Of a stretch of DNA of 64,000 bases, positions 1-64,000 are shown one piece after another. The notes below the pieces were generated by a model. It was not told the DNA's origin. It saw only the letters and a program-made list of their open reading frames with translations, and searched no databases. Both the position numbers and the translations under genes were made by a program. Source of the DNA: Cupriavidus sp. WKF15 (GTDB taxonomy: Bacteria > Pseudomonadota > Gammaproteobacteria > Burkholderiales > Burkholderiaceae); the NCBI RefSeq assembly GCF_029278605.1, contig NZ_CP119572.1, forward strand, positions 2,232,001 through 2,296,000, in the 5' to 3' direction. Each line of letters begins with the position of its first letter. The stretch's first letter is position 1.

Positions 1-1
1 T

Positions 2-394
2 TCCCACAAGGCAGTTTCCGCCGCGATCGAGTTCGCGCGCACGACCGGGGCCCGGCTGACGCCATATATGTGCGTGGAGGAATATCCCTATGTCCTGTCG
101 ACCGATTCCAGCCACGAGAAGCGTGACGTATTCAAGCAACGTGTCGAGGCTGCCGCCCGGCAGGAGCTGTCGCGCATCGAAGCCGCCGCGGCATTCGCCG
201 GCGTGCCATGCACCGGCCACGTCTCCACGGCTGCCGTACCGTACCGCGGCATCATCAACAGTGCACAGGAGCTTGACTGCGACGTCATCTTCATGGCTTC
301 TCATGGCCGCAGCGGCATCAGTGGCCTGCTGCTCGGCAGCGAGACGCAGAAGGTACTGACGCACAGCACGATTCCGGTGCTGGTCTTCCGCTGA
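2..394 (+). CDS. Universal stress protein (UspA family), 5' end missing
   Basis: The reading frame is open to the left edge of the window, so only the C-terminal 130 residues are present. The end carries the UspA nucleotide-binding signature: A-SH-G, nine residues, then G-S, followed by a terminal strand ending IPVLVFR. The first glycine of the usual G-2x-G-9x-G-S/T motif is alanine here. UspA-fold proteins are cytoplasmic stress proteins, and those with this motif usually bind ATP. The start, promoter and possible tandem Usp domains lie outside the window. An in-frame ATG at 68 exists, but conserved helix residues upstream of it (SHKAVSAAIEFA) show that it is internal. Confidence 0.85.
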   Translation, partial: SHKAVSAAIEFARTTGARLTPYMCVEEYPYVLSTDSSHEKRDVFKQRVEAAARQELSRIEAAAAFAGVPCTGHVSTAAVPYRGIINSAQELDCDVIFMASHGRSGISGLLLGSETQKVLTHSTIPVLVFR

Positions 395-440
395 TACGGC
401 TTCAGTGTCCTGCCCCACCGCCGGCCTCCCCAGCCAGCGC

Positions 441-466
441 TCCGGCATAGCGGCCGCTATGCCGGA
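441..466. repeat. Perfect 26-nt palindrome downstream of the Usp gene
   Basis: Each 13-nt arm (tccggcatagcgg) is followed directly by its exact reverse complement, with a NotI-type octamer at the centre. It lies 47 bases after the Usp stop codon and could fold into a strong hairpin in RNA. No T-run follows, so it is not a classical intrinsic terminator. The only other object between the Usp gene and mutS is the mutS upstream region. Confidence 0.6.
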
Positions 467-663
467 CCGCACCACGATTTCCCCACCTCACGCGCTCCGG
501 CCACAAGCCAGCCTGCGGTAAACTCCTTCCTTTGGCCGCCCGGACACAATCCGGGCCGCATCCGCACGCCGCGGAATCACAGGCCGACGAAGAAACGGCA
601 ACGACCCGCAACGTTGTGCGCAACGCGTTGCCCAGTTGCCGCAAGGCCATGCCAGACAAGGGA

Positions 664-3351
664 ATGCAGGAGAAAATCGAATTGAATCAGGAAGTTGCAA
701 AACCCCTTGCGGAGAAGCACACCCCCATGATGCAGCAGTACCTGCGCATCAAGGCGGACCATCCGGACACCCTCCTCTTCTACCGGATGGGCGATTTCTA
801 CGAGCTGTTCCACGACGATGCCGAAAAGGCCGCGCGCTTGCTCGACATCACGCTGACCGCGCGCGGCAGCTCCAATGGGGTGCCGATCCGCATGGCCGGC
901 ATTCCATTCCACTCCGTGGACCAGTACCTCGCCAAGCTGGTCAAGCTTGGCGAATCCGTGGCGATCTGCGAGCAGATCGGCGACCCGGCCGCGAGCAAGG
1001 GACCGGTCGAGCGCAAGGTCGTGCGCATCGTCACGCCAGGCACGCTGACCGATGCCGCGCTGCTGCCGGACAAGTCCGATACCTTCCTGATGGCCGTGCA
1101 CCAGCAGACCACCCGCCGCGGCGTCAGCAAGACAGGCCTGGCCTGGCTCAACCTGGCAAGCGGCGAGTTGCGGCTGATGGAATGCGAAGCGGCGCAACTC
1201 ACGCGCGAACTCGAGCGCATCCGCCCTGCTGAACTGCTCTATGCGGACGGCATCGAACTGCCGGCCGTTGCGTGCGCGCGTACGCGCCTGCCGGAATGGC
1301 ACTTCGACCAGGACGCCGCCACGCGCCGCCTGCTGGAGCAGCTTGGCGTGGCCAGCCTGGAACCATTCGGCTGCACCGGCCTGGGCGCCGCGATCGGCGC
1401 GGCAGGCGCGCTGCTGAACTATGCGGCCACCACACAAGGGCAGTCGCTGCGCCATGTGCGCGAAGTCAAGGTCGAGCGGGAATCGGAATTCGTCGGGCTG
1501 GACTCGGCCACGCGCCGCAACCTGGAGCTGACCGAAACGCTGCGCGGCGGCGAATCGCCCACGCTGTTCTCGCTGCTCGACACCTGCGCCACCACCATGG
1601 GCAGCCGTGCCCTGCGCCACTGGCTGCATCATCCGCTGCGCGATCCGGCCCTGCCAAGGGCGCGCCAGCAGGCCATCGGCGCGCTGATCGACCATGGCAT
1701 CGAGGACCTGCGCGGCGCGCTGCGCAAGCTCGCCGACGTAGAGCGCATCACCTCGCGCCTGGCGCTGCTGAACGCGCGCCCGCGCGACCTGTCGTCGCTG
1801 CGCGATACGCTGCGCGCATTGCCCCACGTGCGGGCCTGCCTCCAGGCAGAGCCTGACAGCTCGCTGCTGTCGCTGACGCTGGCCGAGCTTGGCGTGCCCC
1901 ATGCCTGCCTGGACCTGCTCGTCTGCGCTGTCGCGGAAGAGCCCGCCACGGTCATCCGCGACGGGGGCGTGATCGCGCGCGGCTACGACGCCGAGCTGGA
2001 CGAGTTGCGGGATATCTCGGAGAACTGCGGCCAGTTCCTCGTCGACCTGGAAGCCCGCGAGCGCACGCGCACGGGCATCGCCAACCTGCGCGTGGAATAC
2101 AATCGCGTGCACGGCTTCTACATCGAAGTCACCAATGGCCAGGCCGACAAGGTGCCGGACGACTACCGCCGACGGCAAACGCTGAAGAACGCCGAGCGCT
2201 ACATTACGCCCGAGCTGAAGGCCTTCGAGGACAAGGCGTTGTCGGCACAGGACCGGGCGCTGGCACGCGAGAAGCAGCTCTATGACGGCCTGCTTCAGGC
2301 GTTGCTGCCGCATATCGGCGAACTGCAGCGCGTGGCCGGTGCGTTGGCGCGTCTTGACGCGCTGGCGGCCCTGGCCGAGCGCGCCCAAACGCTGGACTGG
2401 TCATGCCCCGAGCGTGTCCCAGAGAATGTGATCGACATCGTGCAGGGCCGCCACCCGGTGGTGGAAGGCCAGCTGGCCGCCGAATCGGTGCCCTTCATCG
2501 CCAACGACTGCCAGCTGAACGAGGCACGCAAGCTGCTGCTGATCACCGGCCCGAACATGGGCGGCAAGTCGACTTTCATGCGACAGACGGCACTGATCGT
2601 GCTGCTCGCCTGTGTCGGTGCCTACGTGCCGGCCCGGCGTGCCGTGATCGGCCCGGTGGATCGGATCTTCACGCGCATCGGCGCGGCGGACGACCTGGCC
2701 GGCGGACGCTCCACGTTCATGGTGGAGATGACCGAGGCGGCTGGCATCCTGCACCATGCCACGCCTGCCAGCCTGGTGCTAATGGACGAGATCGGCCGCG
2801 GCACCTCGACGTTCGACGGGCTGGCGCTGGCCTGGGCCATCGCGCGCCACCTGCTGTCGCACAACCGCAGCCACACGCTGTTTGCGACCCATTATTTTGA
2901 ACTCACGCAGCTGCCGCAGGAATTCCCGCAGGCAGCCAATGTGCATCTCTCGGCCGTGGAACATGGCGACGGCATCGTCTTCCTGCATGCCGTGCAGGAC
3001 GGCCCCGCCAGCCAGAGCTACGGCCTGCAGGTCGCGCAACTGGCCGGCGTGCCCCAACCCGTGATCCGCGCGGCGCGAAAGCACCTGACCTGGCTTGAGC
3101 AGCAGTCGGCCGAGGCCACGCCTACCCCGCAACTGGACCTGTTTGCCCCGCCGCCTGTGCCCGACACCAGCGACGAAGACGAACACGCCGACGCCCCAAC
3201 CCCGGTGCGTGCGGCCTCACTGCCGCCCGAACAGGCAGCCGTGCTCGACGCGCTTGCGGACCTGGATCCGGACAGCCTCACGCCACGGGCTGCCCTGGAC
3301 GCGCTCTATCGGCTCAAGATGCTGGCGGACGAGGCTGTCGACGCCGCATGA
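664..3351 (+). CDS. mutS: DNA mismatch repair protein MutS
   Basis: MutS recognises base mismatches and small loops after replication and, with MutL, starts methyl- or nick-directed repair. The product is about 895 residues. The N-terminal mismatch-reading motif F-Y-E is at residues 45-47 in the context GDFYELF, and the Walker A loop GPNMGGKS is near residue 629, followed by ABC-ATPase signatures ([19 protein letters not shown]) and the ATHYFEL switch. The C-terminal tail is the usual Pro-rich linker and dimerisation helix. The frame stays open upstream to a TTG at 532. I chose ATG 664 because homologous N-termini begin near here, but ATG 649 and TTG 682 (with aggag at 667-671) are credible alternatives. 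The stop overlaps the next gene's ATG. Confidence 0.96.
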
Positions 3352-4391
3352 GTGCTTCAGGTAGCCGGCCCCGCGGCCGGACTCTCGTGCTTGCCGCGTT
3401 GCTGCCGTTGCTGGTGGCCGCGTCGGTGTCCGCCGCGGAGCCTGCCCGTCGCTCGGGCAAGCCCGCACTCGCGCCACCGACCGTCCGCATCGCCTTGCTA
3501 TCGGACCTGCCGCAATGGCCCGCTGCCGAAGAACGCGTGGCTGCCCTGTTCGACCTGCTGGCCGAGCGCAAGCTCGACCTGGTGGTCCACGCGGGCGGCA
3601 TCAAGGGCGATACGGAGTCATGCGGGGATACGGTGCTGCAGGCCCGCCAGCACCTGCTCGACCAGTCGCCGCTGCCGCTGGTGTACGTGCCCGGCGAAAC
3701 CGACTGGGCCGAATGCCACCTGCCGGTCAATGGCAACTTCGATGCCGTGGAGCGGCTCAACCGCCTGCGCGAGCTGTTCTTTCCGGAAGACGCCACACTC
3801 GGCAAGCAACCGCGCACCGTGGTGCGGCAATCGGACCAGGCCATGTTCCGCAGCTTCCGCGAGAACGTGCGGCTCGGCATCGGCAACGTACTGCTGGTCG
3901 GCCTGAATATCCCTGGCGACAACAACCATTACCGCAGCGAAGGGGGCCGCAACGGCGAGTTCGAAGACCGGCGCGAAGCCAACCACCAGTGGCTGGCGCG
4001 CGCGTTCTCGCTCGCCCAGCAGCGCGGCATGGCCGGCATCGTCATTGTCGCGCACGGCGATCCGCAGTTCGGCAATGGCTGGGAGAAGCGCGGCAAGCCG
4101 ACGCTGCTGGACGGCTTCATGCGCCGGCGCCCGCGCGACGGCTACCTGGAGTTCAAGCGTCAATTGCGCGAACTCGCCGGACGCTACCGCGGACAGGTGC
4201 TGCTCGTCCATGCCGGCAGCAATGGCTTCCATACCGACAAGCCGCTGCGCGACACGGCGGGCAAGCCGATGCCGAACTTCACGCGCGTGGCCTTGCCGGC
4301 CGGTACGACGGCGCAATGGACTGAACTGATCGTGACGCCTCAAATATCCTCGCCATTCTCCGTGGTACTGAAGGATGGGGTCGGAGGCTAG
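3348..4391 (+). CDS. Secreted metallophosphoesterase-like protein with altered metal motifs
   Basis: This 347-residue protein has an N-terminal signal peptide (hydrophobic stretch about residues 11-28, cleavage near SAA-EP), so it is probably periplasmic. The order of blocks follows the calcineurin-like phosphoesterase fold: LLSDLPQW (53 is the metal Asp, but the usual His of D-x-H is Pro), AGGIKGD at 82-88 in place of GDxxD, PGETDW at 115-120 in place of GNH(D/E), VAHGDPQ, and a late VHAGSNGFH. Several classical ligands are therefore missing or displaced, and catalysis is uncertain. The ATG overlaps the mutS TGA (ATGA), which suggests translational coupling with mutS. The intrinsic terminator at 4409-4441 ends the pair. 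Confidence 0.7.
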
Positions 4392-4408
4392 CCGGCAAGC
4401 CGTCAAAA

Positions 4409-4441
4409 GCAAAAAGAGCCGGAAACTCCGGCTCTTTTTGC
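4409..4441. terminator. Bidirectional intrinsic terminator
   Basis: The stem aaaaagagccgga / tccggctcttttt has a short aac loop and is flanked by A- and T-runs, so it can work on both strands. It sits between the convergent ends of the phosphoesterase gene and slyD. Confidence 0.93.
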
Positions 4442-4462
4442 TGAGATCATGACTGCGATGCG

Positions 4463-4987
4463 TCAGTGCAGCGTGTGCGGCGTGTCGTCGTCATCTTCGT
4501 CGACCACTTCGACACCCGATGCGCCGTGCGCATGGCCATGCTGGACTTCCTCGGCCGTGGCTTCACGCACCTCGGACACCTTCAGCCAGAAGCGCAGCGC
4601 CATGCCGGCCAGCGGATGGTTGCCATCGAGCACCACCTTGTCTTCGGCCACATCGGTCACGGTATAGATGACGGAGTCCTCTTCATCGCCATCTTCGGGC
4701 ATGCCTTCGAACTGCATGCCGACTTCGAGCGGCTCGGGGAAACGGTCGCGCGGCTCGACCTTGACGAGTTCGGCGTCGTAGTCGCCAAATGCGTCTTCGG
4801 GCTCCAGCTGCAACTGGGTCTCGAAGCCGGTGTCGTGGCCGTCGAGTGCTTCCTCGATCTTGGGGAACGTGCCATCATACCCGCCGTGCAAGTAGACCAT
4901 GGCCTCGTCCGATTCCTCGATCAGATTGCCTTGCGCATCCGACAGCTTGTACATCACGGACACCACCGTGTTCTTAGCGATTTTCAA
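4463..4987 (-). CDS. slyD: SlyD-like FKBP-type peptidyl-prolyl cis-trans isomerase
   Basis: This 174-residue cytoplasmic chaperone/isomerase speeds prolyl isomerisation and, in characterised SlyD proteins, also binds nickel and helps hydrogenase maturation. The N-terminal FKBP half starts KIAKNTVVSVMYKL. The inserted-in-flap chaperone domain (LEPEDAFGDYD ... MQFEG) follows, then the return to FKBP (VVLDGNHPLAGMAL). The tail is short and His/acid-rich (HGHAHGA, then a run of Asp), a reduced form of the E. coli metal-binding tail. I chose the TTG start at 4987 because GGAG lies 7 bases upstream and homologues begin with MKIAKN; an ATG at 5014 would add nine unconserved residues. It diverges from the next gene with 11 bp between the start codons. 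Confidence 0.92.
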   Translation of the reverse strand: MKIAKNTVVSVMYKLSDAQGNLIEESDEAMVYLHGGYDGTFPKIEEALDGHDTGFETQLQLEPEDAFGDYDAELVKVEPRDRFPEPLEVGMQFEGMPEDGDEEDSVIYTVTDVAEDKVVLDGNHPLAGMALRFWLKVSEVREATAEEVQHGHAHGASGVEVVDEDDDDTPHTLH

Positions 4988-4998
4988 TTCTTGACTCC

Positions 4999-6207
4999 AT
5001 GAACGATTCCGCATTATACGCGCACGCCCTGCCGCCTGGCCCCGTCGATCCGGATGCACCGCTCGGCCTTCTTGGTGGCATGACGCCCGCTGCATTCATG
5101 CGTGATATCTGGCAACGCAAACCGCTTCTGATTCGACAGGCATTTCCCGGAATCGTGCCGCCTGTGTCGCGCGAGGCGCTTTTGTCGCTGGCGGACCGCG
5201 ACGAAGTCGAATCGCGCCTGGTGACGCACTTCCGCAACAGGTGGAAGCTCGAGCAAGGGCCTTTTGCCACCGAAAACCTGCCGTCCCTCAAGACCAAACA
5301 GTGGACCCTGCTGGTGCAGGGTGTCAACCTCCATGATGCAGCCGCGGCGGACCTGATGGGCCAGTTCCGCTTTGTGCCCGACGCACGCCTGGACGACCTG
5401 ATGATCAGCTACGCCACCGACGGCGGCGGCGTCGGCCCGCACTTTGATTCCTACGACGTGTTTCTGCTGCAGGTTTCGGGCCGGCGCCGCTGGCGCATCT
5501 CGTCGCAGACGAAGCTCGATCTGCTGCCGAACCTCCCGCTGAAGATCCTGGCCGACTTCAGCGCCGAGGAAGAATGGATACTGGAACCCGGCGACATGCT
5601 CTACCTGCCGCCACAGTACGCACACGATGGCATTGCCGAAGGCGAATGCATGACCTGCTCGATCGGGTTCCGCGCCCCCGCCTATCGCGAGCTTGCCGGC
5701 CATTTCCTGGCCTGGCTCTCCGAAACGGTGGAAGACAACGAAGACCTCGGCGGCCGCTATGCGGACGCCGGCGAACGCGCGGCAAAGCATCCCGCCCAAC
5801 TGCCCGCGGGCATGGCAAAGGCGGTCGCGCAGCGTCTCAAGGCCCTGCAATGGAACAGCGCGATGGTGTCGGAATTCCTCGGCACCTATCTGTCCGAACC
5901 CAAGCCGACGGTCGAATTCGCGGAAGTGCCCGACATCCCGATGCGCCAGTACGCAAAGCTCGCGCGCACGCATGGCGTCGTGCTGGCACCGGGCTCGATT
6001 GCTCTATATGACGGCACCCATTTCTTCCTGAATGGCGAAGCTTATGAGCCTCCGCCCGAACTGGCGCGCTGGCTGCACAGATTGGCCGATTATCGGCAAC
6101 TCTCCGCTGCGGAAATCAAGGCATGCGCAGAACTGCCTGACCTGCTTGACACGTTCCATCACTGGACGCTGGAGGGCTGGCTGCAGTTGTCATCGGCGGC
6201 ACTGTAA
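4999..6207 (+). CDS. roxA: Cupin/JmjC ribosomal oxygenase RoxA (YcfD family)
   Basis: Family members are Fe(II)/2-oxoglutarate oxygenases. E. coli YcfD/RoxA hydroxylates an arginine of ribosomal protein L16. The 402-residue product shows the N-terminal block LLGGMTPAAFMRDIWQRKPL, the double-stranded beta-helix with the iron ligands H148, D150 (GGVGPHFDSYDVF) and H209 (QYAHDG), the R-R-R-W strand at 162-165, and a C-terminal winged-helix region, as in YcfD. ATG 4999 has no obvious ribosome binding site and its promoter must overlap slyD. ATG 5083 is possible, but the conserved LLGG upstream of it favours 4999. Confidence 0.88.
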   Translation: MNDSALYAHALPPGPVDPDAPLGLLGGMTPAAFMRDIWQRKPLLIRQAFPGIVPPVSREALLSLADRDEVESRLVTHFRNRWKLEQGPFATENLPSLKTKQWTLLVQGVNLHDAAAADLMGQFRFVPDARLDDLMISYATDGGGVGPHFDSYDVFLLQVSGRRRWRISSQTKLDLLPNLPLKILADFSAEEEWILEPGDMLYLPPQYAHDGIAEGECMTCSIGFRAPAYRELAGHFLAWLSETVEDNEDLGGRYADAGERAAKHPAQLPAGMAKAVAQRLKALQWNSAMVSEFLGTYLSEPKPTVEFAEVPDIPMRQYAKLARTHGVVLAPGSIALYDGTHFFLNGEAYEPPPELARWLHRLADYRQLSAAEIKACAELPDLLDTFHHWTLEGWLQLSSAAL

Positions 6208-6243
6208 TAATGCGTAACATTGCAATTCCGCAAATTTCGACGC

Positions 6244-6272
6244 TACACAAGCCGGGAAAACGCGGATATAAT
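6244..6272 (+). promoter_or_regulatory. Candidate sigma-70 promoter of the small lipoprotein gene
   Basis: A perfect -10 hexamer tataat lies at 6267-6272, with tacaca (4 of 6 matches to TTGACA) at 6244-6249, exactly 17 bp upstream. It predicts a leader of about 130 nt ahead of the lipoprotein start, in an unusually AT-rich stretch for this genome. Confidence 0.55.
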
Positions 6273-6346
6273 CAGCGGCTGGCTAGTACTGTGTACCATT
6301 GCATTTGACGGCACCGGGAGAGCCTCTATTTTGCAGTTCAAGAGCG

Positions 6347-6364
6347 ATAATTACCGGTAATTAT
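6347..6364. repeat. Perfect 18-bp palindrome in the lipoprotein leader
   Basis: The sequence ataattaccggtaattat is a perfect inverted repeat of two 9-bp arms. It lies 43 bp before the lipoprotein start and downstream of the predicted promoter, where it could be an operator or a leader hairpin. Confidence 0.6.
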
Positions 6365-6407
6365 TCATCGCCTGTTTTTTTGGTTATTACAAGTTAAAGG
6401 ACGAACA

Positions 6408-6647
6408 ATGAAGAAGTCTCTCCTGATCGCATCGCTGCTGGCCGCTGTTGCTCTCGCCGCCTGCGGCAAGAAGGAAGAAGCTGCTGCCCCGGCCGCTGAC
6501 ACCGCTGCTCCGGCTGCTGCCGCCCCGGCCGCTGAAGCTTCGGCCCCTGCCGCTGCCCCGGCCGCTCCGGCTGCTGAAGCCTCGGCTCCGGCTGCCGAAG
6601 CCTCGGCTCCGGCTGCTGAAGCCTCGGCTCCGGCTGCCAAGCAGTAA
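6408..6647 (+). CDS. Small Ala/Pro-rich lipoprotein with heptapeptide repeats
   Basis: This is a 79-residue predicted lipoprotein. A short signal peptide (MKKSLLIASLLAAVALAAC) ends in a lipobox LAAC with the lipidated Cys at 19, followed by charged GKKEE and then a low-complexity tail of Ala, Pro, Ser and Glu. The heptad EASAPAA occurs four times, three of them in tandem at residues 57-77. The start has a clear AAAGGA ribosome binding site six bases upstream. No catalytic domain is possible at this length. It may be an abundant periplasm-facing linker or small envelope protein. The gene has its own promoter and terminator and so appears monocistronic. I cannot assign a function. Confidence 0.8.
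   Translation: MKKSLLIASLLAAVALAACGKKEEAAAPAADTAAPAAAAPAAEASAPAAAPAAPAAEASAPAAEASAPAAEASAPAAKQ
6576..6638 (+). repeat. Three tandem 21-bp repeats coding EASAPAA
   Basis: Three consecutive near-identical 21-bp units (gaagcctcggctccggctgc plus one base) lie inside the small lipoprotein gene, with only third-position changes between them. Such repeats can expand or shrink by slippage without breaking the frame. Confidence 0.85.
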
Positions 6648-6667
6648 TTGGTTCGTACCAATAAAAG

Positions 6668-6692
6668 AACCGACCTTCGGGTCGGTTTTTTT
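6668..6692 (+). terminator. Intrinsic terminator of the small lipoprotein gene
   Basis: An aaccgacc / ggtcggtt stem with a ttcg tetraloop is followed by a run of T. It lies 20 bases after the lipoprotein stop and before the convergent MBL-fold gene. Confidence 0.93.
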
Positions 6693-6722
6693 ATTTCCCC
6701 GCCACACGCGGAGCGCGCTTCA

Positions 6723-7508
6723 TCAACGGACTGACTGCCAGTCCAGCCCCGCTTCCTGATCCGCCACCAGCACGTCCGTCGGCAAGGCGCCGAGCGCGGA
6801 CGCCAGCGCTGCCGTGGCCAGTTCAACCGTATTGTTCTGCTTGCTGAGGTGTGCCGCGACAACGCGGTTCAGCCCGCCATGGGCCACCTGCGCCAGGATG
6901 CTGGCCGCCACTTCATTGGCCAGGTGACCGAAGTCCCCGCCAATGCGGCGCTTGAGCGAAGCCGGGTAGACTGAGTTGCGCAGCATCTCGCGGTCGTGAT
7001 TGCATTCGAGCACCAGCGCATCGACACCCGCAAGGCGCGCCGTCACATACGGCGTTTCCATGCCGATATCCGTCAACACACCAAGACGCGCATCCCCATT
7101 GGACAGCACAAACTGCAAGGGTTCGCGCGCATCATGCGGCACGGTGTATGGCAATACCTGCAGGCCACCGACGCTGAAGACGTGATCGGCAGCACAGACA
7201 CGCACATCGGCCGCGTTTGCGCCGCGCAGGTGGCATGTCGCCAGCCATGTGCCATGACTGGCATGCACGGCCAGGCCGTGGCGCGCGGCAAAGGCATAGG
7301 CCGAGCCCACGTGGTCGCCGTGCTCGTGCGTCACAAGGATAGCGTCGAGCTGGTCTGGCGTGACGCCCAGGCGCTCCAGGCGCCTGGCAGTCTCGCGGAT
7401 GCCGAAACCGCAATCCAGCAGGATGCGGGTGGTGGTGGTTCCTTCGCGGGATTCGACCAGCAGCGAGTTGCCCTCGCTGCCACTACCAAGAAAGGCAAAG
7501 CGCATCAT
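6723..7508 (-). CDS. MBL-fold metallohydrolase, YycJ/WalJ type
   Basis: This 261-residue metallo-beta-lactamase-fold protein begins FAFLGSGSEGNSLLVES, typical of the YycJ/WalJ/DUF-like branch. The zinc-binding THEHGDH motif is at residues 59-65, and later His/Asp ligands appear in TDIGMET and LECNHD. Relatives are proposed to be exonuclease-like hydrolases, but the substrate of this protein is not known. It is the last gene of the dapA-bamC run, starting 73 bp after bamC. The start could be either of two adjacent ATGs (7508 or 7505). Confidence 0.85.
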   Translation of the reverse strand: MMRFAFLGSGSEGNSLLVESREGTTTTRILLDCGFGIRETARRLERLGVTPDQLDAILVTHEHGDHVGSAYAFAARHGLAVHASHGTWLATCHLRGANAADVRVCAADHVFSVGGLQVLPYTVPHDAREPLQFVLSNGDARLGVLTDIGMETPYVTARLAGVDALVLECNHDREMLRNSVYPASLKRRIGGDFGHLANEVAASILAQVAHGGLNRVVAAHLSKQNNTVELATAALASALGALPTDVLVADQEAGLDWQSVR

Positions 7509-7581
7509 GCCTGCGCCCGCCTCATGGCATGTCCTGCGAACCGGGCCGGATGGCCCGTTCGATCGGCCTGCACACCAGGCG

Positions 7582-8814
7582 TCAGTGGAGTTGCTCGTCG
7601 AGCAGCGAGAGGATGCGCTTGCCGACTTCGCCGTTCTCCGGCTGGCCCGCTTCGTTGAGCACCGTCACGAGCGTACCCGATCCAGTGCCCTTGAGCGCCA
7701 CGCGGTACTTCTTGGCAGTCTTCGCATCATCCGGCTTGGTGAACAGCTTGGAGAAGAAGCCACGGCTGTCGACGCTGGTGCGCGGATCGACATAGCGCAC
7801 GTAGTACAGGCCCTGCGCACGGTCGCGGTCTTCCACGGTGAAGTTCACGCGATCGAGCGACAGGCCCACCGAACGCCAGGCACGGTCGAACGGCTCCGGC
7901 AGTTGCAGCGCCGGAGCGCCGTTGACCTGCGACAGGTACGACTTGCCGGCTGCCGAGGACGTCTCGCCCGCGGCGGCTGCACCAGTTGCCGCCGCACCGG
8001 TTGCTGCTGCAGCTGCGCTGTTGCCGGCCGGCGTCGGGCTCTTGGCCATCCGGTCGGCCTGCTCCTTCTGCACGCCCAGGCGTTGTGCCAGGCGCGAGAG
8101 GAATTCGGCTTCCAGCTCCGGATCGGCCGGACGCGGCGTCCAGACGGTGGTCGACTTGTCGACACCGGTCAGTTGCTCCTGCGCGCCGCGATGGCTGATG
8201 AAGACCTCGAGCGTGCCGTTCTGCGAGCGCTCCACACGCGTGCGGAACTTGTCGCGCTCCGACGTCGAGTACAGGCCGTCGAACACCTTGCCGATGGTAT
8301 TGCGGATGATGTCCTGAGGAATCTTGGCGCGATTCTCCGCCCAGTCGGTTTCCATGATGCCGGTCTCAGGCGAATCCTGGACCAGTAGGAAACCGCTTTC
8401 CTGCCAGAAGCCGCGCAGCGATTGCCACAGCTGGTCGGCACGCATGCCATTGCTGATCACCAGCCAGCGCTGGTTGCCGTCGCGCTCCATGCGGATGCCC
8501 TGCGCCGAAGGCAGGACGTTTTCCGTCGGCGAGGCTTCGCGCGTCTTGGTCGCCTGGCTGTAGTTCGACAGCGTCGACGTGCCGTTCTGGTCGGGCACTG
8601 AGTAGCGGCGATCGCCTTCCAGCTTGGTCAGGTCGGGCGGAATATCGAGCGACGGGGTACGCTTCGAAGCCGACGACTTGTAGTCGATCTTGTCCGGCTG
8701 CATCGCTTCATTGATGCTGCTGCAGCCCGTGATTACGCCTGCGGCAAGCACGGGCACAACCAGTGCGGCGCGGCGGACTTGCATCGCGCCACGGCGGTTA
8801 AGCTTGAGTTTCAT
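7582..8814 (-). CDS. bamC: Outer membrane assembly lipoprotein BamC (NlpB)
   Basis: BamC is a lipoprotein subunit of the BAM complex, which inserts beta-barrel proteins into the outer membrane. The 410-residue product has a signal peptide and lipobox VITGC with the lipid Cys near residue 31, then the unstructured BamC N-terminal segment (IDYKSS, LDIPPDL, YSVP) that in E. coli occupies BamD. Two helix-grip domains follow, joined by a low-complexity Ala/Thr/Gly linker at about residues 260-285 that is longer than in E. coli. I placed the start at ATG 8814 with AGGA upstream rather than GTG 8820. The gene follows dapA by 46 bp, the same pairing (dapA-nlpB) as in E. coli. Confidence 0.92.
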   Translation of the reverse strand: MKLKLNRRGAMQVRRAALVVPVLAAGVITGCSSINEAMQPDKIDYKSSASKRTPSLDIPPDLTKLEGDRRYSVPDQNGTSTLSNYSQATKTREASPTENVLPSAQGIRMERDGNQRWLVISNGMRADQLWQSLRGFWQESGFLLVQDSPETGIMETDWAENRAKIPQDIIRNTIGKVFDGLYSTSERDKFRTRVERSQNGTLEVFISHRGAQEQLTGVDKSTTVWTPRPADPELEAEFLSRLAQRLGVQKEQADRMAKSPTPAGNSAAAAATGAAATGAAAAGETSSAAGKSYLSQVNGAPALQLPEPFDRAWRSVGLSLDRVNFTVEDRDRAQGLYYVRYVDPRTSVDSRGFFSKLFTKPDDAKTAKKYRVALKGTGSGTLVTVLNEAGQPENGEVGKRILSLLDEQLH

Positions 8815-8860
8815 TGACACGCAATCCTAGTTGATGGGAGCGGCACGGGTGCGCCGGAAA

Positions 8861-9745
<885 letters not shown>

Positions 9746-9882
9746 AACGTTAGGGAATTCGGGATGCGAATAACAGGATTGTACCGGAACCGCCGGCCGC
9801 CTCGACCGATGTTCCGACACGGGGTTAAACCAAGCGTATCAACGTGTGAAGCAGCATTCTCGCGGACCAACGGGGCGCCACT

Positions 9883-10458
9883 TCACGCGGGCAGCCGGTA
9901 GCGCGGCCGCACGTCGCTGCCTGCCGCTTGCGCCACCTCGCGCACGGCACACAGACGCTGCACGAAAGCCGTTCCGGGCACTTCGAGCACGCCATCCTCA
10001 TAGCCGATCACACGCAGTCCGTGCATGCGCGCCACTTCCAGCAGTTCGCCGGGTTGCAGCAGGAAATCAGGCCGCGAGGGCTTGCCGACGGTCTCGTTTC
10101 CGCTGGCAAAGGTCTCATACAGCAGCACGCCGCCCGGTGCCAGCGCATCGGCAAGGTCGGACCACAGCGGGCGATGCAGGTAATTGGTGACAACCACGGC
10201 ATCGAACGGCGCCTCGCCGGCGAGCGGCCATGTGCCCTGCTCAAGGTCCTCGACGCGCCCGGCAATGGGCGCTGGCAGCGCCGCAATGGCTTCGGCATCG
10301 CGGTCGACGCCGACCACCGCATGGCCGCGTTCGGCAAACCAGCGCGCATGGCGGCCGCTGCCGCATGCGAGATCGAGCACCCGGCCTGCCGGACGCACGA
10401 GGTGGGCCCAGCGCGTGACCCATTCAGACGGAGCGCCGGTCGGCGCGTGGGCGAGCAT
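9883..10458 (-). CDS. Class I SAM-dependent methyltransferase
   Basis: This 191-residue Rossmann-fold methyltransferase has motif I VLDLACGSGRHARWF, an acidic end of strand 2 (VVGVDRD), motif IV FDAVVVTNYLHRP and motif VI LAPGGVLLYETFA. It resembles TehB-like and 'methyltransferase domain' proteins of unknown substrate. ATG 10458 is preceded by AAGG at an eight-base distance; GTG 10467 is an alternative. It starts 10 bp after the stop of the M50 protease and is therefore likely co-transcribed. Confidence 0.8.
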   Translation of the reverse strand: MLAHAPTGAPSEWVTRWAHLVRPAGRVLDLACGSGRHARWFAERGHAVVGVDRDAEAIAALPAPIAGRVEDLEQGTWPLAGEAPFDAVVVTNYLHRPLWSDLADALAPGGVLLYETFASGNETVGKPSRPDFLLQPGELLEVARMHGLRVIGYEDGVLEVPGTAFVQRLCAVREVAQAAGSDVRPRYRLPA

Positions 10459-10468
10459 GGACAGCACC

Positions 10469-11134
10469 TTACTGCAACAGCATGATGATTGGCCGCAGCA
10501 TCAACTCCACGATCGAGCTGAGCAGGTTGATCACCGGCCGCATCCAGACCGACGTGATCACGCCGGCCGCGACCAGGGCCAGCACGACGAAAATGCCATA
10601 CGGCTCGATGCGCGACACCGAATAGGCCACGCGCGGCGGCAGCAGTGCGGTCAGCACGCGGCCACCGTCCAGTGGCGGAATCGGGAACAGGTTGAACGCC
10701 GCCACCACCAGGTTGACCAGCACCCCGGCGCGCGCCATTTCGCTGAAGAACGGCTCGGACACCCGCGCCCAGGCCAGCCCGATCGCGATCAGCGCCCACA
10801 GGAAGGCCTGCACGACATTGCTGGCCGGCCCGGCCAGTGCCACCCACATGCCATGCCAGCGCGGGTTGCGCAGCCGCCCGAAATCGACCGGTACGGGCTT
10901 GGCGTAGCCAAACACGAACTGACCGCTCGTCAGCAGGTACAGCAGCAACGGCACGGCGATGGTGCCGATCGGATCGATGTGCCGCGCCGGGTTCAGGCTC
11001 ACGCGCCCCAGCGCATAGGCAGTGGTGTCGCCGAAGTGCTTGGCCACATAGCCGTGCGATGCCTCGTGCAGCGTGATCGCGAACAGCACCGGCAGGGCAT
11101 AGACGGCAAAGGTTTGAATGAGGGAAGAATCCAT
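10469..11134 (-). CDS. Site-2 protease family membrane metalloprotease (M50)
   Basis: This 221-residue integral membrane protein of the minimal site-2 protease type has the zinc-binding HEASH motif in TM helix 1 (near residues 22-26) and the second half-site NLFPIPPLDGG, whose Asp is the third zinc ligand. About five hydrophobic segments can be seen, with no PDZ domain. M50 proteases cleave within membranes, but this short clade (close to B. subtilis YwhC) has no settled substrate. The start at ATG 11134 (MDSSLIQTF) fits homologues better than the upstream in-frame GTG. Confidence 0.9.
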   Translation of the reverse strand: MDSSLIQTFAVYALPVLFAITLHEASHGYVAKHFGDTTAYALGRVSLNPARHIDPIGTIAVPLLLYLLTSGQFVFGYAKPVPVDFGRLRNPRWHGMWVALAGPASNVVQAFLWALIAIGLAWARVSEPFFSEMARAGVLVNLVVAAFNLFPIPPLDGGRVLTALLPPRVAYSVSRIEPYGIFVVLALVAAGVITSVWMRPVINLLSSIVELMLRPIIMLLQ

Positions 11135-11186
11135 GAGGCTTATTGTACCGGGCAGGCTGGCTGCCGGATCACTCACCGGCGGGAAT

Positions 11187-11810
11187 TCAGAGGCCGAAGC
11201 GTGCGATGTCGCCCCTTCCGGCGCGCACCAGTTCCGGTTCGCCGCTGGTCAGGTCGATCACGGTCGTGGGCTGGGCCGGCGCGGGCCCGCCGCAAATCAC
11301 GAGGTCCAGCAGCTTCTCGAGCCGTGCCCGGATCTCCGCGGGATCGTTCATCGGCTCCTCGTCGCCGGGCATTTGCAGCGTCGCGGTCAGCAGGGGTTCG
11401 CCGCCTTCGGCCAGCAGCGCCAGCGGGATGGCGTGATCGGGCACGCGCACGCCGATGGTCTTGCGGGCCGGGTGCGACAGCCGGCGCGGCACTTCCTTGG
11501 TCGCCTCGAGGATGAAGACGTACGGCCCCGGCGTGGCGCCCTTGATCCAGCGGTACTGCCGGTTGTCGACACGCGCGAAGCTGCCCAGCTCGGACAGGTC
11601 GCTGCACATCAGCGTGAGATGGTGCTTGTCATCGATGCCGCGCAGCCGGCGCAGGCGCTCCACCGCCGCCTTGTCGTCAAGCTGGCAGGCGAGCGCATAG
11701 CTGGAGTCGGTCGGCAGCGCGATCAGCCCGCCCTGGCGGATGATCTGCGCGGCCTGCTTGACGAGGCGCGACTGCGGGTTGAGCGGGTGGATCTCGAAGT
11801 ACTGTGACAT
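11187..11810 (-). CDS. YciO-type Sua5/YrdC family protein
   Basis: This 207-residue protein has the YrdC-like fold that binds L-threonine, bicarbonate and ATP in threonylcarbamoyl-AMP synthases. The opening MSQYFEIHPLNPQSRLV, the strand GLIALPTDSSYALAC and KTIGVRVPDH match the YciO branch rather than the TsaC/Sua5 enzymes needed for tRNA t6A. YciO proteins have been reported with weak or no t6A activity, so the true role is open. It sits between rnm and the M50 protease on the same strand. Confidence 0.85.
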   Translation of the reverse strand: MSQYFEIHPLNPQSRLVKQAAQIIRQGGLIALPTDSSYALACQLDDKAAVERLRRLRGIDDKHHLTLMCSDLSELGSFARVDNRQYRWIKGATPGPYVFILEATKEVPRRLSHPARKTIGVRVPDHAIPLALLAEGGEPLLTATLQMPGDEEPMNDPAEIRARLEKLLDLVICGGPAPAQPTTVIDLTSGEPELVRAGRGDIARFGL

Positions 11811-11895
11811 GGCCGGGCTCAGGTGCGGGTTCGGACGGGATTCGCGGCCGGCGGCCAGGCACTCTCGCCCGCGCCAGCCCGGCGGTCTGGGCAGG

Positions 11896-12741
11896 TTACC
11901 AGTCGTGCCATACGGGCGTGACCGTAGCGGGCAAGGGAGGCAAGGCACCCAGTTCCACGCGCCCCTCGCCGGGACCGTGGAAGTCCGAGCCGCGCGATGC
12001 CAGCAGGCCGTAGTGCCGGGCCACGTCGGCGTAGCGCCGGTACTGGTCCGGCGTGTGGCTGCCCGTCACCACCTCGACCGCGCCGCCACCCAGCGCCGTG
12101 AACTCGTCGAATAGCGCATCGTGCTGCGTATCGGTGTAGTTGTAGCGACCCGGGTGGGCCATTACGGCAATGCCGCCAGCCGCGCGGATCCAGCCAATGG
12201 CCTCGGACAGGTTCGCCCAGCGATGCCCCACGTAGCCAGGCCGCCCCTCGGACAGGTACTGGCTGAAGACGTCGCTGATCGTGGCGCAGTAGCCCTCGTC
12301 CACTAGCCAGCGGGCGAAATGGGTTCGCGAGATCAGGTCCGGGTTGCCGACATGCTTGAGCGCGCCCTGGTAGGCACCTTCGATGCCGATCTTCGCCAAC
12401 GCGTCCCCAATATCGCGGGCCCGCCGCGCACGGCCCGAGCGCGTGTCGGCCAGCCCGTCGATCAGCTCCGGGCAGAACGGGTCGATCCGCAGGCCGACGA
12501 TATGCACGGTCTGCCCGGCCCACGTCACCGAGACTTCGACGCCCGGGACATAGCGCATGCCCAGGGCCTCGGCAGCGGCACGCGCCTCGGCCTGGCCACC
12601 GACCTCGTCGTGGTCCGTGAGCGACCACAACCGCACGCCGCCGGCATGCGCGCGCTCGGCCACGGCGCGTGGCGACAGTGTGCCGTCGGACACGGTGGAA
12701 TGGCAGTGCAGGTCGGCGTTGAGTGTGCGGGGGTCGGGCAT
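11896..12741 (-). CDS. rnm: PHP-domain 3',5'-nucleoside bisphosphate phosphatase / RNase AM
   Basis: This 281-residue PHP-domain protein of the YciV/TrpH family has metal-binding motifs D10-L-H12-C-H14, LTDHDE (about 41-46), a conserved H in VMAHPGR, and the terminal SRGSDFHG. E. coli YciV/RNase AM hydrolyses 3',5'-bisphosphonucleotides such as pAp and trims the 5' ends of rRNAs. It is the first gene of the minus-strand run rnm, yciO-like, M50 protease, methyltransferase, and diverges from the ferredoxin-NADP reductase gene. Confidence 0.9.
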   Translation of the reverse strand: MPDPRTLNADLHCHSTVSDGTLSPRAVAERAHAGGVRLWSLTDHDEVGGQAEARAAAEALGMRYVPGVEVSVTWAGQTVHIVGLRIDPFCPELIDGLADTRSGRARRARDIGDALAKIGIEGAYQGALKHVGNPDLISRTHFARWLVDEGYCATISDVFSQYLSEGRPGYVGHRWANLSEAIGWIRAAGGIAVMAHPGRYNYTDTQHDALFDEFTALGGGAVEVVTGSHTPDQYRRYADVARHYGLLASRGSDFHGPGEGRVELGALPPLPATVTPVWHDW

Positions 12742-12894
12742 GTGGCTATTCTACTCCCCCTATGTGCCTTCGGGCTGGCTCGACCGGTACGCGGCGCCGC
12801 AACGCAAAGCCCTTGCCGGCAACGCTGGCGTCGGCGGGACGGCGCCGGCGGCGCGGTATAGTCGGGTTTTGGAATTTCCGCCGCACTCAAGCCA

Positions 12895-13983
12895 ATGCCC
12901 ACCGACAACGCCACTGCCCTGCCCGGGACCGCCGACACCACCACCACCGACGTGCTGATCGTCGGAGCCGGCCCGGTTGGCCTGTTCGCCGCCTTCCAGG
13001 CCGGCGTGCTTGGCCTGAAATGCGAGCTGATCGATGTGCTGGATCGCGCCGGCGGCCAATGCACCGAGCTATACCCCGAGAAGCCGATCTACGACATCCC
13101 GGCCGTGCCGGGCTGCCTGGCCCAGGATCTCGTGGACCGCCTGCTGGAACAGTGCGCGCCCTTTGCCTTCCCGATGCACTTCAACCAGCGTGCCGAGGGC
13201 GTGACCGAAGTGCTGCCCGTACAGGGCCACGGCCATCCGCGCCTGCTGGTGACCACCGACAACGGCAAGCGCTTCGACGTTGCCGCCGTGCTGGTCTGCT
13301 CCGGTGCCGGCGCCTTTGCGCCGCAGCGCGTGTCGCTGCCGGAAGCCCCGGCGCTGGAAGGCCGTCATGTGCATTACGCGGTGCGCGACGTGTCGCGCTT
13401 CGCCGGCAAGCGCGTGATCGTAGCAGGCGGCGGTGATTCCGCGCTGGACTGGGCGCTCGCGCTGCGCAAGGTGGCTGCGCGCGTCACGCTGCTGCACCGG
13501 CGCGATGGCTTCCGCGCCGCCGACGGCACGGTGGCGGAAATGCACGCGGCCGTGGCGGCCGGCGAGATGGATTTCGTCGTCGGCATGCTTGGCGCGCTCA
13601 AGACCAGCGGCGAGGGCAACGATGCCGCGCTCACGGAGATCGAGGTCCGCAGCCGCGACGGCGTCCAGACCCTGCCCGCGGACGAACTGGTGGCGCTCTA
13701 CGGACTGGTCTCGGAACCCGGCCCGATCGCGCAGTGGGACATGGACATGCGCGCCGGCCGCATCCTGGTCGACACCACCACCTACGAAAGCTCGCGGCGC
13801 GGCATTTTCGCGGCCGGCGACATCGCCTACTACGCCAACAAGCAGAAGCTGATCCTGTCAGGCTTCCACGAGGCCGCGCTGGCCTTGCGCAAGGCCTATC
13901 ACTACGCGTTTCCCGAGAAGTCGCTGGTGCACGTGCACACCAGCAACAACGCGGCGCTTAAAGAAAAGCTCACGCACGCCTGA
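12895..13983 (+). CDS. Ferredoxin/flavodoxin-NADP+ reductase, thioredoxin-reductase-like type
   Basis: This 362-residue FAD protein transfers electrons between NADPH and ferredoxin or flavodoxin. It has FAD-binding VLIVGAGPVGLFAAFQAG (from residue 20), AGGQCTELYPEKPIYDIP, NADPH-binding VIVAGGGDSALDWAL and a closing FAD motif FAAGDIAYY. It lacks the CxxC redox pair of thioredoxin reductases, which defines the Bacillus YumC / Chlorobium FNR family. The N-terminal 19 residues are low-complexity, and the start could lie slightly downstream. Confidence 0.92.
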   Translation: MPTDNATALPGTADTTTTDVLIVGAGPVGLFAAFQAGVLGLKCELIDVLDRAGGQCTELYPEKPIYDIPAVPGCLAQDLVDRLLEQCAPFAFPMHFNQRAEGVTEVLPVQGHGHPRLLVTTDNGKRFDVAAVLVCSGAGAFAPQRVSLPEAPALEGRHVHYAVRDVSRFAGKRVIVAGGGDSALDWALALRKVAARVTLLHRRDGFRAADGTVAEMHAAVAAGEMDFVVGMLGALKTSGEGNDAALTEIEVRSRDGVQTLPADELVALYGLVSEPGPIAQWDMDMRAGRILVDTTTYESSRRGIFAAGDIAYYANKQKLILSGFHEAALALRKAYHYAFPEKSLVHVHTSNNAALKEKLTHA

Positions 13984-13999
13984 GCACCGCGCGCTCAGG
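13979..13999. terminator. Hairpin holding both convergent stop codons
   Basis: The 7-bp arms cctgagc and gctcagg flank a 7-base loop. The TGA of the reductase gene (13981-13983) and the stop of the opposite hydrolase gene (13995-13997) lie within the two arms. No T-run follows, so it may weaken read-through rather than fully terminate. Confidence 0.45.
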
Positions 14000-14888
14000 T
14001 GCAGAACGACTCGATCAGCGCTGCCACCGCGGCGGGCTGGTCATGGTGCAGCATGTGGCCCGCATCATCGATCACCGCCTCGCGGAAATCGCGGAACGCG
14101 CGGAAGCGCTCGCGGAATTCCTCGAGCGTCTGCTTGTGGGCGATATGGCGCAGCGTTTCCGAATCGCGCGCCTCCACATGCAGCACCGGGGCGCTCACCT
14201 GCGCCCAGATCGCCATGATCTCGTCGAGGCGGTACAGCATCGGGTTCACCAGCTTGTGCGCCGGATCGCCAAGGATCTCCCAGCGCCCGGCCTCGTTGCG
14301 GCGCGACCAGTGTTCGGCAAGGAACGCGGCGCGGTCGTCGGGCAGCCGCGGATTGGTCTTCTGCAGCCGCGCCGCCACGCCGGCAAGATCGTCGTAGGTA
14401 CGCAGCTCCGGCCCCTGGCGCAATTCGTCGAGCCAGCGCGCGTAGCGTTTCGGCGCCTGCTCGGCACGTGTCTGCGTCAAGCCGAACCCTTCCAGATCCA
14501 CTACCCGGCGCACACGCCCGGGGCGGATGCCCGCATACAGGCAAGACACATTGGCACCCATGCTGTGCCCCACCAGGTCCACCTGCCCGTCGGGCTGGTA
14601 GTGGTCGAGCAGCGCCTCCAGGTCGGCGAGGTAGTCGGCAAACCAGTATGACTGCGTGCCCGGATAGTGCGTCGGCCAGTCGCTTTCGCCAAAGCCGCGC
14701 CAGTCGGGCGCGATCACGTGCCACTCCCGCTCCAGGCAGTCGACCAGGAACTGGAACGATGCCGCCACGTCCATCCAGCCATGCAGCATGAACAGCTTCG
14801 GCGCGCCCGGCGTTCCCCACTGCCGCACGTGATAGCGCAGCCCACGTAACGTGATAAATTCAGAACGCGAGGTTTCCTTGATGGTCAT
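13995..14888 (-). CDS. Alpha/beta hydrolase
   Basis: This 297-residue alpha/beta-hydrolase-fold protein has the oxyanion-hole strand LFMLHGWMD, the W-R-G-F-G-E-S-D turn, the nucleophile elbow GHSMG (Ser about 107), and the catalytic His in DDAGHMLHHDQP near the C-terminus. An Asp acid is expected in the HVEARDSE segment. It is close to epoxide hydrolase/haloperoxidase-type esterases, but the substrate cannot be read from sequence. It is divergent from the acyl-CoA synthetase gene and shares its upstream region with the 14961-14974 palindrome, so both may be regulated together. Confidence 0.85.
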   Translation of the reverse strand: MTIKETSRSEFITLRGLRYHVRQWGTPGAPKLFMLHGWMDVAASFQFLVDCLEREWHVIAPDWRGFGESDWPTHYPGTQSYWFADYLADLEALLDHYQPDGQVDLVGHSMGANVSCLYAGIRPGRVRRVVDLEGFGLTQTRAEQAPKRYARWLDELRQGPELRTYDDLAGVAARLQKTNPRLPDDRAAFLAEHWSRRNEAGRWEILGDPAHKLVNPMLYRLDEIMAIWAQVSAPVLHVEARDSETLRHIAHKQTLEEFRERFRAFRDFREAVIDDAGHMLHHDQPAAVAALIESFCT

Positions 14889-14960
14889 CTGTCTCCCCTG
14901 GTTGCAGGCTTTCCCAGCCTCGCCCGGCCCCGGAGGCCGGCGTGGAAGCCCGCTTAAAAT

Positions 14961-14974
14961 CGAACGATCGTTCG
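14961..14974. promoter_or_regulatory. Palindromic operator of TetR type between hydrolase and acyl-CoA synthetase
   Basis: The perfect 14-bp palindrome cgaacgatcgttcg lies 35 bp before the acyl-CoA synthetase ATG and 72 bp before the divergent hydrolase start. AT-rich promoter-like sequence (ttaaaat ... attatagc) surrounds it. The form resembles operators of TetR-family repressors of fatty- or acyl-acid catabolism. The bound regulator is not identified. Confidence 0.55.
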
Positions 14975-15009
14975 CAGAATTATAGCGAGACTGACAAGGA
15001 GACAGCAGG

Positions 15010-16740
15010 ATGGCTGCAGCGGGCCTGCCGGCGAGCCGGCGCGACGATTACCAGTCGCTCTACGATACTTTCCGCTGGGAGGTGCCCGCGCACTTCAACT
15101 TGGCTGAAGCGTGCTGTGGCCGCTGGGCACGCGACCCGGCCACGGCCGACCACATTGCGGTCTATACCGAGCATGAGGATGGGCGCCGCGACGCCTTCAG
15201 TTGCGCGTACCTGCAAGCCGAATCCAACCGGCTGTCGGCAGCGCTGCGCGGGCTTGGCGTGCAGCGTGGCGACCGCGTTGCCATCGTGATGCCGCAACGC
15301 ATCGAGACCGCCATTGCCTACATGGCGATCTTTCAGCTCGGCGCCATCGCCACACCGCTGTCGATGTTGTTCGGGCCCGAGGCGCTGGCCTACCGCATCG
15401 GCCACAGCGAGTCTGTCGTGGCGATCGCGGATGAGACCTCGATCGACAACGTTCTCGCCGCGCGCCCGGAATGTCCGACGCTCGCCACCGTGATCGCCGC
15501 CGGCGAAGCGCGCGGGCGCGGCGACCACGACTGGGACGTCCTGCTGGCCGCGCAACTGCCGACCTTCACAGCCGAGCAAACCAAGGCCGAGGAAGCCGCC
15601 GTGCTGATCTACACCAGCGGCACCACGGGGCCGCCCAAGGGCGCGCTGATCCCGCACCGGGCGCTGATCGGCAACCTCCCCGGCTTTGTCTGCTCGCAGA
15701 ACTGGTATCCGCAGGACGACGACGTATTCTGGAGCCCCGCCGACTGGGCCTGGACCGGCGGCCTGTGGGATGCACTGATGCCGGCGCTCTATTTCGGCAA
15801 GCCGATCCTCGGCTACCAGGGCCGGTTCTCGGCCGAGCGCGCGTTCGAGCTGCTAGAGCGCTACGCCGTCACCAACACCTTCCTGTTTCCGACCGCGCTC
15901 AAGCAGATGATGAAGGCCTGCCCCGACCCGCGGCAACGCTACACGCTGAAGCTGCGCGCGCTGATGAGCGCCGGCGAAGCGGTCGGCGAAACCGTCTTCA
16001 GCTGGTGCCGCGATGCCATGGGCGTGATCGTCAACGAGATGTTCGGCCAGACCGAGATCAACTACATCGTCGGCAACTGCACAGCCCAGCACGACGAGGC
16101 GCGCCTGGGCTGGCCGGCACGGCCGGGCTCGATGGGCCGGCCCTACCCGGGCCATCGCGTACAGGTCATCGATGACGAAGGCCGGCCGTGCGTGCCCGGC
16201 GAGGATGGCGAGGTCGCGGTCTGCACCACCGACATCCACGGCCATCCCGATCCGGTCTTTTTCCTCGGCTACTGGAAGAACGAAGCGGCCACCGCCGCCA
16301 GGTATGTGGAGCGCGACGGCCAGCGCTGGTGCCGCACCGGCGACCTGGCCCGCGTCGATGCCGACGGCTACCTCTGGTACCAGGGCCGTGCCGACGATGT
16401 CTTCAAGTCGTCGGGCTACCGCATCGGCCCGAGCGAGATCGAGAACTGCCTGCTCAAGCATCCGGCCGTGTCCAACTGCGCGGTGGTGCCTTCGCCGGAT
16501 GCGGAGCGCGGCGCGGTGGTCAAGGCCTTCATCGTGCTCACGCCTGCGGTGGCGCGCTCGTTCGACAGCGACGCCGCGCTGGTGACCGCATTGCAGGAGC
16601 ACGTGCGCGACCAGCTCGCGCCTTACGAATACCCGAAGAAGATCGAGTTCATCGACCAGTTGCCGATGACGACTACCGGGAAAGTCCAGCGACGGGTGCT
16701 CAGGCTGCTGGAGCAGGAGCGTGCGGCCGGCAAGCGCTAA
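15010..16740 (+). CDS. AMP-dependent acyl-CoA synthetase (medium-chain type)
   Basis: This 576-residue enzyme of the ANL superfamily activates a carboxylic acid to its acyl-AMP and then the CoA thioester. Visible are the P-loop-like YTSGTTGPPKGALIPH (about residues 205-220), the A5 motif GQTEINYIVGN, CRTGDLARVDADGYLWYQGR with the hinge Asp, and the catalytic C-terminal lysine motif TTTGKVQRR. The N-terminal and FWSPADWAWTGGLWDALMPALYFG signatures place it with acetyl-/medium-chain acyl-CoA synthetases; the exact acid is unknown. AAGGAG lies eight bases before the ATG. Its last 4 bases overlap the convergent ferritin-like gene. Confidence 0.88.
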   Translation: MAAAGLPASRRDDYQSLYDTFRWEVPAHFNLAEACCGRWARDPATADHIAVYTEHEDGRRDAFSCAYLQAESNRLSAALRGLGVQRGDRVAIVMPQRIETAIAYMAIFQLGAIATPLSMLFGPEALAYRIGHSESVVAIADETSIDNVLAARPECPTLATVIAAGEARGRGDHDWDVLLAAQLPTFTAEQTKAEEAAVLIYTSGTTGPPKGALIPHRALIGNLPGFVCSQNWYPQDDDVFWSPADWAWTGGLWDALMPALYFGKPILGYQGRFSAERAFELLERYAVTNTFLFPTALKQMMKACPDPRQRYTLKLRALMSAGEAVGETVFSWCRDAMGVIVNEMFGQTEINYIVGNCTAQHDEARLGWPARPGSMGRPYPGHRVQVIDDEGRPCVPGEDGEVAVCTTDIHGHPDPVFFLGYWKNEAATAARYVERDGQRWCRTGDLARVDADGYLWYQGRADDVFKSSGYRIGPSEIENCLLKHPAVSNCAVVPSPDAERGAVVKAFIVLTPAVARSFDSDAALVTALQEHVRDQLAPYEYPKKIEFIDQLPMTTTGKVQRRVLRLLEQERAAGKR

Positions 16741-17591
16741 CCGGCCGAGGCCTCCAGCCATGCCAGCTCATCCTCGTCGAAACCGGCGGCGCGGCGCGCA
16801 GCGAGGTTGAACGGGCCGCGCAGTTTCGGCGCGCGGTGCTGCAGCGCCAGCGCGGCATAGGTCGATACCGGGTCGAGCCCGCGCTGCTCGCAAAGCCAGC
16901 GGTACCAGCGGTTGCCGATGGCCACGTGCCCCACTTCATCGCGCAGGATGATGTCGATGATGGCGGCGGCCGCGTGGTCGCCCGCACCGGCCAGCTTCGC
17001 GCGCACCGGTGGCGAGGCATCGAGCCCGCGCGCTTCCAGCGTGCGCGGCACCAGCGCCATGCGCGCCAGCACGTCGCCCGCGGTGCGGTCGCACATCTCC
17101 CACAGGCTGTTGTGGGCAGGGAAATCGCCATAGCCAAAGCCAAGCGTGCCGAGATGGTCGGCCAGCAACGTGAAATGCAGCGCCTCCTCGTCGGCCACGC
17201 GCAGCCAGTCGCGGTAGTAGTCCGCCGGCATGCAGGGAAAGCGCCAGACCGCGTCGAGCGCCAGGTTGATGGCGTTGAATTCGATGTGGCACAGCGCGTG
17301 AATCATGGCGGCGCGCCCGTCATCGGTATGCAGCGAGCGGCGACGCTGGACCCGTTGCGGCGGCACCAGTTCGGGCCGCGGCGGGCGGCCCGGAATGCGC
17401 TGCGCCGCGTCGGCGGCAATGTGATCTTCCGCCCCCAAACGAGCGGCATCGGCCTGCGCGAAGTCCCGGAACAGTGCGCGCGCGGCCTTGGCCTTGTCCC
17501 TCGCATCGGTCAGGCAAAGCACGCCGAGTGCCTGCTGGCGCAACGTTTGTGGAGGATCAGGCAAATGGGCGTCGGGTGAAATCTCTGGCAT
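16737..17591 (-). CDS. Ferritin-like domain protein (DUF455 family)
   Basis: This 284-residue all-helical protein has the pattern of a di-iron four-helix bundle: E104 (CHIEFNAINLAL), E136 and H139 (ADEEALHF), E186, and E219 with H222 (DEVGHVAIG). This spacing matches ferritin-like oxygenases and the MiaE-related group. DUF455 proteins have no firmly established reaction; tRNA or small-molecule hydroxylation is possible by analogy only. ATG 17591 (MPEISPDAHL) is chosen over long unconserved in-frame extensions. Stop codons of this gene and the acyl-CoA synthetase overlap by 4 bp. Confidence 0.8.
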   Translation of the reverse strand: MPEISPDAHLPDPPQTLRQQALGVLCLTDARDKAKAARALFRDFAQADAARLGAEDHIAADAAQRIPGRPPRPELVPPQRVQRRRSLHTDDGRAAMIHALCHIEFNAINLALDAVWRFPCMPADYYRDWLRVADEEALHFTLLADHLGTLGFGYGDFPAHNSLWEMCDRTAGDVLARMALVPRTLEARGLDASPPVRAKLAGAGDHAAAAIIDIILRDEVGHVAIGNRWYRWLCEQRGLDPVSTYAALALQHRAPKLRGPFNLAARRAAGFDEDELAWLEASAG

Positions 17592-17745
17592 GGGCGTAAA
17601 ATCCGGTCTGCCGCCATTGTAGAGCCGCGCCGGGCGCTCCCGGCCATGCATGCGGCGAGCCGGCGCCAAGGCCGGCCGCGACAACTCCCGGCTCTTTAAA
17701 GGCCGGCGGCAATCCCCAGATAACAACTTTCGTGCAGGAGATTCC

Positions 17746-18270
17746 ATGGCGCTGTACCAGCTCGGCGAACTCGTTCCCAATATCGATCAGGACGCCTACG
17801 TGGCCCCCGAAGCCACCATCATCGGCAACGTGACGCTGAAGTCGCGCGCCAGTGCATGGCCGGGCGTGGTGATCCGGGGCGACAACGAACCGATCGTGGT
17901 CGGTGCCGACACCAACATCCAGGAAGGCTCCGTGCTGCATACCGACCCGGGCTGCCCGCTGACGCTGGGCGACAAGGTCTCGATCGGCCACCAGGCCATG
18001 CTGCACGGCTGCACCGTTGGCGAGGGCTCGCTGATCGGCATCCAGGCGGTGGTGCTGAACCGCGCCGTGATCGGCAAGGAATGCCTGGTTGGCGCGGGTG
18101 CCGTGGTGACCGAGGGCAAGGTGTTCCCGGACCGTTCGCTGATCCTGGGCGCTCCGGCCAAGGTGGTGCGCGAACTGACCGACCAGGACGTGGCCAACCT
18201 GTACCGCAATGCCGAGACCTACGCCACGCGCCAGGCCATGTACAAGCAACAGCTCAAGCGGATCGACTGA
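17746..18270 (+). CDS. Gamma-class carbonic anhydrase-like hexapeptide-repeat protein
   Basis: This 174-residue left-handed beta-helix protein has the imperfect hexapeptide pattern (I-G-N-V-T-L, S-A-W-P-G-V and so on) and the three zinc histidines expected of gamma-carbonic anhydrases at H65, H82 and H87. E. coli relatives are YrdA/CaiE; many homologues show little hydratase activity in vitro, so the role is uncertain. CAGGAG sits five bases before the ATG at 17746; upstream in-frame residues are not conserved. It precedes hslO by 42 bp and may share its transcript. Confidence 0.9.
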   Translation: MALYQLGELVPNIDQDAYVAPEATIIGNVTLKSRASAWPGVVIRGDNEPIVVGADTNIQEGSVLHTDPGCPLTLGDKVSIGHQAMLHGCTVGEGSLIGIQAVVLNRAVIGKECLVGAGAVVTEGKVFPDRSLILGAPAKVVRELTDQDVANLYRNAETYATRQAMYKQQLKRID

Positions 18271-18312
18271 CAGGCACCGCGGCAGCTACAACCGATTGAC
18301 AGACAGATTATT

Positions 18313-19314
18313 GTGACTGATACGACCACTACCGACACCCTGCAGAAATTCCTGTTCGACGCGGCCCCCGTGCGCGGCGAACTGGTCCGCATGGAAGCCA
18401 CCTGGCGCGAAGTGCTGAACCGCCACGCCTATCCCGCGCCGGTGCGGCGCGTGCTGGGCGAGATGATGGCTGCCGCCGCGCTGCTGTCGGCCAACCTCAA
18501 GTTCAACGGCGCGCTCGTGATGCAGCTGCATGGCGATGGCCCGGTGCGCATGCTGGTGGTGGAGTGCCTGTCCGACCTGTCGATGCGCGCCACCGCAAAA
18601 CTGGCGGAAGGCGTGCAGATCGCCGACGACGCCACGCTGCCCGACCTCGTCAATGTCCACGGCCACGGCCGCTTTGCCATTACGCTCGACCCGAAGGACA
18701 AGCTGCCGGGCCAGCAGCCCTATCAAGGCATCGTGCCGCTGGCTGACACCCATGGTCCGCTGGCCAGCATGAGCGCCGTGCTGGAGCACTACATGCAGGC
18801 CTCCGAGCAGCTCGACACGCGCCTGTGGCTGGCCGCCGACGACCATACTGCGGCCGGCATGCTGCTGCAGAAGCTGCCGTCCTACGGCGGCACGCAGGAA
18901 GTCGGCGAAACCGGTGCGGCCCTGTCGGGCCACGGCCGTGCGCAGGACCTGGACACCTGGGACCGCGCCTGCCAGCTCGGCCACACGCTGAAAGCGGAAG
19001 AGCTGCTGGCCGAGACGCCGGACACGCTGCTGCGCCGCCTGTTCTGGGAAGACCTGCAAGAGGCCGGGCTGCGCGTCTTCGAGCCGCTCACCCCGCACTT
19101 CCATTGCTCGTGCTCGCGTGCCAAGGTGGCGGGCATGCTGCAGTCACTGGGACAGGACGAGATTGACGGCATCGTGGCCGAACGCGGCAATGTGGAGATC
19201 CATTGCGATTTCTGCGGCCAGCGCTATGAATTCGATGCGGTGGACTGCGCCCAGCTGTTCACGCCCGCGCATGTCGCCACCGGCGCTGGCGAAGGCGTTC
19301 ATCACCAGCACTGA
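18313..19314 (+). CDS. hslO: Redox-regulated holdase chaperone Hsp33
   Basis: Hsp33 protects unfolding proteins during oxidative stress. Its C-terminal zinc domain loses zinc and forms disulfides when oxidised, which switches the chaperone on. The 333-residue product shows the N-terminal domain (EVLNRHAYP ... LGEMMAAAALL), the linker, and the four zinc cysteines as C-S-C (FHCSCS) and C-D-F-C, the C-x-C ... C-x-x-C pattern of the family. The start is GTG at 18313, with no in-frame ATG nearby that fits homologues. The C-terminal tail (GVHHQH) is somewhat longer than in E. coli. Confidence 0.95.
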   Translation: MTDTTTTDTLQKFLFDAAPVRGELVRMEATWREVLNRHAYPAPVRRVLGEMMAAAALLSANLKFNGALVMQLHGDGPVRMLVVECLSDLSMRATAKLAEGVQIADDATLPDLVNVHGHGRFAITLDPKDKLPGQQPYQGIVPLADTHGPLASMSAVLEHYMQASEQLDTRLWLAADDHTAAGMLLQKLPSYGGTQEVGETGAALSGHGRAQDLDTWDRACQLGHTLKAEELLAETPDTLLRRLFWEDLQEAGLRVFEPLTPHFHCSCSRAKVAGMLQSLGQDEIDGIVAERGNVEIHCDFCGQRYEFDAVDCAQLFTPAHVATGAGEGVHHQH

Positions 19315-19359
19315 TCCCCGGACTGGCCCATTGGGCCGGCGGTGCAGCGGACATGTCGG

Positions 19360-19397
19360 GTGCGAACCACCCGGCAGGGTGCAAGTCCAACGGCTAA
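19360..19397 (+). other. Short sequence resembling the 5' start of a group II intron
   Basis: The stretch begins gtgcgaacc, continues with cccggcagggtgcaagtcc, and resembles the gtgyg 5' end and early domain I of bacterial group II introns. No further intron domains or reverse-transcriptase gene follow, because a lipoprotein gene begins at 19465. It may be a remnant or chance similarity, and the call is weak. Confidence 0.2.
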
Positions 19398-19464
19398 GCT
19401 GATATCGATGGCGCCGTCGCCTCAAGGCTGGCGCCGACGCTCCAACCCGTCATTGGTCGCTGCC

Positions 19465-19851
19465 ATGTCCGTCGCCCGTCTGTCTCGCTCCCTGCCTGTC
19501 CTGCCAGCATTGCTGGCTGCCGCACTGCTGGCTGGCGGCTGTGCCGCCCCGGTACCGCGCGATATCAACGGCACGCCCGCCACTGCGCGCCTGGCCCCGG
19601 ATGCCGCATCTACGGCCCCGCTCAGCGTCGGGCAGATTCAGCAGCTCGATGCCCTGAACCAGCAGATCCTGCGTGACCAGGAAGCCGCCATCGGCCGGCA
19701 ACAGGCGGCCGAAGCGGCCTACCGCGCGGCGTATGCCTATCCCAATACGAGCTGGAACCTGTTCTATGGAGGCTGGGGTGGCGGCCACTGGGGCGGTGGC
19801 ATGAGCGTCAGCTCGCCCGGCTACTGGGGCGGCTACCCATACTGGTGGTAA
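19465..19851 (+). CDS. Lipoprotein of unknown function, Gly/Trp/Tyr-rich C-terminus
   Basis: This 128-residue predicted lipoprotein has a signal peptide ending in LAGGC (lipid Cys near residue 26), a polar middle with a likely helix (QIQQLDALNQQILRDQEAAI), and an aromatic glycine-rich tail (FYGGWGGGHWGGG ... YWW). The tail is low-complexity and similar in style to other short envelope lipoproteins of Burkholderiales. I do not recognise a functional domain. ATG 19465 is used because the signal peptide begins there; longer in-frame starts add non-secretory residues. Confidence 0.7.
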   Translation: MSVARLSRSLPVLPALLAAALLAGGCAAPVPRDINGTPATARLAPDAASTAPLSVGQIQQLDALNQQILRDQEAAIGRQQAAEAAYRAAYAYPNTSWNLFYGGWGGGHWGGGMSVSSPGYWGGYPYWW

Positions 19852-19861
19852 AGATGACAAA

Positions 19862-19882
19862 GCCGGCCGCGCCTGGGCCGGC
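19862..19882. terminator. Hairpin between convergent lipoprotein and ftsB genes
   Basis: The inverted repeat gccggcc / ggccggc has a 7-base loop and lies 10 bases after the lipoprotein stop and 14 bases after the ftsB stop on the other strand. There is no T-run; it is a possible shared transcript end. Confidence 0.4.
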
Positions 19883-19896
19883 CAGCTGGCGAGTGC

Positions 19897-20238
19897 TCAG
19901 TGGTGACCGGTGGCTGCGGGCGAGTTCGGCGGCGGCGGCAGCGGCGGCGTGGCGCTGACCTTGGGCGCCGGCGCGACGAACTGCACGAACACCTCGCCAT
20001 CCTTCACCATGCCCAGCTCGTAGCGGGCACGCTCCTCGATGGCACCCGTACCGTCCTGCAAGTCCTTCACTTCCCCCTCCAGCTTGGCATTGCGCAGCTT
20101 CAGCGTCTGATTGTGAGTGACCTGCTCCTCGACTTGCCGGTTCAGTTCCCAGACGCGCAGCCAGCCGCCCTTGCCGAGCCAGAGCGGATACTGGATGGCG
20201 AGCAACAGCACGAACAACAGCAAAGAAATCAGGCGCAT
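19897..20238 (-). CDS. ftsB: Cell division protein FtsB
   Basis: FtsB is a bitopic divisome protein that, with FtsL and FtsQ, links early and late division steps and helps activate septal wall synthesis. The 113-residue product has one N-terminal TM helix ([20 protein letters not shown]), then a coiled coil ([20 protein letters not shown] ... EGEVKDLQ), and the conserved [14 protein letters not shown] segment. The Pro-rich tail ([10 protein letters not shown]) extends beyond the E. coli protein. It lies 159 bp after eno on the same strand, the eno-ftsB pairing common in proteobacteria. ATG 20238 starts directly at the TM helix. Confidence 0.93.
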
Positions 20239-20397
20239 GAGGCGTGGCGGACAAAAATTTCCGCACAATGATGTGCGAACTCGGGCCGGAAGGCAATGCC
20301 GGCCAGATTTCGATACAAATCCGGATACAAAAACGGCGGCGGCACGGATCGAGTCCGTGCCGCCGCCGTCAGGGGCGCGTCAGGTGCCTGCGCTGGT

Positions 20398-21756
<1,359 letters not shown>

Positions 21757-21793
21757 TCACGCGCCCGGAAAAGGCAAAACAGGGCTTGCCGGC

Positions 21794-22087
21794 TCAGGCC
21801 GCGCCCTCGACCACGATCATGTTCATGCGCGCCGCATGCTCGCGTGCCTTGCGGGCAGCACGGTAGGCCTCCCCGTCATGGAAGGCCTTGGCGGCGTCGA
21901 AGCTGGGGAATTTCAGCACGACGACGCGGGTGGGCGCCCATTCCCCTTCAAGGTTCTCGGACTTGCCGCCGCGCACCAGCACTTCCGCGCCATGGATCTG
22001 CATGGCCTTGCTGGAGAGCACCTTGTATTCCTCGTACTGCTGGGGGTCCGTCACGTCGACGTAGGCGATGATATAGCCGGCGGCCAT
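21794..22087 (-). CDS. DUF1330 domain protein
   Basis: This 97-residue protein of the dimeric alpha/beta-barrel (ferredoxin-like) superfamily has GYIIAYVDVTDPQQYEEY, GAEVLVRGG and LKFPSFDAAKAFHDGEAY, the DUF1330 pattern. No enzyme activity is established for the family. It is inserted between kdsA (82 bp) and eno (106 bp) on the same strand. Confidence 0.85.
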   Translation of the reverse strand: MAAGYIIAYVDVTDPQQYEEYKVLSSKAMQIHGAEVLVRGGKSENLEGEWAPTRVVVLKFPSFDAAKAFHDGEAYRAARKAREHAARMNMIVVEGAA

Positions 22088-22169
22088 GCTGTATCTCCCG
22101 ATGTTTTGTATTGTCTTTCGATACGGTTTGTCACGGCCGGCCTAGCGGCAGTGACAAACCGGGGCCTGT

Positions 22170-23039
<870 letters not shown>

Positions 23040-23065
23040 GACAGTCTCCTGCTTGGCGCCCGGCT

Positions 23066-24745
<1,680 letters not shown>

Positions 24746-24846
24746 TTATACATGAGACCCCGTCCCCCGCAGGCCCGGAAATTTGTGACAAGCGCAGGCC
24801 GGCGGCCGGTCTTCGGCGCCTCTGCGGCGCATTCGCCGCTTGCGGT

Positions 24847-25653
24847 TCAGCGCCCGTCGCGCCGCATTCCGGCGATCAGTTCGCGGATCAGTTGCGCGGT
24901 CTCCTGCGGCCGCTCCATCGGGTAGAGATGGCCGCCTTCGATGAAGCGCAGGTTCTCGCCGACCAGCTTGCGCGTGGCGCCAAGTCCACATTGCCTGACC
25001 TCGCGTGATTTCGTGCCGGCCACGAAGCCGACCGGTACCGGCGCACCGCGCGCTACCTTGCGGCCCAGGCCGGTCGGCAGCGTGCGGTAGATCCAGTATT
25101 CCACCTCGCGGTTGAAGCGCAGCTGCCGCTCGCTGTCCTTGCCGGTCGGCTCGGTCCCATGCAGCGCATAGTCGCGCAGCATTTCCTGATCCCAGATCGC
25201 GAAGTTCGGTTTCGACCGGAAGTGCTCCCAGACCGCTTCGGCATCCGGCCAGTGCGTGCGCCGGTTTTTGGTCACCGCGGCGGGGCCCGGCTTCTCGTCC
25301 ATGCCGAGCATCTGCGCTGTCTTCAGCAACGACGCGCGCCAGCCCGCGATGATCGGCGAATCGAGCATCACCACGCCGCGCACCCACTCGGGGCGCCGCA
25401 GCGCGGCCATCAGCGACAGGAAGCCGCCAAGCGAATGCCCGACCAGCCATACCGGCTCGCGGTACTGGCGCTGCACCAGATCGAGCAGCTCCTCCACCAG
25501 ATGCGGCCAGCCGCGCGTCACCGGATATTCGGGCCGGTGCCCGTAGCGCTCGACGGCGCGGAACTCGAAATCGCCCTCGAGTTCGGCGAACAGCTTGCGG
25601 TAGGTCGGCACCGGAAAGCCATTGGCATGGGAAAAATGGATGATCTCGCGCAT
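24847..25653 (-). CDS. Alpha/beta hydrolase adjoining the Anbu operon
   Basis: This 268-residue alpha/beta hydrolase begins REIIHFSHANGFPVPTY. The nucleophile elbow is GHSLGG (S74), followed by MLDSPIIAGW, and the catalytic His is probably H242 in EGGHLYPMERP. The acid is expected near residues 210-220. Homologues are annotated only as hydrolases. The start at ATG 25653 is 13 bp after the Anbu stop, so the two are very likely co-transcribed. The hydrolase may therefore work with the Anbu/ATP-grasp genes, though it is not part of the usual core. Upstream in-frame residues overlap the Anbu end and look unconserved. Confidence 0.82.
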   Translation of the reverse strand: MREIIHFSHANGFPVPTYRKLFAELEGDFEFRAVERYGHRPEYPVTRGWPHLVEELLDLVQRQYREPVWLVGHSLGGFLSLMAALRRPEWVRGVVMLDSPIIAGWRASLLKTAQMLGMDEKPGPAAVTKNRRTHWPDAEAVWEHFRSKPNFAIWDQEMLRDYALHGTEPTGKDSERQLRFNREVEYWIYRTLPTGLGRKVARGAPVPVGFVAGTKSREVRQCGLGATRKLVGENLRFIEGGHLYPMERPQETAQLIRELIAGMRRDGR

Positions 25654-25666
25654 CGCCCCGCCCCGC

Positions 25667-26488
25667 TCAGTCCTGCGTGCGCGAACGCTCGCGCGTGGCC
25701 CGCACCGGCTGCCCCCAGCGGTCGGCCTCGTCCGTGCGCGCAAGCGGAAACTCGGCCTCGCGCGAGGCATCCCACTCCGGGTCATGGATCTCGCCGAACA
25801 CCTGGCGCAGGCGCTGGCCCCAGGTGTCGCGGATCATGCGGAAATAGGCGTTCTTCTCGTCGATGTTGACGAAGTGCGTGACCCGCAGCGTGTCGGCCTC
25901 GTAGACCAGCAGATCGAGCGGCAGGCCCACGGAGATGTTCGACTTCAGTGTCGAATCCATCGAGATCAGCGCGCATTTGGCGCCTTCGCCGAGCGGCAGC
26001 GACGGGTGCACCACGCGGTCGATGATCGGCTTGCCGTACTTGGCTTCTCCGATCTGGAAATAGCAGTTCTCGGGCGTGGCCTCGACGAAATTGCCGGCCG
26101 CGTAGACGTTGAACAGCCGCATGCGCTCGCCGCGGATCTGCCCGCCGAAGATCAGGCTCACATTGAACTCGATGCCGGCATCGCGCATCGCATGGGCATC
26201 GCGCTTGTGCACCTGGCGCACGGCATCGCCGACGATGGAAGCGGCCTCGAACATATCGCGCGCGGTCCATAGCGAGCGCTTCTCGTCGCGCCCCTCGACC
26301 AGGCACTGGCGCACCGACTGGCTGATGGCAAGATTGCCGGCGGTCAGCAGCACCATCACGCGGTCGCCAGGCTCTTCGAACACCGTCATCTTGCGTGCGG
26401 TGGAAATCGCGTCGACACCGGCATTGGTGCGCGAATCGGAAAGGAACACCAGGCCGGCATCGAGCCGCATGGCAACACAGTAGGTCAT
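25667..26488 (-). CDS. Proteasome-like peptidase Anbu
   Basis: Anbu ('ancestral beta subunit') is a bacterial relative of proteasome beta subunits and HslV, found to form open-ring or helical assemblies in other species. The 273-residue product begins M-T-Y-C, so removal of Met would expose Thr as an N-terminal nucleophile. The catalytic Asp lies in LSDSRTNAG (D18) and the Lys in TARKMTV (K33, counted with Met). VLLTAGNLAISQ and LIFGGQIRG follow the Anbu pattern rather than HslV. A 331-bp gap with a hairpin separates it from the upstream transglutaminase gene, the only large gap in the cluster. A TAGAAT-like -10 at 26526-26531 could give it its own promoter. Confidence 0.92.
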   Translation of the reverse strand: MTYCVAMRLDAGLVFLSDSRTNAGVDAISTARKMTVFEEPGDRVMVLLTAGNLAISQSVRQCLVEGRDEKRSLWTARDMFEAASIVGDAVRQVHKRDAHAMRDAGIEFNVSLIFGGQIRGERMRLFNVYAAGNFVEATPENCYFQIGEAKYGKPIIDRVVHPSLPLGEGAKCALISMDSTLKSNISVGLPLDLLVYEADTLRVTHFVNIDEKNAYFRMIRDTWGQRLRQVFGEIHDPEWDASREAEFPLARTDEADRWGQPVRATRERSRTQD

Positions 26489-26819
26489 GGTCTTGTCGTC
26501 GGAACCGTGCGGGGTTGCAGCGGGAATTCTAGCGCCCGCTGGCCTGCTGCGGGCGCCGGCATCACCGGTTTCGAGACAGTGTTCGGATTTCGATTTCGGG
26601 CAAGGCGCCCCGGACTGGCCCCGCTCAGCCGCCGACAGCGTGCCGGAGGGCCATCGCAGCTTCGACGAGAGGGTGGCAACGGCTTCGACGACGATATCGC
26701 CGGGATCCGTTACTGCTGTGCGAGCCATTGCCGCGCACGCCCACCGCCAAGCTGGTGAAACACCTGCTGCGCACCGCCCAGGTGACGTGCCGCACCTGCA
26801 TGGTGCGGCACGCATCACA
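26489..26819 (-). other. 331-bp gap between transglutaminase and Anbu genes
   Basis: No credible reading frame was found here. The region holds a strong hairpin next to the transglutaminase stop (26786-26812) and a weak TAGAAT -10 candidate (26526-26531) with no clear -35. Base composition is close to that of the flanking genes, so decayed coding sequence cannot be excluded. Confidence 0.5.
26786..26812. terminator. Strong hairpin after the transglutaminase gene
   Basis: The perfect 11-bp arms cgtgccgcacc and ggtgcggcacg are separated by a 5-base loop, starting 8 bases after the transglutaminase stop on the minus strand. There is no T-run. It could attenuate or process the operon transcript before Anbu. 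Confidence 0.5.
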
Positions 26820-27695
26820 TCAGTCGGTCACGGGGATGATGGCGATATTGACTTGCAGGGTCTCGCCGCTGCCGCCTTCCAGGATGCCCCGGACCGGTGC
26901 CGCGGACTGGTAGTCTCGTCCCACGGCCAGGCGAACGTGCCGGTGGTCCGTGACGCAACGGTGCGTGACGTCGATGCTGCACCACAGGTCGCGGCTGGCA
27001 TCCAGGCAGACATCCGTCCAGGCATGGCTAGCCAATTCGGTCGCAGCCGGATCATAGAAGTATCCGCTCACGTAGCGCGCGGGGATGCCGAAGGCGCGGC
27101 AGGCCGCCACCATCACTTGCGCCTGGTCCTGGCATACGCCGCTGCCCAGTTGAAATGCCTCGGCGGCAGATGTACCGACGTGCGTCGTGTTGGCCGCATA
27201 GCGCACGCGTTCGGCGATGCCATCGGCCAGCGCCAGCAGCGCCGGCACCTCGTGCCCCGCCGCCAGAAATGGCGCGGCGAAAGCCTGCATCTCCCGCGGG
27301 GCCGCGGTGAGCGGCGTACCGCCGATGAAGTACAAAGGCGACACGCGCGCTTCACCCGCCATGGGTGCATCGCGGAACGCATGGGGGCCGTCGCGTTCCG
27401 CGCCTTCGTTTCCTCGAGTGACGTGCACCTCACCGATCGCGGTGATCGCGATCTTATTGGCCGGCCCGCTGACGGTGAAGTTATGGACGATATTGCCGAA
27501 GCCGTCACGCGCCTCGGACAGGTTGCCAGGCGCCTGCAGCTCCCAGGCCTGCACGGCCTGCAGCGGACCCGAGCGCGGCGCGAGCCGCAGTTCGTGCACG
27601 CTGCGCCGCACCGGCTCCGCGTAGCGGTAGACGGTCTGGTGATGGATCTTGTATTTCACGGTGTCAGGAGTGCCGCTGCGACGACTGCTGCGCAT
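26820..27695 (-). CDS. Transglutaminase-like cysteine protease family protein
   Basis: This 291-residue protein has the bacterial transglutaminase N-terminal beta domain (YKIHHQTVYRYAEPV ... ELRLAPR) and a transglutaminase core with a Cys-His-Asp triad at C188 (GSGVCQDQAQV), H224 (SHAWTDV) and D242 (SIDVTHR). In this genomic setting such proteins are thought to be peptidases or transamidases acting on peptide products. The ATG at 27695 has AAGAGG five bases upstream; GTG 27659 would start at the conserved KYKIHHQ and is the main alternative. It follows the alpha-E gene by 33 bp. Confidence 0.9.
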   Translation of the reverse strand: MRSSRRSGTPDTVKYKIHHQTVYRYAEPVRRSVHELRLAPRSGPLQAVQAWELQAPGNLSEARDGFGNIVHNFTVSGPANKIAITAIGEVHVTRGNEGAERDGPHAFRDAPMAGEARVSPLYFIGGTPLTAAPREMQAFAAPFLAAGHEVPALLALADGIAERVRYAANTTHVGTSAAEAFQLGSGVCQDQAQVMVAACRAFGIPARYVSGYFYDPAATELASHAWTDVCLDASRDLWCSIDVTHRCVTDHRHVRLAVGRDYQSAAPVRGILEGGSGETLQVNIAIIPVTD

Positions 27696-27728
27696 GGCCG
27701 CCTCTTGGGTCGCGCGGCGGCTGCTCCA

Positions 27729-28682
27729 CTAGGCTGCCATCAGCGGCACCAGGAAGTCACGGCTGATGCCGTTGCCGATGTCGCCGATGCGCTCGAGGAA
27801 GCTCGTCAGGAAGGCGTGCAGCCCGACGGCAAAAATGTCGTCGATGCGGGCAAATTTCAGGTCGGCATGCAGTTTACCAGCCTGCCGCTCGGTCTCGTCC
27901 GAGTGCTGGTTACCGACCAGCGCCAGGATGGCCACGACCTCGTCCATGCTGGACACCAGCGAGCGCGGCATGTCCGGCCGCAGGATCAGTAGTTCGGCCA
28001 CGCGCTGCGGCGTGATGACGGCGCGGTAGACCTTGCGATAGACCTCGAAGCCCGATACCGAGCGCAGCACCGCTGCCCAGTGGTAGAAGTCGTTCTGCTC
28101 GCGGTTGGGATCGCTGTCGTCGCTGCCCGAGGACTGGAACTTCACGTCGAGAATCCGCGCGGTATTGTCGGCACGCTCGAGGAAGGTGCCGAGCCGCATG
28201 AAGTGAAACGCGTCATCCTTCAGCATCGTGCCGAACTGCACGCCGCGCGCCAGGTGCGAACGGAACTTGACCCACTCGAAGAAGCGCGACGGGTCGTCCT
28301 GCAACTCGCCGTCCGCGATCATGCGCTGCACGTCGAGCCAGGTGGTATTGACCGTCTCCCAGACCTCGGTGGTAAGCGAGCCGCGCACCGCGCGCGCGTT
28401 CTCGCGCGCCGCGCGCAGACAGCTCATGATCGACGACGGGTTGGTCATGTCGCGCACCATGAAATCGATCACGTCGTCGCGCGTGAGCAGTCCGTACTTG
28501 TGGTCGAACGCGCTGGTCAGCTCGGAGATGTCGAGCATGGCCCACCAGCCCTGCTCCGCCACCTCCGCGGACTGCGGCAGCAGCGAGGTCTGGTAGTTGA
28601 CGTCCAGCATGCGCGCGGTATTTTCGGCGCGCTCGGTATAGCGGGCCATCCAGAACAGATGGTCGGCGGTGCGGCTCAGCAT
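27729..28682 (-). CDS. Alpha-E domain protein (DUF403)
   Basis: This 317-residue all-helical protein begins LSRTADHLFWMARYTERAEN, the signature of the alpha-E family. These proteins occur almost only next to circularly permuted ATP-grasp genes and are thought to act with them, possibly as a scaffold or acceptor; no reaction is established. The sequence is full-length, with no membrane segment or signal peptide. It starts 37 bp after the ATP-grasp gene. Confidence 0.93.
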   Translation of the reverse strand: MLSRTADHLFWMARYTERAENTARMLDVNYQTSLLPQSAEVAEQGWWAMLDISELTSAFDHKYGLLTRDDVIDFMVRDMTNPSSIMSCLRAARENARAVRGSLTTEVWETVNTTWLDVQRMIADGELQDDPSRFFEWVKFRSHLARGVQFGTMLKDDAFHFMRLGTFLERADNTARILDVKFQSSGSDDSDPNREQNDFYHWAAVLRSVSGFEVYRKVYRAVITPQRVAELLILRPDMPRSLVSSMDEVVAILALVGNQHSDETERQAGKLHADLKFARIDDIFAVGLHAFLTSFLERIGDIGNGISRDFLVPLMAA

Positions 28683-28719
28683 GGTAGTTCTCCTCGCAAT
28701 GCGGTCGTGGGCGGTGCGT

Positions 28720-30195
28720 TCAGCGCTCCAGCACCCAGGTGTCCTTGGTACCCCCGCCCTGCGAGGAATTCACCACCAGCGAGCCCTCGCGCAGCGCCAC
28801 GCGCGTGAGCCCGCCCGGCACCATGCGCACCTCGCGCCCCGACAGCACGAACGGGCGCAGGTCGATATGGCGCGGCGCGATGCCCGATTCCACATAGGTC
28901 GGACACGTGGACAAGGCCAGCGTCGGCTGCGCGATGTACTGCTCGGGCCGCGCCTTCACCACCTCGCGGAAGGTATCGATCTCCGCGCGCGTCGCCGCCG
29001 GCCCCACCAGCATGCCGTAACCGCCCGCGCCGTGCGTTTCCTTGACGACCAGGTCGGCCATGTTGTCGAGCACGTACTGCAGGTCGTCGGGACGCCGGCA
29101 CATATAGGTCGGCACGTTGCTGAGGATTGCCTCTTCGCCAAGGTAGAAGCGGATCATGTCGGGCACGTACGGGTAGATCGACTTGTCGTCGGCCACGCCC
29201 GTGCCGATGGCATTACAGATGCTCACATTGCCCGCGCGGTAGACCGACAGCAGCCCCGCCGCGCCGAGCGAGGAATCGTGCCGGAACACGAGCGGGTCGA
29301 GGAAGTCGTCGTCCACGCGCCGGTAGATCACGTCGACGCGCTGCGGGCCCTGCGTGGTGCGCATGTACAGGTGCTCGTCCTCGACGAAGAGGTCGCTGCC
29401 TTCCACCAGCTCCACGCCCATCTGCTGCGCGAGGAAGGCGTGCTCGAAGTACGCCGAGTTGTACATGCCCGGCGTCAGCACCACCACGGTCGGATCCGTG
29501 ATCGCCTGCGGCGAGACCCCGCGCAGCATGTCCAGCAGCAGGTCGGGATAGTGGGCAACCGGCGCCACGCGGTTACGCGCAAACAGGTCGGGGAACAAGC
29601 GCATCATCATCTTGCGGTTCTCGAGCATGTACGACACGCCCGACGGCACGCGCAGGTTGTCCTCGAGCACGTAGAACTCGCCCTCGCCGGCACGCACCAC
29701 GTCAATGCCCGCCACGTGCGCGTAGATGTCGCGCGGCACGTCCACGCCGAGCATCTCGGGCCGGTACTGCGCGTTGTTGTAGATCTGGTCCGGCGGGATC
29801 ACGCCGGCGCGAATGATGTCCTGCCCGTGGTAGATGTCGTGGATGAACCGGTTCAGCGCCGCCACGCGCTGGCGCAGGCCTTTCTCCAGCGTCGCCCACT
29901 CGCTGGCCGGGAAGATGCGCGGGATCACATCGAACGGAATGGTCCGCTCGGTGCCGCTGTTGGATTCGTCCTTGTCGCCGTAGACCGCGAACGTAATGCC
30001 CACGCGGCGGAAGATCAGGTCCGCCTCGGCGCGCTTGTTGGCCATGGTGTTCCCGGACTGGCGCGCCAGCCAGTCCGCGAAGTGCCGGTAGTGTGGCCGT
30101 ACCAGGCCGCCCGGCAATGCCTGCCCCGCCTGGATGACGGTATTCCTCTCGTCATCCCGCCAATCCAGCATCTCGTCGAAAAAACGCGCCGCCAT
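28720..30195 (-). CDS. Circularly permuted type 2 ATP-grasp protein
   Basis: This 491-residue protein of the DUF404/DUF407 type is a predicted carboxylate-amine ligase that would form an amide or peptide bond using ATP. Segments seen are the N-terminal RRVGITFAVYGD, PFDVIPRIFPASEW, VLEDNLRVPSGVSYMLENR (nucleotide/metal binding), VDVIYRRVDDDFLDPLVF, and the glycine-rich loop VVKETHGAGGYGMLVGP, with a final SSQGGGTKDTWVLE. It is the first gene of the operon (ATP-grasp, alpha-E, transglutaminase, Anbu, hydrolase). The promoter should lie in 30196-30335. Confidence 0.92.
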   Translation of the reverse strand: MAARFFDEMLDWRDDERNTVIQAGQALPGGLVRPHYRHFADWLARQSGNTMANKRAEADLIFRRVGITFAVYGDKDESNSGTERTIPFDVIPRIFPASEWATLEKGLRQRVAALNRFIHDIYHGQDIIRAGVIPPDQIYNNAQYRPEMLGVDVPRDIYAHVAGIDVVRAGEGEFYVLEDNLRVPSGVSYMLENRKMMMRLFPDLFARNRVAPVAHYPDLLLDMLRGVSPQAITDPTVVVLTPGMYNSAYFEHAFLAQQMGVELVEGSDLFVEDEHLYMRTTQGPQRVDVIYRRVDDDFLDPLVFRHDSSLGAAGLLSVYRAGNVSICNAIGTGVADDKSIYPYVPDMIRFYLGEEAILSNVPTYMCRRPDDLQYVLDNMADLVVKETHGAGGYGMLVGPAATRAEIDTFREVVKARPEQYIAQPTLALSTCPTYVESGIAPRHIDLRPFVLSGREVRMVPGGLTRVALREGSLVVNSSQGGGTKDTWVLER

Positions 30196-30335
30196 GATGG
30201 CCCTTCCCTCCGTGAAATTGGGGGGCGTCCTGGTCGCCTGGCCTGCCGGCCTCCCACCGGAATCGCCGCCCCCTTGTTTTCCTGGCTATACAGCTGTCGA
30301 GTGACTGGCCCTTTCAGCATACCTGCGCCAGCGAA

Positions 30336-30355
30336 AGCCGCAAGTCCTTGCGGCT
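30336..30355. repeat. Inverted repeat upstream of the ATP-grasp operon
   Basis: The arms agccgcaa and ttgcggct are perfect complements around a 4-base gtcc centre. The repeat lies about 140 bp before the ATP-grasp start and 65 bp after the gntK stop. It is either an operator for the operon or a second hairpin ending the gntK transcript. Confidence 0.4.
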
Positions 30356-30385
30356 GCGCAGCACGGAAACGGGATTAGCAAGATG

Positions 30386-30407
30386 CCTGCCAGCGTCGTG
30401 GCAGGCG
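30386..30407 (-). terminator. Hairpin downstream of gntK
   Basis: The perfect 8-bp arms gcctgcca and tggcaggc flank a 6-base loop, starting 13 bases after the gntK stop. On the minus strand it is followed by atcttgct, which is only weakly T-rich. Confidence 0.5.
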
Positions 30408-30420
30408 GCGCGCCGGAGGG

Positions 30421-30927
30421 TCAGTGCGCGACCTTGACGCGGTGCCGTTCGCCGTCGTCGAGGATGGCCTGCACCAGCGCTTCCGGCGACTGCCGGATAT
30501 CGAGCACGAGCGCGCCGCGGGGCTCCTCGAGCGTTTCGAGCTGGCTCTGGAGCAGCGCCGGGTTGAAGAAGTGGTCCGTGCGCGAGGACAGGCGCGAGCC
30601 AATCAACGCCGCATCGCCCTTCATGTAGACAAAGGTCACGCCGCCATCGGGCGGCGTCAGCCGGTCGCGGTACGCCTGGCGCAGCGCGGAGCAGCTGAAC
30701 ACATGGGTGCGGCCCTCGGCCCGGGCGGCGTCGATCGCGGCACGCATGGCCGCGAGCCACGGCCAGCGGTCTTCGTCGGTGAGCGGGATGCCGGCGTGCA
30801 TCTTGGCTTTGTTGGCAGCGCTGTGAAACTCGTCCGCGTCATGGAATGCGCAGCCCAGGCGTTCCGCCAGCATAGCGCCAACCGTCGACTTGCCGCTGCC
30901 GGAAACGCCCATCAGGATATAGATCAT
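30421..30927 (-). CDS. gntK: Gluconokinase
   Basis: Gluconokinase phosphorylates gluconate to 6-phosphogluconate, the substrate of Edd encoded just upstream. The 168-residue P-loop kinase has the Walker A sequence GVSGSGKST at residues 7-15, DADEFHSAANKAKMHAGIPL (substrate lid), CSALRQAYRDRL and the arginine segment SRTDHFF. This is the short GntK/IdnK type. ATG 30927 has GGAG five bases upstream; upstream in-frame Met codons give unconserved residues. It is on the same strand as edd, 135 bp downstream of it. Confidence 0.95.
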   Translation of the reverse strand: MIYILMGVSGSGKSTVGAMLAERLGCAFHDADEFHSAANKAKMHAGIPLTDEDRWPWLAAMRAAIDAARAEGRTHVFSCSALRQAYRDRLTPPDGGVTFVYMKGDAALIGSRLSSRTDHFFNPALLQSQLETLEEPRGALVLDIRQSPEALVQAILDDGERHRVKVAH

Positions 30928-31062
30928 GTCTGCTCCATCGATCATGGTGTCGGATGGTTTGCCCCATCCTTGTCGGTAGCCTCGCGCCGGCATGCGGCGC
31001 GCAGGGGCCCGGCCGGCGGCTGGCGCCGGCCAGGGAATCGGGTGAAACGGGCCCTGGCCCGG

Positions 31063-32958
31063 TTATTGTGCGACGGAATGCGCGGCCACGGCAGTTCCAT
31101 GCGTGGCCGCGGCGGGAACGGCATCCGCCTCGGACAGGTCAAGTGCGCTGCCGCCCTCTTCCGCCTTGCGCGCGTGGCGGCGGAACAGGCCGAACAGGCC
31201 GCGGCCCACGCTGAACTGCGCGAACGCGTCGGCCGGGGCCTGCGCCACCGGGCGCGCGGCGAACTCTGCCGGATCGCCAAGCCAGGCCAGCGTGCCGGTC
31301 ACAGCATCCACGCGCACCCGGTCGCCGTCGCGCACGCGCGCGAGCGGGCCGCCGGCCAGCGCCTCGGGGCCAACGTGGATCACCGCGGGCACCTTGCCGG
31401 ACGCGCCGGACATGCGCCCGTCCGTGACCAGCGCCACCTGGTGGCCGGCATCCTGCAACGCACCAAGCACGGGCGTGAGGCGGTGCAGCTCGGGCATGCC
31501 ATTGGCATTGGGCCCCTGGAAACGCACCACGGCGACTACGTCCCCGTTCAGCTCGCCCGCCTCGAAGGCGGCCTGCAGCGCCTCCTGCGAATCGAACACG
31601 CGCGCCGGCGCCTCGACCACGCGGTGTTCCGGCGCCACGGCGGACACCTTGATCACGCCGCGCCCCAGGTTGCCCTGCATCAGGCGCAAGCCGCCTTCGG
31701 CCGAAAACGGCTGCGCGACCGTGGCCAGCACCTGCGCGTCGCCGCTGGCGCTCGCGCCGTCGCGCCAGCGCAGCACGCCGTCGGCCAGCACCGGCTCCTG
31801 CATGTAGCGCGCCAGGCCGGGACCGGCCACGGTCTGCACGTCTTCGTGCACGAGCCCGGCCTCGAGGAGCTGGGCGATGACATAACCGGTGCCGCCCGCC
31901 GCATGGAAGTGGTTCACGTCGGCCGAGCCGTTCGGATAGACGCGCGCGAGCAGCGGCGTGATCCGCGACAAACGGTCGAAATCGTCCCAGTCGATCAGCA
32001 CGCCCGCCGCGCGTGCCATGGCAACCAGGTGAATGGTGTGGTTGGTGGAACCGCCGGTGGCCAGCAGGCCGACCATCGCATTGACGACGGCGCGCTCGTC
32101 GACGATGCGTGCCATCGGCAGGTATTCGCCCCCACGGGCCGACAGCGCCAGCGCGCGCTGCGCCGCCGCCGCGGTCAGCGCGTCGCGCAGGCCGCTGTCC
32201 GGGTGCACGAAGGCTGCGCCGGGCAGGTGCAGGCCCATGATTTCCATCAGGAACTGGTTGCTGTTGGCGGTGCCGTAGAAGGTGCAGGTGCCGGCGCTGT
32301 GGTAGGCCTCGCACTCGGCTTCGAGCAGGGCCTCGCGGCCGACCTGGCCGGTGGCGTAGAGCTGGCGCACGCGGGCTTTTTCCTTGTTCGGCAGGCCGCT
32401 CGCCATCGGCCCGGCCGGCACGAACACGACCGGGAGGTGGCCGAACTGCAGCGCGCCCATCACCAGGCCCGGCACGATCTTGTCGCACACGCCGAGCATC
32501 ACCGCCGCATCGAAGGTATTGTGCGACAGCGACACCGCCGTGCTCATGGCAATCGCATCGCGCGAGAACAGCGACAGCTCCATGCCGGGATTGCCCTGCG
32601 TGATGCCATCGCACATGGCCGGCACGCCGCCAGCCACCTGCGCCACGGCGCCGACCGCGCGTGCCGCCTCGCGAATCACGCCAGGGTAGCGCTCGTATGG
32701 CTGGTGCGCGGACAGCATGTCGTTGTAGGCCGTCACGATGCCAAGGTTCGGCGCATGTTCCACGCGCAGCTTGAGCTTGTCGTGCGCCGGCAGCGCGGCA
32801 AAGCCGTGGGCCAGGTTGGCGCAGGACAGCCCGCGCAGCGGACCCAGCTCGGCCTGCGCCCGCTCGCATCGCGCCAGGTATGCCCGCCGGCTGGCTTGGC
32901 TGCGCTCGGTGATGCGTTGGGTCACGGCAAGGATTTCGGCATGGACGGCGTGGGGCAT
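31063..32958 (-). CDS. edd: Phosphogluconate dehydratase (Entner-Doudoroff)
   Basis: Edd dehydrates 6-phosphogluconate to KDPG, the defining step of the Entner-Doudoroff route that is the main sugar path in Cupriavidus. The 631-residue IlvD/Edd-family protein carries a labile Fe-S cluster. Cys-containing signatures are [12 protein letters not shown] and [13 protein letters not shown], with [14 protein letters not shown] near the C-terminus. The KDPG aldolase gene (eda) is not in this window. The promoter region faces an RpiR-type regulator gene across two palindromic operators. Confidence 0.97.
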
Positions 32959-33005
32959 GGCTGAAGGTTCCTGTTGGAGGTCCGGGAAAACCGAGTCCCT
33001 GGACT

Positions 33006-33020
33006 TGTAGATTTTCTACA
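33006..33020. promoter_or_regulatory. RpiR/HexR-type operator 1 (edd side)
   Basis: The palindrome tgtaga-ttt-tctaca lies 48 bp upstream of the edd ATG. It matches the second site at 33146-33160 in both arms, and its form (TGTAG...CTACA) is like operators of RpiR-family sugar regulators such as HexR. Confidence 0.75.
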
Positions 33021-33119
33021 TTATAACGACACACGAATCATCCAGGCAGCCTCGTTCACATCACAAATCGCTCATATCCACAGAAATCCGGGAAATTCCT
33101 AGCGCACCCAAAGGGCAAT

Positions 33120-33136
33120 CTATCGCTATTCGATAG
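33120..33136. repeat. Inverted repeat between the two operators
   Basis: The arms ctatcg and cgatag are separated by 5 bases and lie 8 bp before operator 2. It may be an additional regulatory element or a chance repeat. Confidence 0.35.
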
Positions 33137-33143
33137 CAGCATC

Positions 33144-33162
33144 AATGTAGAATATCTACATT
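33144..33162. promoter_or_regulatory. RpiR/HexR-type operator 2 (regulator side)
   Basis: The palindrome aatgtaga-ata-tctacatt has 8-bp arms and lies 32 bp upstream of the regulator's ATG. Paired with operator 1 (centres 140 bp apart), it suggests co-regulation of edd and autoregulation. Confidence 0.75.
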
Positions 33163-33194
33163 CACGATCTTGCCCGCGACACGCCGCCACCCTC

Positions 33195-34124
33195 ATGCGC
33201 GACCGAATCCTTGCCGTCTACGACACGCTCCGCCCTTCCGAACGCCGCCTGGCTGACTATGTGGCCCGCCATGGCGCCAGCGTGATCCGGCTGTCCATGC
33301 CGGAGCTGGCCGAGCGCGCCGGCGTGTCGCAGCCGACCATCGCACGCTTCTGCGCGGCGCTGGGCTATGACGGCTTCCGCGAATTCAAGCTGCAGTTCGC
33401 GCAGAACGTGGGCGGCGGCACGCCTTTCGTCCACCAGGACGTGAAGCCCGACGATGGCCCGGCGGACATTGCCGGCAAGGTGTTCGACCGCACCATCGCC
33501 ACGCTCATGAGCGTGCGCAATGCGCTGTCGGCGGACCAGGTCGAGCATGGCATCCGCCTGCTGGCCGCCGCGCGCCGGATCGAGTTCTATGGCTGCGGCA
33601 ATTCCGGCATCGTGGCGCTCGATATCCAGCACAAGTTCTTCCGCCTGGGCATGCCCACCACGGCCTACTCGGACCCGCATGTCTTCAGCATGTCCGCCGC
33701 GCTGCTCGGGCCGGGCGATGTGGCCGTACTGGTTTCCAACAGCGGCCGCACCTGGGACATGCTGACTGCCGCCACGCTGGCGCGCGCCAGCGGCGCGAGC
33801 GTGCTGGCGCTGACGCATAGCGGCTCGCCGCTGGCGAAGCTGGCCGATGTCTGCGTATTCTCGGACGTGGAAGAGGACAGCGAGGTCTATACCCCCATGA
33901 CCTCGCGCATCAGCCACCTCGTACTGGGTGACGTGCTCGCGGCCGGCGTGGCGCTGGAACGCGCCGATACCGTCGCCGCGGGACTGCAGCGCGCCAAGGC
34001 CCATTTGCGTGAGCGGCGCATCGGCGGCGCTGAGCCGGCGCGGGCCCCGCAGGAAGCCGATGCGCCGTTGCCGCCTGCGAGACCCAAGGCCGCCACACGA
34101 ACGCGCACTCGCACAACGAGCTGA
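33195..34124 (+). CDS. MurR/RpiR family transcriptional regulator, HexR-like
   Basis: This 309-residue regulator has an N-terminal HTH of the RpiR type (AERAGVSQPTIARFCAALGY, about residues 40-59) and a central SIS sugar-phosphate-binding domain (YGCGNSGIVALDIQHKFFRLG ... VLVSNSGRTWDM). HexR proteins of this family sense KDPG and control edd, zwf and related genes. The divergent edd and the two shared palindromes make that role likely here. The C-terminal tail from about residue 275 is low-complexity, rich in Pro, Ala, Arg and Thr, and not part of the fold. It ends 12 bp from the convergent comEC stop. Confidence 0.88.
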   Translation: MRDRILAVYDTLRPSERRLADYVARHGASVIRLSMPELAERAGVSQPTIARFCAALGYDGFREFKLQFAQNVGGGTPFVHQDVKPDDGPADIAGKVFDRTIATLMSVRNALSADQVEHGIRLLAAARRIEFYGCGNSGIVALDIQHKFFRLGMPTTAYSDPHVFSMSAALLGPGDVAVLVSNSGRTWDMLTAATLARASGASVLALTHSGSPLAKLADVCVFSDVEEDSEVYTPMTSRISHLVLGDVLAAGVALERADTVAAGLQRAKAHLRERRIGGAEPARAPQEADAPLPPARPKAATRTRTRTTS

Positions 34125-34136
34125 CAGCGTAACCGG

Positions 34137-36548
34137 CTATCTCGGCGCTTCCGGAGCTTCGCGCCAGTAGCGACGCTCCGACTGGCGGAACGCCTCCAGC
34201 GAATAGCCTTCGCCATGCGTAGCCATGGTGACCGCACCGGTTTCGTCGGTGCGATAGCGCAGGATGCCCGCGCTGCCATAGCGCTCCCACACTTCGGCGC
34301 GCGGATGCTGGTAGCGGTTGCGGTAGCCAAGCTGGAAAACCGCCGCATCGGGCCCGACCGCTGCCAGCCACGCGGGACTGGACGATGTGCCACTGCCATG
34401 GTGCGGCACCACAAGGACTTCGGCGCGCAGCAATTCCGCGGGCAGCCGGTCGGCCAGCTCGCGCTCCTCCGTCCTGCCGATATCGCCGGTCAGCAACAGG
34501 CTGTGGCGGCCATTGTCAATGCGCAGCACGCAGCTGCGCGCATTGCTGCCGATTCCGGCATCGCCGGACTGCTCCACCGCCGGATGCAGCACGGTGAACA
34601 GCACGCCATCCCACTCCCAGTGCTGACCTGCGCCACACGGCACCCATTGCGCCTTGCCGAGCAGTGCGTGCCCTGGCGGCGCGGCGGTTGATCTGATATC
34701 GACCGGCACGGCTTCCAGGACGTGCTGGGCCCCGCCTGCGTGATCGATATCCTCGTGACTGACCATCAGATGGTCGAGCCTGCGCACGCCGGCCGCGCGC
34801 AGGTGGGGCACGACGACCTGCGCTCCGGCGCTGCCTCCCGAGGCATAGGCAGGTCCGGCGTCATAGAGCAAGGCATGCGCGCGCGTCTGCACCAGTACGG
34901 CGGTGCCCTGCCCCACGTCAAGCATCACCGCGCGGAATTCTCCGGGCGCGACCTCATCGCCGCGCGCGAGCAGCATGGGAAGGGTCAGCAGCAGCCCATG
35001 CAGCCGTATGCGCAGCCCGAACATTGCCGGCACCAGCAGGACGAGCGTGCCCAGCAGGGCCAGCGCCGTCTCCAGCGCGCCGGCCTGCGCCGTTTCCCAG
35101 ACCGCCCACCCGGGAGATGCCAGCCATTGCAGCAGCACCACCAGCCACGCCAGTGCCTGATGCGCAAGCGCCAGCAGCGGCCCGGCCAGGATCGCCGGCA
35201 ACACCGCGCCCAGCAGTGCCAGCGGCGTGACCAGCATGCTGACGACGGGAATGGCCACGGCATTGGCAAGCGGGGAAATGACGGGAAACTGCCGGAAAAG
35301 CAGCAGCGTAAGCGGCACCAGCCCGACCGTGACCGCCCATTGCGTGCGTGCCGCGGCGGCCAGCGAGGCGCGCAAGCGCGGCCAGAAACCGCGCACAGGC
35401 GCTTCCGGTCGCGCCGCCGCCAGGAAGATCACGCCGACCGCGCCGAACGACAGCCAGAAGCCCGGCAGCATCACCGCCCACGGGTCCAGCAACAGCGCAG
35501 CCAATGCCGCCCACGCAAGCACCATCGACGCCGGCGGCGTGCGCGCGCCCCAGGCCGCGAGCGCGGCCATCGACAACATTGCGACAGTGCGCAGCGCAGG
35601 GATCTGCAGCCCGGCAATGAGCCCGTAGCCCAACCCTGCCAGCACAGCCGCCACCAGCGCCGCCTGCCGCGCCGGGCACCGCAACGGCAACGGCCGGCGC
35701 AAGCAGCGCCCCAGGCCGAAGGAGTGCCGCCACGCCCAGTGCGCCAGCCCCGCGGCCATGCCGGCGATCATGGTGATGTGCAGCCCTGAAATACTGACCA
35801 GGTGACCGACGCCGGTTCGGTTGAACAGCAGCCAGTCTTCGCTGTCGATACCGCGCTGGTCGCCGACCACCAGCGCAACCAGGACCGCGGCAAAACGCGA
35901 GTCAGGCGGCAGTGCGGCGCGAATGCGGTCGCGCAGCGCCGCGCGTTGCGCCTCGATGCGCCACGCCAGGCGTTCGCCAGCCGCATCCTTCGGTCCGTCG
36001 CGCACGCCGCGCACATAGCCCGTCGCGCCATAGCCTTGCGCCAGCAGCCAGTATGCATAGTCGAAGCCGTGGGGGTTCGCCAGCCCGCGCGGACGACGCA
36101 AGCGCACCGTGAACGCATAGCGCTGGCCTGGCCGCAATTCGGGGGGCGCTTCGCGCCAGTTCAGGACAATACGGCCCGGCACGCGCTCGCCGCGTGGCCC
36201 AGCCTCGACCGTGAAGGCAAAGCGGGCGCCCGGCGCCAGTTCCGCGGGCAAGCCGGAGACCACGCCCCTCACCTCGATGTCGCGCGCCTCGAGCCGCGTC
36301 GCCAGCCAGTCATCCATGCGCAACTGTGCGCGCCACGCGGACCAGCAAAAGCCCACGGCAAGCCCAAGCAGCACGGCCACCAGCCGCGCTGGCCAGCTTG
36401 CGGGCCGGTGCGGGAGCCGCGCGACCGCCAGCGCGATCACGGCAGCCAGCAAGAGCGCCACCATGCCCAGCAGGCCCGTTGCCGGCACGGTGCCCTGCCG
36501 CTGCAAGGCCCAGCAGCCAGCCACGAAACCCAGCAGGATCAGGCGCAC
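34137..36548 (-). CDS. comEC: DNA internalisation protein ComEC/Rec2
   Basis: ComEC is the inner-membrane channel through which single-stranded DNA enters during natural transformation. The 803-residue product has an N-terminal DUF4131 region with TM helices, a central competence domain with many TM segments (LVSISGLHITMIAGMAAGLA ... LGYGLIAGLQIPALRTVAML), and a C-terminal metallo-beta-lactamase domain with MVSHEDIDHAGG and VPHHGSGTSSSP, thought to act as the nuclease. It is the last gene of lolC-lolD-tatD-comEC, 70 bp after the TatD-family gene. Confidence 0.93.
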   Translation of the reverse strand: MRLILLGFVAGCWALQRQGTVPATGLLGMVALLLAAVIALAVARLPHRPASWPARLVAVLLGLAVGFCWSAWRAQLRMDDWLATRLEARDIEVRGVVSGLPAELAPGARFAFTVEAGPRGERVPGRIVLNWREAPPELRPGQRYAFTVRLRRPRGLANPHGFDYAYWLLAQGYGATGYVRGVRDGPKDAAGERLAWRIEAQRAALRDRIRAALPPDSRFAAVLVALVVGDQRGIDSEDWLLFNRTGVGHLVSISGLHITMIAGMAAGLAHWAWRHSFGLGRCLRRPLPLRCPARQAALVAAVLAGLGYGLIAGLQIPALRTVAMLSMAALAAWGARTPPASMVLAWAALAALLLDPWAVMLPGFWLSFGAVGVIFLAAARPEAPVRGFWPRLRASLAAAARTQWAVTVGLVPLTLLLFRQFPVISPLANAVAIPVVSMLVTPLALLGAVLPAILAGPLLALAHQALAWLVVLLQWLASPGWAVWETAQAGALETALALLGTLVLLVPAMFGLRIRLHGLLLTLPMLLARGDEVAPGEFRAVMLDVGQGTAVLVQTRAHALLYDAGPAYASGGSAGAQVVVPHLRAAGVRRLDHLMVSHEDIDHAGGAQHVLEAVPVDIRSTAAPPGHALLGKAQWVPCGAGQHWEWDGVLFTVLHPAVEQSGDAGIGSNARSCVLRIDNGRHSLLLTGDIGRTEERELADRLPAELLRAEVLVVPHHGSGTSSSPAWLAAVGPDAAVFQLGYRNRYQHPRAEVWERYGSAGILRYRTDETGAVTMATHGEGYSLEAFRQSERRYWREAPEAPR

Positions 36549-36618
36549 GAGGCTTTCCCGGCAAGTCCAGAGGGCCTTCGTTGTACCCTCTCGCTATCGG
36601 GAAAAGCTTGTCAGCGCG

Positions 36619-37473
36619 TCAGGAGTTGTTGTCGGACGGGTTGCTGCCCGCTGGCGCCATCGTGTCCGCGAATGCGCCCAGGCGCGGCAGCGCCGCGACC
36701 GAATTGCGCCACATGGCCTGCGCCAGCGCGGGCGGCTCGAGCCCGCGCAATTCGCCCAGCACGCGGGCGACGCCGGCCACTTCGGCCGGCGTATTGCGGG
36801 CCTTGTGCTGCTCGCCGAACTGGTCATCGGACAGCCAGGCCGGGGCGATGTCCGGCGCATCGGTTTCCAGCACCAGCGCATCGAGCGGCAACTCGGTGGC
36901 CAGCCGGCGGATCTGCCGCGCACGGCTGAAGGTCAGGTTACCGCCAAAGCCAAGCCTGAGCCCCTGGTCGATAAAGCGGCGCGCCTGCTCGTGGCTGCCG
37001 TTGAAGGCGTGGGCAATGCCCTGCCGCACGCCCAGCTTGCGCAACTGCGCGCAGACCGGGTCCTGCGACTTGCGCACATGCAGCAGCACCGGCAGGTCAA
37101 ACTCGCGCGCGATCTTCAACTGCTCGATATACAGCCAGGTCTGATGTTCGGCATCCAGGCCGGCGACGAAGAAATCAAGACCGATCTCGCCGATGCCGAC
37201 GAAGCGCGGATCATCGATCGACGCCGCCACCTCCCGGCGCAAGGCATCCACATCAGGCTGCGCCGCGCCCGCCGAGCACAGCGGATGGATCCCGAGCGCA
37301 TAGACGCAGCGTGAGTCCTGCCGCGCCAGCGCACGTACCGTGTCGAAGTTCCACACCGCCACGGCAGGCACCACGATACCGGTCACGCCGGCAGCCTCGG
37401 CTGCGTCGGCGACCATGCTACGGTCGCCGTCGAACTCGCTGGCGTCGAGATGGCAATGGGTGTCGATCCACAT
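36619..37473 (-). CDS. TatD family metal-dependent hydrolase
   Basis: This 284-residue TIM-barrel metallohydrolase has MWIDTHCHLDASEFDGD (the metal His pair), GEIGLDFF, the conserved PVLLHVRKS, AFNGSHEQ and LVLETDAPDIAP. TatD-family proteins are DNases or D-amino-acyl-tRNA deacylase-like enzymes; the particular substrate cannot be fixed, and YjjV/YcfH-type is equally possible. It follows lolD by 14 bp. Confidence 0.9.
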   Translation of the reverse strand: MWIDTHCHLDASEFDGDRSMVADAAEAAGVTGIVVPAVAVWNFDTVRALARQDSRCVYALGIHPLCSAGAAQPDVDALRREVAASIDDPRFVGIGEIGLDFFVAGLDAEHQTWLYIEQLKIAREFDLPVLLHVRKSQDPVCAQLRKLGVRQGIAHAFNGSHEQARRFIDQGLRLGFGGNLTFSRARQIRRLATELPLDALVLETDAPDIAPAWLSDDQFGEQHKARNTPAEVAGVARVLGELRGLEPPALAQAMWRNSVAALPRLGAFADTMAPAGSNPSDNNS

Positions 37474-37487
37474 GGCTGCCGGAGGGT

Positions 37488-39468
<1,981 letters not shown>

Positions 39469-39584
39469 GAGGGTTCCTGTTGTTTCGGAAAGGCGCCTGT
39501 GCCCGGGTGGTCCGGCAGCGCCGGGTGCCCCGCGCCACACTCAAGGCTGGCGCCGGCCAGCCGGAAGTTTACAATCTCGCCACC

Positions 39585-40685
39585 ATGATGACGCACCTGA
39601 CCCTGATTGTGCCCTTTTCCGTCCCACCCGGCGCCGGCGACGACGCCACGGACGATGTCGTGCCCGGCGCGCTGCTGCGGCAGTTGGAGTTGCCCGCGCT
39701 CGGAAAGTTGCTGACCCGGGCCACGCCCGGCCAGCGCGAGCGGCACGACGACCCCTGGCTGCGCAGCCTGCCGCACGAGCGCTGGCTGGCAGGCAAGGCC
39801 GGCCTGGACACCGTCAGGGTGCCGATGGCGCCCTATATGCGGCAGGCTGACAGCGGCGGCACCGCGCCGGCGGGCCGCGAAGCCTGGGCCTGCCTGCAAC
39901 TGGTGCATATCCATGCCGCCCGCGATCACCTGGTGTTGTTCCATCCCGACCAACTGGGCGTGCGTGACGAGGAAGCCGCGTCGCTGCATGCCGCCATCGA
40001 GCCGCTGCTGCGGGAAGCGGACATCACGCTCGAGACGCCCTGCGCGGCGCGCTGGTATCTGCCGGAAGCGGTGTTCGGTCCGCTCGACGCCACTACGCCG
40101 GTGCGCGCCACCGGCCGCAACATCGACATCTGGCTGCAGGACGGCGCGCGCGCGCGCGACTGGCGCCGGCTGCAGAACGAGATCCAGATGACCTGGTTCG
40201 ACCACCCGGTCAACCAGGCACGCGAGGCGGCCGGGGAGCTGTCCATCAATTCCGTCTGGCTGTATGGCGGCGGCGCGATGCAGCCGGTGCCCAGGCTGGC
40301 TGACACCATCCTGGCGGCCGACCCGTTCCTGGCCGGCCTGGGGCTCGCGGGCGGCAGCCGCATCGCTCCCGTGCCGGCCGGATTTGCCGGCGTGCAGGCT
40401 GAAGGCACGGTCATGGCGATGCTCGACAGCGCCACCGAGGCGCATATCGCCGAAGACTGGGGCCTGTGGATCGAGCGCATGCACGCGCTGGACGCCGACT
40501 GGTTCGCCCCCGCGCTGCAGGCGCTCGGCGACGGCGGCATCGAAGCCATCACGCTGGTGCTCGGCGGCGAGAACCACTTCGCCGAGTTCACCGTGCGCCG
40601 GGCCGACCTGCGCAAGTTCTGGCGCGGCATGGGCCAGCGCGGCGACTGGCGCGCGCTGCTGTCCGATCTCGCCTACGCCGCCTGA
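39585..40685 (+). CDS. RpfE-like / cofactor-independent phosphoglycerate-mutase-like protein
   Basis: This 366-residue cytoplasmic protein of unknown activity begins MMTHLTLIVPFSVPP. Proteins of this type are annotated in Ralstonia and Xanthomonas as RpfE or as phosphoglycerate mutase-related, mostly by weak similarity. Recognisable traits are W-rich segments (CLQLVHIHAARDHLVLFHPD, SINSVWLYGGG) and a C-terminal ALTLVLGGE-like strand, but no clear metal-binding catalytic set. It lies 34 bp before recJ on the same strand, the recJ-rpfE adjacency seen in Xanthomonas. Start at 39585 or the next ATG 39588. Confidence 0.6.
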   Translation: MMTHLTLIVPFSVPPGAGDDATDDVVPGALLRQLELPALGKLLTRATPGQRERHDDPWLRSLPHERWLAGKAGLDTVRVPMAPYMRQADSGGTAPAGREAWACLQLVHIHAARDHLVLFHPDQLGVRDEEAASLHAAIEPLLREADITLETPCAARWYLPEAVFGPLDATTPVRATGRNIDIWLQDGARARDWRRLQNEIQMTWFDHPVNQAREAAGELSINSVWLYGGGAMQPVPRLADTILAADPFLAGLGLAGGSRIAPVPAGFAGVQAEGTVMAMLDSATEAHIAEDWGLWIERMHALDADWFAPALQALGDGGIEAITLVLGGENHFAEFTVRRADLRKFWRGMGQRGDWRALLSDLAYAA

Positions 40686-40719
40686 GCTCCATCTACAGAA
40701 ACAAGAAGCAGACCGCCCC

Positions 40720-42417
40720 ATGACCCGGATTGCCATCCGCCCCTTTTCCGCCGAGCACGCCAGTACCCTGGCGGCTGCCGGTTTGCACCCGACCCTGGCC
40801 CGCATCCTGTCCGCGCGCGGCGTGGCGCAGGCCTCCGAACTCTCCACCGAACTGCCGGAACTGTTGCCGCCCGCAGCCATGAAGGGCATCGGCCATGCGG
40901 CCGAGTACCTGGCCGACGCGATTGCGGCACGAAAGCGCCTGCTGATCGTGGCCGACTATGACTGCGACGGCGCAACCGCCTGCGCGGTCGGCGTGCGCGG
41001 GCTGCGCATGCTGGGCGCGCGCGTGGAATTCATCGTCCCCAATCGTTTTGAGTACGGCTACGGGCTGACGCCCGAGATCGTGGCGCTGGCCGCGAAGCAG
41101 CAGCCCGACGTGATCGTGACGGTCGACAATGGCATCGCCAGCGTCGACGGCGTGGCTGCCGCCAACGCGCTCGGCATCGACGTGGTGGTGACCGATCACC
41201 ATCTCCCGGGCGCGGAGCTGCCCGAAGCCGCGGTGATCGTCAACCCGAACCAGCCGGGCTGTGAATTCCCCAGCAAGAACCTGGCGGGCGTCGGCGTGAT
41301 GTTCTACGTGCTGCTGGCCCTGCGCGCCGAACTGCGCAAGCGCGGGGTCTACACCCAGCAGACCCAGCCGCCGCTGCAAACGCTGCTGGACCTGGTGGCA
41401 CTGGGCACGGTCGCCGATGTGGTCAAGCTCGACGCCAACAACCGCATCCTGGTGGCACAGGGCCTGAAGCGGATGCGCGCTGGCCGCATGCAACCTGGCG
41501 TGGCGGCGCTGTTCCGTGCCGCGGGCCGTGAAGCCACGCGGGCCAACACCTTCGACCTTGGCTTTGGCGTCGGCCCGCGGCTGAACGCCGCCGGCCGCCT
41601 CGCCGACATGTCGCTCGGCATCGAATGCCTGCTGACCGACGATGCCAACCGCGCCTGGGAGATCGCCCAGGAGCTGGACAGCATGAACCGCGAGCGGCGC
41701 GACATCGAAGCCGGCATGCAGCAGGAAGCGTTGCAGATCCTCGAGCAGCCGCTGGCCGGCCTCGATCCGTCGGCCCGCTTTACCGTCAGCGTGTTCAACG
41801 ACACCTGGCACCAGGGCGTGATCGGCATCGTCGCCTCGCGGCTGAAGGACAGGTTCCATCGCCCGACCATCACCTTCGCGCCCGGCGACGAAGCCACGGT
41901 CAAGGGCTCGGGCCGCTCGATCCCCGGCTTTCACCTGCGCGATGCGCTCGACCTGGTCTCCAAGCGCTGCCCGGGCCTGATGGTCAAGTTCGGCGGCCAC
42001 GCCATGGCGGCCGGCCTGACCGTGCGTGCCGAGCGCTTCGCCGAGTTCCAGGACGCCTTCGAAGCGGTCGGCAGGGAATGGCTCACGGACGACCAGCTCG
42101 CGCGCGTGATCGAGACCGACGGCGATATCGAGGACCAGTGCTTCAGCCCGGAATTCGTCACGCTGCTGGAGCAGCAGGTCTGGGGCCAGGGCTTTCCGGC
42201 GCCAACCTTCTGCGGCGAGTTCGACGTGCTGCGCCAGAGCGTGCTCAAGGGCAAGCACCTCAAGCTGCAGCTCGGCCGCGGCCGGCAACGCTTCGACGCG
42301 ATCTGGTTCAACCACGCCGACGAGCTCGGCGTCAGCGCGCAGGTGGCCTACCGGCTCGACAACAACACCTTCAACGGCGTCACGCGCGTGCAGCTCGTGA
42401 TCGAGCACGCGCAGTAG
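40720..42417 (+). CDS. recJ: Single-stranded-DNA-specific exonuclease RecJ
   Basis: RecJ degrades single-stranded DNA 5' to 3' and works in recombination, mismatch repair and base excision repair. The 565-residue product has the DHH-family motifs: LIVADYDCDGATA (D79, D81, D83), VTVDNGIAS, VVTDHHLPG (D159, H160, H161) and LDLVALGTVADVV, plus the DHHA1 signature FGGHAMAAGL. ATG 40720 begins MTRIAIRPFS; upstream in-frame residues belong to the preceding gene's other frame. Confidence 0.96.
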   Translation: MTRIAIRPFSAEHASTLAAAGLHPTLARILSARGVAQASELSTELPELLPPAAMKGIGHAAEYLADAIAARKRLLIVADYDCDGATACAVGVRGLRMLGARVEFIVPNRFEYGYGLTPEIVALAAKQQPDVIVTVDNGIASVDGVAAANALGIDVVVTDHHLPGAELPEAAVIVNPNQPGCEFPSKNLAGVGVMFYVLLALRAELRKRGVYTQQTQPPLQTLLDLVALGTVADVVKLDANNRILVAQGLKRMRAGRMQPGVAALFRAAGREATRANTFDLGFGVGPRLNAAGRLADMSLGIECLLTDDANRAWEIAQELDSMNRERRDIEAGMQQEALQILEQPLAGLDPSARFTVSVFNDTWHQGVIGIVASRLKDRFHRPTITFAPGDEATVKGSGRSIPGFHLRDALDLVSKRCPGLMVKFGGHAMAAGLTVRAERFAEFQDAFEAVGREWLTDDQLARVIETDGDIEDQCFSPEFVTLLEQQVWGQGFPAPTFCGEFDVLRQSVLKGKHLKLQLGRGRQRFDAIWFNHADELGVSAQVAYRLDNNTFNGVTRVQLVIEHAQ

Positions 42418-42428
42418 ACCGCGCCGCG

Positions 42429-43160
42429 CTAGCCGCGCGGCGGCAGGTAGTTGGCCGGATCGACCGGCTTGCCGTTGCCGCGCACCTCGAAGTGCAGCTC
42501 GCTGCCGCTGCCGCCCATGCTGCCGACGTCCTGGCCCGCGGCCACGCGCGCGCCTTCGCTGACCAGCGGCTTGTCGAGGTTGCCGTACACGGTCAGCCAG
42601 TCGTCGTTGTGCTTGACGATCACCAGCATGCCGTAGCCGCGCAGGTTGCCGACGTGGATGGCCCAGCCCGGCGCCGCGGCCTTCACGGTGCCGCCGGGCG
42701 GCACTGCAATGCTCAGGCCCTTGCTCGCGGGTGGCGAGAAGCGCGCCGTGACCTTGCCGTCGGATGGCCACTGCAGCCGGATGGCGCTGGCAGGCGGCTT
42801 CGACTGGCCGCTGCTGTCCGCGCGCGGCGTATCCGTCACAGTTTCCGATGGCGTGCCGGCTGGCGCGGCCGTGGCCGTGCCGGACCCCGGTGGCCCCGGT
42901 GGCTTAACCCGGATCAGCTGGCCCACTTCAATGCGGTCCGCGCTGGGCAGGTTGTTCCAGCGCACCAGCTCGCGCACATTGCGGCGCTGCTTGCGCGCGA
43001 TGGAATACAGCGTGTCGCCGCTCTCCACGCGGTAGAAGCCCTCGGGCGCGGGTTCCGAGGACATCGTGCCGCAACCGGCGGCCAGCGCGGCGGAAGCCGC
43101 AGCGATCATCCATCCCAGCATCCGGCGTCGGCCGGCGGTATCGTGTCTTGTTGGCGTCAT
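42429..43160 (-). CDS. LysM/M23 lipoprotein, NlpD/EnvC-like amidase activator
   Basis: This 243-residue predicted lipoprotein has a signal peptide with lipobox LAAGC (lipid Cys near residue 30), a LysM peptidoglycan-binding domain (FYRVESGDTLYSIARKQ ... EVGQLIRVKPP), a Pro/Thr linker and a C-terminal M23 fold (GYGMLVIVKHNDDWLTVYGN ... ELHFEVRGNGKPVDP). The first zinc motif H-x-G-x-D is absent and only the LHFEVR part of H-L-H-F-E remains, so it is likely a catalytically dead activator of cell-wall amidases, as NlpD and EnvC are. It is convergent with recJ; the stops are 12 bp apart. Confidence 0.85.
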   Translation of the reverse strand: MTPTRHDTAGRRRMLGWMIAAASAALAAGCGTMSSEPAPEGFYRVESGDTLYSIARKQRRNVRELVRWNNLPSADRIEVGQLIRVKPPGPPGSGTATAAPAGTPSETVTDTPRADSSGQSKPPASAIRLQWPSDGKVTARFSPPASKGLSIAVPPGGTVKAAAPGWAIHVGNLRGYGMLVIVKHNDDWLTVYGNLDKPLVSEGARVAAGQDVGSMGGSGSELHFEVRGNGKPVDPANYLPPRG

Positions 43161-43330
43161 TCGTCCCTGTTGAGATTGGTCTTCGGGGGGGCGGCCAGCG
43201 GGCCTGGAGCGGCCTATTATCGCCGCCCGGCCCGCACGGCCCGCCGGGTAGACCGTTGGCAGGCGCTTCCGTTCTCTGCGCAATGGGCTGCCAGCGCCGC
43301 CCACAGCGCCGAAATACGCCCCGAATCCGC

Positions 43331-43336
43331 TATAAT
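43331..43336 (+). promoter_or_regulatory. Candidate -10 element of the prfB promoter
   Basis: A perfect TATAAT hexamer lies 28 bp before the prfB ATG. No good -35 is visible at 16-18 bp upstream, so the promoter is weak, activated, or lies elsewhere. Confidence 0.4.
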
Positions 43337-43363
43337 TCAAGGTTTTGGAAGCGCAGGATAATC

Positions 43364-44468
43364 ATGGAAGCAGAACGCCTCAACGCCATCTCCGGTGCCA
43401 TCTCCGATCTCCGTTCCCGGACGGAAGATCTACGGGGGTATCTTTGACTACGATGTCAAAGTAGGAAGGCTGGAAGAAGTCAACGGCCTGCTCGAGGACC
43501 CGGACGTCTGGAACAACCCCAAGCGTGCCCAGGACCTCGGCAAGGAAAAGAAAGCACTCGAGGGCGTGGTAGGCGTCCTCGGCAAGCTCACGGACGACCT
43601 CAACGGTGCCGATGAGCTGTTTGAGCTCGCCAAGGAAGAAGGCGACGACGACACGCTCGAATCGATCGAGACCGACGTCAAGGGCTTCGAGGAAATCGTC
43701 GCGGGCATGGAATTCCGCCGCATGTTCGCGGGCGAGATGGACCAGGCCAATGCCTTCATCGACATCCAGGCTGGCGCCGGCGGTACCGAGGCGTGCGACT
43801 GGGCCTCGATGCTGCTGCGCCAGTACCTGAAGTACTGCGAGCGCAAGGGCTTCAAGGCCGAGGTGCTCGAAGAGTCCGAAGGCGACGTGGCCGGCATCAA
43901 GAGCGCGACCATCAAGATCGAGGGCGAATACGCCTTTGGCTACCTGCGTACGGAAACCGGCGTGCACCGCCTGGTGCGCAAGTCGCCGTTCGATTCGTCG
44001 GGCGGTCGCCATACGTCGTTCTCGTCGGTGTTCGTGTATCCGGAAGTCGATGATTCGTTCGAGGTCGAGGTCAACCCGGCCGACCTGCGCGTCGATACCT
44101 ACCGCGCGTCGGGCGCCGGCGGCCAGCACATCAACAAGACCGATTCGGCGGTGCGGATCACGCACATCCCGACCGGCATCGTGGTGCAGTGCCAGAACGA
44201 CCGTTCGCAGCACCGCAACCGTGCCGAGGCCATGTCGATGCTGAAGTCGCGCCTGTACGAAAACGAGATGCGCAAGCGCCAGGCCGAGGCCGACAAGCTC
44301 GAAGCCGGCAAGACCGACGTGGGCTGGGGCCACCAGATCCGCTCCTACGTGCTGGACCAGAGCCGCATCAAGGACCTGCGCACCAACGTGGAAATGTCCA
44401 ACACGCAGAAGGTGCTGGACGGCGACCTGGACCCATTCATCGAGGCCAGCCTCAAGCAGGGACTGTAA
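43364..44468 (+). CDS. prfB: Peptide chain release factor 2, with programmed +1 frameshift
   Basis: RF2 ends translation at UGA and UAA. The first frame codes 27 residues and reaches an in-frame TGA at 43445-43447, inside the classic slippery context ggggg-tat-ctt-tga-c. A +1 shift at CTT continues in the next frame from 43446 to give a 367-residue protein. The shift stalls when RF2 is scarce, so RF2 regulates its own synthesis. In the fused protein the tripeptide anticodon SPF is at 207-209 and the GGQ peptidyl-hydrolase motif at 252-254 ([11 protein letters not shown]). Only the full two-frame reading is functional; the parts should not be annotated as separate genes. Confidence 0.97.
43431..43448 (+). 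promoter_or_regulatory. prfB recoding site
   Basis: The run tacgggggtatctttgac contains a purine-rich internal Shine-Dalgarno-like ggggg, a 3-base tat spacer, the slippery CTT and the in-frame TGA followed by C, a weak termination context. It matches the E. coli prfB element except that the SD-like run is CGGGGG rather than AGGGGG. Confidence 0.95.
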
Positions 44469-44473
44469 GGCCA

Positions 44474-44497
44474 CCGCCATGCCCGCGGGCATGGCGG
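44474..44497. repeat. Perfect 24-bp palindrome after prfB
   Basis: The 12-bp arms ccgccatgcccg and cgggcatggcgg meet with no loop, 5 bases after the prfB stop. A second GC palindrome (cgccccgcggggcg) lies about 30 bases downstream. Neither has a T-run, so they may be processing or attenuation hairpins. Confidence 0.55.
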
Positions 44498-44556
44498 GCC
44501 GCGACCACTGTCAACCACGCCCCGCCCCGCGGGGCGGCTCCTCCAACCGGGGCATC

Positions 44557-45315
44557 ATGAGCGAAGCAGACCACCTCTACATCATCACCGGCGCCTCGCG
44601 CGGGCTCGGCGCCGCACTGACCAATGCCCTGCTCGTGCCGGGCAACCGCCTGATCTGCGTGGCGCGCAGCCGCAATCCGGAACTGGAGCGCGTTGCCACC
44701 ATGAGCGGCGTGCCGGTGGCGTGGCACCTGCAGGACCTGTCGCAGCCCGCGGCCGCGGCCGGCTGGCTGTCCAGCGTGCTGGAGAGCCAGGACCAGCCGC
44801 CCGCCAGCGCCACGCTGATCCTGAATGCCGGCGTGGTCGAGCCGATCGGCCCCGTGTCGCGCCTGCAGGAAGGCACGCTGCTGCCGCACCTGCTGACCAA
44901 CCTGGCCACGCCGATGATCATGACCGGCGCGTTCCTGGAACGCACCGAGAAGTTTGACTGCCCGCGCAAGGTGCTCGCCATCTCTTCCGGGGCGGCGCGC
45001 CGCCCGGTCGAGGGCTGGAGCGCCTACTGCGCCGGCAAGGCCGGCCTCGACATGTTCATCCGCTCGGTCAACGCCGAGTACGCAGGCACCCCGGCGCCGC
45101 GCACGGTCCGTGCCGTGGCACTCGCGCCAGGCGTGGTCGACACCGGCATGCAGGACACCATCCGCCATGCCGACTTTGCCCAGGTGCAGCGCTTCCGCGA
45201 CCTGAAGGCAAACCAGCAGCTTGCCTCCGCCGAAGACACCGCGGGCCGCATCCTTGCCTACCTGCATCGCCCGGACTTCGGCAGCACCGAGCTGGACGAC
45301 CTGCGCAATTACTGA
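44557..45315 (+). CDS. Short-chain dehydrogenase/reductase
   Basis: This 252-residue SDR has the NAD(P)-binding TGASRGLGAAL, the NAG motif (ILNAGVV), and the catalytic Ser-Tyr-Lys triad with Y-x-x-x-K in AYCAGKAGLD and Ser in AISSGAA. The P-G motif APGVVDTGMQ follows. The cofactor motif with a basic residue after strand 2 (CVARSRN) suggests NADPH, by analogy with sepiapterin-type SDRs. The substrate is unknown. It sits between prfB and lysS, which are otherwise adjacent in many bacteria. Confidence 0.87.
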   Translation: MSEADHLYIITGASRGLGAALTNALLVPGNRLICVARSRNPELERVATMSGVPVAWHLQDLSQPAAAAGWLSSVLESQDQPPASATLILNAGVVEPIGPVSRLQEGTLLPHLLTNLATPMIMTGAFLERTEKFDCPRKVLAISSGAARRPVEGWSAYCAGKAGLDMFIRSVNAEYAGTPAPRTVRAVALAPGVVDTGMQDTIRHADFAQVQRFRDLKANQQLASAEDTAGRILAYLHRPDFGSTELDDLRNY

Positions 45316-45366
45316 AGCCATACTGAACCCGCGCGCGGCATGCCGCGCGCGACCCGACAAGACACC

Positions 45367-46908
45367 ATGACCGAACCCACCCGCGCCCAGGCCGCACCGG
45401 CCTCTGACACGCCCGCCGCAGACGAGAACAAGATCATCGCGGAGCGTCGCGAGAAACTGGCGGCCCTGCGCCAGCAAGGCGTGGCCTTCCCCAACGATTT
45501 CCGCCCGACCCACCAGGCCGCCGCGCTGCACGCGCAGTACGGCGAGACCGACCAGCCCGCGCTCGAAGCGACTACGGTCGAAGTCGCCATCGCCGGCCGC
45601 ATGATGCTCAAGCGCGTGATGGGCAAGGCCAGCTTCGCCACCGTGCAGGACGGCAGCGGCCAGATCCAGTTCTACATCACGCGCGACAAGGTCGGCGAAG
45701 AGGTCTACGCCGCCTTCAAGCACTGGGACCTCGGCGACATCATCAGCGCGCGCGGCGTGCTGTTCCGCACCAACAAGGGCGAGCTGTCGGTGCAGGTGCA
45801 GGAACTGCGCCTGCTGTCCAAGTCGCTGCGCCCGCTGCCGGACAAGTTCCACGGCCTGGCCGACCAGGAAATGAAGTACCGCCAGCGCTATGTCGACCTG
45901 ATCGTCTCGCCGGAAACCCGCAATACCTTCCGCGCGCGCACCAAGGCGATGTCGTCGCTGCGCCGCCATATGGCCGACGCCGGCTTCATGGAAGTGGAAA
46001 CGCCGATGCTGCACCCGATCCCGGGCGGCGCGGCGGCCAAGCCGTTCATCACGCACCACAACGCGCTGGACATGCAGATGTTCATGCGCATCGCGCCCGA
46101 GCTGTACCTGAAGCGCCTGATTGTCGGCGGCTTCGAGCGCGTGTTCGAAATCAACCGCAACTTCCGCAACGAGGGGGTGAGCCCGCGCCACAACCCCGAG
46201 TTCACCATGATGGAGTTCTACGCGGCCTACACGGATTACCGCTGGCTGATGGACTTCACCGAGAACCTGATCCGCCAGGCCGCCATCGACGCCAGCGGCA
46301 CCGCCGTGCTGACCTACCAGGGCCGCGAGCTGGACCTGTCGAAGCCGTTCCATCGCCTGACCATCTGCCAGGCGATCCAGAAGTTCGCACCGCAGTACAC
46401 GGACGCGCAACTGGCCGACGCCGAGTTCCTGCGCACAGAACTGAAGAAATTCGGCGTCAACACCAGCGCGCCGCAGTTCCTCAATGCCGGCATCGGCACG
46501 CTGCAGCTCGTGCTGTTCGAGGAAACCGCCGAAAGCCAGCTGTGGGAGCCGACCTTCATCGTCGACTACCCGGTGGAAGTCTCGCCGCTGGCGCGCGCCT
46601 CGGACACGGTGCCGGGCATCACCGAGCGTTTCGAGCTGTTCATCACCGGCCGCGAGATCGCCAACGGATTCTCGGAGCTCAACGACGCCGAAGACCAGGC
46701 CGAACGCTTCCGCAAGCAGGTCGAGCAGAAGGACGCTGGCGATGAAGAGGCGATGTACTACGACGCCGACTATATCCGCGCGCTCGAGTACGGCATGCCC
46801 CCGACGGGCGGCTGCGGCATCGGCATCGACCGCCTGGTGATGCTGCTGACCGACAGCCCGAACATCCGCGACGTCATCCTGTTCCCGCACCTGCGGCGTG
46901 AGGACTGA
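45367..46908 (+). CDS. lysS: Lysyl-tRNA synthetase, class II
   Basis: LysS charges tRNA-Lys. The 513-residue product has an N-terminal OB-fold anticodon-binding domain (about residues 65-165) and a class II catalytic core with motif 1 ([20 protein letters not shown]), motif 2 ([15 protein letters not shown]) and motif 3 ([12 protein letters not shown]). ATG 45367 (MTEPTRAQ) starts a variable N-terminal tail. It is followed by an intrinsic terminator at 46934. The prfB-SDR-lysS order preserves the common prfB-lysS linkage. Confidence 0.97.
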
Positions 46909-46933
46909 GCACGGATGCAGCGTTGACAGTAAG

Positions 46934-46955
46934 CCCCGCCTTCCGGCGGGGTTTT
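46934..46955 (+). terminator. Intrinsic terminator of lysS
   Basis: The stem ccccgcc / ggcgggg has a ttcc loop and is followed by tttt. It lies 26 bases after the lysS stop. Confidence 0.9.
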
Positions 46956-47027
46956 GCTTTGGTCGGCAAAGAGCGCTCACCAATATTCCGTAACAAACGG
47001 ACCTCGTCCCGTCCCAGAAACCTTTCC

Positions 47028-47047
47028 TGCACTTTGCTGCACTTTGC
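47028..47047. repeat. Tandem 10-bp direct repeat before the barrel gene
   Basis: Two copies of ctgcactttg lie back to back, 39 bp upstream of the predicted outer-membrane barrel gene, in a position where a promoter or operator would be expected. Confidence 0.5.
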
Positions 47048-47086
47048 TATGATTCCTGAGCGTCCCGGCTCATCGGAATCCACCAG

Positions 47087-48112
47087 ATGCAATGCGCCAA
47101 TCGCAGGACCCCCAGTCTCTGGCAACGCGTCATTCCTCTGGCCGGCGGTCTGCTGCTGGCCATGCTCCAGCATGCGGCGCATGGGCAGGAACTCCTGCTG
47201 ATGGGCGGTGCGCACACCACCCCCCCGATCCACAACGACGACGACAGCAGCGCTGTCTATGCCTACAGCTACCAGCAGAACCTGACGGAAAACTGGTACG
47301 CCACATACACCTACCTGAACGAAGGACACGCCGACGGCCATCACCGCGACGGCTATAGCGCGCAGCTATGGTGGCGCTGGCTGACGCCGGGCCGCCAGTT
47401 TGCGTTGTCGGTCGGCGCGGGCCCTTACCTGTATTTCGATACCGCCGATGACCAGCCCGACGGCAGCTACCGGAACCATCACGGCGCCGCGCTGCTGGCC
47501 AGCGTGGCGGCAACCTGGTATGTCAGCGGCGGGCCCTGGATGGTGCAGGCGCGGTATAACCGCGCGCAAGCCTGGTCGAGCTTCACCTCGAACACGATGC
47601 TGCTTGGCGTCGGCTATCAGCTCGATCACGGCCGGCGCGACGGACCCTTCATTGCAGGCACCCGTACCAATGTCCTGACCGGCAACGAACTGACGGTCTT
47701 CCTTGGCGCCAGCATCGTGAACAGCTTTCATTCGGAAACGGGTTTCGCGGCGGCCGCGGAGTACCGGCACGGCTTCTGGCGGGGCGTGGAAGGAACCGTC
47801 AGCTACTTCTCGGAGAGCAACTCCGACCTGGTCCAGCGCCGCGGCGTGGCGGCGCAGGCCTGGCTGAGCGGCGGCTTCCTTGGCGACCGGCTGACCCTCG
47901 GCATCGGCGCCGGCCCGTACTACGCAACCACCCTGCATGTACGGGGCCCGGGTGCGGAGGGCTCGCCATCGCGCTGGTCCGCCCTGCTGTCGTTTTCGGC
48001 CAGCTACCGGCTCAGCAGCCGCTGGCTGGGTCGATTGTCGTGGAACCGTGTGATGACCGGCTACGACCGCGATGCCGACCTGTTCGTGGCGGGTGCCGGC
48101 TATCGCTTCTGA
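47087..48112 (+). CDS. Predicted outer-membrane beta-barrel protein
   Basis: This 341-residue protein has a signal peptide (hydrophobic stretch about residues 16-27, cleavage likely at AHG-QE). It has many alternating amphipathic strands ending in aromatic residues (WYATYTYL, LWWRWLTPG, GPYLYFD, WYVSGGPWMVQARYN) and terminates AGYRF, the C-terminal Phe signal recognised by BamA. I do not recognise a named family, and the ligand and role are unknown. It has its own short upstream region with a tandem repeat and is not clearly part of an operon; lysS ends with a terminator upstream. Confidence 0.75.
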   Translation: MQCANRRTPSLWQRVIPLAGGLLLAMLQHAAHGQELLLMGGAHTTPPIHNDDDSSAVYAYSYQQNLTENWYATYTYLNEGHADGHHRDGYSAQLWWRWLTPGRQFALSVGAGPYLYFDTADDQPDGSYRNHHGAALLASVAATWYVSGGPWMVQARYNRAQAWSSFTSNTMLLGVGYQLDHGRRDGPFIAGTRTNVLTGNELTVFLGASIVNSFHSETGFAAAAEYRHGFWRGVEGTVSYFSESNSDLVQRRGVAAQAWLSGGFLGDRLTLGIGAGPYYATTLHVRGPGAEGSPSRWSALLSFSASYRLSSRWLGRLSWNRVMTGYDRDADLFVAGAGYRF

Positions 48113-48136
48113 TCATTCAGATGATGACCGGGGAGC

Positions 48137-48331
48137 TCAGTTCGCTTCCTCGATCCACGCAGACTGGATCGCTTCCAGGATCTTTTCACCCGAGCGCTCG
48201 GGCAGGTCGGTGAAGCCGTCCAGCTCCAGCACCCACTTGCGCAGGTCCGTGAAGCGGATCGTTACCGGATCCACGTCGGGAAACTTGTCATACAGCGCCG
48301 CGGCGATGTCGTAGGTGTCGGTCCACTTCAT
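48137..48331 (-). CDS. iscX: Fe-S assembly protein IscX
   Basis: IscX is a small acidic iron-binding adaptor of the ISC system that modulates IscS. The 64-residue product begins MKWTDTYDIAAALYDKFPDVDP and includes FTDLRKWVLEL, the IscX signature. It is the last gene of the isc operon, 15 bp after fdx. Confidence 0.93.
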   Translation of the reverse strand: MKWTDTYDIAAALYDKFPDVDPVTIRFTDLRKWVLELDGFTDLPERSGEKILEAIQSAWIEEAN

Positions 48332-48346
48332 GGGGTTCTCCGGGCC

Positions 48347-48685
48347 TCAGTGGCCTTCTTTGGCGTGGTTGATGGTGTACTTCGGGATCTCGATGGTCAG
48401 GTCTTCGTCGGCGACGATGGCCTGGCATGACAGGCGCGAATTGGGCTCCAGGCCCCAGGCCTTGTCGAGCAGGTCCTCTTCCTTCTCCTCGGCTTCGTCG
48501 AGCGAGTCGAAGCCTTCGCGCACGATCACGTGGCAGGTCGTGCAGGCGCACGACTTCTCGCACGCGTGCTCGATGTCGATGTCGTTGGCCAGCAGCGCGT
48601 CGCAGACGCTGACGCCGGTCTTGGCTTCGATCACCGCCCCTTCCGGGCAGTATTCGGCGTGGGGCAAAACGATGATCTGTGGCAT
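48347..48685 (-). CDS. fdx: ISC-type [2Fe-2S] ferredoxin
   Basis: Fdx supplies electrons for Fe-S cluster assembly on IscU. The 112-residue adrenodoxin-type ferredoxin has cluster ligands C42, C48, C51 and C87 (HACEKSCACTTCHV ... SRLSCQA), with the additional conserved C46, the same numbering as in E. coli. ATG 48685 begins MPQIIVLPHAE. Confidence 0.96.
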   Translation of the reverse strand: MPQIIVLPHAEYCPEGAVIEAKTGVSVCDALLANDIDIEHACEKSCACTTCHVIVREGFDSLDEAEEKEEDLLDKAWGLEPNSRLSCQAIVADEDLTIEIPKYTINHAKEGH

Positions 48686-48729
48686 GTCGTGTCCTGGTAT
48701 AGATGCTTGGCGATGCAAGGGCCCGGTGA

Positions 48730-50595
48730 TCAGCCGAGCTCCTGCACCTTGCGCCCGGCCAGCGCGCTCTTGATCGAGCGGTCCATGCGCCGGGCGGCGA
48801 ATTCGTCGGTGCCGCGCGACAGCGTCTCGACCGCGGCCTTGATGGCGTGATGATCCTCGCCGGTGGCGATCTCGCGCACCGAGGCGATCAGCGCCTCGAC
48901 GGCGGCGCGCTCGTCGGCCGACAGCAGGTCGCCGTCAGTCTCCAGCGCGCGCCTGGTGGCTTCGATCAGGCGGTCGGCCTCGACGCGCTCTTCGGCCAGC
49001 GCGCGGCTCTTCATGTCGTGCTCGGCTTCGCGGAAGCCCTCCTGCAGCATGCGCGCGATATCGTCGTCGGCAAGGCCATAGGACGGCTTCACGGTCACCG
49101 ACGACTCGACGCCCGAATGCGTTTCGCGCGCCGTAACCGACAGCAGCCCGTCAGCGTCGACCTGGTAGGTCACGCGGATGCGCGCCGCGCCCGCCACCAT
49201 CGGCGGGATGCCGCGCAGCTCGAAGCGCGCCAGCGAACGGCAGTCGCTGGCCAGTTCGCGCTCCCCCTGCAGAACGTGGATAGCCATGGCGGTCTGGCCG
49301 TCCTTGAAGGTCGTGAACTCCTGCGCGCGCGCCAGCGGAATCGTGCTGTTGCGCGGAATGATCTTCTCCACGAGGCCGCCCATGGTTTCCACGCCGAGCG
49401 ACAGCGGAATCACGTCCAGCAGCAGCCAGTCTTCGCCAGGCGCATGATTGCCCGCAAGCAGGTTGGCCTGCATGGCGGCGCCGAGTGCGACCACGCGGTC
49501 CGGATCGAGGTTGGTCAGCGGCGGCTGGCCAAAGAAGTCGCCCACCGCCTTGCGGATGGCCGGCATGCGCGTGGCGCCGCCAACCAGTACCACGCCCTGG
49601 ACCTCGTCCGCCGCCACGCCCGCATCGCGCAGCGACTTGCGCACCGGCGCCAGCGTCTTCTGCACGAGATTCGCGGTGATGGTGTCGAAGATCTCGTCGG
49701 TCAGCACCAGGTGCACGATCTCGCCCGACTCGAGCACGGCGTCGATCACCGTGCTGTCGCCTTCGGACAGCGCTTCCTTGGCCGCGCGCGCGCGCACCAT
49801 CAGCAGTCGCGTGTCCTGCGCCGACAGCGGCTGCAAGCCGGATTGCTCGACGATCCAGCACAGCAGGCGCTGGTCGAAATCGTCGCCGCCAAGCGCGGAA
49901 TCGCCGCCCGTCGACAGCACTTCGAACACGCCCTTGGTCAGCTTCAGGATCGAGATATCGAAGGTGCCGCCGCCCAGGTCATAGACCGCGTAGATGCCTT
50001 CGGCGGCGTTGTCGAGGCCGTAGGCAATCGCCGCCGCGGTCGGTTCGTTGAGCAGGCGCAGCACTTCCAGGCCGGCCAGGCGCGCGGCGTCCTTGGTAGC
50101 CTGGCGCTGGGCCTCATCGAAATAGGCCGGCACGGTGATGACGGCGCCGACCAGGTCATCGCCGAGCGAGTCCTCGGCGCGCTGGCGCAGCGTCGCCAGG
50201 ATCTCGGCCGAGACTTCCACCGGGCTCTTCACGCCGGCCACGGTCTTGATCTGCACCATGCCGGGCGCATCGACGAAATCGTAGGGGCTGTGCTCGTTGT
50301 GAGCCACGTCCTTCAGGCCACGGCCCATGAAGCGCTTGACCGAGACGATGGTGTTCTTCGGGTCGCGCACCGCCTCGTCCTGGGCGCGGTAGCCGATATG
50401 CGTGGTGCGGTCAGGCAGGTAGCGCACCACCGAGGGCAGCAGCGCGCGGCCGCGATCGTCGGCCAGGACTTCGGGGATGCTGTGGCGCACCGCCGCCACC
50501 AGCGAGTTGGTGGTGCCGAGGTCGATGCCAACCGCCAGGCGGCGTTGATGGGGCGCCGGCGACATGCCGGGTTCGGAAATCTGGAGCAGTGCCAT
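48730..50595 (-). CDS. hscA: Fe-S assembly chaperone HscA
   Basis: HscA is an Hsp70-class ATPase that, with HscB, helps release clusters from IscU by binding its LPPVK motif. The 621-residue product has the nucleotide-binding domain ([38 protein letters not shown]) and a substrate-binding domain with [16 protein letters not shown] 50595 begins [10 protein letters not shown], typical for HscA. It lies 97 bp after hscB. Confidence 0.96.
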
Positions 50596-50692
50596 GATGT
50601 TTCTTCGCTTTCTCGTGCGCGATGATCTCCGCCGCACAGGCGGCTTTCGCGACGGGCGCCATTGTCACATGGCCCCGCCAAACGTGCCGGGA

Positions 50693-51211
50693 CTACCCTT
50701 CCAGCCGGTCGATCGCCTCGCTGGTATCGTGTTCGATCTTCTCGATGAACATCAGCTGCCGTACCGCGGCGCCCGCGCCCTCGTTGTCGCCGGCGTCCAG
50801 CAGCGCGCCAAGCGCCGCGTGCCGTTCGCGCTTTTCCTGCCGCAAGCCGCGCAGCAGGCCATCCAGGCGGTCGACGTCGCGGGACTCGACGGCGTCTTGC
50901 AGGTCCTCGCGCCATTCCATCTGCTGCATCAGGAACGCAGGCGACATGGCGGTGTTGTTCTCCGCCTGTACGTCCACGCCGCGCAGCCCCAGCAGGTAGA
51001 TCGCGCGCTTGAGCGGCTGGCGCAGCGTGCGGTAGGCCTCGTTGGCGTGTGCGGCCCACTGCATCGCCACGCGCCGTTCGGCCTCGCCCGCATTGGCGAA
51101 GCGGTCCGGATGCGCCTGCGACTGCACGGTCCGGTATGCGGCATCCAGCGCCGCCTCATCCACGCCGAACTGCACCGGCAAGCCGAACAGCGCAAAAAAA
51201 TCGTCTTTCAA
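50693..51211 (-). CDS. hscB: Fe-S assembly co-chaperone HscB
   Basis: HscB is the J-domain protein that delivers IscU to HscA. The 172-residue product has the J-domain HPD at residues 34-36 (QSQAHPDRF) and the C-terminal three-helix domain that binds IscU. The start is ambiguous: TTG 51211 has GGGGAAG upstream and begins near the family start ([11 protein letters not shown]); TTG 51226 would add five residues. Confidence 0.93.
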
Positions 51212-51262
51212 CAGCTTCCCCAACAAAAAGGAGCGGTCGCGCCGCCCCCTTGTGCACTCACG

Positions 51263-51481
51263 TCAACCGCCTCGCGCCCAATCAGCCGGCGGCTCGTTGC
51301 GATCGCATTTCAGGCAGTTCACCGTTGCGCCAAGCCGGGCCGCCCTGCCCTGCTCCGTGGCCGTCCACGGCCGCAGTTGCCAGGGCGGGTTGTGGCGCAT
51401 GTGCTGCCCGTGCCCGCAATCGAGCTCGGCGACCCAGTCGCCTTCCTCGTCCCGGTGGAAGCCGACGATGCAGCGTTCCAT
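51263..51481 (-). CDS. DUF3565 small metal-binding-like protein inside the isc operon
   Basis: This 72-residue protein carries possible metal ligands C22, H24, H27 and H30 (DCGHGQHMRHNPPW) and a C-x-x-C at C56-C59 (VNCLKCDR). DUF3565 proteins have been annotated as pressure-regulated, without a known activity. It lies between iscA (22 bp) and hscB (51 bp) on the same strand, a position empty in E. coli. Its Cys/His pattern suggests zinc or iron handling, but this is inference. Confidence 0.85.
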   Translation of the reverse strand: MERCIVGFHRDEEGDWVAELDCGHGQHMRHNPPWQLRPWTATEQGRAARLGATVNCLKCDRNEPPADWARGG

Positions 51482-51503
51482 CCGGTCTCCTCCGCGCCGG
51501 CGC

Positions 51504-51824
51504 TCAGACCGTGAAGGACTCGCCGCAGCCGCACTCGTCCTTGACATTCGGGTTGTTGAAGCGGAAACCTTCGTTCAACCCTTCGCGTGCGTAGTCGAGT
51601 TCGGTGCCGTCGATATACGGCAGGCTCTTGGCGTCAACAATGACCTTGATGCCGTGCGATTCGAACACCTGGTCCTCGGGTTGCAGGTCGTCAACGTATT
51701 CGAGCTTGTACGCCAGGCCCGAGCAGCCCGTGGTCTTCACGCCAAGGCGCAGGCCCACGCCCTTGCCACGGCGTTCCAGGTAGCGGGCGACGTGCCTGGC
51801 GGCCTTCTCGGTCATCGTGATCAT
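51504..51824 (-). CDS. iscA: A-type Fe-S carrier IscA
   Basis: IscA carries Fe or [Fe-S] clusters to target apoproteins. The 106-residue product has the three conserved cysteines C34 (TGCSGLAY), C98 and C100 (ECGCGESF). It is 37 bp after iscU. Confidence 0.97.
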
Positions 51825-51861
51825 TGTTGCGTCTTCCTTCTGCGTTCGGAACTCAAGCAGC

Positions 51862-52263
51862 TCAGGCGGCCTTCTGGTCGGCGGCCGGGTGCTTCTTCTT
51901 GTAGTCGTCGACGGCGGCCTTGATGGCGTCCTCGGCGAGGATCGAGCAGTGGATCTTCACCGGCGGCAGCGCCAGTTCTTCGGCGATCTGGGTGTTCTTG
52001 ATCTCCAGCGCCTGGTCGACGGTCTTGCCCTTCACCCACTCGGTCACGAGCGAGGACGAGGCAATGGCCGAGCCGCAGCCATAGGTCTTGAACTTGGCGT
52101 CTTCGATCACGCCCGCTTCATTGACCTTGATCTGGAGCTTCATTACGTCGCCGCAAGCCGGGGCACCGACCATGCCGGTACCCACCGTGTCGTCGCCCTT
52201 GTCGAAGGAACCGACGTTGCGGGGGTTTTCATAGTGGTCGAGAACCTTGGAGCTGTATGACAT
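51862..52263 (-). CDS. iscU: Fe-S cluster scaffold IscU
   Basis: IscU is the scaffold on which [2Fe-2S] clusters are built from sulfur donated by IscS. The 133-residue product has ligand cysteines C37, C63 and C106, the conserved D39 (PACGD) and the LPPVK motif at 99-103 recognised by HscA. It is 52 bp after iscS. Confidence 0.98.
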
Positions 52264-52315
52264 TTTGCTTACCTCGTGCGTAATCTTTTATGGGGGTCGT
52301 GCATGCGGGCGGCGC

Positions 52316-53533
52316 TCAGTGCGCGGCCCACTGGATCGAATTCAGGTCGACGCCGTCCTTGAACATCTCCCACAGCGGCGACAGGTCGCGCAGCTTGCCG
52401 ATCTTGCTCTTGAGCAGTTCGACGGTGAAGTCGATTTCCTGCTCGGTGGTGAAGCGGCCCACCGTGAAGCGGATCGAGCTGTGCGCCAGTTCGTCGTTGC
52501 GGCCCAGCGCGCGCAGCACGTAAGACGGCTCCAGCGAGGCCGAGGTGCAGGCCGAGCCCGACGACACGGCCACGTCCTTGATCGCCATGATCAGCGACTC
52601 GCCTTCGACGAAGTTAAAGCTGACGTTCAGGTTGTGCGGCACGCGGCGTTCGAAGTCACCGTTCAGGTAGACCTCTTCCATGCTTTTCAGGCCATTCCAC
52701 AGGCGGTCGCGCAGCATGCGGATGCGCTCGTTCTCGGTCGCCATTTCCTCGCGGGCAATGCGGAAGGCTTCGCCCATGCCGACGATCTGGTGCGTGGCCA
52801 GCGTGCCCGAGCGCATGCCGCGCTCATGGCCGCCGCCGTGCATCTGCGCCTCGATGCGCACGCGCGGCTTGCGGCGCACGTACAGCGCGCCGATGCCCTT
52901 CGGGCCATAGGTCTTGTGGGCCGAGAACGACATCAGGTCGCACTTCAGCGTGTTCAGGTCGATCGCCACCTTGCCGGTCGCCTGCGCGGCGTCGCAATGG
53001 AAGATGATGCCCTTCTCGCGGCAGATCGCGCCGATCTGCTCGACGTCCTGGATCACGCCGATCTCGTTGTTCACCAGCATCACCGACACCAGGATCGTGT
53101 CCGGGCGCAGCGCCTGCTTGAACACTTCCATGTCGATCAGGCCGTCGTCCTTCACGTCGAGGTAGGTCACCTCGAAGCCCTGGCGCTCCAGCTCGCGCGT
53201 GGTGTCCAGCACGGCCTTGTGCTCGGTCTTGACCGTGATGATGTGCTTGCCCTTGCCCGAATAGAAATTCGCGGCGCCCTTGATCGCCAGGTTGTCCGAT
53301 TCCGTCGCCCCCGACGTCCACACGATTTCGCGCGGATCGGCACCGACCAGTGCGGCCACCTGTTCACGCGCCTCTTCCACCGCACGCTCCGCGTCCCAGC
53401 CATAGGCGTGGCTGCGCGACGCGGGATTGCCGAACTGCTCGCGCAGGTACGGAATCATCTTGTCCGCCACGCGCGGGTCCACCGGCGTGGTGGCCGAGTA
53501 ATCCATGTAGATGGGGAAATGTGGGGTGCTCAT
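52316..53533 (-). CDS. iscS: Cysteine desulfurase IscS
   Basis: IscS is a PLP enzyme that removes sulfur from cysteine as a persulfide for clusters, thiamine and tRNA thiolation. The 405-residue product has the PLP lysine K207 ([12 protein letters not shown]) and the persulfide cysteine C329 ([17 protein letters not shown]). ATG 53533 starts [20 protein letters not shown]. It is 65 bp after iscR. Confidence 0.98.
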
Positions 53534-53598
53534 CGTTATGACTGCCTTTTTCAGGGGGACCGCTGATCTCTTGTTTCGCTGCTTGCTTGCCGGGCACT

Positions 53599-54156
53599 TC
53601 AGGACTGCGCCAGGCTGAAAACCGAATTCACCACCCGGGCGCGGACCGGCTTCTCGGCCTTGTCCGACTTGCCGCGCGCCGCGGGTGCCGCCTGCTGCAC
53701 GGCAGCGTCTTCGCGCATGTCGTGCAGGACGGCTGGCTGCTTGGCGCGCTGCTGGTCCACGAGGTTCTTGAGGGAGACGGAATCGAGGTATTCGACCATC
53801 TTCTGGTTCAGCGTCGCCCACAGTTCGTGGGTCATGCAACGCCCGGAGCCGTCACCTCCGTTACAATTGCCCTTTCCACCGCACTGGGTGGCATCGAGCG
53901 GTTCGTCCACGGCGATGATGATGTCCGCCACGGTAACGTCTTCCGCCTTGCGCGCGAGGCTGTAGCCACCGCCGGGGCCACGCACGCTTTCGACGATTTC
54001 ATGCCGGCGCAACTTGCCGAACAACTGTTCCAGGTAGGACAGCGAAATCTTCTGCCGCTGGCTGATGCCGGCGAGCGTGACGGGTCCCTGATCCTGGCGC
54101 ATGGCCAGGTCGATCATCGCAGTTACCGCAAAGCGGCCTTTGGTGGTCAGTCTCAT
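53599..54156 (-). CDS. iscR: Fe-S cluster regulator IscR
   Basis: IscR is an Rrf2-family [2Fe-2S] regulator. Holo-IscR represses the isc operon through type-1 sites, and either form can act at type-2 sites. The 185-residue product has the winged HTH ([18 protein letters not shown] ... [11 protein letters not shown]) and cluster ligands C92, C98, C107 and H110. E. coli has C104 and H107, so three residues (GSG) are inserted between the second and third cysteines. Two matching IscR sites overlap its own promoter. A tail from about residue 145 is less conserved. Confidence 0.96.
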
Positions 54157-54169
54157 GATGCAGGGCTTA

Positions 54170-54194
54170 ATACTTGATCGTTTCCGTCAAGTAT
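54170..54194 (-). promoter_or_regulatory. IscR type-1 site 2 (overlaps the -10 region)
   Basis: The 25-bp element has perfect 8-bp arms (atacttga / tcaagtat) and matches the type-1 IscR consensus with three mismatches. It overlaps the -10 and the transcript start of iscR, where a bound repressor would block transcription. Confidence 0.72.
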
Positions 54195-54219
54195 AAAGTT
54201 ACCCGACTATTTCAGTCAA
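54190..54219 (-). promoter_or_regulatory. isc operon promoter
   Basis: On the minus strand, TTGACT (plus coordinates 54214-54219) and TATACT (54190-54195) are separated by 18 bp, 34 bp ahead of the iscR ATG. Each hexamer matches the sigma-70 consensus at five of six positions. Confidence 0.75.
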
Positions 54220-54223
54220 CTAC
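54199..54223 (-). promoter_or_regulatory. IscR type-1 site 1 (overlaps the -35 region)
   Basis: This 25-bp element (core cccgactatttcagtcaac) agrees with the IscR type-1 consensus (ATA-SYY-GACT-R-WWW-Y-AGTC-RRS-TAT) at all central positions, differing only at its outermost bases. It covers the -35 hexamer. Its centre is 29 bp from site 2. Confidence 0.82.
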
Positions 54224-54273
54224 CCTGCGGCACTGCATCAAATCTCAAGGCTTCCCATAGCCCGGTGCCGACC

Positions 54274-54765
54274 TCAGACAGCATCGTTGCGCAGGCGCTG
54301 GCGCAGCATCTCGACGATGCCATCGCACGCATCCTCCACATAGTCGAGCACGCGCTCGAAGCCATCGCCTTCGCCGTAGTACGGATCCGGCACTTCGTCC
54401 GCCTCGTGGCGGGTGGCGAAGCTCATCAGCAGCCGCAGTTGCGCCGCGTCGGCCTGCGGGCACAAGGCTGACAGCCGCTCAAGATTGTCCCGGTCCATCG
54501 CCAGCACAAGGTCGAAGCGCGAGAAATCGGGCAGGCCGACCTTGCGCGCCCGTAGCGCCGAAAGATCATAGCCGCGCCGCTGCGCGTGACGTTGCGTGCG
54601 CGCGTCCGGGGCCCGGCCGAGATGATACTCATGGGTACCCGCCGAATCGAGTTCCACCCGATCCGCGAGCCCTACCGCTGCCAGCTTGGCGCGCAAGACG
54701 CCCTCGGCTGTCGGCGAGCGGCAGATATTGCCCATGCAGCACATCAGGATGGCGTATTTCTTCAT
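54274..54765 (-). CDS. Low molecular weight protein-tyrosine phosphatase
   Basis: This 163-residue LMW phosphatase has the C-x5-R loop at C10-R16 (CMGNICRS) and the catalytic Asp D127 in PDPYYG. Such enzymes dephosphorylate tyrosine residues, often in exopolysaccharide systems; no polysaccharide genes are nearby here. It reads away from the isc operon promoter on the same strand. Confidence 0.93.
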   Translation of the reverse strand: MKKYAILMCCMGNICRSPTAEGVLRAKLAAVGLADRVELDSAGTHEYHLGRAPDARTQRHAQRRGYDLSALRARKVGLPDFSRFDLVLAMDRDNLERLSALCPQADAAQLRLLMSFATRHEADEVPDPYYGEGDGFERVLDYVEDACDGIVEMLRQRLRNDAV

Positions 54766-54921
54766 TGCGTTCTGATCGTCTGGATGGATGAAGGCGCCGC
54801 AGCAGGGCGGCCTCGCGCCGGAGCAGAACGCCGGCAGTGGGTACGGGCCGCACCGGGCGTTGTACGCGCGCGCCTGCCGGCGAAGGGCACGATTCCAGCG
54901 CCAGTGACCGGCGTCAACCCG

Positions 54922-55161
54922 CTAGAGCTGCTTCGCGAGCCGTTCCCCGTGCGCAAAGCCGGCGATCTCCGCGGCCTCACAAGATTTGTAGTGGTCGGTA
55001 ATCAGGGATCTTTCGATCAGCGTCGTGGTCGCGCGGATATTGCAGCCGGCACGGCAGACCCGGACCGTGTATTCCCACTCGTGCTGCGAGCGGGGCCGCA
55101 CCTGGACCTGCACTTCGTGGGTTTCATAGACCTTCTTCTTCCATTCGCCGATTTCGGCCAT
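54922..55161 (-). CDS. Small protein of unknown function
   Basis: This 79-residue soluble protein begins MAEIGEWKKKVYETHEVQVQ, rich in charged residues, with two cysteines in VCRAGCN. No domain is recognised. ATG 55161 is used because the upstream in-frame stretch lacks natural protein composition. It is on the same strand as the two following genes but separated by 50 bp. Confidence 0.6.
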   Translation of the reverse strand: MAEIGEWKKKVYETHEVQVQVRPRSQHEWEYTVRVCRAGCNIRATTTLIERSLITDHYKSCEAAEIAGFAHGERLAKQL

Positions 55162-55211
55162 AACCGTCTCCAGCAATGATGGGCGTGCCGACGCCTTGCA
55201 CGGTTCAGTGT

Positions 55212-55454
55212 TTAGTTGACCTCGCCGGCATCGATGGTGCGCATGGCGGCGGCTTCCGCCATGGCGACTGCAGCTTCGGGCGTTGGCGCCCTGCCAGCCA
55301 GCGCCTCGAATGTCGGACCGGAAGGCTCGCCGAAGGCATCGCCAATCCGGACCTGCGCGGCAAAGCCGCCACCCGCGTCCGGGATTGCACTGGCGACCAC
55401 CATATAGCCGCCGTATTCGAATTGCCGTTCCATGTCGGGCTCCAGCGCGTTCAC
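55212..55454 (-). CDS. Small conserved-looking protein coupled to the monooxygenase-like gene
   Basis: This 80-residue protein (FEYGGYMVVASAIPDAGGGF ... PTFEALAGRAPTPEAAVAMA) appears to hold one small alpha/beta unit. Its GTG start overlaps the TGA of the upstream gene (GTGA), suggesting translational coupling; an ATG at 55433 is a shorter alternative. Function unknown. Confidence 0.6.
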   Translation of the reverse strand: MNALEPDMERQFEYGGYMVVASAIPDAGGGFAAQVRIGDAFGEPSGPTFEALAGRAPTPEAAVAMAEAAAMRTIDAGEVN

Positions 55455-55750
55455 GGCAGCTTGGCTGCCAGGACTTCGATCTTCTGGATCGGCGGCGCAC
55501 CCACGAACAAATCCGGCGCCCTGGCCACCAGCGCCGCCGCTACCTTGCCCGCCAGATGCGCATCGCGCGAAGCTTCGTCAGCGAATGCATCGAAGATGCC
55601 GAACCGCGATGGCCCCAGCCGCAGCGCAAACCAGGCCGTGGTGCCAGCCTCCTGCTCGACCAGCGGCAAGCCGTCGCGCAGGAACTGCTCCACCTCGGCT
55701 TCCTTGCCGGGCACGGCTTCAAGCGGCACCCACAGCGCTAGCTTGACCAT
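55451..55750 (-). CDS. Putative quinol monooxygenase (ABM-domain protein)
   Basis: This 99-residue protein of the antibiotic-biosynthesis-monooxygenase fold (dimeric ferredoxin-like barrel, YgiN type) has KLALWVPLEAVPGKEAEVE, TTAWFALRLGPSRFGIFDAF and AHLAGKVAAAL. Relatives oxidise quinols or aromatic compounds without a cofactor; a substrate is not predictable here. It is translationally coupled with the next small gene. Confidence 0.8.
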   Translation of the reverse strand: MVKLALWVPLEAVPGKEAEVEQFLRDGLPLVEQEAGTTAWFALRLGPSRFGIFDAFADEASRDAHLAGKVAAALVARAPDLFVGAPPIQKIEVLAAKLP

Positions 55751-55822
55751 GGCGCATCTCCCGATCTGGCGTGACGCTTTTCACTATAGGCCAGCGCGCG
55801 GCTGTGGCGCGCCGGGAAAGCC

Positions 55823-57910
<2,088 letters not shown>

Positions 57911-58084
57911 AGGCGGCTAGGGGAAAAACCTGAGAAAAGGGGGCGGATACGCTAGAATCTTGGGGTTGCACAGCCCGCTTCAAGCCGTCAACGCCAGCAA
58001 GCAGGTCTGCCGCACGCCCCCCAGCGCAGTCCGAAGCATTCTACGCCTTCCCGTTTTCTTACATTGCCGACCACGAGAGTCCAA

Positions 58085-59281
58085 ATGAGTTTGTTTTCTG
58101 CCGTCGAGATGGCCCCGCGCGACCCGATCCTGGGCCTGAATGAAGCCTTCAATGCCGACACCCGCGCCACCAAGGTGAACCTGGGCGTTGGCGTGTACTT
58201 CACCGACGAAGGGAAAATTCCCCTGCTGCGTGCCGTGCAGGAAGCGGAAAAGGCTCGCCTGACCACCGCCACCCCGCGCGGCTACCTGCCCATCGAGGGC
58301 ATCGCCGCCTATGACCAGGCCGTGCAATCGCTGCTGTTCGGCAAGGAATCGCCGCTGATCACCGAAGGTCGTGTTGTGACGGCCCAGGCACTTGGGGGCA
58401 CTGGCGCGCTGAAGATCGGCGCCGACTTCCTGAAGCGCCTGTACCCGGCCTCGAAGGTTGCCATCAGCGATCCGAGCTGGGAAAACCACCGTGCGCTGTT
58501 CGAATCGGCCGGCTTCGAAGTGGTGAACTACGCCTACTACGACGCCCCCAGCCACGGCCTGAACTTCGCCGGCATGCTGGAATCGTTGAAGTCGTATCCG
58601 GCCAACACCATCGTCGTGCTGCACGCTTGCTGCCACAACCCGACCGGCGTTGACCTGTCGGCCGACCAGTGGAAGGAAGTGGTCGCGCTGATCAAGGCGC
58701 GCAACCTGATCCCGTTCCTGGATATGGCCTACCAGGGCTTTGCCGACGGCATCGACCCGGACGGCGCGGCCGTGCGCCTGTTCGCCGATTCGGGCCTGCC
58801 CTTCTTCGTGTCGAGCTCGTTCTCGAAGAGCTTCTCGCTGTATGGCGAACGCGTCGGCGCCCTGTCGATCGTCACCACCAGCAAGGACGAAGCCCAGCGC
58901 GTGCTGTCGCAGGTCAAGCGCGTGATCCGCACCAACTACTCCAACCCGCCGACGCATGGCGGCACCGTGGTCGCCACCGTGCTGAACAGCCCCGAACTGC
59001 GCGCCATGTGGGAGCAGGAACTGGCCGAAATGCGCGACCGCATCAAGCTGATGCGCCACGCGCTGGTCGACAAGCTGGCCGCCAAGGGTGTGAAAACCGA
59101 CTTCTCGTTCGTGAAGGCGCAGCGCGGCATGTTCTCGTACTCGGGTCTGAGCTCGGCTCAGGTGGACCGCCTGCGCAACGAGCACGGCATCTACGCCGTC
59201 GGCACGGGCCGCATCTGCGTGGCCGCGCTGAACAGCCGCAACATCGACGCCGTCGTCGACGCGATCGCGGCAGTGCTGTAA
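58085..59281 (+). CDS. tyrB: Aromatic/aspartate aminotransferase
   Basis: This 398-residue class I PLP aminotransferase has substrate/PLP residues N185 (HNPTGVD), D213 (FLDMAYQGF), Y216 and the Schiff-base lysine K248 (SSSFSKSFSLYGERVG). The sequence resembles TyrB/AspC-type enzymes that transaminate aspartate or aromatic amino acids with 2-oxoglutarate; the two cannot be separated by eye. ATG 58085 starts MSLFSAVEMAPRDPI. A strong terminator follows at 59337. Confidence 0.92.
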   Translation: MSLFSAVEMAPRDPILGLNEAFNADTRATKVNLGVGVYFTDEGKIPLLRAVQEAEKARLTTATPRGYLPIEGIAAYDQAVQSLLFGKESPLITEGRVVTAQALGGTGALKIGADFLKRLYPASKVAISDPSWENHRALFESAGFEVVNYAYYDAPSHGLNFAGMLESLKSYPANTIVVLHACCHNPTGVDLSADQWKEVVALIKARNLIPFLDMAYQGFADGIDPDGAAVRLFADSGLPFFVSSSFSKSFSLYGERVGALSIVTTSKDEAQRVLSQVKRVIRTNYSNPPTHGGTVVATVLNSPELRAMWEQELAEMRDRIKLMRHALVDKLAAKGVKTDFSFVKAQRGMFSYSGLSSAQVDRLRNEHGIYAVGTGRICVAALNSRNIDAVVDAIAAVL

Positions 59282-59336
59282 GCGCCGCAATTCCCGGAAC
59301 TGTCGACACGCCGACAGCCCTGGCATGGTGCATGCG

Positions 59337-59376
59337 ACAAAAAAAGGCAGCTACGGCTGCCTTTTTCTTTTTGTCA
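59337..59376. terminator. Intrinsic terminator after tyrB
   Basis: The stem aaaaaggcagc / gctgccttttt has a tacg tetraloop and is followed by further T-runs. It lies 56 bases after the tyrB stop. Confidence 0.92.
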
Positions 59377-59472
59377 TGCCATTTTGTCATGCGGAATTAA
59401 GGCCTTTGGGCTATTGTCTTTTCCCGTTGCCGCCGTACCTTAGGGTATATGCTGCAGGGCACGATCATGCGG

Positions 59473-59495
59473 TTGCGTGCATAATCGGCACGCAA
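59473..59495. promoter_or_regulatory. Inverted repeat in the phaZ upstream region
   Basis: The perfect 8-bp arms ttgcgtgc and gcacgcaa flank a 7-base centre ataatcg, which contains a -10-like cataat (59480-59485). It lies 50 bp before the phaZ ATG and may be an operator for a phaZ regulator. Confidence 0.5.
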
Positions 59496-59545
59496 GTCCA
59501 CGATAGTGCCCCCTCCAGAAACACGTATTACCAGGCCAGACCGCC

Positions 59546-60787
59546 ATGCTCTACCAACTGCATGAGTTCCAGCGTTCGATGCTGCACCCGCTGACCGCGT
59601 GGGCACAGGCGACCGCCAAGACCTTCACCAATCCCCTCAGCCCGTTGTCCCTGGTTCCCGGCGCACCCCGCCTGGCGGCCGGGTACGAACTGCTGTACAG
59701 GCTCGGCAAGGAATACGAGAAACCCGCGTTCGACATCAAGTCGGTGCGCTCGAACGGCCGCGAAATCCCGATCGTCGAACAGACCATCCTGGAAAAGCCG
59801 TTTTGCCGGCTGGTTCGCTTCAAACGCTATGCCGATGACCCGGACACCATCAAGCTGCTGAAGGACGAGCCCGTGGTCCTGGTGGCCGCGCCCCTGTCCG
59901 GCCACCATGCCACGCTGCTGCGCGATACCGTACGTACCTTGCTGCAGGACCACAAGGTCTACGTGACCGACTGGATCGATGCCCGCATGGTGCCGGCCGA
60001 TCATGGTCCGTTCCACCTGGCGGACTATATCCACTACATTCAGGAGTTCATCCGCCATATCGGCGCGGAAAAGCTGCACGTCATTTCGGTGTGCCAGCCG
60101 ACCGTGCCAGTGCTGGCGGCGATTTCGCTGATGGCCTCGGCCGGAGAGAAGACGCCGCGCACCATGACCATGATGGGTGGCCCTATCGATGCCCGCAAGA
60201 GCCCGACGGCGGTGAATTCCCTGGCGACCAACAAGTCGTTCGAGTGGTTCGAGAACAACGTCATCTACACCGTGCCGGCCAACTACCCCGGACACGGCCG
60301 CCGCGTCTATCCCGGCTTCCTGCAGCATGCCGGCTTCGTGGCCATGAATCCGGACCGCCACCTGTCGTCGCACTATGACTACTACCTGAGCCTGATCCAG
60401 GGCGATGCCGACGACGCGGAAGCTCACGTGCGCTTCTACGACGAGTACAATGCCGTGCTCGACATGGCGGCCGAATACTATCTCGACACCATCCGCGAAG
60501 TCTTCCAGGAGTTCAGGCTGGCCAATGGCACCTGGGCCATCGACGGCAATCTGGTGCGCCCGCAGGACATCAAGGGTACCGCGCTGCTGACGGTCGAAGG
60601 CGAGCTCGACGACATCTCCGGCGCCGGCCAGACCGCGGCGGCGCACGATCTGTGCGCGGGCATCGCAGAGACCGACAAGCACCACCTGTCGGCAACGAAG
60701 TGTGGTCACTACGGGATCTTCTCGGGCCGCCGCTGGCGCGAAGAAATCTACCCGCAGTTGCGCGACTTCATCCGCAAGTACCGGTAA
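59546..60787 (+). CDS. phaZ: Intracellular poly(3-hydroxybutyrate) depolymerase PhaZ
   Basis: PhaZ mobilises stored PHB granules inside the cell. The 413-residue product is the cysteine-type enzyme: C183 in the lipase-box-like VISVCQPTVP replaces Ser, and D355 and H388 complete the triad, matching the numbering of Cupriavidus necator PhaZ1. It has no signal peptide, as expected for a cytoplasmic depolymerase. A strong terminator follows. Upstream lies the palindrome at 59473-59495. Confidence 0.95.
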   Translation: MLYQLHEFQRSMLHPLTAWAQATAKTFTNPLSPLSLVPGAPRLAAGYELLYRLGKEYEKPAFDIKSVRSNGREIPIVEQTILEKPFCRLVRFKRYADDPDTIKLLKDEPVVLVAAPLSGHHATLLRDTVRTLLQDHKVYVTDWIDARMVPADHGPFHLADYIHYIQEFIRHIGAEKLHVISVCQPTVPVLAAISLMASAGEKTPRTMTMMGGPIDARKSPTAVNSLATNKSFEWFENNVIYTVPANYPGHGRRVYPGFLQHAGFVAMNPDRHLSSHYDYYLSLIQGDADDAEAHVRFYDEYNAVLDMAAEYYLDTIREVFQEFRLANGTWAIDGNLVRPQDIKGTALLTVEGELDDISGAGQTAAAHDLCAGIAETDKHHLSATKCGHYGIFSGRRWREEIYPQLRDFIRKYR

Positions 60788-60809
60788 ACGGCCTGCCCCG
60801 CCATGCAAG

Positions 60810-60837
60810 AACGCCCGCAATCGCGGGCGTTTTTTTG
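60810..60837 (+). terminator. Intrinsic terminator of phaZ
   Basis: The stem aacgcccgc / gcgggcgtt has an aatc loop followed by a T-run, 23 bases after the phaZ stop and just before the convergent TetR gene. Confidence 0.93.
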
Positions 60838-60864
60838 TTCCGCGCCGCGGCGCCGGCCGGCACC

Positions 60865-61497
60865 TCAGCGCCGCAGGTAGCTCAGCAGCATCTCCGTGTG
60901 CAGCTCGGCGAACCGCTCGTGCTCGTCCTGCGAAGCCACGTCCCTGCCGATCACCGCACTGATCGTGTAGCGGTTCGACAGCACGTAGTAGCCCAGCGCC
61001 GAAATGGTCAGGTAAAACTGCGGGACATCAACGTTGTCGCGGAACAGCCCCTGTTGCTGGCCCCGGCGGATAAGGTCCGCCAGCACGTTGACGATCGGAT
61101 TGACGAGCTGGTGCAGTTGCGCCGATTTCTTCAGATGGCGCGCCTCGTGCAGGTTCTCGCTGTTGACGAGCCGGATGAACTCCGGGTGCTGGTAGTACCA
61201 GTCCCAGACGAAGCGGGCCAGCGTGCGGACGCCGGCAACGGGATCGTCGTCAGTGATGTGCAGCCGTTCTTCGTCCGCGCGGAACTCGGCGTACTGCTTC
61301 TCCAGCACGGCAAGGAAGAGCCCTTCCTTGCTGCCGTAGTAGTAGTACAGCATGCGCTCATTGGTCTCCGCGCGGCGCGCGATCTGGTCGACGCGGGCGC
61401 CGGCCAGGCCGCCCTTGGCAAATTCCTCCGTGGCCGCCGCCAGGATGCGGCGGCGCGTGCCCTCTGGGTCCCGTTTGGTTCTGGTCTCGTTTGACAT
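60865..61497 (-). CDS. TetR family transcriptional regulator
   Basis: This 210-residue TetR regulator has an N-terminal HTH (RILAAATEEFAKGGLAGARVD ... NERMLYYYYGSKEGLF) followed by an all-helical ligand domain (RHLKKSAQLHQLVNPIV). The HTH resembles RutR/TetR_C_15-type regulators. The ligand is unknown; candidates by position are phaZ or the divergent RnfB-like gene. ATG 61497 (MSNETRTKRDPEG) is the start. Confidence 0.9.
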   Translation of the reverse strand: MSNETRTKRDPEGTRRRILAAATEEFAKGGLAGARVDQIARRAETNERMLYYYYGSKEGLFLAVLEKQYAEFRADEERLHITDDDPVAGVRTLARFVWDWYYQHPEFIRLVNSENLHEARHLKKSAQLHQLVNPIVNVLADLIRRGQQQGLFRDNVDVPQFYLTISALGYYVLSNRYTISAVIGRDVASQDEHERFAELHTEMLLSYLRR

Positions 61498-61704
61498 GGG
61501 TAAGGGTCGATGTTTGCGCGGATTATGGCACAGCCGCACAGGCTTCTGGCCAGCTGGCCGTCGCGCATGATGGCCGGTTCTGCGCGATCGCGAAATCGGG
61601 GATAATCCGTGCGGCACATGGCCCGCAGAGGCCGGCCCGCGGTTTTGCCGGCAGCCCGCCGTCCCCGCGAACGTTTCCCCTTGCCTGCCAATCTTGCTGT
61701 TGTC

Positions 61705-62451
61705 GTGAGTCCCGCCCATACCCTCGCAGACCGCCTTGAGGCGCTGCTGCCGCAAACCCAGTGCACCAAGTGCGGCTTCAACGGTTGCCGTCCGTACGCC
61801 GAAGCCATGGCCAGCGGCGAAGCCGCCTGCAACCGCTGCCCGCCCGGCGGCGCGGAAGGAATCCGCCGCCTGTCGGCAGCGTTGGGTACCGAACCGCTGC
61901 CGCTGGATCCGGAACGCGGCGTCGAGCAGCCGCGCGCCGTCGCCCGCATCGACGAAAGCCTGTGCATCGGCTGCACGCTGTGCATCCAGGCTTGCCCGGT
62001 CGACGCCATCGCGGGCGCGGCCAAGCAGATGCACACCATCATTCCGGACCTTTGTACCGGCTGCGATCTTTGCGTGCCGCCCTGCCCGGTGGACTGCATC
62101 GACATGGTGCCGGTCACCGGCGAGCGCACCGGCTGGGACGCCTGGACGCAGGAACAGGCTGACGCCGCTCACGCACGCTATCTCGCACGCAGGCAGCGGC
62201 TGGTGCGCGAACGCGAGGAGAACGACGCACGGCTCGCGGCCAAGGCGGCCGCCAAGCTGCAGGCCTTGCAGGCCGAGGCGGCGGACTCCGACGCCGAGCG
62301 CGCCGCGCAGGAACGCAAGCGCGCCATCATCCAGGCTGCCATCGAACGCGCGCGCCAGAAGCAGCAGGCCGCGGGCAGCGGCACCCCCGTCAAGGACACC
62401 GGCAACGCCGAAGACGGCAACAACGACAAACCCACCCCGCCAGAACGATGA
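61705..62451 (+). CDS. rsxB: Orphan RnfB/RsxB-type ferredoxin
   Basis: This 248-residue protein carries an Rnf-type [4Fe-4S] motif near the start (C20, C23, C28, C45: [15 protein letters not shown] ... CNRCPPGG) and two ferredoxin [4Fe-4S] motifs ([15 protein letters not shown] and [15 protein letters not shown]). A charged, probably coiled C-terminus (residues about 165-248) follows. It lacks the N-terminal membrane anchor of E. coli RsxB, and no other rnf/rsx genes are nearby. GTG 61705 is chosen because the family begins near MSPA; a -10-like gataat at 61601-61606 makes far-upstream starts unlikely. Its stop overlaps nth. Confidence 0.85.
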
Positions 62452-63092
62452 ACGCAGCCAAGTGCCGTGCGCTGTTCGAGACCCTGCGCGACGACAACCC
62501 CGCGCCGACCACCGAACTGGAATACAGCTCCCCGTTTGAACTGCTGATTGCCGTGCTGCTGTCGGCGCAGGCCACGGACGTCGGCGTGAACAAGGCCACG
62601 CGCAGGCTGTTCCCGGTTGCGCATACTCCGCAGCAGATGCTCGAACTCGGCGAGGAAGGGCTCATCGGGTACATCAAGACCATCGGCCTCTACAAGACCA
62701 AGGCGAAGCACGTGATCGAGACCTGCCGGATCCTGGTCGAGCAGCACGGCGGCAAGGTACCGCCGGATCGCGCCGCACTGGAGGCACTGCCCGGCGTGGG
62801 CCGCAAGACCGCCAACGTGGTGCTCAACACCGCGTTCGGCGAGCCGACCATCGCCGTCGACACGCATATCTTCCGCGTGGCCAACCGTACCGGACTTGCC
62901 CCGGGCAAGAACGTGCAGATCGTCGAGGACAAGCTGCTCAAGGTGGTGCCCAGGGAGTTCCTGCACGACGCCCATCACTGGCTGATCCTGCACGGCCGCT
63001 ACGTGTGCAAGGCGCGCAAGCCCGAATGCTGGCACTGCGTGATCGAACCCCTGTGCGAGTTCCGCGACAAGACCGAGGCCCCGCGCGGCTGA
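62448..63092 (+). CDS. nth: Endonuclease III
   Basis: Nth is a [4Fe-4S] DNA glycosylase/AP lyase that removes oxidised pyrimidines. The 214-residue product has the helix-hairpin-helix [12 protein letters not shown] with K120, the catalytic D138 (VDTHIF), and cluster cysteines C187, C194, C197 and C203 (C-x6-C-x2-C-x5-C), all at E. coli numbering. Its ATG overlaps the RnfB-like stop codon (ATGA). Confidence 0.97.
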
Positions 63093-63111
63093 GCCGGCCC
63101 AAAGCAAGAAC

Positions 63112-63139
63112 AAAAAGACCCGCCAAGGCGGGTCTTTTT
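63112..63139. terminator. Bidirectional intrinsic terminator after nth
   Basis: The stem aaaaagacccgcc / ggcgggtcttttt has a 2-base loop, with A- and T-runs on either side, so it may end both nth and the convergent reductase gene. Confidence 0.9.
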
Positions 63140-63162
63140 CATGGCGCGCGGGACGTGGCGTC

Positions 63163-63750
63163 TCAGACCACGCGGCAGGCCTCTTCGAATGACAGACGCG
63201 GCAGGCGCGGAAACAGCTTGTCGCCTTCGCCGTAGCCCAGGTTGCACAGGAAGTTGACTTCCCACTTGCCGTCGGGGAAGAACGCGGCGTTGATCTTGTC
63301 GGCATCGAAGCCGCCCATCGGGCCGCAGTCCAGGCCCATGGCGCGCGCGGCCAGGATGAAGTAGCCGCCTTGCAGCGAGCTGTTCATGAGCGCATCGCGG
63401 GCGATCTTGGCGTCGTTGCCGGCATACCACGAGCGGGCGTCGGCATGCGGGAACAGCTTCGGAAGCTGGTCATGGAAAGCCTTGTCGAAGGCGATGATGG
63501 CGGTAACCGGCGCGGAACGGGTCTTGTCCACGTTGCCGGCAGATACGCACTCGACCAAGCGGGCCTTTTCGGCAGCGCTCTTCACGAACACGATGCGCAC
63601 CGGGCAGCTGTTGGCCGCGGTCGGGCCGAACTTCATGGCTTCATAGACCTGATGAAGCACGACGTCATCCACGTGACGATCCTGCCACACGTTGTGCGTG
63701 CGGGCTTCGGTGAACAACTGGGCCAGGGCTGCCTGATCGATCTGGGACAT
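63163..63750 (-). CDS. rutE: Malonic semialdehyde reductase-like nitroreductase (RutE family)
   Basis: This 195-residue FMN nitroreductase-fold protein has [18 protein letters not shown] (FMN phosphate binding) and the C-terminal [19 protein letters not shown] of the RutE/malonic semialdehyde reductase group, which reduces malonic semialdehyde to 3-hydroxypropionate with NADPH. Pyrimidine (rut) degradation genes are not seen nearby, so the role could be general aldehyde or nitro reduction. ATG 63750 begins [11 protein letters not shown]. Confidence 0.85.
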
Positions 63751-63837
63751 GCGCTCGTTCCTGTACTTTGGGTTATAGGGAGCGCGAATTGTACCGAAGG
63801 CCATTCAGCGCGAGTGCAGCCGCTTTGATCAGGAAAT

Positions 63838-64000
63838 TCAATTCTCTTGCATCTTGGCCGGCGCACTCGCGCGACGGGTCAGCCACAGCACGCCTGCCAG
63901 GATCAGGCAGCCGCCAATGGCTTGCGCGCCGCTGATATGCTCCCCCAGCAGCACGGCGGCCAGCACCACCGTCACAACGGGCTCGAGCGTGGACAGCATG
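63838..64000 (-). CDS. EamA/DMT-family transporter, N-terminal part outside the window
   Basis: Only the last 53 residues are present: LSTLEPVVTVVLAAVLLGEH, then GAQAIGGCLILAGVLWLTRR, ending AKMQEN. The P-V-V-T-V-V-L-A-A-V-L-L-G-E segment is the family signature near the ninth TM helix of drug/metabolite exporters. The substrate is unknown. Confidence 0.8.
   Translation of the reverse strand, partial: MLSTLEPVVTVVLAAVLLGEHISGAQAIGGCLILAGVLWLTRRASAPAKMQEN

Follow-up and report, generated by a model that had tools for sequence, protein, structure and literature searches.

Described Anbu systems

The proteasome-like peptidase Anbu is encoded in a published operon together with a circularly permuted ATP-grasp ligase, an alpha-E protein and a transglutaminase-like Cys protease; passages of two reports cite Iyer et al. 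2009 for this operon and describe the substrate of the system as not settled (PMC6376114, PMC5666114). The hallmark of Anbu is given as a Met-Thr start followed by Asp17 and Lys32/33 in Thr numbering, and Anbu of Ralstonia eutropha (= Cupriavidus necator) has already been expressed (PMC6376114). A related cluster, I35_5080-83 of Burkholderia cenocepacia H111, is reported to depend on sigma-54 and NtrC (PMC5491218, in whose main text the word Anbu does not occur). Among the literature titles covered, to which most subscription journals do not belong, none pairs a hydrolase with Anbu.

The Cupriavidus locus carries the published four-gene set

We analysed a stretch of 64,000 nucleotides from Cupriavidus sp. 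WKF15 (the window), in which an earlier note had described five genes on one strand, an Anbu system with an attached alpha/beta hydrolase. All five open reading frames were found on the minus strand, separated by 37, 33, 331 and 13 bp. The locus is composed as follows:

23066..24718, minus strand, pyrG (CTP synthase; Pfam, synteny), recurrent neighbour of the hydrolase
24847..25653, minus strand, alpha/beta hydrolase
25667..26488, minus strand, Anbu proteasome-like peptidase, from the MTYC start
26489..26819, minus strand, 331-bp gap, putative remnants of a larger insertion
26785..26813, minus strand, 12-bp GC-rich hairpin directly past the transglutaminase stop, with no T run
26820..27695, minus strand, transglutaminase-like Cys protease
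27729..28682, minus strand, alpha-E protein
28720..30195, minus strand, circularly permuted ATP-grasp ligase
30377..30392, minus strand, putative sigma-54-type -24/-12 element
30421-30993, minus strand, gluconate-kinase-like gene (name suggested by Pfam and synteny)
31063-32958, minus strand, edd-like dehydratase (likewise)
33195-34124, plus strand, RpiR-family regulator (likewise)
34137..36548, minus strand, comEC (PF03772, synteny), the gene next upstream of the hydrolase where relatives lack the Anbu block

Pfam and PDB matches agree that the ligase, alpha-E, transglutaminase and Anbu genes are the known Anbu set, as had been claimed, and content and order equal those of the published operon (PMC6376114, PMC5666114, as far as their passages describe it). 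The ligase matches PF14403 (E 3e-168) and PF04174, and a single solved relative, 3n6x (E 3e-216), lies within E <= 1e-5; the alpha-E protein matches PF04168 (E 2e-101), and the protease PF08379 and PF01841. Anbu itself has no Pfam or NCBIfam match, and is assigned by five solved sequences, three named Anbu and two named peptidase (5loy, 5nyw, 5nyj, 5nyf and 5lox; E 4e-92 to 5e-61), which cover the query from residue 1 or 2 to 234-240. Catalytic residues were intact at the positions given by the earlier note: C188/H224/D242 in the transglutaminase, and T2, D18 and K33 in the Anbu translation, the pattern laid out in PMC6376114. Relative to the operon of those reports, the locus differs in that a hydrolase follows, that the 331-bp gap splits off Anbu, and that the whole lies in a comEC-pyrG neighbourhood. 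By synteny, the RpiR-family, edd-like and gluconate-kinase-like genes (30421..34124) separate comEC from the ligase gene in Cupriavidus loci. No Rfam family reached its gathering score within 20000-37000.

The dN/dS values of the five genes against seven relatives were 0.04-0.27, and all five therefore look maintained by selection. The four genes are the already published Anbu set. The hydrolase, tempting as an extra component, is probably only a neighbour, which keeps the search for the Anbu substrate focused.

A putative sigma-54 element precedes the ATP-grasp gene

Sigma-54 promoters follow the consensus GG-N10-GC with TGGCAC/TTGCA-like boxes. The element TGGCAGGCATCTTGCT, 182-197 bp upstream of the ligase gene, conforms to it with one mismatch to TGGCACN5TTGCW, in the -24 box. 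An element of this type lies upstream of the ligase gene in 22/22 Cupriavidus loci (the window and all 21 relatives with this gene in the DNA compared), but 0/84 of the regions preceding the remaining four genes of these loci have one. This pattern suggests nitrogen control. These counts depend on the pattern used: a stricter one, in a first pass, hit 0/28 loci at the comEC site and 7/20 others (11/46 in 700 bases), while the relaxed one with the sixth base free, chosen after the one-mismatch match in the window had been seen, hit 21/21 Cupriavidus, 0/4 Ralstonia-like and 6/22 other loci. A simple pattern gave no NtrC-like sites upstream of the element.

The ATP-grasp/alpha-E/transglutaminase unit of Cupriavidus would probably be activated by sigma-54 under nitrogen shortage. 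Cluster I35_5080-83 of strain H111 shares the transglutaminase-like, DUF404/407 (ATP-grasp) and DUF403 (alpha-E) genes, and its reported sigma-54 dependence has a counterpart here in the sigma-54-type element, but it has a large transglutaminase-domain protein (PMC5491218, main text). The conservation of the element commends nitrogen shortage as the condition under which to seek the product in the laboratory strain C. necator H16.

The gap before Anbu is most likely an insertion scar

Three pieces of the 331-bp gap match C. laharis (locus L093) in the same order, and both C. laharis and C. numazuensis have open reading frames on both strands within the corresponding gap; within its own genome the sequence of the gap occurs only once. 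Most likely, the gap is what is left of an insertion that C. laharis still carries, and for this reason transcription of Anbu and the hydrolase may be separate from that of the three remaining genes. The hairpin past the transglutaminase stop has a predicted energy of -28.9 kcal/mol for a 53-nt piece (z -2.4; 4/200 shuffles as low), and a simple scan found no terminator-like sites on the gene strand. In the lineage of the window, Anbu and the hydrolase would probably sit on a partly separate transcript.

The hydrolase is a probable serine hydrolase with a candidate third catalytic residue

The hydrolase matches PF12697 above its cut-off and its structure model (pLDDT 95.7) returns alpha/beta hydrolase matches. 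S74 and H242, named in the earlier note, were verified, and both are invariant among 43 aligned orthologues. So is D98, which lies 24 residues past S74 and goes beyond that note as the candidate third residue; its position is occupied by Ser in the partner in the five PDB alignments shown. Although some sources name homologues BioH (pimeloyl-ACP methyl ester esterase), the score for TIGR01738 was 24.8 bits, far below the cut-off of 206.95; MenH was rejected likewise (TIGR03695, 21.1 bits against 208.55). Identity was 22% to E-2-(acetamidomethylene)succinate hydrolase (3kxp) and 16% to the acyl-CoA hydrolase MpaH' (7dbl/7dbi), likenesses that imply no substrate. The protein would be an independent, probably cytosolic serine hydrolase using S74, H242 and probably D98 after strand 6, and its substrate would be a small acyl ester, thioester or amide.

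Linkage of hydrolase and Anbu is wide, yet each is kept without the other

The earlier note had suggested that the hydrolase could be an undescribed Anbu component and proposed comparing Anbu loci for conserved linkage. Linkage proved wider than one genus: the hydrolase adjoins Anbu in 27 of the 70 genomes having both in the window's family (f1) and in 32 of 54 in family f49, so that adjacency is not limited to few related genomes, which leaves room for shared expression or for a functional tie of a looser kind. In a sample of the order it was 14 of 58 (genomes recur across the three samples, which are not independent). The spacing between match ends is 16-22 bp in 7/12 genomes of the window's genus, and 2-194 bp, often short, in f49. 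Before counting, 56/133 genomes with matches above E 1e-30 and 2/104 rows (G476, partial; G413, distant) were dropped.

The hydrolase was present without an Anbu match in 32/150 (f1), 9/80 (f49) and 19/399 (order) genomes of these overlapping samples, and Anbu without the hydrolase in 27, 12 and 141 of them, respectively. In the order sample 58 genomes had both and 181 neither, a joint occurrence above expectation (p 5e-7, uncorrected for kinship or genome size). Core Anbu genes and hydrolase were not consistently lost together: seven of the 80 f49 genomes lack both Anbu and ATP-grasp, and five of these seven retain the hydrolase. The ATP-grasp gene is present in each of the 32 f49 genomes with the Anbu-hydrolase pair, but never within 10 kb of Anbu; that ATP-grasp and Anbu co-occur in f49 even at a distance argues for a genuine functional connection of the two.

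In several related genera (L010-L013, L017, L018, L020) comEC and pyrG flank the hydrolase, and Anbu is absent there. The Anbu set is placed between comEC and hydrolase-pyrG-kdsA-eno, an order that recurs and of which each side is also kept separately. Since the hydrolase occupies the comEC-pyrG site without Anbu and each gene is kept alone, the suggested component role finds no support. Inherited gene order is the best reading of the adjacency comEC-(Anbu genes)-hydrolase-pyrG. Several Burkholderiales families would descend from an ancestor that carried it, and lineages would then have lost or relocated either the Anbu genes or the hydrolase side; by this order the hydrolase would stand next to Anbu and may be on the same transcript.

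Weighing the explanations

A role as an accessory component dispensable in some lineages, in which the hydrolase would complete or remove the ATP-grasp product as an esterase, thioesterase or amidase, is suggested by the tight spacing in two families, the positive co-occurrence in the order sample, and the f49 genomes in which Anbu lies beside the hydrolase and away from ATP-grasp. We nevertheless consider it quite unlikely, given the genomes that keep the hydrolase without Anbu, its retention in those that have lost Anbu and ATP-grasp, and the 48 of 74 order-sample hydrolase loci with no Anbu, comEC or pyrG match nearby (a divergent comEC may have escaped the search, and a small number of these loci are short; 74 of 77 loci were examined, leaving out G163, G288 and G125). 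An old Burkholderiales functional pair, in which Anbu would free a small acylated product of ATP-grasp and alpha-E that the hydrolase then cleaves further, would account for f49, where Anbu is beside the hydrolase and ATP-grasp elsewhere in the genome, and appears very unlikely.

The earlier note's suggestion of a single transcript and a single pathway for all five genes accords with their common strand, the gaps of 37, 33 and 13 bp and the lack of terminator-like sites in the simple scan, but we think it unlikely in view of the 331-bp gap with its GC hairpin, the open reading frames in both directions in C. laharis and C. numazuensis, and a sigma-54-type element before the ligase gene only. 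It is doubtful, if less so, that the Anbu genes joined the hydrolase independently in Ralstonia/Cupriavidus and in f49, whether through chance or because this allowed shared expression. In the Anbu tree these two groups fall into distinct supported clades (a further one holds the unlinked operons from other f1 genera), the comEC-site loci L135 and L049 fall in neither, and the upstream genes differ (comEC versus MutS); the tree is compatible with one or several origins of the adjacency. However, partial copies of a single order are seen in G387 of family f20 (comEC-ATP-grasp-alpha-E-Anbu), in the Polynucleobacter-like G513 (the same followed by pyrG) and in L038/L137/L139/L140 of f49 (Anbu-hydrolase-pyrG). 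On balance, we regard as likely the account of an Anbu set in an old housekeeping neighbourhood, with an independent hydrolase, a sigma-54 unit and a partly separate Anbu-hydrolase transcript.

Next-gene scans covered 10 of 27 loci. Outside the comEC/pyrG site, the hydrolase showed no constant partner; three of eight neighbouring open reading frames scanned had no Pfam match, and some may be in a wrong frame. A transglutaminase-core gene beside the hydrolase in L021 matched nothing else at E 1e-8 among the loci compared. Neighbours elsewhere include DsbD, GGDEF/EAL, hydroxyisobutyrate-dehydrogenase-like and metallo-beta-lactamase-fold genes.

The Anbu gene set of the window

Five genes lie on the minus strand of the window, in the arrangement described in the earlier note and with gaps of 37, 33, 331 and 13 bp:

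28720-30195, minus, ATP-grasp (ATPg)
27729-28682, minus, alpha-E (aE)
26820-27695, minus, transglutaminase (TG)
25667-26488, minus, Anbu
24847-25653, minus, alpha/beta hydrolase (the hydrolase)

Reading the translated genes confirmed that their catalytic residues are intact, as had been claimed. Pfam named four of the five; the Anbu gene had no Pfam or NCBIfam match, and its assignment is upheld by matches of its protein to five solved relatives, three of them named Anbu (E 4e-92 to 5e-61 overall). The Anbu gene set as such is already known. Compared with seven relatives, the five genes show dN/dS values of 0.04-0.27. The genome comprises 7.4 Mb in 3 contigs, the nearest Anbu relative is that of C. 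yeoncheonensis (96%), and among 18 hydrolase loci with a named source 15 are from Cupriavidus, which makes the window Cupriavidus-like. A second ATP-grasp match in this genome (G000:C1:107590-109014, 33% identity) falls within an 898-aa open frame, a length equal to that of fused ATP-grasp/alpha-E proteins.

Linkage of the hydrolase to Anbu

The earlier note had proposed the hydrolase as a possible undescribed component of the Anbu system. In the window's family (150 genomes), 70 genomes carry both genes, adjacent in 27 and apart in 43, while 32 have the hydrolase alone and 27 Anbu alone (Fisher p 0.15). Within the genus, Anbu occurs in 14/14 sampled genomes and the hydrolase in 12/14, following Anbu in all 12 (match ends 16-124 bp apart in 11 genomes and 748 bp apart in the other). 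Likewise, 54 of 80 genomes of f49, a family whose name we infer as Comamonadaceae-like, hold both, adjacent in 32 (2-194 bp between match ends); nine have the hydrolase alone, 12 Anbu alone and five neither (p 0.16). Across the order, the hydrolase was scored present at E ≤ 1e-30 in 77/399 genomes: 58 with both (14 adjacent) and 19 with the hydrolase alone, next to 141 with Anbu alone and 181 with neither. This co-occurrence (p 5e-7, uncorrected for kinship or genome size) speaks for the component claim.

Against it we set an internal control, the co-occurrence of Anbu and ATP-grasp in f49: 65 genomes have both, one Anbu alone, seven ATP-grasp alone and seven neither (p 8e-6; 3e-5 on moving G543, a genome in which ATP-grasp is matched by nothing but a 35% paralogue), with the two genes < 10 kb apart in just 11 of the 65. 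Five of the seven f49 genomes without Anbu and ATP-grasp retain the hydrolase, which argues against its being a component. Where this hydrolase is not beside Anbu (27 loci), the next gene was scanned in 10, and none was an alpha/beta hydrolase.

A probable ancestral gene order

Hydrolase surroundings were read for 74 of the 77 loci, window included. Anbu lies immediately upstream in 14 and comEC upstream in 12 (10 adjoining, two at 1.3 and 3.2 kb); in 48, matches to Anbu, comEC and pyrG were absent nearby, a count in which divergent comEC may escape and a few loci end at contig ends. The order comEC-hydrolase-pyrG without Anbu occurs in genera of the window's family besides Cupriavidus (L010, L011, L012) and in the Oxalobacteraceae-like f8 (L013, L017, L018, L020; in L013, L018 and L020 one extra gene or ~1.1 kb precedes pyrG), and comEC is upstream of the hydrolase in two of three named Rugamonas/Duganella loci (L106, L107). 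All 15 named Cupriavidus loci read Anbu-hydrolase-pyrG, but they are uninformative on hydrolase absence because the hydrolase was the search query. From comEC to the hydrolase, the Cupriavidus block contains a regulator, edd-like and gluconate-kinase-like genes, ATP-grasp, alpha-E, transglutaminase and Anbu. The first three (window 30421-34124) lie between comEC and ATP-grasp in Cupriavidus and are unmatched in Ralstonia-like loci. Wider sampling recovered full and partial copies of one gene order.

Gene orders at selected loci (group names inferred from named kin, gene order and genome size)
L108-L110 (g176, Ralstonia-like): comEC-ATPg-aE-TG-Anbu-hydrolase-pyrG-kdsA-eno
L112 (g175): comEC-ATPg-aE-TG-Anbu-hydrolase-pyrG-kdsA-eno; comEC, Anbu and hydrolase are partial matches
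L111 (g161): comEC-ATPg-aE-TG-Anbu-hydrolase-pyrG-eno; kdsA unmatched
L135 (g2, Polynucleobacter-like): comEC-ATPg-aE-Anbu-pyrG; without hydrolase and TG
L113, L114 (two Cupriavidus): Anbu-pyrG; without hydrolase
L038, L137, L139, L140 (f49): MutS-Anbu-hydrolase-pyrG
L144: MutS-Anbu-pyrG
L049 (G387): comEC-ATPg-aE-Anbu

In six Anbu sets (L047, L049, L124, L126, L133, L135) the transglutaminase is unmatched between alpha-E and Anbu.

Because copies of one order recur, we suggest that an ancestral neighbourhood was handed down and that later losses on either side would have produced the present-day orders. In the Anbu tree, genes from the Ralstonia/Cupriavidus site form one group (15 rows, 96/84) and f49 genes another (17 rows with three of f10 and f46, 96/99). 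Since the comEC-site genes of L135 and L049 lie outside the Ralstonia/Cupriavidus group, in a tree with an open backbone, Anbu genes may instead have been inserted repeatedly; the recurrence of one order points to inheritance. Less probably, Anbu and the hydrolase may be a functional pair, since in all 32 f49 pairs (often MutS-Anbu-hydrolase, e.g. genome G264) ATP-grasp is present and lies elsewhere. Weighing these points, we regard the hydrolase as probably an old neighbour that shares a long history with the Anbu genes, rather than an established component of their system, a view held slightly less firmly because of the placement of L135 and L049 and the 32 pairs away from ATP-grasp.

A conserved sigma-54-type element

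Upstream of ATP-grasp lies one further feature:

30377-30392, minus, sigma-54-type element TGGCAGGCATCTTGCT, one mismatch to the sigma-54 consensus

Matches with ≤ 2 mismatches are not commoner in the window than chance predicts (31 found, 37 expected), and a stricter first pattern matched 0/28 comEC-site loci, missing the window site itself; the case for the element therefore rests on conservation. With a relaxed pattern (sixth base free, 300 bases upstream searched), it was found before ATP-grasp in the window and in 21/21 Cupriavidus relatives having ATP-grasp in the sequence examined, embedded in an otherwise poorly conserved spacer, as well as in 0/4 Ralstonia-like and 6/22 other loci, counts that are not independent as the loci are related. 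Before the alpha-E, transglutaminase, Anbu and hydrolase genes it occurred in 0/273 regions (84 from Cupriavidus), and the background is 0.006 per region. Excerpts of published work report a DUF404/407, DUF403 and transglutaminase cluster of B. cenocepacia H111 as sigma-54/NtrC dependent (PMC5491218) and Anbu as raised in P. putida under nitrogen limitation (PMC5666114, PMC6376114). New here are the conserved element and the reconstructed gene neighbourhood.

The transglutaminase-Anbu gap

Three parts of the 331-bp gap (26489-26819) match C. laharis L093 at 5029-5130 (87%), 6126-6199 (78%) and 9056-9149 (96%), in the same order. There the gap spans 4.1 kb (5029-9149), with an AMP-binding ligase and an acyl-CoA dehydrogenase both encoded on the opposite strand, and a TetR gene on the same one; in C. 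numazuensis L091 it spans 3.3 kb (5811-9165), with dehydrogenase-like and TetR-like ORFs judged by eye. Because its parts match the C. laharis sequence in order, the window's gap is most likely a deletion scar, and in the window's ancestor Anbu and the hydrolase would have been separated from ATP-grasp, alpha-E and transglutaminase. A 12-bp hairpin lies directly 3′ of the transglutaminase stop; a simple search of the minus strand for terminator-like sites gave none. In Cupriavidus sp. UYMMa02A (L094, 1-9100), Anbu is preceded by 9 kb with regulator-, acyl-CoA-dehydrogenase- and PHA-synthase/phasin-like ORFs, as judged by eye from translations.
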